DNA of 33,427 bases from Negativicutes bacterium (GTDB taxonomy: Bacteria > Bacillota > Negativicutes > Anaeromusales > Anaeromusaceae): positions 1 to 33,427 of the forward strand of contig SAAJ01000033.1 in NCBI GenBank assembly GCA_009929485.1, given 5' to 3'. The notes under the pieces are model-generated. The model was given only the letters and a program-made list of their open reading frames with translations. It did not search any database and was not told where the DNA came from. This document shows positions 1 to 33,427 of the stretch, piece after piece. Every line of letters begins with the position of its first letter. The first letter of the stretch is position 1. Position numbers and translations under genes: made by a program.

Positions 1-41
1 CGCCAGCGTTCGTCCTGAGCCAGGATCAAACTCTCCGATAA
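1..41 (-). rRNA. 16S rRNA, 5' end only (partial)
   Basis: The reverse complement reads GAGAGTTTGATCCTGGCTC followed by AGGACGAACGCTGGCG, the near-universal start of bacterial 16S rRNA (the 27F primer site). Only about the first 40 nucleotides are in the window; the gene continues beyond position 1. The mature 5' end is placed near 41 by alignment with the E. coli 16S start, so it may be off by a few bases. Confidence 0.96.
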
Positions 42-147
42 AATCGAAGAACTGATGTCAGCTCTTAGTTTAAAAAAGAAATTTTTAATGACTTCCTTCA
101 CCTTGCGGCAAAGGTTGCCTCGCACATCTGGCTTGTTTGCATCGTTC

Positions 148-162
148 AGTTTTCAAGGAGCA
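148..162 (-). promoter_or_regulatory. boxA-like antitermination element in the rRNA leader
   Basis: On the minus strand this reads TGCTCCTTGAAAACT. It matches the TGCTCTTTGAAAACT-type sequence found in Bacillota pre-16S leaders, where boxA recruits NusB/NusE for rRNA antitermination. It sits about 105 nt upstream of the 16S 5' end and downstream of the promoter, as expected. The surrounding stretch 42-196 is untranslated leader and contains no gene. Confidence 0.7.
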
Positions 163-196
163 CTTGTTCTTTGCCGCCGCTCGCGACGACTTCTGT

Positions 197-226
197 ATAG
201 TATCATGTTAACCGGGTTACTGTCAA
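197..226 (-). promoter_or_regulatory. rRNA operon promoter
   Basis: The minus strand has a perfect -35 TTGACA (226-221) and a -10 TACTAT (202-197) with an 18-bp spacer, followed by the boxA-bearing leader and the 16S start. The position about 155 nt upstream of 16S fits an rrn promoter. Further upstream promoters are possible but not evident. Confidence 0.7.
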
Positions 227-335
227 CACCTGTTACGCAATTTTTAAGACACTTTGTTGGGAACTTGCTTCTTTTCGCAAAACCAAAATGTTGCCTTCTG
301 TTATATAATTGTCAATCCAATCGTAGCAATCCTTG

Positions 336-344
336 TGGTATAAT
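336..344 (+). promoter_or_regulatory. Extended -10 promoter for the penicillin-binding protein gene
   Basis: The sequence TGGTATAAT is a perfect -10 hexamer preceded by the TGn extension, 44 nt ahead of the start codon. No convincing -35 lies at 16-18 bp, which is typical of extended -10 promoters. The promoter is divergent from the rRNA promoter about 110 bp away. Confidence 0.6.
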
Positions 345-388
345 AGGAAAATAGTTGTTTACTTTGAACCAGGAGGCAAGACAAATTC

Positions 389-2434
389 ATGAGAAATGAA
401 AGTACTTCACCACAAACACCCAAACGATCTTTTCGCTGGGGGCGCCTGTTTCTCATTATTTCAATAGTAATGGGCGTCATTTTTGCCGGCGTCGGCTTGG
501 GTTTTGTAACTGCCAGCTATAATACGATGCCTAACTTGCAAAACGACATTCGCCCGGCTGCTTCATCACAAATTTTTGACAGCCATGGCACGCTAATTAC
601 TACCGTACATTCCGTGGAAAATCGCGTTCCAGTTCCTCTGAGCAAAGTCCCGCAAAATCTGCAGAATGCTTTTGTGGCGGTTGAGGATGCTCGCTTTTAT
701 CAGCACATGGGCGTTGACCCGCGAGGCATTTTGCGGGCGGCTTGGTCTAATGTAACCGGAGGCGGCGTAGCCGAAGGCGGCAGCACCATCACCCAGCAGC
801 TTGCTAAAAACGCGCTTCTTTCACAAGAACGCACGATGAAGCGAAAAATCCAAGAGGCTTTTTTGGCCTTGCAAATCGAACGCCAGTATACCAAACATGA
901 GATTTTAGAAATGTACGTTAATCACATTTACTTTGGCCAAGGCGCTTATGGCGTGCAAACGGCCGCCAAAGTATACTTCAATAAAAATGCCGAAGATTTA
1001 TCGTTGGCGGAATGCGCTATGCTGGCCGGCATTCCCAAAAGCCCCAATTACTATTCCCCTTTGAATAATTTAAAAGCCGCTAAAGAACGACAGCGGACGG
1101 TTTTAGAGCAAATGGTCAAGTACGGCTATATTGATGCCGCTACCGCTCACAGTGCTGCAGAAGCGCCGTTAAAGCTGGCTTCCGGCCAAACCAACAATGA
1201 CAAGTCCAATAAAACAGCCGCTTATTTTATTGATTATGTTGTCCAATCGCTGATTGATAAATATGGCGCCGATGCCGTTTATAAAGAAGGCTTGAAGGTC
1301 TACACCTCCTTAGATTTGACCATGCAGCATGCGGCGGAAAGCGCCCTTACCCATCTGCCATCGTATCGCAAAGATGCAAATGGCATCATGCAGCCGCAAG
1401 GAGCGCTGGTAGCCATTGATCCGCGCAGTGGTTACATTAAAGCCATGGTAGGCGGTCGCGGTGACGATCAATTCAATCGCGCCGTAATGGCGGAACGTCA
1501 GCCTGGCTCTGTTTTTAAAACCTTCACCTACCTAGCCGCCATTGAAAGCGGCATGACGCCAGCTACAAGCATCAGCGATACAGCCGTGTCTTTTGGCTCC
1601 TGGGCTCCCCGCAATTACGACGGACGCTTTTACGGCAACATTTCACTGCGCTACGCTTTAGAACAGTCGCGCAATGTACCTACCGTAAAGTTGGCCAACC
1701 AGCTTGGCGCTGATAAACCCTTGTATTACGCCCAGCAAATGGGCATCTCCACCCTAGTATTGCAAGGTCCTACAAATGATAGAAACCTGGCTATGTCCCT
1801 GGGCGGCTTAACCAAAGGCGTTACTCCTTTGGAAATGGCCAGCGCCTATGGAGTATTGGCCAACCAAGGTATCCGTTGCGAACCCATTGCCATCGTGAAA
1901 GTCGTCGATCGAAACGGCAAAACCTTGGAAGAACATTCTCCTCAGCCCAAAACCATCATCAGCGAGAAAAGCGCCTACATCATAACCGATATGCTTAAAG
2001 GCGTTATTGCCCGCGGCACCGGAGCAGGCGCCGCTATTGGCCGGCCAGCAGCCGGCAAGACCGGCACTACAGACAATAACAAAGACGCCTGGTTTGTCGG
2101 TTATACTCCTGACTTGGTTGCCGCCGTTTGGATGGGTAATGACACCGAAGGAACTCTTGGAAATATCACAGGAGGTACCGTTCCCGCCGAAATTTGGCGC
2201 GGCTTCATGACCAAGGCGTTAGCCTCGACTCCAGCCCGTGATTTCTTACGTCCCCAGGGCGTGTCGGTTCCTCAAGACGCAAGCACGCCGGCCCACCCTG
2301 ACGACAAAGCAGCTGCTGATAAAAAGCAAGAAGACGATAAGAAAAAAACAACAACCAAGCAGCCGGAGAAAACAACAACGAAACCAACGGAAGCTAAAAC
2401 AGAAGACAAGAAAACAGATTCCAAAAAGGAATAA
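389..2434 (+). CDS. Class A penicillin-binding protein (PBP1A-type glycosyltransferase/transpeptidase)
   Basis: A bifunctional peptidoglycan synthase that polymerises lipid II and cross-links stem peptides on the outer face of the membrane. It has a short basic cytoplasmic tail, one membrane anchor (about residues 19-43), and a GT51 domain with the catalytic Glu99 in VEDARF, GGSTITQQ at 130-137 and the EMYVNHIYFG helix at 174-183. The transpeptidase domain carries the SxxK motif with Ser374 (SVFK), SRN at 427-429 and KTGT at 557-560. All catalytic motifs are intact. The last 45 residues form a Lys/Asp/Thr-rich low-complexity tail common in this family. AGGAGG at 371-376 lies 12 nt before the ATG. 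The gene is monocistronic, ending at a strong terminator. Its length of 681 aa is normal. Confidence 0.95.
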   Translation: MRNESTSPQTPKRSFRWGRLFLIISIVMGVIFAGVGLGFVTASYNTMPNLQNDIRPAASSQIFDSHGTLITTVHSVENRVPVPLSKVPQNLQNAFVAVEDARFYQHMGVDPRGILRAAWSNVTGGGVAEGGSTITQQLAKNALLSQERTMKRKIQEAFLALQIERQYTKHEILEMYVNHIYFGQGAYGVQTAAKVYFNKNAEDLSLAECAMLAGIPKSPNYYSPLNNLKAAKERQRTVLEQMVKYGYIDAATAHSAAEAPLKLASGQTNNDKSNKTAAYFIDYVVQSLIDKYGADAVYKEGLKVYTSLDLTMQHAAESALTHLPSYRKDANGIMQPQGALVAIDPRSGYIKAMVGGRGDDQFNRAVMAERQPGSVFKTFTYLAAIESGMTPATSISDTAVSFGSWAPRNYDGRFYGNISLRYALEQSRNVPTVKLANQLGADKPLYYAQQMGISTLVLQGPTNDRNLAMSLGGLTKGVTPLEMASAYGVLANQGIRCEPIAIVKVVDRNGKTLEEHSPQPKTIISEKSAYIITDMLKGVIARGTGAGAAIGRPAAGKTGTTDNNKDAWFVGYTPDLVAAVWMGNDTEGTLGNITGGTVPAEIWRGFMTKALASTPARDFLRPQGVSVPQDASTPAHPDDKAAADKKQEDDKKKTTTKQPEKTTTKPTEAKTEDKKTDSKKE

Positions 2435-2440
2435 TAAAGT

Positions 2441-2486
2441 AAAAGAAGAGCAGTACTGTTTTTGCCGACAGTGCTGCTCTTCTTTT
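2441..2486 (+). terminator. Rho-independent terminator after the PBP gene
   Basis: A 16-bp stem (2444-2459 with 2468-2483) with an 8-nt loop is followed by TTTT. The A-rich left flank means it may also act on the minus strand, but mutS2 ends about 115 bp away. The right edge is followed 12 nt later by a dispersed repeat. Confidence 0.85.
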
Positions 2487-2497
2487 CTAGTTTTTAA

Positions 2498-2549
2498 TAT
2501 ACCAGAATTTATAAAACGAACCGCGAAATACACGAAAAACGCGAAAGGG
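2498..2549 (+). repeat. Dispersed 9-nt-period repeat, copy 1
   Basis: A head ATACCAGAATTT, then TAAAACGAAC, then three 9-nt units CGCGAAATA, CACGAAAAA and CGCGAAAGG. The same head and units recur on the minus strand at 16588-16656. This copy lies just behind the terminator of the PBP gene, in the direction of its transcription, between it and the convergent mutS2. No gene is supported in the 2487-2600 gap. Confidence 0.75.
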
Positions 2550-2600
2550 CATTGAAAATCGTCCACCGCAACCCTCTTACGTACCCTCGTGCAATTTTTC

Positions 2601-4973
2601 TTATTTAAGCTGCACCAGCGTAGCGCCGTCGCCGCCTTCGGTTACCTCGCCAATGCTGATGTCCCTAACACCGTGATGCTGCTTTAAATAAGCCCGCACG
2701 CCTTTACGCAACGCGCCGGTTCCCTTGCCGTGAATCACATTTATCTTAGTGTGCCCGGCCAGCATGGCGTCATCCAAGAATTTAGCCAGTATTTCTACGG
2801 CTTCTTCAATGTTTTGACCGCGCACATCAATTTCCCGGGGAACATCCAAGCGTTTGCTCAAAAACGCGGCGGAAATTCGCGGCGCCGCCTTGACCGGAGG
2901 CTCCTCCACCTTCCCATCCTCCACGAGAAGACAGGCTTGCAAGGGCACATTCATTTTTAGCGCTCCGATCTGCACCGTCGCCTCCTTAGTATTCCAGGAG
3001 AGAATTCTGCCTTTCTGGCCCAGCGTCTTAACCATAACTGCCAAACCTTCCCGCAGCAGTTCCTGTTCTACTGGGCTTCCGGCGACAATCTTGCGGAATT
3101 GAGGGCGTGTTCCATCCAGCGCTCCCTGCAGTCTTTCTCTCGCCTGTTGAAACGCGTTCTGCCGCCGCTGCTGATCTTGCTCTTGCGCCTGTTTTTTAAT
3201 GAGATTGACGCTTTCTTCGGCTGTTTTTCTAGCCTGCCGCAGTAATTCAGCCGCCTTCGTCTTGCTTTGCTCCAATCGCAAGGCGGCTTTTTCTTCCTCT
3301 TGACTTCGCTTGGCTTCCCAGCGTCGCTGCTCTTGCTCCCACGAGCGCTGCTGAAGTTCCAGAGTTGCAAGACGTTCTTGATACTCTAACTGTTCTTTTT
3401 CCAGCTCCTGCATCATCGCGGCCAAATCCACATGCTGCTGATCCATTAGTACGCGCGCCCTGTCTAATATCGCTTCCGCCAGACCTAAGCGGCGGCTGAT
3501 GGCGAAAGCGTTACTGGAACCGGCCATGCCGATGCGCAGCCGATAGGTCGGACGCAGGGTTTGCACATCAAACTCCACACTGGCATTTTCTACGCCTTCA
3601 CGGGCATAGGCAAATTGCTTTAACTCGCTATAATGCGTTGTTGCCACAGTCAAAGCGCCGCAAGCCTGCAAATTTTCCAAAATGGACATAGCTAAAGCGG
3701 CGCCCTCTACCGGATCGGTGCCAGCGCCGATTTCATCCAGCAAAACCAAATCATCAGCGCCGACTTCTTGCAGAATGCTCACCAAATGCGTCATATGAGA
3801 TGAAAAAGTACTCAAGCTTTGTTCAATACTTTGTTCATCGCCAATATCCGCAAATACCTGACTGAACATGCAGATGCTCGAACCGCTGTCTACCGGCAAA
3901 AACAAGCCAGCCTGCGCCATAAGCACCATGAGTCCCAGCGTCTTTAGCGCTACCGTTTTACCGCCTGTATTAGGACCGGTTATCAGCAGCATCGTATACT
4001 CTTCACCAAGAAACAAGTCAATCGGCACAACTTGGGCGGCGTTAATTAAAGGATGCCGGGCCTGACGCAAAGAAAGCCGCTTCGCTTCATTAAAAACAGG
4101 CTTAGTGCATTTCCATTGCTCCGCCAGCCGAACCTTAGCCGCCAATAAATCCATCTGTCCTAATAAGCGGCAATTTTCTTGAATACTGTCATTATCGCGT
4201 CCCGTAACCGCACTTAAAGACTGTAAAATGCGTTCTATTTCATTGCGTTCAGCGGCAACGCATTGCTTAATTTCGTTGTTCAGCTCTACAATGCTCATCG
4301 GCTCAATGAAGACAGTAGCGCCGCTGGCCGATTGATCATGAACAATGCCTGGGAAAAAATGCTTATACTCCTGCTTCACAGGAATTACATAGCGATCACC
4401 CCGCATGGTTACCAAAGCTTCTTGAAAATATTTCTGATATTCTTGAGAACGCAATACAGACTGCAAGCGTTCTTTAACTCGTCCATGAGCCGTGCGAATG
4501 GCGCGCCGCAGTTTGGCCAGCTCCGGCGTAGCGTCGTCGCGCATTTGACCATGCTCGTCAATAACCGCTTCCACCGCCTGTTCTAAACGCTGCAACGAAA
4601 CAAAACCTTCTGCATACTCGCTTAAAATTGGCGTTTCTTCCAAGCGGTTTAGCAAAAAGCTTCCCAAAATCCGGGCGCTTTTCATTGTAGCGGCGATATT
4701 GCGCAGCTCTTCTAGTTCTAAAATCGCTCCTAACGCCGCTCTGCCTGCTGCTTGGCGCACATCATGAATGCCGCCCAAGGGCAGCCGTTCTCCCTGCTCC
4801 GCCAAAAAAGCCACTGCTGCAGTTTCTTCCAACGATCGAGCAACGAACTCCGCTTCTACCTGGGGCTGCAGCTTTTCCGCCAGCTCTCGCCCCAGCGAGC
4901 ACGCAGTCAAGGAGGCTAGGCGGCTTCGAACCTTGTCAAATTCCAATATATGCAATGCTTTTTCATTGATCAT
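2601..4973 (-). CDS. mutS2: MutS2 endonuclease/ATPase (Smr-domain MutS paralogue)
   Basis: MutS2 proteins bind branched DNA or collided ribosomes. They do not act in mismatch repair; reported roles are suppression of recombination and ribosome rescue. Visible parts: MutS-like core and clamp (about 1-320), Walker A GPNTGGKT at 333-340, Walker B LLDEIGAGTDP near 411-421, a long Glu/Gln-rich coiled coil (about 515-615), and a C-terminal Smr domain (about 713-790) with IDVRG and HGKGTGALR. At 790 aa it is the normal length, with no mismatch-recognition N-terminal domain. Its ATG overlaps the end of the upstream U32 gene by 11 bp, so the two are probably translationally coupled. Confidence 0.96.
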   Translation of the reverse strand: MINEKALHILEFDKVRSRLASLTACSLGRELAEKLQPQVEAEFVARSLEETAAVAFLAEQGERLPLGGIHDVRQAAGRAALGAILELEELRNIAATMKSARILGSFLLNRLEETPILSEYAEGFVSLQRLEQAVEAVIDEHGQMRDDATPELAKLRRAIRTAHGRVKERLQSVLRSQEYQKYFQEALVTMRGDRYVIPVKQEYKHFFPGIVHDQSASGATVFIEPMSIVELNNEIKQCVAAERNEIERILQSLSAVTGRDNDSIQENCRLLGQMDLLAAKVRLAEQWKCTKPVFNEAKRLSLRQARHPLINAAQVVPIDLFLGEEYTMLLITGPNTGGKTVALKTLGLMVLMAQAGLFLPVDSGSSICMFSQVFADIGDEQSIEQSLSTFSSHMTHLVSILQEVGADDLVLLDEIGAGTDPVEGAALAMSILENLQACGALTVATTHYSELKQFAYAREGVENASVEFDVQTLRPTYRLRIGMAGSSNAFAISRRLGLAEAILDRARVLMDQQHVDLAAMMQELEKEQLEYQERLATLELQQRSWEQEQRRWEAKRSQEEEKAALRLEQSKTKAAELLRQARKTAEESVNLIKKQAQEQDQQRRQNAFQQARERLQGALDGTRPQFRKIVAGSPVEQELLREGLAVMVKTLGQKGRILSWNTKEATVQIGALKMNVPLQACLLVEDGKVEEPPVKAAPRISAAFLSKRLDVPREIDVRGQNIEEAVEILAKFLDDAMLAGHTKINVIHGKGTGALRKGVRAYLKQHHGVRDISIGEVTEGGDGATLVQLK

Positions 4974-7449
4974 GCATCATGACTCCTCTAAAATAGTGCC
5001 CGCGCGTAGCGCCCGGCTTTACAGCCGGCGGCGGTAAAACCTGGCCTTTTTGCAACGCAAGCAATTCCCGGCAATAGTCGGCAGTCAAACGTCGCAACTC
5101 CTCCGGACGATACAGACGTCCATCCAGGCGCAATTGTGATACTCCGGTCTGGCGGAATTGTGTCAGATTACCTCGCAAATCCAATTCTTTAGCATTGAAG
5201 ATATAGCTGCGGCAGCTGCTGTCTGTAAAAAGGGGGAACCGCTCTTCTTTCCGGTCGCGCAAGTAGTAAGCTTCCTTTTGGCGACAAGGCTGGCTGCATG
5301 TTCCGGTATGCAACTCTCCAATATAAGAACCCAAGGGGCAAAACTCAGAGACCATCATAGTCAAGCGACCATGCACCAGACACTCACCAGCCAAACTCTG
5401 CGGCCAATGAAGCTTGCGAATTTGCTCAAAGGTCAATTCAGGAGACAATGTTGCTCCAACCGCTCCCTGTTCAGCCCAGAAGGCAAGAGTTTGAGAATTA
5501 AAATGGCTCAGCGGCGCATCCGCCCAAAAAGCTAGGGTCGGCGTTTTTTTCCGACATAACTCCAACAAGCCTAAATTAGCCAGATATACGCCAGCTATTT
5601 CTTGCGACGCTGCAAACGAGAAAACCTGCTCCCAGCGAGACAGCTGCCATTCGCGGACAATACGCGGCGTTCCCAGCCACAGTTCTTTCCCCGCTTCCTG
5701 GACAGCGCGACAAACGGCAGCGTATTCCTCCGGCCCAGGCGCTGGTTTTACAAAATCTTCGCCTCCAAAAAGAATACCCGAGGCGCCTCCTGCCAACGCT
5801 GCCTGAACTTGCGCCAGTTCACTGCATTGTACACAAATTTTTTCCGGCCATTGTTCTTTCGCGATACGCCTTTCGTCTTTGAGCGCTAAACTGCAAGGTC
5901 CGGCCGAAAGAGAAGGCCGCTTATAAGAAATCAGTCTGACTTCTTCCAACGCTTCCACGGCGCGACGACGCATTTCGTTTTGTTCGCTTACAGGCACCAT
6001 CAGCTCGCCCTGCGCCTTAAACTCCAAATTCTGCAGAACAAAGGGAGTGTTGCCCAGGCGATCCACTTGCTTACGCACAGAATCAATTTGCAAAGCATGC
6101 TTTCTTGCTTCTTCCGCTAAAAAGTCAGTCTCTCCGACTCCCTCATGCCCTTCGTCATCGCGCAAAGTCAAGCGCAGCGGCTGTCCTAATACTGCCTCTA
6201 CTACTGCCGTCACCGGCACTTTGCGCTGTTCTTTGGCAAAGGAGCTGCGTGCTTTGAGCATTAATTGTGCGTCAAACACCTTAAACGCCCGGTCATTCAT
6301 TCCTACCGGCGGCATATCCGGAATGGTCACCAGCTCACCTGGTTCAGCCTCTTCTACCAACTTCCCATTTACATACATTTCTTGCATTGTAAGGTTGACA
6401 CGGCCGCCTACTTTAACCCAAACATCAAGGATATCCCCCTGCCGCAGCGGCTGCTCCAGCTTTAAACACCCTTCCCTTTTGGCGTAGTCATAAGCCACAA
6501 TGCGTCCCACCCGCAAGCCGCGATTGTTAGGACGACGATCACTCATCATGGTCCGCCCTGGTCGCCCTTGCAAATAAGCGGTAGTAAAATCACGATTAAA
6601 GATCTGTTCCAAGTCCCTCTGCAACGGCTCCAAAGACAATGTTTCGCCGCGCAGCGCCGCGTCCAGCGCCTGACGATAGGCGGCGACTACTACGGCCACA
6701 TACTCCGGCCGCTTCATGCGTCCTTCAATTTTCAAAGAATGAACGCCAGCTTCCAGTAATTGCGGCACCAGCTCCAAGGTATTCAAATCCTTGGGGCTTA
6801 GAAGATATTCGCCAACTTCCTGAATTACAGTTCCCTCTTCCGTTTCCAAACGATAGTTGAGCCGGCAAGGCTGCGCACAACGTCCTCGATTGCCGCTGCG
6901 CCCCCCAATAAGACTGCTCATCAAACATTGACCGGAATAGGAAATACAAAGAGCGCCGTGAACAAAAGCTTCAATTTCCGCGCCCCCTTCTTGGACGCAT
7001 TGCTGCAGTTCCGCAAGAGACATTTCACGTGAGACCACCACTCTGGTAAAGCCAAGTTCCCGCAAAAAGCGTACGCCTGCAGCATTATGCACGGTCATCT
7101 GCGTACTGGCATGCAACGGCAAATTCGGCACACACGTACGGGCTACCGCCGCTACCCCCAAATCCTGAACCAGCACCGCATCAATTTCGCATTCGTATAA
7201 AAAACGCAGATATTCCTGCAGCAGTCTCATTTCACTGTCGTCCACCAATGTATTAACGGTTACATATACTTTAACGTTCCGTAAATGAGCATACCGTACC
7301 GCTTCTGTTAGTTCCTCGTCAGAAAAATTGGGGGCATAGGCTCTGGCCCCAAAGGCTTTCCCCGATAAATATACCGCATCAGCGCCATTTTCCACGGCAG
7401 CTCGAAACGCTTCAACGCTCCCGGCAGGAGCCAATAATTCACATACCAT
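4963..7449 (-). CDS. U32 family peptidase-like protein with DUF3656-type C-terminal half (RlhA-like)
   Basis: The N-terminal half is a U32 domain starting ELLAPAGSVEAF, with the family signature around 160-178 (AFVHGALCISYSGQCLMS) and Cys168, 175, 191 and 195. The C-terminal half contains a second U32-like block (CLVHGRLTMMVSEFCPLGSY) with further cysteines (TGTCSQPC). This two-part layout resembles the RlhA (YdcP) branch. E. coli RlhA makes 5-hydroxycytidine in 23S rRNA; related U32 proteins hydroxylate tRNA uridine. True protease activity is doubtful for this branch. At 828 aa it is longer than E. coli RlhA. The ATG follows a GGGAAGGGAA purine run. It is the first gene of a two-gene unit with mutS2. 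I infer an RNA hydroxylation role; the exact target is unknown. Confidence 0.87.
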   Translation of the reverse strand: MVCELLAPAGSVEAFRAAVENGADAVYLSGKAFGARAYAPNFSDEELTEAVRYAHLRNVKVYVTVNTLVDDSEMRLLQEYLRFLYECEIDAVLVQDLGVAAVARTCVPNLPLHASTQMTVHNAAGVRFLRELGFTRVVVSREMSLAELQQCVQEGGAEIEAFVHGALCISYSGQCLMSSLIGGRSGNRGRCAQPCRLNYRLETEEGTVIQEVGEYLLSPKDLNTLELVPQLLEAGVHSLKIEGRMKRPEYVAVVVAAYRQALDAALRGETLSLEPLQRDLEQIFNRDFTTAYLQGRPGRTMMSDRRPNNRGLRVGRIVAYDYAKREGCLKLEQPLRQGDILDVWVKVGGRVNLTMQEMYVNGKLVEEAEPGELVTIPDMPPVGMNDRAFKVFDAQLMLKARSSFAKEQRKVPVTAVVEAVLGQPLRLTLRDDEGHEGVGETDFLAEEARKHALQIDSVRKQVDRLGNTPFVLQNLEFKAQGELMVPVSEQNEMRRRAVEALEEVRLISYKRPSLSAGPCSLALKDERRIAKEQWPEKICVQCSELAQVQAALAGGASGILFGGEDFVKPAPGPEEYAAVCRAVQEAGKELWLGTPRIVREWQLSRWEQVFSFAASQEIAGVYLANLGLLELCRKKTPTLAFWADAPLSHFNSQTLAFWAEQGAVGATLSPELTFEQIRKLHWPQSLAGECLVHGRLTMMVSEFCPLGSYIGELHTGTCSQPCRQKEAYYLRDRKEERFPLFTDSSCRSYIFNAKELDLRGNLTQFRQTGVSQLRLDGRLYRPEELRRLTADYCRELLALQKGQVLPPPAVKPGATRGHYFRGVMMHDQ

Positions 7450-7636
7450 ATATTTTCATTCCCTTCCCTTTCAACAAATCCATTTTGAACTTTATTGCAA
7501 CAATCGCTATCATTTTATCTTACCACAAACATAAAACCTTTTTCACTGCTATCTTTTGCCAGCCTTGAGGGAAAATCAGAGAAGCCTGCTATCCCTGCGC
7601 AATAAAGTCTTGTATAACAGCAAAATCATCTCGTTA

Positions 7637-7691
7637 AATAACCTTCATAAAGTGGCTTTCCTCTATCATTCGCGCTATGATAAAGGTTATT
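7637..7691 (+). promoter_or_regulatory. Inverted repeat in the 5' leader of the DUF441 gene
   Basis: A perfect 9-bp inverted repeat, AATAACCTT (7637-7645) and AAGGTTATT (7683-7691), with CATA/TATG partially extending the stem. It ends 11 nt before the AAGGAGG ribosome-binding site at 7703-7709. It could be an RNA hairpin affecting translation or an operator. No promoter in the 7450-7717 gap is convincing enough to call. Confidence 0.35.
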
Positions 7692-7717
7692 ATTGAAACT
7701 CCAAGGAGGACGTTTTT

Positions 7718-8176
7718 ATGTTGGAATCCAGTATACCTCTGCTTGTTATCCTTTTCTTAGCTCTCTTCGGCAGTAATTACAGTGTCTTTATCGCTGCTTT
7801 GATTTTACTGTTAATCAAGTGGCTTGGCTTTGAAGCCTGGCTGGCTCCGGTGGAAACGCACGGCATCTCTGTGGGTATTACTATTTTGACCATGGCCATC
7901 CTGGTTCCCATCGCTCAAGGTAAGCTGACTACGCAAATGCTTTTGGACGCCTTTAAATCGCCAGTAGGCCTTGTGGCTATCGCCGTAGGCATCTGGGTGT
8001 CCTACCTGGCGGCGCAAGGGGTTCCCTTTATGCGGGAAACGCCGGAAGCAGTCAGCGCCCTGATCGTCGGCACCATTGCCGGCGTCTGTCTCTTCCACGG
8101 TCTAGCAGTAGGCCCCTTGATTGCCGGCGGTTTAGTCTCTCTGGTGATCAGTCTGGCAGGATTCTTCAAGGCATAA
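7718..8176 (+). CDS. DUF441 (UPF0756) integral membrane protein
   Basis: A 152-aa, very hydrophobic protein with about four membrane segments (around 5-35, 47-65, 80-98 and 110-150), starting MLESSIPLLVILFLALFGSN. The family is widespread in Bacillota and gammaproteobacteria (YeaL-like) and has no established function. The conserved Gly-rich segment near the C-terminus (AGVCLFHGLAVGPLIAGG) is present. AAGGAGG lies 8 nt before the ATG. The gene is alone on the plus strand between two minus-strand units and ends at a bidirectional hairpin, so it is a single-gene transcript. Confidence 0.88.
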   Translation: MLESSIPLLVILFLALFGSNYSVFIAALILLLIKWLGFEAWLAPVETHGISVGITILTMAILVPIAQGKLTTQMLLDAFKSPVGLVAIAVGIWVSYLAAQGVPFMRETPEAVSALIVGTIAGVCLFHGLAVGPLIAGGLVSLVISLAGFFKA

Positions 8177-8198
8177 AATCAGAAGGATAATTTCACAG

Positions 8199-8242
8199 AG
8201 AAGCACTGGGTTCTGCGCAAATGCGCAAAACCCAGTGCTTCT
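8199..8242. terminator. Bidirectional rho-independent terminator
   Basis: A 14-bp perfect stem (8199-8212 with 8229-8242) encloses a second palindrome, TGCGCA/TGCGCA. It lies between the convergent DUF441 gene and zapA, so it can stop transcription from both sides. The U-tract is short on each side. Confidence 0.75.
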
Positions 8243-8249
8243 TGTCATT

Positions 8250-8507
8250 TTATCGCTTGTCGTCATCAAGCAGTTCCATTAATTCCTGATAGTCCTGCTC
8301 CAGCTTGCCAAACTCTTCCGCCAGATTCAGCGCCGTCAATACAGCTACTTTGGCTACGGACAGCCTGGGATTACTGCGCGCCAGCTGACGCATCCTCTGG
8401 TCAACCGTCGCAGCAATCTTCCGCACGGTTTCCGCTTCCATATCCCCTTTCAGAGTATAGGCTTCGCCAAAAATTTCCACCGTCACCTTGCACTTGTTTT
8501 TATCCAT
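8250..8507 (-). CDS. zapA: Cell division protein ZapA
   Basis: ZapA binds FtsZ and promotes bundling of protofilaments at the division site. The protein has the small N-terminal globular part (KVTVEIFGEAYTLKGD), the helical linker with RMRQLA, and a C-terminal coiled coil (ALNLAEEFGKLEQDYQELMELL). I chose the ATG at 8507 because AGGTGA lies 4 nt upstream. A GTG 15 nt further upstream (8522) is in frame but its own leader lacks a ribosome-binding site. The product is 85 aa, the usual size. It follows pheT by 90 bp on the same strand, a gene order common in Bacillota. Confidence 0.9.
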   Translation of the reverse strand: MDKNKCKVTVEIFGEAYTLKGDMEAETVRKIAATVDQRMRQLARSNPRLSVAKVAVLTALNLAEEFGKLEQDYQELMELLDDDKR

Positions 8508-8597
8508 CTCGTCACCTGACACTTTATGCGTATTTCGTCTTAGTCATTCATTCGACAAGAATAAACTAATTCCTTCCCAAGACAAAATGCAACCTTC

Positions 8598-11039
8598 CTA
8601 TTGACGCAGTTCGCAGCCAAAACGCTCGTGAAGGCGACTGATGATTTTTTGAATCACTGCTTCCACTTCTTCGTCAGTCAGCGTTTTCTCAGCAGACTGG
8701 AAGAGCAGCGAGAAGGCCAGGCTGCGTTGGTTCGCAGGCAAGCGGTCTCCTTTATACAAGTCAAAAAGAGTAACTTGCTTTAGCAAGGCGCCGCCAATTT
8801 TATTGATTTCCTGCTCTAGCGCGCCTGCAGAAATTTCATCAGAAGTAACAAACGCTAAATCCCGCTGCATCCCTGGGAATTTAGGCAATGCCGTGTAGGT
8901 CGGCAGACGTTTCCATAAAGGAAGCATAGCTTCCAACGACAGTTCGCAAAGGAACACAGGCGCCCGCAGGCCAAAAGCTTCCCGCGTATCAGGGTGCACT
9001 TCGCCAACCCAGCCAAGTTCTTTGCCGCCCGGATAAACGATACGAGCGCAGCGTCCCGGATGCAATGCCGGATGAACCGCCTTTTCAAAAACAGCCTTGC
9101 TTAAGCCCAGCGAACTGAGAAGCTGTTCCGCCAAACCCTTAGCGTCATAAAAATCAACAGGTTCTTGGCCTTGGCTCCAGCCTTGGGGCTGTCTTCTGCC
9201 CGTCAGCGCGGCGCACAACATCCAAGGCTCTTGAGGCAGCGTATCCATGGGCAAGTTTTTCGGCAAATATACCGCGCCAATTTCAAACAAGCGCACATCT
9301 TCATTGCGGCGAGCCACATTGCGGCCTACCATTTCCAGCATATTTCCCAGCAGCGTAGTACGCAAGATTGGGAATTCATCCGTAATGGGGTTTAATACAG
9401 GCACCGCTTGGCGGCGTACGTCTTCCGCCTCCAAACGCAAGGCGTCAAATACTTTAGGATGAGAAAAGCTGAAGGAGATGCCTTGCATGAAACCGGCAGC
9501 CACACATTGCTGCGTAAGCAGGTCCACCAAATCATGGCGCTGGCTTTGTCCGCCTGGCGCTACTGCCGCCGCAGGCAGAGAAGCTTGAATCTGCTCAAAG
9601 CCATGCATGCGTGCAATTTCCTCAGAAACATCGGCCATTCCTTCCACATCATCGCGCCAAGAAGGAACGCCTAAGGTAACTTTATCGCCTTCTGCCTGAA
9701 GAATGGTAAAATACAGGCGCTGCAAAATTTCGCTCATGCAGTCTGCTGACAAGGACGTTCCCAAACGGCGATTCACCTCAGCTACGGAAAAGGAAACCGT
9801 TCTCGGCTCTTGCACTACCGGGTAGGCATCAGCGTACCCCGGCGCCACACGGCAGGCCCCCATTTCATGCAGCAACTGCGCCGCCCGATCCAGCGCGTCC
9901 GTTGCACGCGCCACGTCGGTACCGCGTTCAAAGCGGCCCGAAGCCTCCGAGCGCAGGCCCAACTGACGAGCAGTTCTCCGGATGTTCGCCCCTTGAAAAT
10001 GCGCGGCTTCCAAAATAACCGTCTGCGTAGCATCGGTCACTTCGCTGTCAAAACCGCCCATTACGCCGGCCAAGCCTGCGGGTCCTTCAGCGTCAGCGAT
10101 AACAAGCATGCTGGAGTTTAGTTTTCTTTCTACCGAATCCAGCGTCACCAGATCTTCTCCGTCGTCAGCCAGTCGCGCCGTCAAAGAAGCGCCGCGTACG
10201 CGCGAAGCGTCATACGCATGCAAGGGCTGTCCCATTTCCAGCATGACAAAATTGGTCACATCTACAACATTGCTGATGGAGCGCATGCCTGCCGCTTCAA
10301 CTCGTCTGACCAGCCATTCCGGCGAAGGACCCACTTTTACATTGTGAAGCACCCGCGCGGCAAAGCGGCGGCACAAACCCGGGCAAGCCGTATGCACGGT
10401 CACTGTTTCACTTGCTTGCGGTAAAGCCGCATCCTCTTGAACCTTAATTGCCGGCAAGGTTAAAGAAGCTCCTGTTAAAGCAGCGACTTCCCGCGCCAAG
10501 CCAATAACACTGAAGCAGTCTGGGCGATTAGCCGTTAGCTCAAAGCCCAAAATAACTTGATTCAAGCCCAGCACATCTTGGATTCCCTGGCCAATTTCCG
10601 TAGCAGCCGGCAGAATATAAATGCCGCTGCGCTGTTCCTCCGGCAGTTCTTCCGAATCAATCCCCAGCTCTTTGGCGGAGCAAAGCATGCCGTAAGAAGG
10701 CTCGCCTCGCAGCTTGCTGGCTTTAATAGACACCCCGTTCGGCAAGTGCGCCCCCTCTAAGGCGACAGGAATTACATCCTTTTCTTGCACGTTGGCAGCG
10801 CCAGTCACAATTTGCAGCAGCTCCGCTGCGCCTACATTAACGCGGCAAATGCGTAGTTTATCTGCATTAGGATGAGGCAAAATCTCTTCAATTTTACCGA
10901 CCACCACTTTTTCCAAACCTTGTCCCTGGTATTCAATTTCCTCTACAGGAATACCAGCCATAGTCAATGCATCCGCCAATTCTTGCGGCGCAGTCTGAAT
11001 CGTTACATAGTCATTAAGCCATTCAATGGATGTGCGCAT
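8598..11039 (-). CDS. pheT: Phenylalanine-tRNA ligase, beta subunit
   Basis: The beta subunit of the heterotetrameric PheRS that charges tRNA-Phe; it carries the editing site. Domains in order: an OB-fold tRNA-binding domain (about 40-155, VVGKIEEILPHPNADKLRIC), the B3/B4 editing domain (about 210-390, including ISNVVDVTNFVMLEMGQPLHAYD), B5 (about 405-475), a catalytic-like core (about 490-690), and the C-terminal FDX-ACB anticodon-binding domain (about 718-812, TALPKFPGMQRDLAFV). At 813 aa it is full length. AGGAGG precedes the ATG. The gap to pheS is 20 bp; it is one transcript under the Phe T-box. Confidence 0.98.
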   Translation of the reverse strand: MRTSIEWLNDYVTIQTAPQELADALTMAGIPVEEIEYQGQGLEKVVVGKIEEILPHPNADKLRICRVNVGAAELLQIVTGAANVQEKDVIPVALEGAHLPNGVSIKASKLRGEPSYGMLCSAKELGIDSEELPEEQRSGIYILPAATEIGQGIQDVLGLNQVILGFELTANRPDCFSVIGLAREVAALTGASLTLPAIKVQEDAALPQASETVTVHTACPGLCRRFAARVLHNVKVGPSPEWLVRRVEAAGMRSISNVVDVTNFVMLEMGQPLHAYDASRVRGASLTARLADDGEDLVTLDSVERKLNSSMLVIADAEGPAGLAGVMGGFDSEVTDATQTVILEAAHFQGANIRRTARQLGLRSEASGRFERGTDVARATDALDRAAQLLHEMGACRVAPGYADAYPVVQEPRTVSFSVAEVNRRLGTSLSADCMSEILQRLYFTILQAEGDKVTLGVPSWRDDVEGMADVSEEIARMHGFEQIQASLPAAAVAPGGQSQRHDLVDLLTQQCVAAGFMQGISFSFSHPKVFDALRLEAEDVRRQAVPVLNPITDEFPILRTTLLGNMLEMVGRNVARRNEDVRLFEIGAVYLPKNLPMDTLPQEPWMLCAALTGRRQPQGWSQGQEPVDFYDAKGLAEQLLSSLGLSKAVFEKAVHPALHPGRCARIVYPGGKELGWVGEVHPDTREAFGLRAPVFLCELSLEAMLPLWKRLPTYTALPKFPGMQRDLAFVTSDEISAGALEQEINKIGGALLKQVTLFDLYKGDRLPANQRSLAFSLLFQSAEKTLTDEEVEAVIQKIISRLHERFGCELRQ

Positions 11040-11059
11040 GAGAATCCTCCTTTGTACAA

Positions 11060-12082
11060 TTAAAACTGCCGCAAAAAGCGAACGTCATTTTCATAAAACA
11101 GACGCAAATCGTCAATTTGGTACAAAAGCATGGCAATGCGTTCCACGCCCATGCCAAAAGCAAAGCCTTGCACCTTATTCGGATCGTAGCCGCTCAACTC
11201 CAGCACTCGCGGATGCACCATGCCGGAACCTAAAATTTCCAACCAGCCGGTTTGCTTGCAGACCCGGCAGCCTTTCCCCTGGCAAATCACGCAGGAAATG
11301 TCCACTTCAGCGCTCGGTTCCGTAAAAGGAAAGAAGCTTGGACGAAAGCGAACCCCAGTATTAGAGCCGAAAATTTCCCGAATAAAGAGTTCCAAGGTTC
11401 CCTTTAAATCGGCAAAATTGATCTCCTTGTCAATAACCAAGCCTTCTACCTGATGGAACATCGGCGAGTGCGTGGCGTCGTAATCACAGCGATATACTTT
11501 GCCAGGCGCAATGATCCGCACCGGACTATTCGGCTCGCTGGCTTGCATAACCCGTGCCTGTACTGGCGAGGTATGAGTCCGAAGCAACAGCTCCGGCGTA
11601 ATATAAAAAGTATCCTGCATATCCCTTGCCGGATGATCCGGCGGCAAGTTCAAAGCTTCAAAATTATAGGAATCTTCTTCCACTTCCGGCCCTTCGGCCA
11701 CTGCAAAGCCCATGCGCATAAAGACCGCCTTAATGCGATCCAAGGTCAGCATCAGCGGATGCACATGCCCGTTAAAAGAGGCTCTCCCAGCCAAAGTAAT
11801 ATCAATGGTTTCTTTTTCCAAACGCTCTTGAAGCTCAGCGGCTTTCAAAGACCCTGCCCGCTCTTCTAGGAGCGCCTCCAACTTGGCCCGCACTTCATTC
11901 ACGAGCGCGCCTATGCGCGGACGTTCTTCTGGCGACAATGCTCCCATACCGCGCAAAACAGCAGTTAAGCTGCCTTTTTTGCCCAAGTATTTTACTTTCA
12001 ACTCATTCAAGGCGGCTACGGTTTGCGCCTGCTGCATCTCCTGCAACGCTTCCGCTTGTAAAATCTGTAGCTGATTTTCCAT
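11060..12082 (-). CDS. pheS: Phenylalanine-tRNA ligase, alpha subunit
   Basis: The catalytic subunit of PheRS. It has an N-terminal coiled coil (1-90), then the class II synthetase core with [12 protein letters not shown] (motif 2 area), [26 protein letters not shown] and the C-terminal motif 3 [13 protein letters not shown]. The frame is open to 12190, but that extension runs through the T-box terminator. The ATG at 12082 has AGGAGG 9-10 nt upstream and gives a 340-aa protein, the family's normal length. Expression should depend on uncharged tRNA-Phe via the leader. Confidence 0.98.
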
Positions 12083-12114
12083 GTTCCACTTGCCTCCTGT
12101 TTTATAATCATTGC

Positions 12115-12360
12115 AAAAAAACAAAGCCCTTCCACCCCCTCGAAAGGGGCGAAAAAGCTTATTCGCGGTACCACCCTTGTTTGTACTCAAGCTTCGTAAC
12201 GTGAAGCAGTCCGTATTTACCTACTTGAATTCAGAAAAGCGTTCAGTAAACAAGGCTCCGGAGCGAACTTCTGACAGCGAAAATACAGCGCGCTTACAGT
12301 CCATGGCAACGCCTCCCTGAAGAATTCTCCTCTGCATACTTTCTCCTTCATCACCAGCAC
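12115..12360 (-). promoter_or_regulatory. T-box riboswitch, Phe-specific, controlling pheST
   Basis: The leader carries the hallmark T-box AGGGTGGTACCGCG (12177-12164). It is followed by a terminator hairpin (12160-12124) with a run of seven T (12121-12115). Upstream, a stem I region has GGAG pairing with CTCC. The internal loop holds GAAGTTCGC, placing a UUC Phe codon at 12267-12265 in the specifier position. Uncharged tRNA-Phe would stabilise the antiterminator and allow read-through into pheS. The 5' limit near 12360 is approximate. Confidence 0.92.
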
Positions 12361-12393
12361 TATGTAGTTCGTTCCCAAGCCGTAAACCGCTCT

Positions 12394-12483
12394 TTATTGC
12401 AATAAAAGGCGGCGGTACAGGAGATACGCGGCAATGGAGCCAGTTGCTTCAAATACTTTCCATAGCATATCGGTGGTCATCAT
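12394..12483 (-). CDS. YqzL-like microprotein (29 aa)
   Basis: The sequence MMTTDMLWKVFEATGSIAAYLLYRRLL resembles the tiny YqzL family of Bacillota (pattern WKxFxxTGxIxxYLLY). The frame is open further upstream to 12588, but the ATG at 12483 has GGGAGGG 8 nt ahead of it and gives the expected small size. The function of the family is not known. The gene lies between a strong promoter and the Phe T-box, on the strand of pheST. A palindrome around TTTATTGCAATAAA follows it but lacks a T-tract, so transcription may continue into the T-box leader. Confidence 0.7.
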   Translation of the reverse strand: MMTTDMLWKVFEATGSIAAYLLYRRLLLQ

Positions 12484-12537
12484 GGCGAGACCCTCCCTGC
12501 TCCTGTTCAGCATGCTTTCAGGAAATTTCTTGTTGTC

Positions 12538-12567
12538 ATTATACCATATCAAAAGCAGCTCTGACAA
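12538..12567 (-). promoter_or_regulatory. Promoter for yqzL-like gene and probably the pheST leader
   Basis: The minus strand has TTGTCA (-35, 12567-12562), an 18-bp spacer and a perfect TATAAT (12543-12538) with a TGG extension. It lies about 55 bp upstream of the YqzL-like ATG. No comparable promoter is seen between that gene and the T-box, so it probably serves both. Confidence 0.75.
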
Positions 12568-12635
12568 GCCAAGTCCGCTCTTAACCAAGGGCTTTCTCTA
12601 AAAATACAAAAAACGCATTTATCTTATTTTATTTC

Positions 12636-13451
12636 TTAGCTCAGCCGCTGCCGCATAGCTTCATAGAGCAGCAGCGAGCCGGCCATAGCCACATTCAAAG
12701 ACTCCATTCCTCCCGGCATGGGAATGAAAACGGCGCCATCCGCCTCTTCTTGCCAAAAAGCCGACGCCCCTTCTCCTTCGTTGCCTAAAAGCAGCAAATG
12801 CCTTGCTTTTAAATCAGCCTGATAGCTTGGTCGGCCTCCTTCGAGCGCAGCTACCCACAATGCAAGTTTTTGCTGTTTCCGAAGGCGGTTCAAGGTCTCC
12901 GGCTGTATTTTTTGCACTACAGGCAAACGAAAAACAGCCCCCATACCGGCACGCACCGCTTTACTGCTAAAAGCGTCTGTGGTCCCTTCCAGCAAAACAG
13001 CCCCGACTGCGCCTAACGCCGCAGCCGTCCGCAGCAAGGCGCCGACATTCCCCGGATCCTGCACGCGATCCAGTATAAGCAGCGGCCCATCACCAGGCAT
13101 AGCCAGCACCTGCTCAAGTTCCCAGTACTTTTGCCGCACGACCGCTAAAATGCCTTGCGGCGTCTGCGTCTCGCCAAGCTTGCGCAATAGCTCGCCGGAA
13201 ACTTGCAACAGTCGGCCATATGGCTGTTGGCGCTTTCGCAGCAGCTCCTCCATCTGCGTTTTTTGTCCATAATCATCGGCTGCAACAAGAAACAGCAATT
13301 CCCAATCTGATTGGATCGCTTCTTGCACCGCCCGCGTGCCTTCCACGATAAATAAGCCGCTCTCGTCTCGTTTTTTGCGCTGTTGCAAGGCGCGAATTTG
13401 TTTCAATTGTTCATTCGCAGCACTGCCTATTTTTTCCCAATACAACGTCAT
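12636..13451 (-). CDS. TrmH/SpoU-family RNA 2'-O-methyltransferase
   Basis: A SAM-dependent SPOUT-knot enzyme that methylates a ribose in rRNA or tRNA. The N-terminal substrate-binding region has KRDESGLFIVEGTRAVQEA (about 27-45). The SpoU knot shows motif 1 LDRVQDPGNVGALLRTAAALG, motif 2 LGNEGEG, and motif 3 IPMPGGMESLNVAMAGSLLLYE. At 271 aa it is typical for the family. Its ATG overlaps the ktrA stop (ATGA), so it is the last gene of ktrB-ktrA-trmH. The target nucleotide cannot be told from sequence. Confidence 0.93.
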   Translation of the reverse strand: MTLYWEKIGSAANEQLKQIRALQQRKKRDESGLFIVEGTRAVQEAIQSDWELLFLVAADDYGQKTQMEELLRKRQQPYGRLLQVSGELLRKLGETQTPQGILAVVRQKYWELEQVLAMPGDGPLLILDRVQDPGNVGALLRTAAALGAVGAVLLEGTTDAFSSKAVRAGMGAVFRLPVVQKIQPETLNRLRKQQKLALWVAALEGGRPSYQADLKARHLLLLGNEGEGASAFWQEEADGAVFIPMPGGMESLNVAMAGSLLLYEAMRQRLS

Positions 13452-14104
13452 TCAAGCTCCTCCAAGCGCTGGACGCCCCGATTCGCGCCGACAACGAACA
13501 GCACATCTTTATCCATAATTTTCTCCGTTGGCTGCGGCGGCACCAATAACTGCTCCCCTCGACGTATGGCCACCACGTTGACCTCATAACGACCGCGTAA
13601 ATCCGTTTCCACCAGATTTTTTCCGACCAAAACCTTGGGGGCTGTTACTTCCACAATACTGTACTCAGGAGATAACTCAATGTACTCCAAAACATTGCTT
13701 GAAACAAGATTGTGCGCCACACGCTGCCCCATGTCCCGTTCCGGATACACAACTCGGTCCGCGCCTATTTTCTCCAGCATCTTTCCATGAAGATTGTTTT
13801 TCGCTTTAGCGACAATATAAGATACTCCCATCTCTTTGAGCTGCAGCGTCGTCATCAAGTTTGCCTGTACATCTGCCCCAATGGCCACTACAACGACGTC
13901 AAAATTCCGAATCCCCAGGGCTTTCAACGTATCCTCATCCGTAGTGTCCGCCTGGACCACATGAGTTACTTCATCGCTAAAATCCTGCACCCGCGTTTCA
14001 TCGGTATCAACCGCCAACACTTCATAGCCCATCTCATACAGTGTTTTAGCTACACTGGTGCCAAAACGCCCTAATCCTATAATGGCAAATTGCTTTCTTT
14101 TCAT
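13448..14104 (-). CDS. ktrA: KtrA/TrkA-type RCK regulator of K+ uptake
   Basis: A peripheral cytoplasmic ring subunit that gates the KtrB channel in response to nucleotides. The TrkA-N/RCK fold starts FAIIGLGRFGTSVAKTL (GxGxxG nucleotide loop) with an acidic end to the second strand (AVDTDE). A TrkA-C domain occupies about 135-218. An upstream in-frame ATG (14116) has no ribosome-binding site; the ATG at 14104 is preceded by GAGGA at good spacing and gives 218 aa, as usual for KtrA. It follows ktrB by 33 bp and overlaps trmH by 4 bp. Confidence 0.95.
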   Translation of the reverse strand: MKRKQFAIIGLGRFGTSVAKTLYEMGYEVLAVDTDETRVQDFSDEVTHVVQADTTDEDTLKALGIRNFDVVVVAIGADVQANLMTTLQLKEMGVSYIVAKAKNNLHGKMLEKIGADRVVYPERDMGQRVAHNLVSSNVLEYIELSPEYSIVEVTAPKVLVGKNLVETDLRGRYEVNVVAIRRGEQLLVPPQPTEKIMDKDVLFVVGANRGVQRLEELE

Positions 14105-14137
14105 AACAATCCTCATTTCTGGAATTCACTGGCTTTC

Positions 14138-15493
14138 TCAGCCAATAATAAACTTCCCTTCCGGGTAATGCATGGTCCGCTTGTTTTTTCGTGAACGCAG
14201 CGTTAAAGCCATCACCAGCGTCACAGGTCCTACTCTGCCCGCAAACATCGTAAAAATCAGCCAAAGCTTTCCGGGCTCCGATAAGCTTGGCGTAATTCCC
14301 GTTGTCAAGCCCACCGTGCCAAATGCGGAAACAACTTCAAAAAGCAAATTTAAAAATGGGGCGCTTTCGCTGATACAAAGCATCATGGTCACAAAGCAGA
14401 CTAACGACGCAGAAATAAACACCACAGTGAAAGCCTTGTAAATAATGCCGTGCGGAATGCGGCGCTTAAAAAGCTCTGCATCCTCTCTGCCGCGCATCAT
14501 CGCCCAAATAGAAGCCAAGAGCACGCCCAGCGTCGAGGTCTTGATACCGCCGCCTGTTGAAGAAGGCGACGCCCCCACAAACATCAAGAGAATTAAAAAA
14601 AACAAAGTTTCCGGCCCCAAGGTATCCAGTGGCAACGTGTTATAGCCAGCCGTCCTCGCCGAAACTGCTTGAAAGTAACTGCTGAGAATTTTATCCGGCC
14701 AAGAAAGCGGTCCCATGCCTGCAGGATTTGCATGCTCAAATACTAAAATCCCCAATGTGCCAATCACCAGCAATACAGCCGACATCACAATAACAAGGCG
14801 CGAATGTACAGTAAGCTTGCTGAAAGAACGTTGATTCCAAGCGTCTGCCATAACCATAAAGCCGATACCCCCAAGGATAATTAACGTAGTCACCGTTATA
14901 TTTATGGTCAGATCAGACACATATGCAGTCAGGCTGCTGTAATTGCCAAACAAATCAAACCCGGCATTGCAAAAAGAAGACACCGCATGCCAATAGCCAT
15001 AATAAATACCAATCGGTCCAAACTCATCATACCAGCGCCAGGCCAGAATCGTGCCGCCGATCCCTTCAATTAACAACGTTATCTTGATGACATACAAAGC
15101 CAGCCGCACCACGCCGGACATGGTAATTTGATTCAACGCTTCTTGCAAAATCAAACGTTCCCGCAAATGAATGCGCTTACCAAGCATGATGCCCATTAAT
15201 GTCGTCATGGTCATAATGCCCAAACCGCCAATTTGAATCAAAAAAATAATGACAAGCTGCCCAAATAAGGAAAAATGCTTTCCCGTATCTAACACCACCA
15301 GACCCGTTACACAGACAGCCGATGTAGCCGTAAACAACGCATCAATAAAAGACGTTCCATTACCTGACGTCGTAGCTTGGGGCAGTGTTAGCAAGCCACT
15401 TCCCAACAAGATAATCCCCGCAAATCCAAGAACTAGAATTTGATAGGGCGTCAACGTCCATTCTTTCAAAAAACTAAGAGTCCTGTTTTTCAA
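14138..15493 (-). CDS. ktrB: KtrB/TrkH-type K+ transporter subunit
   Basis: An integral membrane, channel-like K+ (or Na+/K+) transporter. Four pore-loop motifs characteristic of the SKT superfamily are visible: TSAVCVTGL, SSFCNAGFD, SARTAGYNT and VSAFGTVGLTTG, the Gly of each forming the selectivity filter. At 451 aa with about 8-10 membrane segments it is KtrB-size. The start is TTG at 15493, with GGAG 8 nt upstream; no in-frame ATG is close by. With ktrA downstream it forms a complete KtrAB system. Confidence 0.95.
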   Translation of the reverse strand: MKNRTLSFLKEWTLTPYQILVLGFAGIILLGSGLLTLPQATTSGNGTSFIDALFTATSAVCVTGLVVLDTGKHFSLFGQLVIIFLIQIGGLGIMTMTTLMGIMLGKRIHLRERLILQEALNQITMSGVVRLALYVIKITLLIEGIGGTILAWRWYDEFGPIGIYYGYWHAVSSFCNAGFDLFGNYSSLTAYVSDLTINITVTTLIILGGIGFMVMADAWNQRSFSKLTVHSRLVIVMSAVLLVIGTLGILVFEHANPAGMGPLSWPDKILSSYFQAVSARTAGYNTLPLDTLGPETLFFLILLMFVGASPSSTGGGIKTSTLGVLLASIWAMMRGREDAELFKRRIPHGIIYKAFTVVFISASLVCFVTMMLCISESAPFLNLLFEVVSAFGTVGLTTGITPSLSEPGKLWLIFTMFAGRVGPVTLVMALTLRSRKNKRTMHYPEGKFIIG

Positions 15494-15531
15494 GACGATC
15501 GCTCCACTCCAGCCTATATTCTTCCCAGTTC

Positions 15532-15560
15532 ATTATAAGCACTCCCTTAGCGCCCGTCTA
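15532..15560 (-). promoter_or_regulatory. Probable ktrB promoter
   Basis: A perfect TATAAT (15537-15532) lies about 40 nt upstream of the TTG start. The -35 at 17-bp spacing, TAGACG, matches only 4 of 6 bases. The gap 15494-15632 contains this promoter and the aldolase terminator and no gene. Confidence 0.5.
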
Positions 15561-15575
15561 GAGGGGGCGGAAACT

Positions 15576-15619
15576 TAAAAAGCAGGAGAAAACGAAGCAA
15601 TGCCTCGAAATCTCCTGCC
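15576..15619 (-). terminator. Rho-independent terminator after the aldolase gene
   Basis: On the minus strand, GCAGGAG (15618-15612) pairs with CTCCTGC (15588-15582). TTTCGA/TCGTTT extends the stem, and TTTTT follows. It lies 14 nt after the aldolase stop. Confidence 0.8.
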
Positions 15620-15632
15620 TGAATGGTGCTCT

Positions 15633-16457
15633 TTAAATAGCTTTGGCCTTAGAGATGCACTCAAAGGCCAGCATGTACTTGCGCACCGACTCTTTGACGC
15701 CTTTTTTAACAATAGCCATCAAATTGACATAATTCATGTGCGGCGTCCGCGACAGTTCTTTTTTCAACTGCTCCGCCGCCACCGTTGACGTGTCGGTTGC
15801 AATATTAATTTTAGCAATGCCTGCTTGAATCAAACGCCGATACTCTTCCGCCTGCAGGCCAGCGCCGCCATGCATGACTAACGGAATCTGCACCATCTGA
15901 CGCAGCATTCCAAGACGTTCAACGTCCAGTGCAGCATCTGCACTATCTCCTAAATGATTACCACAGCCTACCGCCAAGGCGTCAATACGAGTTTTTTGCG
16001 CAAACAGCGCCGCCTCTTCTAACCCGCTTGCAGCCTCGCCGCCCAAGGAGCCAAGTTCCCCTTCCACCGTCAGCCCGGAAGCATGCGCAATTTTGGCCAC
16101 TTCCTTCGTCCGCCGTATGTTTTCCTCAAAAGACAGCCTGGAACCGTCAAACATGACCGAAGTAAACCCCCACCGCACGGCTTTCAAAATCCCCTCGTAC
16201 GTATGGCCGTGGTCCAAATGCAAGGCCACTGGAACACTTGCTTTATGAGCAGCCCGCACCATAGCAGCCCCCAGCAAATCCGCGTCGACAAACTTAAATA
16301 ACCGTTCCGGAATCCCCAGAACTAAAGGCGTTTTTAATTCCTCCGCTACTTCAACTACCGCTCCCAAGGTTTCAAAATTAAAAACATTAAATCCCCCTAC
16401 TGCGTATTGCCGCCGCCGCGCATCCTGTAGAAGTTCTGCCATTGTTACTAAAGCCAC
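15633..16457 (-). CDS. Class II (Zn-dependent) fructose-bisphosphate aldolase family protein
   Basis: Class II aldolases cleave ketose bisphosphates to DHAP and an aldehyde. The protein has GGFNVFN at 21-27, Asp82/His83 in LDHGH, the Glu-rich EGELGSLGGE at 132-141, His168, His196 in MHGGAG, and the DHAP-phosphate segment KINIATD at 216-222. Metal ligands and the catalytic Asp are present. The third segment reads GCGNHLGD instead of the usual GTSHG/GTAHG, and HGGSG is HGGAG, so the substrate may not be fructose bisphosphate. The start is GTG at 16457, preceded by AGGGAGAG at correct spacing; the internal ATG (Met6) has no such site. The gene lies downstream of rplT but behind its terminator. 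Confidence 0.86.
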   Translation of the reverse strand: MALVTMAELLQDARRRQYAVGGFNVFNFETLGAVVEVAEELKTPLVLGIPERLFKFVDADLLGAAMVRAAHKASVPVALHLDHGHTYEGILKAVRWGFTSVMFDGSRLSFEENIRRTKEVAKIAHASGLTVEGELGSLGGEAASGLEEAALFAQKTRIDALAVGCGNHLGDSADAALDVERLGMLRQMVQIPLVMHGGAGLQAEEYRRLIQAGIAKINIATDTSTVAAEQLKKELSRTPHMNYVNLMAIVKKGVKESVRKYMLAFECISKAKAI

Positions 16458-16535
16458 GACACAACTCTCCCTTCAGGGTTTATTTATTATGTTTTTTCTT
16501 TTCGCCATGAAAATCCAAAACCCCTGCGGGAAAAG

Positions 16536-16577
16536 CAAAGATAATTTGAAAAACACAAACTTTTCAAATTATCTTTG
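16536..16577. repeat. Perfect 17-bp inverted repeat
   Basis: CAAAGATAATTTGAAAA (16536-16552) and its exact reverse complement (16561-16577) flank an 8-nt loop. It has no strong T-tract, though TTTT follows after 3 nt on the minus strand. It lies between the aldolase gene and repeat copy 2. It could be a second terminator, an mRNA stability hairpin, or part of the repeat element. No gene is supported in 16458-16699. Confidence 0.7.
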
Positions 16578-16587
16578 GCAAACAAAA

Positions 16588-16656
16588 CCCTTTTGCGTAT
16601 TTTGCGTATTTCGCGTATTTCGCGTATTTCGCGGTTCGTTTTACAAATTCTGGTAT
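16588..16656 (-). repeat. Dispersed 9-nt-period repeat, copy 2
   Basis: On the minus strand the head ATACCAGAATTT is followed by TAAAACGAAC and five 9-nt units: CGCGAAATA three times, CGCAAAATA, CGCAAAAGG. The head and spacer match copy 1 (2498-2549) almost base for base. This copy begins 2 nt behind the T-tract of the rplT terminator, in the direction of transcription. Its translation gives Lys-Tyr-Ala type repeats that are not a gene. Confidence 0.8.
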
Positions 16657-16658
16657 AG

Positions 16659-16688
16659 AAAAAAAGCCGACCCTAAGGCCGGCTTTTC
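16659..16688 (-). terminator. Rho-independent terminator of the infC-rpmI-rplT operon
   Basis: On the minus strand AAAAGCCGGCC pairs with GGGTCGGCTTTT (one G.U pair) around a TTA loop, followed by a run of T. It lies 12 nt after the rplT stop. Confidence 0.9.
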
Positions 16689-16699
16689 GATAGTTTGTT

Positions 16700-17053
16700 T
16701 TACAGTTTTGCTTTAGCGGTTTCAACCAGCTGGTTGAAAGCAGCCAGATCATTGACAGCCAAATCGGCCAGCATTTTACGGTTTACTTCCACGCCGGCTT
16801 TAGTCAAGCCATTGATCAATTTGCTGTAGGATAAGCCGTTAATACGGGCAGCCGCATTGATACGGGCAATCCACAGACGACGGAATTCGCCTTTTTTCGC
16901 ACGACGGTCACGACGAGCGTAGAACAACGCTTTCATGACTAATTCGTTGGCTTTTTTAAACTGCTTGCTGCGGGCGCCACGGTAGCCTTTAGCCAGCTTC
17001 AGAATTTTTTTATGGCGTCTATGTGCAGTAACGCCTTTTTTTACTCTCGGCAT
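16700..17053 (-). CDS. rplT: 50S ribosomal protein L20
   Basis: L20 binds 23S rRNA early in large-subunit assembly and represses its own operon in many bacteria. The 117-aa sequence [20 protein letters not shown], then [14 protein letters not shown] and [12 protein letters not shown], is unmistakable and full length. GGAGGG precedes the ATG. It is the last gene of infC-rpmI-rplT, 40 bp after rpmI. Confidence 0.99.
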
Positions 17054-17093
17054 TTTAATCCCTCCAGAAAGTGTGCATTAAAATAATTTTAAA

Positions 17094-17291
17094 TTATGCG
17101 TTCGGCAGCATAAGCTGTACGCGCTTGTGGTCGGACTTGCTTACCAGCGAAGCTTTGCGCAGGTTGCGCTTACGCTTAGGCGATTTGCATTCCAGGATAT
17201 GGCTTTTAAAAGCTTTGGCGCGCTTGAACTCACCGCTAGCGGTGATACGAAAACGTTTGGCAGCGCTTCTACGAGTTTTGATTTTCGGCAT
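17094..17291 (-). CDS. rpmI: 50S ribosomal protein L35
   Basis: A small basic ribosomal protein of 65 aa. [20 protein letters not shown] and the C-terminal [10 protein letters not shown] are diagnostic. AAGGGGGAG precedes the ATG. It lies 30 bp after infC in the conserved operon. Confidence 0.99.
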
Positions 17292-17321
17292 TACTTGCTC
17301 CCCCTTGCTGTTGTTTCAGTT

Positions 17322-17843
17322 TTATGCCTGCTGTTGTTTGGGATTTAGAATCATAATCATGTTCTTGCCTTCCAGCTTCGGATCGCGTTCTACATTGGCG
17401 ATATCAGCCAATTCCTTGGCCATACGCACAAGCAAAACCCGCCCTAATTCCGGATGGGATAATTCCCGGCCACGGAACATGATGGTCACTTTGACCTTGT
17501 CACCATCTTCTAGAAAACGCAGGGCATTTTTTTTCTTAACATCAAAGTCGTGGTCTTCGATATTAGGACGAAGTTTGACTTCTTTGATGGTAACGATTTT
17601 TTGTTTCTTTTTTGCTTCTTTGTCCCTTTTTTGCTGCTCATACTTGAACTTTCCATAGTCCATGATGCGGCATACCGGCGGACGAGCCGTCGGAGCAACT
17701 TCTACCAGGTCGAGATTCTGTTCGATAGCCATCTGCAATGCGTCGCGCACCTGCATGATGCCTAGCTGTTCACCTTCGGCGGTAGTTACCCGCACTTCTC
17801 TTACCCGAATCTCTTCGTTGATCCGCAAATTTTCTTTGCTAAT
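17322..17843 (-). CDS. infC: Translation initiation factor IF-3, probable AUU start
   Basis: IF-3 binds the 30S subunit and proofreads start-codon choice. The N-domain (NLRINEEIRVREVRVTTAEGEQLG), the linker MDYGKFKYEQQKRDKEAKKKQK, and the C-domain FRGRELSHPELGRVLL are all present, so it is full length. An ATG lies at 17849 directly abutting GGAGGTGA, too close to use well. ATT at 17843 is 6 nt from that site and begins I-S-K-E. Rare AUU starts on infC underlie autoregulation in several bacteria, so I place the start there. An ATG start would add only two residues. Confidence 0.9.
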   Translation of the reverse strand: MSKENLRINEEIRVREVRVTTAEGEQLGIMQVRDALQMAIEQNLDLVEVAPTARPPVCRIMDYGKFKYEQQKRDKEAKKKQKIVTIKEVKLRPNIEDHDFDVKKKNALRFLEDGDKVKVTIMFRGRELSHPELGRVLLVRMAKELADIANVERDPKLEGKNMIMILNPKQQQA

Positions 17844-17865
17844 TGTCATTCACCTCCGCATACAT

Positions 17866-17995
17866 TTACAAAAAGAAAGCGGGTAGAGTCTGCACTCCAC
17901 CCGCAATACACCCTTAGCTTTGGGTTTGCTAACCTGGCTCACTGCTCCATGGCGTGGCAAGGTGAGAAGCGGATGGCTTCTGCTTTCAAATCACT
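17866..17995 (-). promoter_or_regulatory. L20-type leader with attenuator upstream of infC
   Basis: About 130 nt of leader lie between the infC promoter and start. The end is a strong terminator: GCGGGTGGAGT (17904-17894) pairs with ACTCTACCCGC (17889-17879) around GCAG, followed by TTTCTTTTT. Upstream, segments such as CACCTTGCCACGCCATGG and GGTTAGCAAACCC are positioned to form alternative structures. This matches the known Bacillota arrangement in which L20 binding to the leader promotes early termination. The family assignment is by position and attenuator; I did not fold it computationally. Confidence 0.75.
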
Positions 17996-18001
17996 TTTGT
18001 T

Positions 18002-18030
18002 AAGATACCATGAATTTTCTTTTTTGTCAA
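18002..18030 (-). promoter_or_regulatory. infC operon promoter
   Basis: TTGACA (18030-18025), a 17-bp spacer ending in TGG, and TATCTT (18007-18002). The -35 begins only 8 bp after the thrS stop codon. No terminator separates thrS from infC, so read-through from thrS is also possible. Confidence 0.75.
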
Positions 18031-18037
18031 CGCCATT

Positions 18038-19948
18038 TTATTTTTTGGCAGCAATTTCCGCTAACAGCTGCTTCGTAAAGACATCCGTCTCCTGCGGTCC
18101 CAAATCTCCTTCGCCCCGTTTACGCACAGCCACAGTGCCATTTTCCATTTCCTTATCGCCTACCACCAGCACATAAGGAATTTTTTGCATTTGCGCTTCT
18201 CTGATTTTATAGCCGATTTTTTCGTTGCGCTCATCTACAGTCACGCGGATATCCTGAGCCCACATTTCTTTAGCGACTTTTTTAGCATAGTCCATGTGAC
18301 GGTCCGTAATGGGCAAAATTTTAACCTGTATCGGCGCCAGCCAAGCTGGGAAGGCTCCTGCAAAATGTTCAATCAGAATGCCAATGAAGCGCTCCAGGCT
18401 GCCATAAGCCACGCGGTGAATCATTACAGGGCGATGCTTTTGACCGTCTTCGCCAATGTAGTTCAAGTCGAATTTTTCCGGCATCAGCATGTCCAATTGA
18501 ATGGTGCCGCACTGCCAAGTCCGCCCGATGGAATCGCGCAGATGGAAGTCAATTTTCGGACCGTAAAAAGCGCCATCGCCTTCATTAACCTTATATTCCA
18601 TGCCTCGCTCATCAAGGGCGTCTTGAAGCGCCTTGGTAGCCGTTTCCCAAACTTCATCTGAGCCCATAGAGTCCTCGGGACGAGTGGAAAGCTCCGCATG
18701 ATAGGAAAGGCCAAAAGTGCTGTATACTTCATTGAATAAATCAATAACGCCCTGGATTTCTTCTTTAATTTGCGACGGCAGCATAAAAATATGCGCATCA
18801 TCCTGGGTAAAGCTGCGTACGCGCATCAAGCCGTGTAAAGCGCCCGAAATCTCATGACGATGCACCAGTCCCAGCTCACAGGTGCGCAAGGGCAAATCCC
18901 GGTAACTATGATACTGCGACCGATATACAAGGATGCCGCCAGGACAGTTCATCGGTTTTACCGCGTAGCCTTCACCGTCAATCTCCGTAAAGTACATGTT
19001 TTCCCGGTAATGATCCCAATGTCCTGACTGCTGCCATAATTTCTGGTTCAAAATAATCGGCGTCCGAATTTCCTGGTAGCCATATTTCCGGTGCATTTTA
19101 CGCCAGAACGTTTCCAGCTCGTTGCGCACAACCATGCCGTTGGGATGGAAGAAAGGAAATCCAGGGCCTTCCTCTTGCATGCTGAACAGATCCAATTCTT
19201 TGCCCAGTTTGCGGTGATCCCTTTTCGCTGCTTCCTCCAGCATTAACAGATAGGCGTCTAAGTCCGCTTTCTTCTCAAAGACCGTACCGTAAATACGCTG
19301 CAGCATTTTTCGTTTTTCATCGCCTCGCCAGTAAGCGCCGGCAACTGACTGCAGCTGAATGGCTTTGAGCTTCCCTGTAGACGAAACATGAGGACCGGCG
19401 CACAGGTCGACAAATTCACCTTGCTCGTACATGGAAATAACCGCATCTGCCGGCAAGTCCTGGATCAATTCCACTTTGTAGTCTTCACCGCGCGCGGCAA
19501 ACAAAGCAACAGCCTCTTCGCGGCTGGCTTCCTTGCGGGAAATCGGCAAATCTTCTTTAACGATTTTTTCCATTTCCTTTTGGATACGAGCCAAATCTTC
19601 CGTACTGAAAGGTTCTTCCACGTCAAAATCGTAATAGAAGCCATTAGCAATGGCCGGACCAATGGCAATTTTTACTTTCTTGTCGCCATATAAGCGCTTG
19701 ACCGCTTGAGCTAACAAGTGAGATGCGCTGTGGCGCAACGCATCGCGTCCTGCGTCCTGTTCAAACGTCAAAAGCTCCACTGCCGCATCCTGATTCAGCT
19801 TGCTGGCCAAATCCTTTACCTGCCCGTCCACTTTGCCTACCAGTACTTTTTTAGCCAAGGAACGGCTGAGCTGTTCTGCTAGTTCGCCAAGAGTAGTACC
19901 CTGAGCCACCTCGCGAATACTGCCGTCTTTTAATTTTACTTGTACCAT
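18038..19948 (-). CDS. thrS: Threonine-tRNA ligase
   Basis: A class II synthetase that charges tRNA-Thr. It has a TGS domain (1-60, MVQVKLKDGSIREVAQG), the editing/SAD domain with His73 and His77 in HSASH, the catalytic core with KPMNCPGG (Zn-binding Cys), LVHRHEISGALHGLMRVR (motif 2) and IHRVAYGSLERF (motif 3), and a C-terminal anticodon domain (from about 535, PIQVKILPITDRHMDYA). The frame runs open to 20017 through the T-box, but the ATG at 19948 has AAGGAGG about 8 nt ahead and gives 636 aa, the family's usual length. A Thr T-box controls it. Confidence 0.98.
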   Translation of the reverse strand: MVQVKLKDGSIREVAQGTTLGELAEQLSRSLAKKVLVGKVDGQVKDLASKLNQDAAVELLTFEQDAGRDALRHSASHLLAQAVKRLYGDKKVKIAIGPAIANGFYYDFDVEEPFSTEDLARIQKEMEKIVKEDLPISRKEASREEAVALFAARGEDYKVELIQDLPADAVISMYEQGEFVDLCAGPHVSSTGKLKAIQLQSVAGAYWRGDEKRKMLQRIYGTVFEKKADLDAYLLMLEEAAKRDHRKLGKELDLFSMQEEGPGFPFFHPNGMVVRNELETFWRKMHRKYGYQEIRTPIILNQKLWQQSGHWDHYRENMYFTEIDGEGYAVKPMNCPGGILVYRSQYHSYRDLPLRTCELGLVHRHEISGALHGLMRVRSFTQDDAHIFMLPSQIKEEIQGVIDLFNEVYSTFGLSYHAELSTRPEDSMGSDEVWETATKALQDALDERGMEYKVNEGDGAFYGPKIDFHLRDSIGRTWQCGTIQLDMLMPEKFDLNYIGEDGQKHRPVMIHRVAYGSLERFIGILIEHFAGAFPAWLAPIQVKILPITDRHMDYAKKVAKEMWAQDIRVTVDERNEKIGYKIREAQMQKIPYVLVVGDKEMENGTVAVRKRGEGDLGPQETDVFTKQLLAEIAAKK

Positions 19949-19970
19949 GTTTACAACCTCCTTGCAAAAA

Positions 19971-20214
19971 ATAAAATCCCCGTCCCATGTAGGGACGAGG
20001 ATTGCTCGCGATTCCACCCTGCTTGGCCCGAAAGCCCTGCTTGTTTAGGAAAATAACGGCTCCTTATTCCGGCCGGCTCTACTCTTATTCAAACCGGCAG
20101 CTCCAAGGCGGTAATTCAGCGCACCATGCCAGAACGCTTACAGCCAATGACGTTCTTTCTCTGCAGACATGCTTATCAGTGAATCATATCCTTGTCTTTG
20201 CTATTACTGATATT
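19971..20214 (-). promoter_or_regulatory. T-box riboswitch, Thr-specific, controlling thrS
   Basis: The conserved T-box AGGGTGGAATCGCG is at 20020-20007, followed by a terminator hairpin (stem arms 20002-19992 and 19986-19976, loop TACAT) with a T-rich tail. In the stem I internal loop the sequence GAATTACCGCC aligns with GAAGTTCGC of the Phe leader and places an ACC Thr codon at 20112-20110 as the specifier. Uncharged tRNA-Thr should favour antitermination. Confidence 0.92.
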
Positions 20215-20220
20215 ATTTCG

Positions 20221-20250
20221 ATTATACTCCAAGGCCTCCGACCCTGTCAA
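20221..20250 (-). promoter_or_regulatory. thrS promoter overlapping the end of the upstream gene
   Basis: A perfect TTGACA (20250-20245), an 18-bp spacer and a perfect TATAAT (20226-20221). The promoter lies inside the last codons of the GRAM-like gene, and that gene's TAA stop is part of the TATAAT. Confidence 0.85.
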
Positions 20251-20569
20251 CCGGCTTCAGCCTCTTCATTAGCTCTTGGTACCATTCATTCCTGCGGCGA
20301 ATAACAAAGCGCAGTTTTTCCTCTTCAGCGGTCTTTAGGACTAACGCATTGGGTATAAGTCCAAGGCTTCGAGCCGTAGCAACTTGCGTCAGAGCCCCCA
20401 AAGACACTTCTTTTAGATATTTATGTTCCATGCCCATTACATAGCCCACAAAAACCAGCCGCTCGGTCGTCAAATATAATGCGCCGTGAAGTTTTTCCGC
20501 CGCCGAATCAAAATTAGCATGATCTTTTTTTATGATTTTTTCATTATCATGCAAGGAAAAGCTATACAT
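20222..20569 (-). CDS. GRAM/PH-like domain protein, small
   Basis: A 115-aa protein whose middle (GALYLTTERLVFVGYVMG, about 30-47) has the GRAM-domain pattern 'xLYLTxxRLxFxG'. GRAM domains are PH-like folds found in membrane-associated or lipid-binding proteins; the role of stand-alone bacterial ones is unknown. No membrane segment or signal peptide is seen. I chose the ATG at 20569 because GGCAGGTG precedes it at good spacing. A GTG at 20596 is in frame but has no ribosome-binding site. Its 3' end carries the thrS promoter. Family assignment is moderately sure; function is not. Confidence 0.7.
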   Translation of the reverse strand: MYSFSLHDNEKIIKKDHANFDSAAEKLHGALYLTTERLVFVGYVMGMEHKYLKEVSLGALTQVATARSLGLIPNALVLKTAEEEKLRFVIRRRNEWYQELMKRLKPVDRVGGLGV

Positions 20570-20594
20570 ACACTGCACCTGCCTGTCAAAATTC

Positions 20595-20612
20595 ACTCAA
20601 GATAACTTGAGT
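20595..20612. promoter_or_regulatory. Palindrome, possible operator upstream of the GRAM-like gene
   Basis: ACTCAAG and CTTGAGT form a 7-bp inverted repeat around ATAA. It lies 26-43 bp upstream of the GRAM-like ATG, next to weak promoter-like hexamers on the minus strand (TTGCAA, 17-bp spacer, TAAACT). A repressor operator is plausible but unproven. Confidence 0.35.
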
Positions 20613-20702
20613 TTAATTGTATTCGACAAGCTTTGCAAAAATCCTACTTTAAAACAAAACAAAAACAGCTTTCTTCTTGCCCGCCAAGGAAGCGCGCTCC
20701 CC

Positions 20703-21353
20703 CTAAGCAGTAACCTGTCGCGAGATTAAGTCACCCTGGATATTCATGGTATATTGCAATTGAGGCGCTAAGGCTTTAAAAAATTCCGCATGCCAAACCT
20801 CATGACACTGCGCCAGAAATTGACTGTCCGTACCGGTTTTTTTCCAATTTGCCCCTTGTATCCAGCCGGCATTACTCCACCTTGTCACCTTGCTGTCTTC
20901 CTGCTCCAGCCGATCCCAACGATCACAAGGCATGCCGTTCAACACCTTGCCGGCAAACGCCGCGTACGCCGCCGCCGCATCAGTTTCTTCCCGCCCGTCT
21001 GGACGAGCGGCCAGACCACATTGTTTTCCCTGTTCGCCGAAGACGGCTTTCATCTTTTCTGGACCGTCTGAGCCTAAACGCGCCAGCAGTTCTTTAACGG
21101 TGGCTGCTTCACGTAATTCTGCCAAATTAATCTGCCGCTGCAGCCAGCCGTGAATGTTATCCGCATCAATCAGCTCCGCCAAATCCTCATCCGGCAGCGG
21201 CGCTCCATAGGTCTGCCAAACCATTTCCCGGCCTTCTTCCGCCATGTCGGCATCAATCTGGGCCGCCGCCTCCCAAAGCAATTGTTCCCGCTCCACCAAG
21301 ATACGAATTTTATGATACAGCCAGTAGTGAATTGGTCCTAAATACAAGCTCAT
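20703..21353 (-). CDS. Hypothetical protein paired with the siroheme reductase-like gene
   Basis: A 216-aa soluble protein that I do not recognise. It begins MSLYLGPIHYWLYHKIRILVE. The N-terminal half is acidic and helical (EEGREMVWQTYG, DEDLAELIDADNIHGWLQRQ). The C-terminal half has GMPCDRW, CHEVWHAEFF and a tail. Three cysteines (KQCG, MPCD, QCHEVWH) and several histidines could bind a metal or cofactor, but no standard motif is present. GGAGGAATT precedes the ATG. The gap from the reductase stop is 15 bp, so the two genes are very probably co-expressed and functionally linked. Confidence 0.75.
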   Translation of the reverse strand: MSLYLGPIHYWLYHKIRILVEREQLLWEAAAQIDADMAEEGREMVWQTYGAPLPDEDLAELIDADNIHGWLQRQINLAELREAATVKELLARLGSDGPEKMKAVFGEQGKQCGLAARPDGREETDAAAAYAAFAGKVLNGMPCDRWDRLEQEDSKVTRWSNAGWIQGANWKKTGTDSQFLAQCHEVWHAEFFKALAPQLQYTMNIQGDLISRQVTA

Positions 21354-21368
21354 AGTAATTCCTCCATT

Positions 21369-22331
21369 CTATTTGTTCTGTTCTTCTTTAATACTGCTGT
21401 TTAGCGCCTCTACCAGGTCGCTTACCTGCAGGCCGTGAATAGCAGCCGCTTGATGCAGCGGCTCTCCTGTCGAAGACGGACAACCTAGGCAGCCCAAGCC
21501 AAAAGAGCGGAAAACCGGCACTGTATGCGGATACACCCGCAGAATATCACTGATCACCGTATCCTCGTTCACCATATCTCCCATTTGCAGATTTCCCTTT
21601 AAAAGTGGCGCAGACGTCGTTTGCTTAGGCAAAGGAAGCCCCGTCTCAGCGGAATCGGATTGCTGCTGCCCGTAAAAACGGCTCAACACTTCTTTTTGAA
21701 AGCTTCCAAAGCCAATGCGGTCAATAAAAACTCCCATGCGCTCTACCTCAGCGTTTTGCTTGTAGAACGAAACAATGACTTCGGCTATCCGCAGGGCCTC
21801 TTCCAGATTCAGCGAGCCCAGCAGCTTATCCGCCAGCCGGGGCTGCGCTCCGGCGCAGCCGCCTACATACACGTCCCAGCCGTTTTCCGTACCGATGAAG
21901 CCTACGTCCTTCACATGCACCTCAGCGCAGGAATTAGGGCAGCCGGCTACGCCCATTTTAATGCGCGAAGGCATTTCTTTTTTATGGTAGCGCTTGTCCA
22001 GCTCCATCCCTAGCTTTATGGCGTCTTGCTTGCCGCGCTTGCAAAAGGTGTCGCCCGGGCACATTTTGATGCTGCGCACGCAATTGGCAAAACCCATGGC
22101 CGGCTGCATACCCAGCAGCTCCCATACGCCTTCCACATCTTCCGCTTTCAAGCCGGTGATCATAATACGCTGCGCCGAGGTCAGCTTCAACACACCGCCG
22201 AATTGCTCCGCTGCTTCCGCATAGCGCCGCAGTACATCCGGTTTGACAAAACCTCCCGGCAGATGCGGCGTCACCGCGTACGTTTTTTTCCCGTCTCTTA
22301 TTTTTTGCAAGTTTGCACCTTTAGGCTGCAT
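21369..22331 (-). CDS. Nitrite/sulfite reductase-domain protein fused to DUF1858
   Basis: A 320-aa protein with half of a siroheme reductase: a ferredoxin-like half domain (about 15-75, GGFVKPDVLRRYAEAAEQFG) then the 4Fe-4S/siroheme ligands Cys91-x5-Cys97 and Cys131-x3-Cys135 (GCPNSC). A Gln/Ser-rich linker (about 220-245) leads to a DUF1858 domain (about 250-315) with Cys281-x2-Cys284, a family linked to hybrid-cluster/disulfide-reductase proteins. It is shorter than full sulfite reductases, which have two repeats. The ATG at 22331 is 10 nt from AGGAGG; the frame extends upstream to 22415 through a terminator hairpin, so that part is not coding. Its physiological substrate is unknown. Confidence 0.88.
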   Translation of the reverse strand: MQPKGANLQKIRDGKKTYAVTPHLPGGFVKPDVLRRYAEAAEQFGGVLKLTSAQRIMITGLKAEDVEGVWELLGMQPAMGFANCVRSIKMCPGDTFCKRGKQDAIKLGMELDKRYHKKEMPSRIKMGVAGCPNSCAEVHVKDVGFIGTENGWDVYVGGCAGAQPRLADKLLGSLNLEEALRIAEVIVSFYKQNAEVERMGVFIDRIGFGSFQKEVLSRFYGQQQSDSAETGLPLPKQTTSAPLLKGNLQMGDMVNEDTVISDILRVYPHTVPVFRSFGLGCLGCPSSTGEPLHQAAAIHGLQVSDLVEALNSSIKEEQNK

Positions 22332-22384
22332 AGCTTGTTTACCTCCTTCAGCATGGCTGCTTTCTATGGTCTTAGTATAGCCGC

Positions 22385-22429
22385 AAAAAGGAAAGCAGGC
22401 TGTGATATGCCTCACAGCCTGCTTTCCTT
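22385..22429 (-). terminator. Strong terminator ending the accessory (restriction) operon
   Basis: An 18-bp perfect stem (22388-22405 with 22412-22429), 6-nt loop, and TTTTT on the minus-strand exit side. It is the first convincing terminator met by transcription coming from 33.1 kb, downstream of the antitoxin gene. It isolates the reductase gene from that run. The gap 22430-22541 contains no gene. Confidence 0.85.
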
Positions 22430-22541
22430 GCCAATATTTTATCCAACCTCGTTAAATAATCCGCTATTTACTTAACAAGCGGACTTTTTTACGCAGTTTC
22501 TACAGATATACTTTTGCCAACCCTCTGCCCCACCTGAAAAT

Positions 22542-22829
22542 TCACTGATTTCCCGCAGGAACAAATTCAACTTTCAGCCGCATCCCCAAGCCGCTGGCCA
22601 ACCGTCGAAGCGTCCGCAATGACGGATTAGCATTCCCGTTTTCCAGCTTACTGATATCTGCCTGGGCAATTCCGGTTTTTTCAGAAAGCTGCTTTTGTGT
22701 CAACCCAGCGCTCTTTCTTGCATCAATCATAGCTTGAATGATTGTGAATTCCGGCTCCATCGCTTCATACTCGGCACGCAGTAAGGGATCATTAAGCTGT
22801 TCTTTTAGGAAATCATTAAATTTAGTCAT
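22542..22829 (-). CDS. HigA-type XRE-family antitoxin, apparently orphan
   Basis: A 95-aa HTH_3 protein. The helix-turn-helix is at about 36-80 (SAGLTQKQLSEKTGIAQADIS then KLENGNANPSLRTLRRLASGLG), with an N-terminal helix and a C-terminal strand (MRLKVEFVP), the typical layout of antitoxins encoded after HigB/RelE-like toxins. AAGGAG lies 7-8 nt before the ATG. The start overlaps the stop of a truncated toxin frame by ATGA. With the toxin broken, it may persist as a regulator. Confidence 0.85.
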   Translation of the reverse strand: MTKFNDFLKEQLNDPLLRAEYEAMEPEFTIIQAMIDARKSAGLTQKQLSEKTGIAQADISKLENGNANPSLRTLRRLASGLGMRLKVEFVPAGNQ

Positions 22830-22930
22830 TGCATATTCTCCTTTCGAAGAAGATATTCAGCCCGATATCGCTTAGCCAGCTCAATCTCTGATTTAGGTGT
22901 CTTGGGGGGCTTTCCATTATATGATTTATC
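22826..22930 (-). pseudogene. 3' remnant of a HigB/Gp49-type toxin gene
   Basis: The frame directly before the antitoxin encodes KPPKTPKSEIELAKRYRAEYL and a short tail. This fits the C-terminus of HigB/phage Gp49-like toxins (pattern 'K-K-T-x-K-T-P-x-x-E-I-x-x-A-x-x-R'). Upstream, an in-frame TAG at 22933-22931 ends the frame, and no ATG or catalytic region is found in 22931-23003. About 35 codons remain. The ATGA overlap with the antitoxin is preserved, showing that an intact toxin-antitoxin pair once stood here. Confidence 0.75.
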
Positions 22931-23003
22931 CTATTTTCGTTATATCATCAGCATAATACAAAGTCTATAAAAGACACAACTCATTTGCTTTTCCATTTTG
23001 GTT

Positions 23004-26000
23004 TTATCCCTGCACCAATTCCCACAACCGCTCATAGCTGTCAACCACGTCGTATCTTACTTTCTCGCCGCTGATGGCGCGGAAATGTTCACGGGCGCAG
23101 TGAGCTTTCGCTTTTTCAATTTCACGCAGTTCAAGTGAGGACATATCCCCCTTCGTTTCCGCGACAAAGTAAATATGCTTCACCTTTCCTTCATGGAACG
23201 CAATCGCCCAGTCAGGATTATATTTGCCGACAGGCGTACTGATATAAAAGCCCTTCGGCAACTTGACGTAGACTTCAACCTCTTGACTATGCGCTTCCAG
23301 TTGGGCAGCAAAGTCGCGCTCGTTTGTTGAGTCATAGATAACATAGTCGTACAAATGCCGCTTCGCTTCCATAGCATTTACACCCAAGGCTCCTTTTTTG
23401 AGACCAGGTGCGGTGAATATATCTGTGCTGAACGCGGATGTCAGCTTGTCGTACGTAATACGCTCGATAATCGCCGTAGCTTTCTGCTCGTTGATGATGT
23501 TCGCAGCGCGGATGATAAACTCTTCCGGGTTATCAGGGAACTGGTTGAACACGCCTTTCTCAAGGCCGACCAGTATGGCGGCTACGGCCTTTCGGGTCAA
23601 CCCCGTTTCGGCAACAATTTTACCCACAAGGTCATAGCGCACCGAATTACTCGCTTTCATTGCCGTGTATGACGCCGCTTCTTCGCGCGTCATATCGGCA
23701 CGCGCAAACGATTCACCCGCCTGCACTTGCGCTTTAGACTCGATTGTCGCTACCTGTTCTCCTTTTTCAACCTTAACGTAAATCCGCGAGACGCGCAGCC
23801 GTTCATTCAGTGCTGCGACAGATTTTTTGACCAATTCAGCCTCATCGAAGGCAACCGTATAGTAACTTCTGCCGTTAATACGCGACCAAAGCTCCTGGAA
23901 TGCGCGACTATTCATCTTATCTTTATCCAGCGTGACATCAATCGTGTTTTTCCGGGCATTCTCCGGTTTGTTGGCATTCGGATCATAGACGGAATCCAGC
24001 ACGGCAATCACTTCTGCAGCGCGATCGGCAGCTTCCTCCGGCATCTCAAGCATGCCGTTCTTTTTTGCTTCGTAGTATTTCTCGGTCAGCTCGCCGCGTT
24101 TTACATAGCCGTTTTCAATCAGGCTCTCATAAATGGCAAGTGCCGTATCTTCACCAAATTTCTCGTCAAACAGTTTCGCCTCAACCTTGCGCGGACGATC
24201 GGCGACCGCCTCTGCCAGCTCACTCTGCAGACCCTTGGCAAAACTGTCGTAACTTTCGTTGGCAATCACGGTCAATACATTCACATTGTGTATTTCATCA
24301 CGGGAAAGGACATTCTCATCCATACGCTCGCCGCCCTGATTGACCGCAAGACGCAAGCCGCGACCGACTTCTTGGCGTTTGCGAACATCGCTGCCGCTTT
24401 GCTTCAAGGTGCAGATCTGAAACACATTCGGATTGTCCCAGCCTTCACGAAGCGCGGAGTGACTAAATAGGAACCGTACAGGCTCGCGGCGATCCAAGAG
24501 ACGTTCCTTGTCCTTCATAATAAGATCGTAGGCATCCACATCATCGGATGTACGTTCTTTTTTGTCGCCAAGTTTACTGTCGATCATGCGACCGCTCTTT
24601 TTATCAACGGAGAAGTATCCGGCATGTGTACGCTCAACCGGTATGCCCTCAAGGTATTTCAGATAGTCTGCGGAATCTTCCAGCGAAAGCTGCATACTGC
24701 CGATAACCGCGTTGTATTCTTCCTCGAAAATTTGCGCATATGTACCGCCGGTGGCGTTGCCATGCGCATCGTACTGCTTGTACTTCGCCACTTCGTCGAT
24801 GAAGAACAAGGACAGCACTTTAATCCCCTTGGTAAACAATTGACGTTCCCGCTCGATGTGCGAGAGAACGGTTTCCCGTATCTGAATGCGGCGCAGCTGC
24901 TCCTCGCTGACCGAGCCGATCACATCCCCGGCAAACAACTTCTTGCCGTTCGTAAATTCCACCGATGAATCCCGACCATCAATCCGATGAACCGTATAGC
25001 CATCCTTGTACTCCGCAAGCTCACCGGAGTTAGCGAACAGGCTGTAACCCTCGCCGACAATCCTTGCTACCTTGCGAATACCTGCGTTGCCCTTTACATC
25101 AAATTCAATCGTTGCCGTAGGATTCCCTTTGGACAGGTTGATGCTTTGTACATAGACATACCCTTCGGTGGCGGTGCTGCCGGAAACCGATATGCCCTTA
25201 ACGGCGATTTTCTTCACGAGTCGTTTATTGTAGGCTTCAAGCGCATCAAGACGGTAAATCATATTATACACACTGTCCGCACGATGGGTTGCGGAATAAC
25301 GGAGCGTCACCAGCGGGGTGAACTCTTTCAGACGCTCTTTCGTAGCTGCCCCCTCAACCGACTGCGGTTCATCGATGATCAGAATCGGATTGGTCTTCGC
25401 CAAGATATCAATCGGACGCCGTGAACGAAACTCATCCAACTTCATATAGATACGCCGGGCATTTTTCCCTCTGGCGTTGAATGCCTGGCTGTTGATGATC
25501 ATCACATTGATCGCGCTATCGGAAGCAAAGCGATCAATCTCCGTCAGTTGCGCCGAATTATAAATGAAGTAGCGGATTTTCTTGCCGTAGTCCTCGGCAA
25601 AATGTTCTTCCGTCATTTGAAATGACTTATACACGCCCTCGCGAATGGCCACGCTCGGGACGACAATAATAAATTTGCTCCACCCGTACCGCTTATTGAG
25701 CTCATACATCGTCTTGATGTAGGTATAGGTCTTACCCACGCCGGTCTCCATCTCTACGGTCAGGTTATAGCGTCCATCCAGCGCATCGGACGGCTTGATC
25801 TGTCCCGCCCGCTGAATGGCGCGGATATGCTCCAGAACCTTGTCATCGCCAATCGCCACAGGCGCATTATTAAAGCCCGTGAATTGCCGGGCATCGTAAA
25901 GATCGATTTGTCCCAAACCGGGGTCGATCCGATAGGTCGGCGCTTGAAACGGCTGACCTGCAAATACGTCGCAGACGGCGGTCGCCGCGTCAGCCTGGAA

Positions 26001-26027
26001 CTTTTGATGCCGGAATTGTAGCTTCAT
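23004..26027 (-). CDS. res: Type III restriction enzyme, Res (helicase/endonuclease) subunit
   Basis: Res is the ATP-dependent motor and nuclease of type III restriction, working in a complex with Mod. The SF2 helicase core has Walker A METGVGKT at 93-100, the Walker B variant DEPQ at 219-222, SAT at 245-247, and the motif VI RQEVGRGLRL in the second RecA domain. A C-terminal PD-(D/E)XK nuclease is present: Pro938-Asp939 (PDWAIAF) and Glu957-Thr-Lys959. All key residues are intact in 1007 aa, the usual length. Its ATG overlaps the Fic stop (ATGA) and GGAGG is 9 nt upstream. It is the last large gene of the operon; no terminator follows before the toxin remnant. Confidence 0.96.
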   Translation of the reverse strand: MKLQFRHQKFQADAATAVCDVFAGQPFQAPTYRIDPGLGQIDLYDARQFTGFNNAPVAIGDDKVLEHIRAIQRAGQIKPSDALDGRYNLTVEMETGVGKTYTYIKTMYELNKRYGWSKFIIVVPSVAIREGVYKSFQMTEEHFAEDYGKKIRYFIYNSAQLTEIDRFASDSAINVMIINSQAFNARGKNARRIYMKLDEFRSRRPIDILAKTNPILIIDEPQSVEGAATKERLKEFTPLVTLRYSATHRADSVYNMIYRLDALEAYNKRLVKKIAVKGISVSGSTATEGYVYVQSINLSKGNPTATIEFDVKGNAGIRKVARIVGEGYSLFANSGELAEYKDGYTVHRIDGRDSSVEFTNGKKLFAGDVIGSVSEEQLRRIQIRETVLSHIERERQLFTKGIKVLSLFFIDEVAKYKQYDAHGNATGGTYAQIFEEEYNAVIGSMQLSLEDSADYLKYLEGIPVERTHAGYFSVDKKSGRMIDSKLGDKKERTSDDVDAYDLIMKDKERLLDRREPVRFLFSHSALREGWDNPNVFQICTLKQSGSDVRKRQEVGRGLRLAVNQGGERMDENVLSRDEIHNVNVLTVIANESYDSFAKGLQSELAEAVADRPRKVEAKLFDEKFGEDTALAIYESLIENGYVKRGELTEKYYEAKKNGMLEMPEEAADRAAEVIAVLDSVYDPNANKPENARKNTIDVTLDKDKMNSRAFQELWSRINGRSYYTVAFDEAELVKKSVAALNERLRVSRIYVKVEKGEQVATIESKAQVQAGESFARADMTREEAASYTAMKASNSVRYDLVGKIVAETGLTRKAVAAILVGLEKGVFNQFPDNPEEFIIRAANIINEQKATAIIERITYDKLTSAFSTDIFTAPGLKKGALGVNAMEAKRHLYDYVIYDSTNERDFAAQLEAHSQEVEVYVKLPKGFYISTPVGKYNPDWAIAFHEGKVKHIYFVAETKGDMSSLELREIEKAKAHCAREHFRAISGEKVRYDVVDSYERLWELVQG

Positions 26028-26923
26028 TCGCCGTCACCTCCTGTAATTTCATCTACTTGCTCATAATAGTAAGAGTAATCTATGCCCTTCATGAACATTT
26101 CACGGTCATTGATACGATCCGTCAACGCCGACTGCAACAATGCTTTGATCGGAGCAACGTCGGTCACACTCTTTTCCATCGCGGCAAGATACTCTTTTTT
26201 ATTGATTTTACTCCAGTCCACGCACAGTTTCAGATTCTTCTTCAGAATCAGATCCAGCCAAATCCGCGTGCTTCTGCCGTTGCCCTCCATAAAAGGATGA
26301 GCAACATTCATCTCCGCATATTTATCGACAATGGCCTCAAGCGTACTTTCAGGCATTTCTTCAATCTGTTTCAGCGTTTCGGGCAAGTAGCGCGCCATCG
26401 CAAACTGAAAGCCGCTCTTTGCGATATTAAGCGTTCTGATTTGCCCGGCAAAGTCATACAGCCCGCCGAATAAATAGCCGTGAATCTGCTGCAAACCCTT
26501 GACTGTACCGACTTCGATTGTAGCAAGCAACGAACTGTCAAACAGGGCATACGCTTTGGATTTGCTCTTGCCGTCAATGGTTTCATCGCTGTAAGTAAAC
26601 CATTCGATAAAGCGATTCGCCTGTTTGCTGGGAAAGTTTTTCGCGAGCTCAATAATACCGTCGTAATCAAATGTATCGGTCAGATACTTTTTCCCGTCAG
26701 CCGCCGTCAATTTCAGTTGGTTAGCGTCACTAACCAACTTGCTGTTTTCTTTTTTCAGTTTTGTTTTTAAGAATTTCCAATAGTTCCTGTTTTTCTTGTA
26801 ATCGTCCTCGCCACGCAACACGCCGATAATATCCAGTACGGAAAACCACCACTTGGCTTTTTCATCATCCCAAACGGCACGAACTTCTTTATCATCAAAA
26901 AAACGAATGGAGACTTTATTCAT
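26024..26923 (-). CDS. BRO-N domain/Fic domain fusion protein
   Basis: Fic enzymes transfer AMP (or other nucleotides) to hydroxyl side chains of target proteins. The C-terminal half shows the catalytic motif HPFMEGNGRSTR at 209-220 (His209) and the upstream YLFGGLYDFAGQIRTLNIAK block. The N-terminal part (about 5-115: KWWFSVLDIIGVLRG, NRNYWKFLKTKLKKE, LKLTAADGKKYLTD) is a BRO-N domain as in phage antirepressors. I find no (S/T)xxxE(G/N) inhibitory helix, so control may come from the BRO-N domain or a partner. It is sandwiched between mod (stop directly abutting its ATG) and res (ATGA overlap), so it is translated as part of the restriction operon. Confidence 0.92.
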   Translation of the reverse strand: MNKVSIRFFDDKEVRAVWDDEKAKWWFSVLDIIGVLRGEDDYKKNRNYWKFLKTKLKKENSKLVSDANQLKLTAADGKKYLTDTFDYDGIIELAKNFPSKQANRFIEWFTYSDETIDGKSKSKAYALFDSSLLATIEVGTVKGLQQIHGYLFGGLYDFAGQIRTLNIAKSGFQFAMARYLPETLKQIEEMPESTLEAIVDKYAEMNVAHPFMEGNGRSTRIWLDLILKKNLKLCVDWSKINKKEYLAAMEKSVTDVAPIKALLQSALTDRINDREMFMKGIDYSYYYEQVDEITGGDGE

Positions 26924-28783
26924 CTAGATCACCCGTACATTCGTGTTGGGCGCGAGAAGTTTGAAGATCTCGAACACATTTATTTTCTCCGGTGAGCTCG
27001 CAAACGATGAATCGCGGAACACGGCGCGCAGCGGCTTACGGCTCGCGATCTCACGAATTGCTTTTTCGCTGATCTTCTCCGCAAAACAGGCGATCAGGTC
27101 ACCATCATTGTAGGTATGAACAGTGAAGCCGTCGATCTGCTCGTGCGTGTGCGGCATAGACAGCGGTAGTCCCCAGTCAATCAAGCAACCAAACAGTAAA
27201 TCCATATCCGTGCGATCGGGCTTAATGTTGCCTTCCATTAAACTAAGCATATCTTGCGTGTAGTCGCCTGCTGCGTAGTAGACGTCGTTCATGTTCGTGT
27301 CGGCGAGCTTTAAGACACGGAAGCCGATGTCGAGATCTTGCGCAGTCAAGCCAGCCTCGGTTTTGATCTTATCCCCTGCGCGGCGAATGCGCTCTTTGCC
27401 GATTTCACAGATGGTCGAGTAGCCTGCTTTAGCGGCTTCTGTTCCTTCGGCGCACACCTCCGGTAATTGCACCATGATGAATTTCCGTTTGCCACCACCC
27501 TCAGCATTAAGTTTCATAACGGCGTGAGCAGTGGCAGCGGAGCCTGAGAAGAAATCAAGAATAATATCATTTTCTTGAACGCCACTAATTTCAAGTAACT
27601 TTTCAATGAATCGAATTGGTTTAGGGAAAGGAAAAGTTTTCGCATCACCAAAAATATCTTTTATCTCTTTTGTCCCCTCTTGTGTAAAAACATCATCAAT
27701 TAGGGACTGTGCTTTTGTTTTTCTTCGGACTCCATCCTCATCATTTATATATTGCTTAGAAGAAAGAACCCATTCATCATCTTTGTTTTTGGAAAATATT
27801 ACCTCGTTTTTGGCCAAAGCCTCTTCAAAGCGTTCTTTACTCCAACGCCATTGTCTTTTGGGATATACCATTGTGCCATCCGGCGCTTCAACGCCAAATT
27901 GAAGATTCTCTCTTATATCAAAGCTTTGCACAGCTTCTAAAGGATGTGTTCTATAACATCCTCTTACTTCATAATTTTCATCTTTGAACTTATAGAATCT
28001 ATCCGATTTTTCCTCGGCAAAATCAACTAATATTTCTGGCAAATCACTTTTGCTTTTACAATAAAAAAGTGTATACTCGTGAACGGATACTAAATATTTT
28101 TCTTTAGCGCCACCACCATACTTTTTCTTCCAACATATAACATCAACAAAATTATCTTCCCCAAATACCTCATCGCAAATCTTCCTCAACTGCGCGACCT
28201 CATTATCATCTATACTGATAAAAATTACACCGTCATCGCGGAGCAGATTTCGTGCCAGCACAAGGCGCGGGTAAATCATGCTGCACCAGTCCGAGTGAAA
28301 GCGACCGTTTTTTTCGGTATTTTTGAACAAGAGGTCACCCTCTTCATCGTAAACGCCCGCTTCTTCCTCATAGTCATCACGACTGGCTGCGAAGTTGTCA
28401 CGATAAACAAAGTCATTACCTGTATTATAGGGCGGATCGATATAGATCATCTTCACTTTGCCAAGGTAGCTCTCCTGCAACAGTTTCAGCACATCAAGGT
28501 TGTCGCCTTCAATGTAAAGGTTCTCGGTCGTATCCCAGTCTTTACTTTCATCCGGCGCAGGCCGGAGTGTTTTTCGAATAGGCCGCCCTGCCTCGGCAAT
28601 GGCATCACGTTTGCCTACCCAGGTAAATTCGTAGGCTTCGTCAGCAAACACGTCCTCGCCCAGCATAGCACGAAGCAGGTCTATATTCACTTTACCTTCT
28701 GTAACCACGCCTGGAAAGAGCTCAGCAATCTTCGCCACGTTTTCGGCGGTGATATTCGGGGTCTCAAATTTCATTTTATCCAT
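26924..28783 (-). CDS. mod: Type III DNA methyltransferase, Mod subunit
   Basis: Mod provides sequence recognition and adenine methylation for a type III restriction system. Motif IV DPPYNTG is at 116-122, ahead of motif I DFFSGSAATAHAV (about residue 405-418): beta-class order. Motif I has Ala where FxGxG methylases usually have the last Gly. The target-recognition part lies between them. The N-terminus (NITAENVAKIAELFPGVVTEG) is typical for Mod proteins. At 619 aa it is full length. GGAGGA precedes the ATG. The central third is visibly AT-richer than both ends. Mod is followed without any gap by the Fic gene. Confidence 0.95.
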   Translation of the reverse strand: MDKMKFETPNITAENVAKIAELFPGVVTEGKVNIDLLRAMLGEDVFADEAYEFTWVGKRDAIAEAGRPIRKTLRPAPDESKDWDTTENLYIEGDNLDVLKLLQESYLGKVKMIYIDPPYNTGNDFVYRDNFAASRDDYEEEAGVYDEEGDLLFKNTEKNGRFHSDWCSMIYPRLVLARNLLRDDGVIFISIDDNEVAQLRKICDEVFGEDNFVDVICWKKKYGGGAKEKYLVSVHEYTLFYCKSKSDLPEILVDFAEEKSDRFYKFKDENYEVRGCYRTHPLEAVQSFDIRENLQFGVEAPDGTMVYPKRQWRWSKERFEEALAKNEVIFSKNKDDEWVLSSKQYINDEDGVRRKTKAQSLIDDVFTQEGTKEIKDIFGDAKTFPFPKPIRFIEKLLEISGVQENDIILDFFSGSAATAHAVMKLNAEGGGKRKFIMVQLPEVCAEGTEAAKAGYSTICEIGKERIRRAGDKIKTEAGLTAQDLDIGFRVLKLADTNMNDVYYAAGDYTQDMLSLMEGNIKPDRTDMDLLFGCLIDWGLPLSMPHTHEQIDGFTVHTYNDGDLIACFAEKISEKAIREIASRKPLRAVFRDSSFASSPEKINVFEIFKLLAPNTNVRVI

Positions 28784-28809
28784 AATCAGCGTTCCTCCAA
28801 TGTATTATT

Positions 28810-28880
28810 AACCGCTAAAAGCGCGAAAGACGCGAAAAATAATCTAGTGCGTTTTTGCGCTTTTAGCGATTTTCGCGGTT
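28810..28880. repeat. Inverted pair of 9-nt-period repeats between GxxExxY gene and mod
   Basis: AACCGC (28810-28815) and GCGGTT (28875-28880) bound an imperfect palindrome. The left arm on the plus strand has units CGCTAAAAG, CGCGAAAGA, CGCGAAAAA. The right arm on the minus strand has CGCGAAAAT, CGCTAAAAG, CGCAAAAAC. The arms differ by one extra 9-nt unit (GAAAATCGC). The right arm contains the last codons and TAA stop of the GxxExxY gene. As RNA it could form a large hairpin between the two genes. Confidence 0.75.
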
Positions 28881-29312
28881 CGAGCATAAAGGATTTACTA
28901 ACCGTGAAAATTGGTTTGCTATTCTAGCTATCTGTGCTTTTGGATATGCGCCGAAGTTTACAAGCAACCCCAATTCAAGATTTGATGCTTTCAAATAGTT
29001 AAGCAGCTGAGCCTGATGTTCTGATGTGATGTCTTTTACCGCTTTTAGCTCGACAATGATTTTATCGTAACATATCAAATCAGGAATATACGCTTGCTTT
29101 AATGCCTCACCCTTGTATGCTAATGGTAATGCTACCTGCCGACAAAAAGGAACGCCCCGACGTTTTAGTTCGAGCTCCAAACATTCCTGATACACCGCTT
29201 CAAGAAAACCACATCCCATTTCTCTATACACTTCAAAAACAGCACCTTGAATCAAATAACACTCTTCTTTATATAAGATGCTTTCGCGTTTTTCGCGACT
29301 TTCGCGGTTCAT
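28863..29312 (-). CDS. GxxExxY family protein (PD-(D/E)XK-like)
   Basis: A 149-aa protein with the eponymous motif GCGFLEAVY and the nuclease-like signature PDLICYDKIIVELKAV (Asp...Glu-x-Lys). The family is related to Vsr/PD-(D/E)XK nuclease folds and has no settled function. The first 11 residues (MNRESREKRES) and the last few (NRENR) are encoded by the dispersed 9-nt repeat, so the native protein probably starts near ILYKEECYLIQ. The ATG overlaps the DUF4391 stop (ATGA). It probably entered the operon as a cassette together with the repeats. Confidence 0.88.
   Translation of the reverse strand: MNRESREKRESILYKEECYLIQGAVFEVYREMGCGFLEAVYQECLELELKRRGVPFCRQVALPLAYKGEALKQAYIPDLICYDKIIVELKAVKDITSEHQAQLLNYLKASNLELGLLVNFGAYPKAQIARIANQFSRLVNPLCSNRENR
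29282..29309 (-). repeat. Dispersed 9-nt-period repeat at the 5' end of the GxxExxY gene
   Basis: On the minus strand: CGCGAAAGT, CGCGAAAAA, CGCGAAAGC directly after ATGAAC. It has the same spacing and core as copies 1 and 2 but without the ATACCAGAATTT head. It is translated as Arg-Glu-x repeats. Confidence 0.75.
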
Positions 29313-29920
29313 ACCACCCCCTCCAATGCCGATCTTAACCGTTTCAATTCACCGTTTAATTCCACTTGGCGGTTGAACTGTTTCTCGCACAGGATTTTCT
29401 TTTCCATTGTCGCAATATCACGTTCGAGTTTCTGCCGCTGCTTATCGAGCTCTACCGCTTCGGCAATATCTCGTGCAACATCAAGTCGCCCAGCCGCTAT
29501 CTGTCGCACCAAATTATCGTACATAGCGTCCAGATTCAGCCCTTCGAAATTCAGCGTGAGCTCTGTTTGTGAAAACCAATCCGTGTTATAAAACGTGCCA
29601 GAAGCTTCCATCCACGCCTGCACCTCACCAGCGAAAGATAGCACAAACACCAGTTTATACGGTATCGCTTTGGCAATGGCAGGCAAGACACGTTTGTCCA
29701 GCTCGCGCTGCCTTAATACTATTTCGAATACCTGAATCTCTTTCACCGTTTCGCCAGCGGCAACGCTCATCGTGCTGTCGGCCAGTTTATTTCTCCAGAT
29801 GACAGATTCTATCTGGTCTTTGATTCTGTCGCGCACTTGCGTAGTCATCGCCGCATTAGCGTAGAGCTTTTCCTTCGCCACACGACGGTTTACTTCCGTC
29901 GAGCTCGGTAATCCTAACAT
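29309..29920 (-). CDS. DUF4391 domain protein
   Basis: A 203-aa protein starting MLGLPSSTEVNRRVAKEKLY, with IESVIWRNKLADSTMSVAAG, an internal alpha/beta core (KLVFVLSFAGEVQAW), and a C-terminal coiled coil (about 150-203, LDKQRQKLERDIATMEKK). It matches DUF4391, a family commonly found between an SNF2-type helicase and a type III-like methyltransferase. Its activity is unknown; the coiled coil suggests it bridges complex subunits. GAGGTGACGCT precedes the ATG, 4 bp after the helicase stop, and the gene ends in an ATGA overlap with the GxxExxY gene. Confidence 0.88.
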   Translation of the reverse strand: MLGLPSSTEVNRRVAKEKLYANAAMTTQVRDRIKDQIESVIWRNKLADSTMSVAAGETVKEIQVFEIVLRQRELDKRVLPAIAKAIPYKLVFVLSFAGEVQAWMEASGTFYNTDWFSQTELTLNFEGLNLDAMYDNLVRQIAAGRLDVARDIAEAVELDKQRQKLERDIATMEKKILCEKQFNRQVELNGELKRLRSALEGVV

Positions 29921-29924
29921 AGCG

Positions 29925-32900
29925 TCACCTCACCACCAGGAAGCAGATCATCTCAAAGTCATCCAATCCGCTGATTTTCGTATGTAAAGCAGACGTGCCG
30001 CCAGGACTAAACAGGCTGTCGATGTCACTTTCCGCTTTCCGCTCAATGATGGAACTAATCGCATCCGTCAGCAGCCCGGACACGCTCCGCATATCCCGCC
30101 CGTCCTTCGTCTCGTTGTTAAAGATACGGCAAACCTCCATCACCGGCGTGCTCTTACCCTTGCACAGCGAGCGGGACTTATCGAGCAGCTCCTTGGGCGA
30201 AAGGTGGTCGCAGACAACTTCTCCGTCCATTCCCACATATACCATATAAAACGGGTGAAGCCGGTTTTGCTTATCGATGTTCACGCTGTCATTAAGATTC
30301 TTAAGAACGAACACCACGCCCGGCGGGCAATCCTCTGAAGCGGGAACTACCGCGTGAAGCCCGTAGGGAACCGTATCCATATCGCCGTTGCGCTTTACGT
30401 ATTCAAGCAGGTCGAGGCGGAACTCGTTCAGCCCCAAGTCCATAATGGAGATGCCGGTTTGCATATCTTCAATATCCACGACTTCTTCCTGAAGCCGTTT
30501 CAGTTGCGCCTTTCGATATTCAAGGTCGCCTTTTTCCTCGGCGTTGATCAGGTCGTCATCACCCGTAGCAGTCATCACAGAAATTCGCATTCTTGTTTCG
30601 ACACGCCCTTTAAGAGAAAGGTACTCATCTAAATCCAAGTCCGGCCAGAAATTCACAAGCTGAATCACTGCATTTCTACTACCGATACGGTCGATCCGTC
30701 CAAAGCGCTGGATAATCCGTACAGGATTCCAGTGGATATCATAGTTGACGCAATAATCACAGTCCTGCAGGTTCTGCCCTTCCGAAATACAGTCTGTGGC
30801 AATCAACACAGAGATGTCATCGCGGTTGTTCGGCATCAGCAGTTCCTTGTCTTTCGAAAGCGGCGAGAACAAGGTCAGCACTTCATTCATCGAAGCCCGT
30901 TGTCCCTTAACTGTCGTCTTACCGTCCACGCTTCCCGTGATCATCGCCGTATCAAGCCCAAACCGCGACTTCACAAACGTGCTCACGTTTGCGTAAAGAT
31001 ATTCTGCCGTATCGGAAAATGCCGAAAAGATGATGATTTTCCGGTTGCCCTCATTGATCGGACGGGTCAGCTTACTTTCAATAAGCTCAAACAAGGTCTG
31101 AAGTTTCGTGTCGTGTTTCGGCGTGATATCGTCAATCAATATTTTCAGCAGTCCCAGCGTTTCAGCATCCTCTGCGAGTCTGTCCCGCCACGTCTTGTAG
31201 TCCATATCGGCAAGATCAATTTTGATGCGATGTTCCGCGGCAAAGTAGTCCGTGTTGCGATCATCATCATCAAAATCTGTATCGTCGCCGACAAGCTCCC
31301 GCCCCTTTATCACTGCACCGCCGCCAGCAATAAATGCGTCAATCTCAGCAATGGTATCGTCAATCATTGTTTTGACCCGCCCGACAGTCAGCCGAAAGGA
31401 TTCCACAGAGCTTTCCAGGCGTTTCAAAAGGTTAATGCTCATCAAACGCCGTATGCCCTGCTCGCGCCCGGCGCGGTTAATATTGATCGACTGGTCCACA
31501 TACTTTGCAAGCTGGCTTGGGAAAATAAAGTCGGTCGGGATATAGACCGAGAGATTCAGCTTCATCAACTGCTCATAGATTTCACTGTAGTTAATCGCAT
31601 TCTCCAGATCGCTAAGGCGTGGACGCAAGGAGAGCGGCTTTAATCGTTCCGGAAAGGAACCAATCTCTCCCATGTTGTAATACTTCTCTATGTGCCTACG
31701 AGAGCGGGCAATGGTTACGCTGTCAAGCACTTCAAAGAAATCAAAATCCAGCGATTTCAACAGTGAGTCCGTCGTCCGTTCACCGTCGTCCTGCTTATTC
31801 CACTGATTGAATACTTTTTGGGCATTGCGAAAAATCTCGTCTATCGTGCGCTTCGTTTCCAGCTTGTCATGAAGCTGCTTCGGATTCCCCTCATAAGCGA
31901 GCTCAAGCTGATTGCGCAAATCGACAAAACGATTATTGACCGGAGTTGCCGAAAGCATCAAGACCTTCGTCTTCACGCCTGTGCGGATAACACGGTTCAT
32001 AAGACGCAGATAACGGTTTTCACGGCGGTCTTCGCCATATACTTCGCCGCCATTTCTGAAGTTATGTGACTCATCGATGACCACAAGATCATAATTTCCC
32101 CAATTAATTCTGTTCAAATCAAGTCCATTTGATTTACCACGTTCGCGCGAGAGATCGGTGTGATAAAGCACATCATAGCGTAGGCGATCCGACGCAATGG
32201 GATTATTGATGTAGTTATCCTTGTAAGTCGTCCAGTTATCCGACAGCTTTTTGGGGCAAAGAACAAGGACCGAGCGATTACGGTTCTCATAATATTTGAT
32301 GACCGCCAGGGCAGTGAATGTTTTACCAAGGCCGACGCTGTCTGCGAGAATGCACCCGTTGAAAGATTCCAGTTTGTTGATAATCGCCAGAACCGCATCC
32401 TTTTGGAAAGTATAGAGCTTGCTCCAAATCTTGCTTTCCTTGAAGCCAGTCGCTTCGTTTGGCAGTACATCTTCGGAAATATCTTCTAAGAACTCGTTGA
32501 AAATGTTAAATATCGCCACAAAATAGATGAATTCCGGCGCGTTTTCATTGTAAGCGGCAGTGATGCCATCGATGACCTGCTCAGTTACGTCCTGCATCAG
32601 GCTGTTGTCATTCCAAATCTGACCAAACATACGAATGTACTCATCTGAAAGCGGCGCAAACATCTTATTTACCGGATTGATGATGTTGTTACCGCGCTCA
32701 CATCCGATGTCAGCAGTGGTAAAGCCGTGAAGCGGCATATAGGTCGCCGCCTCTTCGCCGACGACATTCATAAAGCCGCTGATATTGCCTCCCGTCAGAT
32801 TGGAGCGGAACTTCACTTTCTTGCGTATCCATTCGGCACACTCGCGGGCAATCGCTTTCTGGGTCAATTCATTGCGAAGTTTCACTTCGAACTCCGTACC

Positions 32901-33158
32901 ATAGAGCGATCGTTCGCGATTGAGTCGTGGTATGTAAAACTCTCGCTTTTCTTTCGGCGCTTTTTCCTGCAAAAATGTCGGCGAGGTGAAAATGAAGCGG
33001 AGCTCATCAATGCCGTCAAGTTGCTTTTTGAGCGCTTGATACGCATAAATCGAGAAACACGCTGCCGCCACAGACAGCTTGTCCCCCTTCTTAATTGTGA
33101 CCGTCAAATCATCCTTGACGGTTTTTCTTACGTTGTCAAACATTTCCGGCATTTGCAT
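29925..33158 (-). CDS. SNF2-family helicase with PLD-like N-terminal domain
   Basis: A large DNA translocase of about 1077 aa, first gene of the operon. Numbering is from the in-frame ATG at 33173. The N-terminal region (20-190) resembles the PLD-like domain of such helicases (KLSVAAACFSIYAYQALK, LRNELTQKAIARECAEWIRKK, HGFTTADIG), but no HxK(x4)D catalytic motif is visible. The SF2 core has Walker A DSVGLGKT at 278-285, DESH at 367-370, SAT at 408-410, and SEGQNLQDCDYCVNYD plus QRFGRIDRIGS near 800-832. I prefer the start at 33158 because GAGGA lies 8 nt ahead; the ATGs at 33173 and 33167 lack a site. With Mod, Res and DUF4391 it probably forms a DNA-defence complex. Confidence 0.92.
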   Translation of the reverse strand: MQMPEMFDNVRKTVKDDLTVTIKKGDKLSVAAACFSIYAYQALKKQLDGIDELRFIFTSPTFLQEKAPKEKREFYIPRLNRERSLYGTEFEVKLRNELTQKAIARECAEWIRKKVKFRSNLTGGNISGFMNVVGEEAATYMPLHGFTTADIGCERGNNIINPVNKMFAPLSDEYIRMFGQIWNDNSLMQDVTEQVIDGITAAYNENAPEFIYFVAIFNIFNEFLEDISEDVLPNEATGFKESKIWSKLYTFQKDAVLAIINKLESFNGCILADSVGLGKTFTALAVIKYYENRNRSVLVLCPKKLSDNWTTYKDNYINNPIASDRLRYDVLYHTDLSRERGKSNGLDLNRINWGNYDLVVIDESHNFRNGGEVYGEDRRENRYLRLMNRVIRTGVKTKVLMLSATPVNNRFVDLRNQLELAYEGNPKQLHDKLETKRTIDEIFRNAQKVFNQWNKQDDGERTTDSLLKSLDFDFFEVLDSVTIARSRRHIEKYYNMGEIGSFPERLKPLSLRPRLSDLENAINYSEIYEQLMKLNLSVYIPTDFIFPSQLAKYVDQSININRAGREQGIRRLMSINLLKRLESSVESFRLTVGRVKTMIDDTIAEIDAFIAGGGAVIKGRELVGDDTDFDDDDRNTDYFAAEHRIKIDLADMDYKTWRDRLAEDAETLGLLKILIDDITPKHDTKLQTLFELIESKLTRPINEGNRKIIIFSAFSDTAEYLYANVSTFVKSRFGLDTAMITGSVDGKTTVKGQRASMNEVLTLFSPLSKDKELLMPNNRDDISVLIATDCISEGQNLQDCDYCVNYDIHWNPVRIIQRFGRIDRIGSRNAVIQLVNFWPDLDLDEYLSLKGRVETRMRISVMTATGDDDLINAEEKGDLEYRKAQLKRLQEEVVDIEDMQTGISIMDLGLNEFRLDLLEYVKRNGDMDTVPYGLHAVVPASEDCPPGVVFVLKNLNDSVNIDKQNRLHPFYMVYVGMDGEVVCDHLSPKELLDKSRSLCKGKSTPVMEVCRIFNNETKDGRDMRSVSGLLTDAISSIIERKAESDIDSLFSPGGTSALHTKISGLDDFEMICFLVVR

Positions 33159-33235
33159 AGACTTCATCCTCATTTACATTTGCTCTTCTTTATCATAGTT
33201 ATCTTTTTCACGAAAAAGGCATATTTTTTATTCAT

Positions 33236-33427
33236 TGGTTGATTGTAAAATGAAGTTGAACACTTAAGAAAAAAGTCCATGGTGACTTTTCCTCGTATGG
33301 TAGAATGGAGTTCTCACACAACCATCAACAACGAGGAGGCAATCACTATGGACTGCCATGATTATATCATACAAGAGCCAGAACGCAAGCGCGGCCAGCA
33401 CTTAGGGAAAGAAGAACGAGGTGCTAT
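33236..33427 (+). mobile_element. Left end of an IS30-family insertion sequence (partial)
   Basis: The segment GATTGTAAAATGAAGTTGAAC (starting about 33240) resembles the terminal inverted repeats of IS30-family elements and is followed by a short leader and the transposase start. The right end lies beyond the window, so the terminal repeats and target duplication cannot be confirmed. The left boundary at 33236 is approximate. It sits about 65 bp upstream of the helicase start and points away from it. Confidence 0.7.
33348..33427 (+). CDS. IS30-family transposase, N-terminus only
   Basis: The ATG at 33348 follows GAGGAGG by 8 nt. The 26 visible residues include KRGQHLGKEERGA, which matches the 'RGxHLxxEER' start of the helix-turn-helix region in IS30 transposases. 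The gene runs off the window end. The catalytic DDE domain is not visible, so activity cannot be judged. Confidence 0.82.
   Translation, partial: MDCHDYIIQEPERKRGQHLGKEERGA

Follow-up and report, generated by a model that had tools for sequence, protein, structure and literature searches.

A dispersed family of 9-nt-period repeats docked behind intrinsic terminators, with the GxxExxY protein as its candidate cognate enzyme

Introduction

What are the short repeated sequences that lie directly behind the terminators of two genes in this Negativicutes genome, and what brought them there? The window, by which we mean the whole stretch of DNA analysed here (33,427 nt; contig SAAJ01000033.1 of assembly GCA_009929485.1), holds two copies of a repeat with a 9-nt period. 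An initial annotation had read them as a small non-autonomous element, placed by preference behind rho-independent terminators and built of units that would keep an insertion within a gene in frame. The present analysis confirmed the observation as a whole and supported all three parts of that interpretation. Two points had been missed: a candidate cognate nuclease gene, spread across about 20 phyla, and the tie of terminator docking to a genus-specific head and not to the 9-nt array.

Results

Two copies and their dispersed relatives

The genome of the window is called G000 (3.2 Mb, 134 contigs), and G001 and G002 are sister species. The two copies and their surroundings comprise the following features.

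389-2434: ORF of penicillin-binding protein type, upstream of copy 1
2441..2497, plus strand: docking site of copy 1, an intrinsic terminator with its T tract that belongs to the gene upstream (terminator scan)
~2496-2595, plus strand: copy 1, an insertion of ~100 bp made of head, array and tail, absent at that terminator in G001 and G002
2498..2514, plus strand: head of copy 1, TATACCAGAATTTATAA
2519..2547, plus strand: 9-nt array of copy 1, three units
16588..16657, minus strand: copy 2, with the head at 16641-16657 and a five-unit array from 16636 down
16659..16686, minus strand: docking site of copy 2, an intrinsic terminator with its T tract that follows the ORF at 16700-17053 (minus strand)

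Both copies lie directly 3' of terminators in the sense orientation. They have a common head and spacer, carry three and five units, respectively, and are 91% identical across 56 nt. The coordinates initially given for the pair, the shared head and spacer and the unit numbers all held, except that copy 1, first drawn at 2498-2549, had been made too short, the inserted segment being about 2496-2595. Copy 1 has one arm only, and the TTTTT on each side of it is either a possible duplication or merely T tract. Neither copy folded better than shuffled sequences.

The two copies belong to a large family. With up to two mismatches allowed, AACCGCGAAANNCRCGAAANNCGCGAAAG gave 65 matches in G000 and the head plus spacer 19, the reversed sequence giving 0 in both cases; these reversed-pattern controls rule out chance or low complexity as the source of the repeats. 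Strict copies number at least 65 in G000, 42 in G002 and 2 in G001 (one contig), 37 further genomes of the class have no copy, and the unit number differs among copies in 9-nt steps. When the head was searched for with or without an array, 25 matches were found at ≤3 mismatches (2 for the reversed head), 19 of them behind a scored terminator, and some of these heads are joined to bodies lacking an array. In a hairpin variant, a 30-nt spacer separates an inverted array from the direct one that follows. The order of modules is constant in this genus, namely terminator, head, array and then two optional modules, D and E; D was found downstream of 9 and E of 10 of the 25 heads, neither was ever found upstream, and the corresponding values at random positions were 0.25% and 1.25%.

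Some further observations were made on these modules and on the window. The E module (TTGAACAAGAGAACCGGAGTCGCGAGAGGGTACGCAGGAG) is a second dispersed family, also with a period of about 9 nt (for example, at minus-strand offsets 17667 and 40995 of contig C90 and 4985 of C58); in 1.16 Mb of G000, its seed GAACAAGAG was counted 69 times and the reversed word 10 times. It is possibly tied to a second GxxExxY type (contig C95 and G001), for which only weak profile matches were obtained (E 0.001-0.03). In G002, an E-like module (24/31 matches) lies just past the 3' end of a group II intron (locus L378, contig C4, about 75 kb). The D module (GGCGGCATAACTGTATTTGAGACAAGATTTCCGCGCG...) shows long inverted complementarity behind many heads, as at C49 from 42513 onward and at C56 23.2-23.6 kb, and resembles another miniature element nested behind arrays; G001 has D too. 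The ends of the contig itself (window 1-167 and 33237-33427) are 97-99% identical to several contig ends of G002 and are probably the ends of insertion sequences. A ribosomal protein L20 leader (Rfam RF00558, 63 bits) lies at window 17865-17991 on the minus strand and was the only known RNA family matched in the window.

Docking behind terminators

In 36 of 49 headed copies the head starts 3-14 nt past the start of a T tract and points along transcription, as compared with 1-4% of random positions. The first set was drawn from stretches of G000 totalling 1.16 Mb, with terminators strictly scored; there, 15 of 24 headed array copies are preceded by a T tract whose start lies 4-11 nt from the head, against a strict-terminator background of 1.2% at random positions and 3.8% at random intergenic ones. 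A further set gave 10 of 13 copies in G000 and 11 of 12 in G002 (random positions in the same loci, 1.8-1.9%), and for several of the remaining copies a hairpin missed by the strict rule is visible by eye. Terminator placement of the headed copies thus stands in two species, far above chance. Neither of the outcomes that would have refuted the initial claim of terminator-linked placement, random positions of the copies or a lack of further copies, came true. The docking goes with the head and not with the array, since arrays elsewhere are palindromic and no obvious terminator accompanies them.

Insertion since the separation of sister species

The flanking DNA of the sister genomes is mostly 83-93% identical. 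At the site of copy 1 both sisters pass from the terminator straight into the end of the next gene, and G000 is ~100 bp longer: G001 matches window positions 686-2495 and 2596-16575, G002 matches 1-2486 and 2595-15473, and almost nothing is held by the sisters between these segments. At the site of copy 2, the terminator is without an element in G001, and in G002 it is followed by a different hairpin variant. Another insertion, behind the T tract of TTTCTTTA (C90:7909), is present in G000 and G002 and absent from G001, and at C78:120503 a copy stands behind the terminator in G002, the site being empty in G000. Other sites compared between G000 and G002 are either shared or keep the head with another body. 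Insertion of copies is shown by these comparisons, and since the same terminators occur with and without elements in sister species, the family must have moved after the species split. The notion of a small non-autonomous element, with its empty sites in the sister species, therefore held. In addition, copies at different loci of G000 and G002 are up to 95% alike, above the identity of orthologous DNA, which suggests, by inference, a recent spread.

A GxxExxY gene between arrays

Two headless relatives, initially placed at 28810-28880 and 29282-29309, do exist; they are not free-standing but represent the array ends of a GxxExxY gene, which is situated in an operon of restriction-modification (R-M) type.

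23004..33173, minus strand: operon of R-M type, in the order SNF2 - DUF4391 - (GxxExxY insert) - methyltransferase - Fic/BRO - Res
28784..28809, minus strand: leader with a Shine-Dalgarno-like GGAGG, extending to the methyltransferase start codon
28810..28838, plus strand: inverted array partner, forming a palindrome with 28853-28880 (DNA fold z = -3.1)
28853..28880, minus strand: 3' array, at and past the end of the GxxExxY gene
28863..29312, minus strand: GxxExxY protein gene (TIGR04256 / PF13366 PDDEXK_3), the cognate nuclease candidate
29281..29309, minus strand: 5' array, equal to codons 2-11 of the GxxExxY gene

The dispersed copies are connected to this locus by their spacer: the leader at 28784..28809 is common to the spacer of the dispersed hairpin copies, and a profile of those copies matches window 28785-28841 (E 2e-7), that is, the surroundings of GxxExxY.

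The assignment of the protein to its family is secure, with profile scores of 146.8 bits (curated cut-off 35) and 151.7 bits (cut-off 22). Among 97 relatives the PD-(D/E)XK residues E48, D78 and K90 are conserved in all and E88 in 96, as are Q102 (97/97) and Y106 (96/97) of a Q102xxxY106 motif. An AlphaFold model has a confident core, with low confidence at residues 1-9 and 136-149, which cover the array-encoded tails. A Foldseek search with this model placed 4ic1 first (SSO0001, which we take to be an archaeal Cas4; E 2e-4, Z 9.1), with lambda exonuclease lower; other rows below Z 8 were not relied on. GxxExxY is accordingly predicted by the model to be a minimal PD-(D/E)XK core of ~120 residues with a Cas4-like fold, and its nuclease activity is inferred.

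On plasmids of Methylotuvimicrobium and E. coli the order SNF2 - DUF4391 - methyltransferase - helicase is found without GxxExxY. The evidence that the gene was inserted into the R-M operon is thus one of gene order, without a base-exact empty site. Also in this operon, a Fic/BRO-N gene lies at 26024-26923, between the methyltransferase and Res, and is missing from the plasmid operons of the same type. GxxExxY seems often to be located inside R-M operons; at loci L200, L207, L223 and L227, the gene after it starts with YKTIAESNxFIVL, which we take to be the start of HsdR.

Coupling of array type and GxxExxY across phyla

Eighty GxxExxY loci from named genomes of about 20 phyla of bacteria and archaea, chosen as the closest relatives of the window's protein, were compared. 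Self-similarity at a lag of 9 nt was present in 75% of their 5' and 74% of their 3' flanks, as compared with 1.7% of control windows from the same loci, and at other lags (6-8, 10-12, 15) in ≤4% of flanks. Direct arrays are mostly 5' and inverted arrays mostly 3' of the gene, and the array type is the same on both flanks in 55 of 57 loci (25 when shuffled). On the nuclease tree, the unit type changes 8 times, against a mean of 34 and a minimum of 27 in shuffled data; when it was shuffled only within phyla, there were 7 changes observed and 22 on average, with none of 500 shuffles as low. The AC/TC form of the head changes twice (15.5 when shuffled), and phylum changes 38 times on the same tree. 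The tree is short (117 columns) and leaves many forks unresolved. Unit type follows the nuclease tree and not the host phylum, and the coupling of nuclease and array type is thereby shown. Phaeodactylibacter xiamenensis carries two GxxExxY genes and two array types, and for both genes the array type agrees with the protein clade.

In full forms the array units read C-R-C-R-R-A-R-N-N, the left arrays beginning with AACC or GTCC and the right ones ending with GGTT (or GGAC). The left array often encodes the first codons of GxxExxY (as in MNRESREKRES), and with this the early suggestion of in-frame 9-nt units held. In several genomes the arrays are palindromes with a fixed offset, such as 49 nt in the archaeal G077. 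At several loci (L200 and L223), the gene stands between direct repeats of a nearly identical array hairpin, which lie shortly ahead of the next start codon, and the neighbours of GxxExxY differ between genomes. As a separate observation, at loci L192-L271 the 5' arrays very often begin at the upstream stop codon (TAACC, TGAACC) or overlap it as ATGAACC, and an inserted nuclease gene could therefore be translationally coupled.

Of the 31 genomes with such loci, 28 contain strict arrays, in numbers that range from a few, located at the gene, up to about 100; in the poorest of the 28, the arrays at the GxxExxY gene make up the whole count. Among 249 genomes of the phylum to which the window belongs, 6 have at least 5 strict arrays, 13 have GxxExxY and 4 have both, so that the gene is present in 4 of 6 array-rich genomes against 9 of 243 others (Fisher p = 6e-5). 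Other genera of the class showed no arrays of the CCRCRRAA pattern; by reading, most of the GxxExxY flanks in the class-level set obtained with the family model have arrays of other units (such as CACAGAGGN), and in some none were found. G002 (with its 42 copies), G144 and G216 have arrays without a detectable GxxExxY gene, and no GxxExxY was found in the phage records searched.

Discussion

Likeness to known systems

The closest parallel is that of the REP/REPIN sequences and their TnpA-REP (RAYT) enzymes, the 'REPtron', in which short extragenic repeats are likewise dispersed, many of them as palindromes and in paired orientation, and one enzyme gene lies between repeats of its own type. The type of repeat is reported to co-vary with TnpA-REP (PMC8266576), and the same holds here on the GxxExxY tree. 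On the other hand, RAYT enzymes are HUH Y1 proteins, whereas the flanked gene here is of the PD-(D/E)XK type, and no head, array or spacer was found within ~1.5 kb of the two Y1 genes of G000. Nor is there, by reading only, a GTAG/CGTC-tagged palindrome at the ends of the copies read, in which the arrays start with AACC or GTCC and continue with 9-nt units. The present system further differs in its arrays of 9-nt units, in an array that encodes the first residues of the enzyme, and in terminator docking in this genus.

Other resemblances are more limited. Pneumococcal BOX elements (PMC3049150) are likewise small and modular, and contain an inner unit in variable number; their unit length and sequence differ from those of the arrays, and they are not known to have a cognate gene or to dock behind terminators. 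Group IIC introns insert at intrinsic terminators (PMC4424553), as these elements do, but the latter are of ~100 bp, without ribozyme domains or a reverse transcriptase (RT) gene, and no Rfam intron match was found in the window. A miniature derivative of IS200/IS605 would share its ends with a resident TnpA, which was not the case at either Y1 locus of G000 or at the full-length Y1 loci compared in the sister species (one in G001, one in G002; fragments were excluded). Classical MITEs are marked by terminal inverted repeats, a target-site duplication and a resident transposase; here, inverted arrays bound GxxExxY and the hairpin copies, while copy 1 has a single arm. Rpn/YhgA recombination-promoting nucleases likewise belong to the PD-(D/E)XK type and have a link to DNA mobility, but GxxExxY, flanked by its cognate arrays, forms a family of its own (TIGR04256). 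Cas4 and lambda exonuclease are the best structural matches of the GxxExxY model; unlike Cas4, GxxExxY has no CRISPR context here, and it has a minimal core with array-encoded tails that are predicted to be disordered.

A working model

On balance, we favour the view that the repeats are a mobile family of 9-nt period whose cognate enzyme is most likely the GxxExxY nuclease. The pairing is best read as REP/RAYT-like with a PD-(D/E)XK nuclease in place of the HUH enzyme, and the terminator-docked copies as non-autonomous relatives of the GxxExxY-bearing form. The full form would be a PD-(D/E)XK gene, similar to Cas4 and lambda exonuclease, between arrays, with array-only derivatives dispersed over the genome; those of this genus would carry the head TATACCAGAATTTATAA immediately behind the T tract of intrinsic terminators. 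The nuclease may recognize its own array type, probably in a folded or single-stranded state, and cut or process it, after which copies would be pasted or recombined elsewhere, the ends of terminators serving as putative landing sites in this genus. Recognition of the array, its cutting, the copying mechanism and the role of the nuclease in the spread are all inferred, as neither transposition nor cleavage has been observed.

Our confidence in this model is no more than moderate because arrays occur without the gene and the head occurs without an array. The arrays of G002, G144 and G216 indicate that copies can persist, or may spread, without GxxExxY. Because the head is also joined to array-less bodies, the docking module may be part of another element, and a second enzyme may do the docking; we regard the docking head in this genus as a separate module whose mobilizer is unidentified. 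A bolder reading, to which we would not yet give even odds, is that prokaryotes harbour a class of mobile DNA in its own right, made up of 9-nt-unit arrays that a Cas4-like GxxExxY recognizes as its own and spreads in about 20 phyla, archaea included, with lineage-specific landing rules such as insertion behind terminators.

Alternative explanations

The most serious alternative, which remains possible, is that the docking element is composite and mobile by itself (head, body, D and E), moved by an unidentified enzyme, in which the array is just one acquired body and GxxExxY plays no part. It is favoured by the joining of the head to several bodies, some of them array-less, by the fixed order in which D and E follow the heads, never preceding them, by orthologous terminators that keep the head while the body differs, and by the many copies in G002 in the absence of GxxExxY. 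Against it, the spacer of the dispersed hairpin copies matches the surroundings of GxxExxY, and the Y1 transposase and RT genes of G000 have neither head nor array at their flanks. We consider it unlikely that the arrays are general cassette boundaries, like integron attC, with GxxExxY merely a frequent passenger. The near-identical direct-repeat hairpins around the gene, before the next start codon, and the variable neighbours would agree with this; however, array type tracks the nuclease phylogeny far above chance even within phyla, which a passenger would not do.

Two further proposals appear very unlikely. The tight distance and constant orientation relative to terminators might point to a regulatory or fail-safe transcription element under selection, yet the same terminators are otherwise intact without the element in sister species, the bodies vary freely, and copies 1 and 2 have no stable fold. 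Derivation from group IIC introns or IS200/IS605-type elements, which favour terminators or hairpins, draws support from the insertion of such introns at intrinsic terminators (PMC4424553) and from the one group II intron and two Y1-family proteins encoded by G000. The elements in the window had no Rfam intron match, however, and no head or array lies within ~1.5 kb of the RT or Y1 genes of G000. With the single group II RT gene and both Y1 genes lacking a flanking head, array or spacer, a group IIC intron or Y1 transposase was rejected as the source.

Significance

GxxExxY is a widespread family with no known role, mentioned only in passing in open papers. No paper linking it with repeats was found in the open-access literature searched, although a description elsewhere is not excluded. 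A dispersed repeat with a cognate enzyme is already known as a kind; what would be new is the PD-(D/E)XK partner. Through this link, the GxxExxY family gains a role that can be put to the test, and an intergenic repeat of a common type gains an owner. The three sister species, which differ in copy number (65, 42 and 2) and have empty sites that can be resolved behind terminators, represent a sharp natural experiment, in which target choice and the role of transcription termination can be studied directly. If the proposed pairing is true, repeat and enzyme would here be paired independently of the HUH (RAYT) type, which would raise the question of how such selfish repeats arise more than once.
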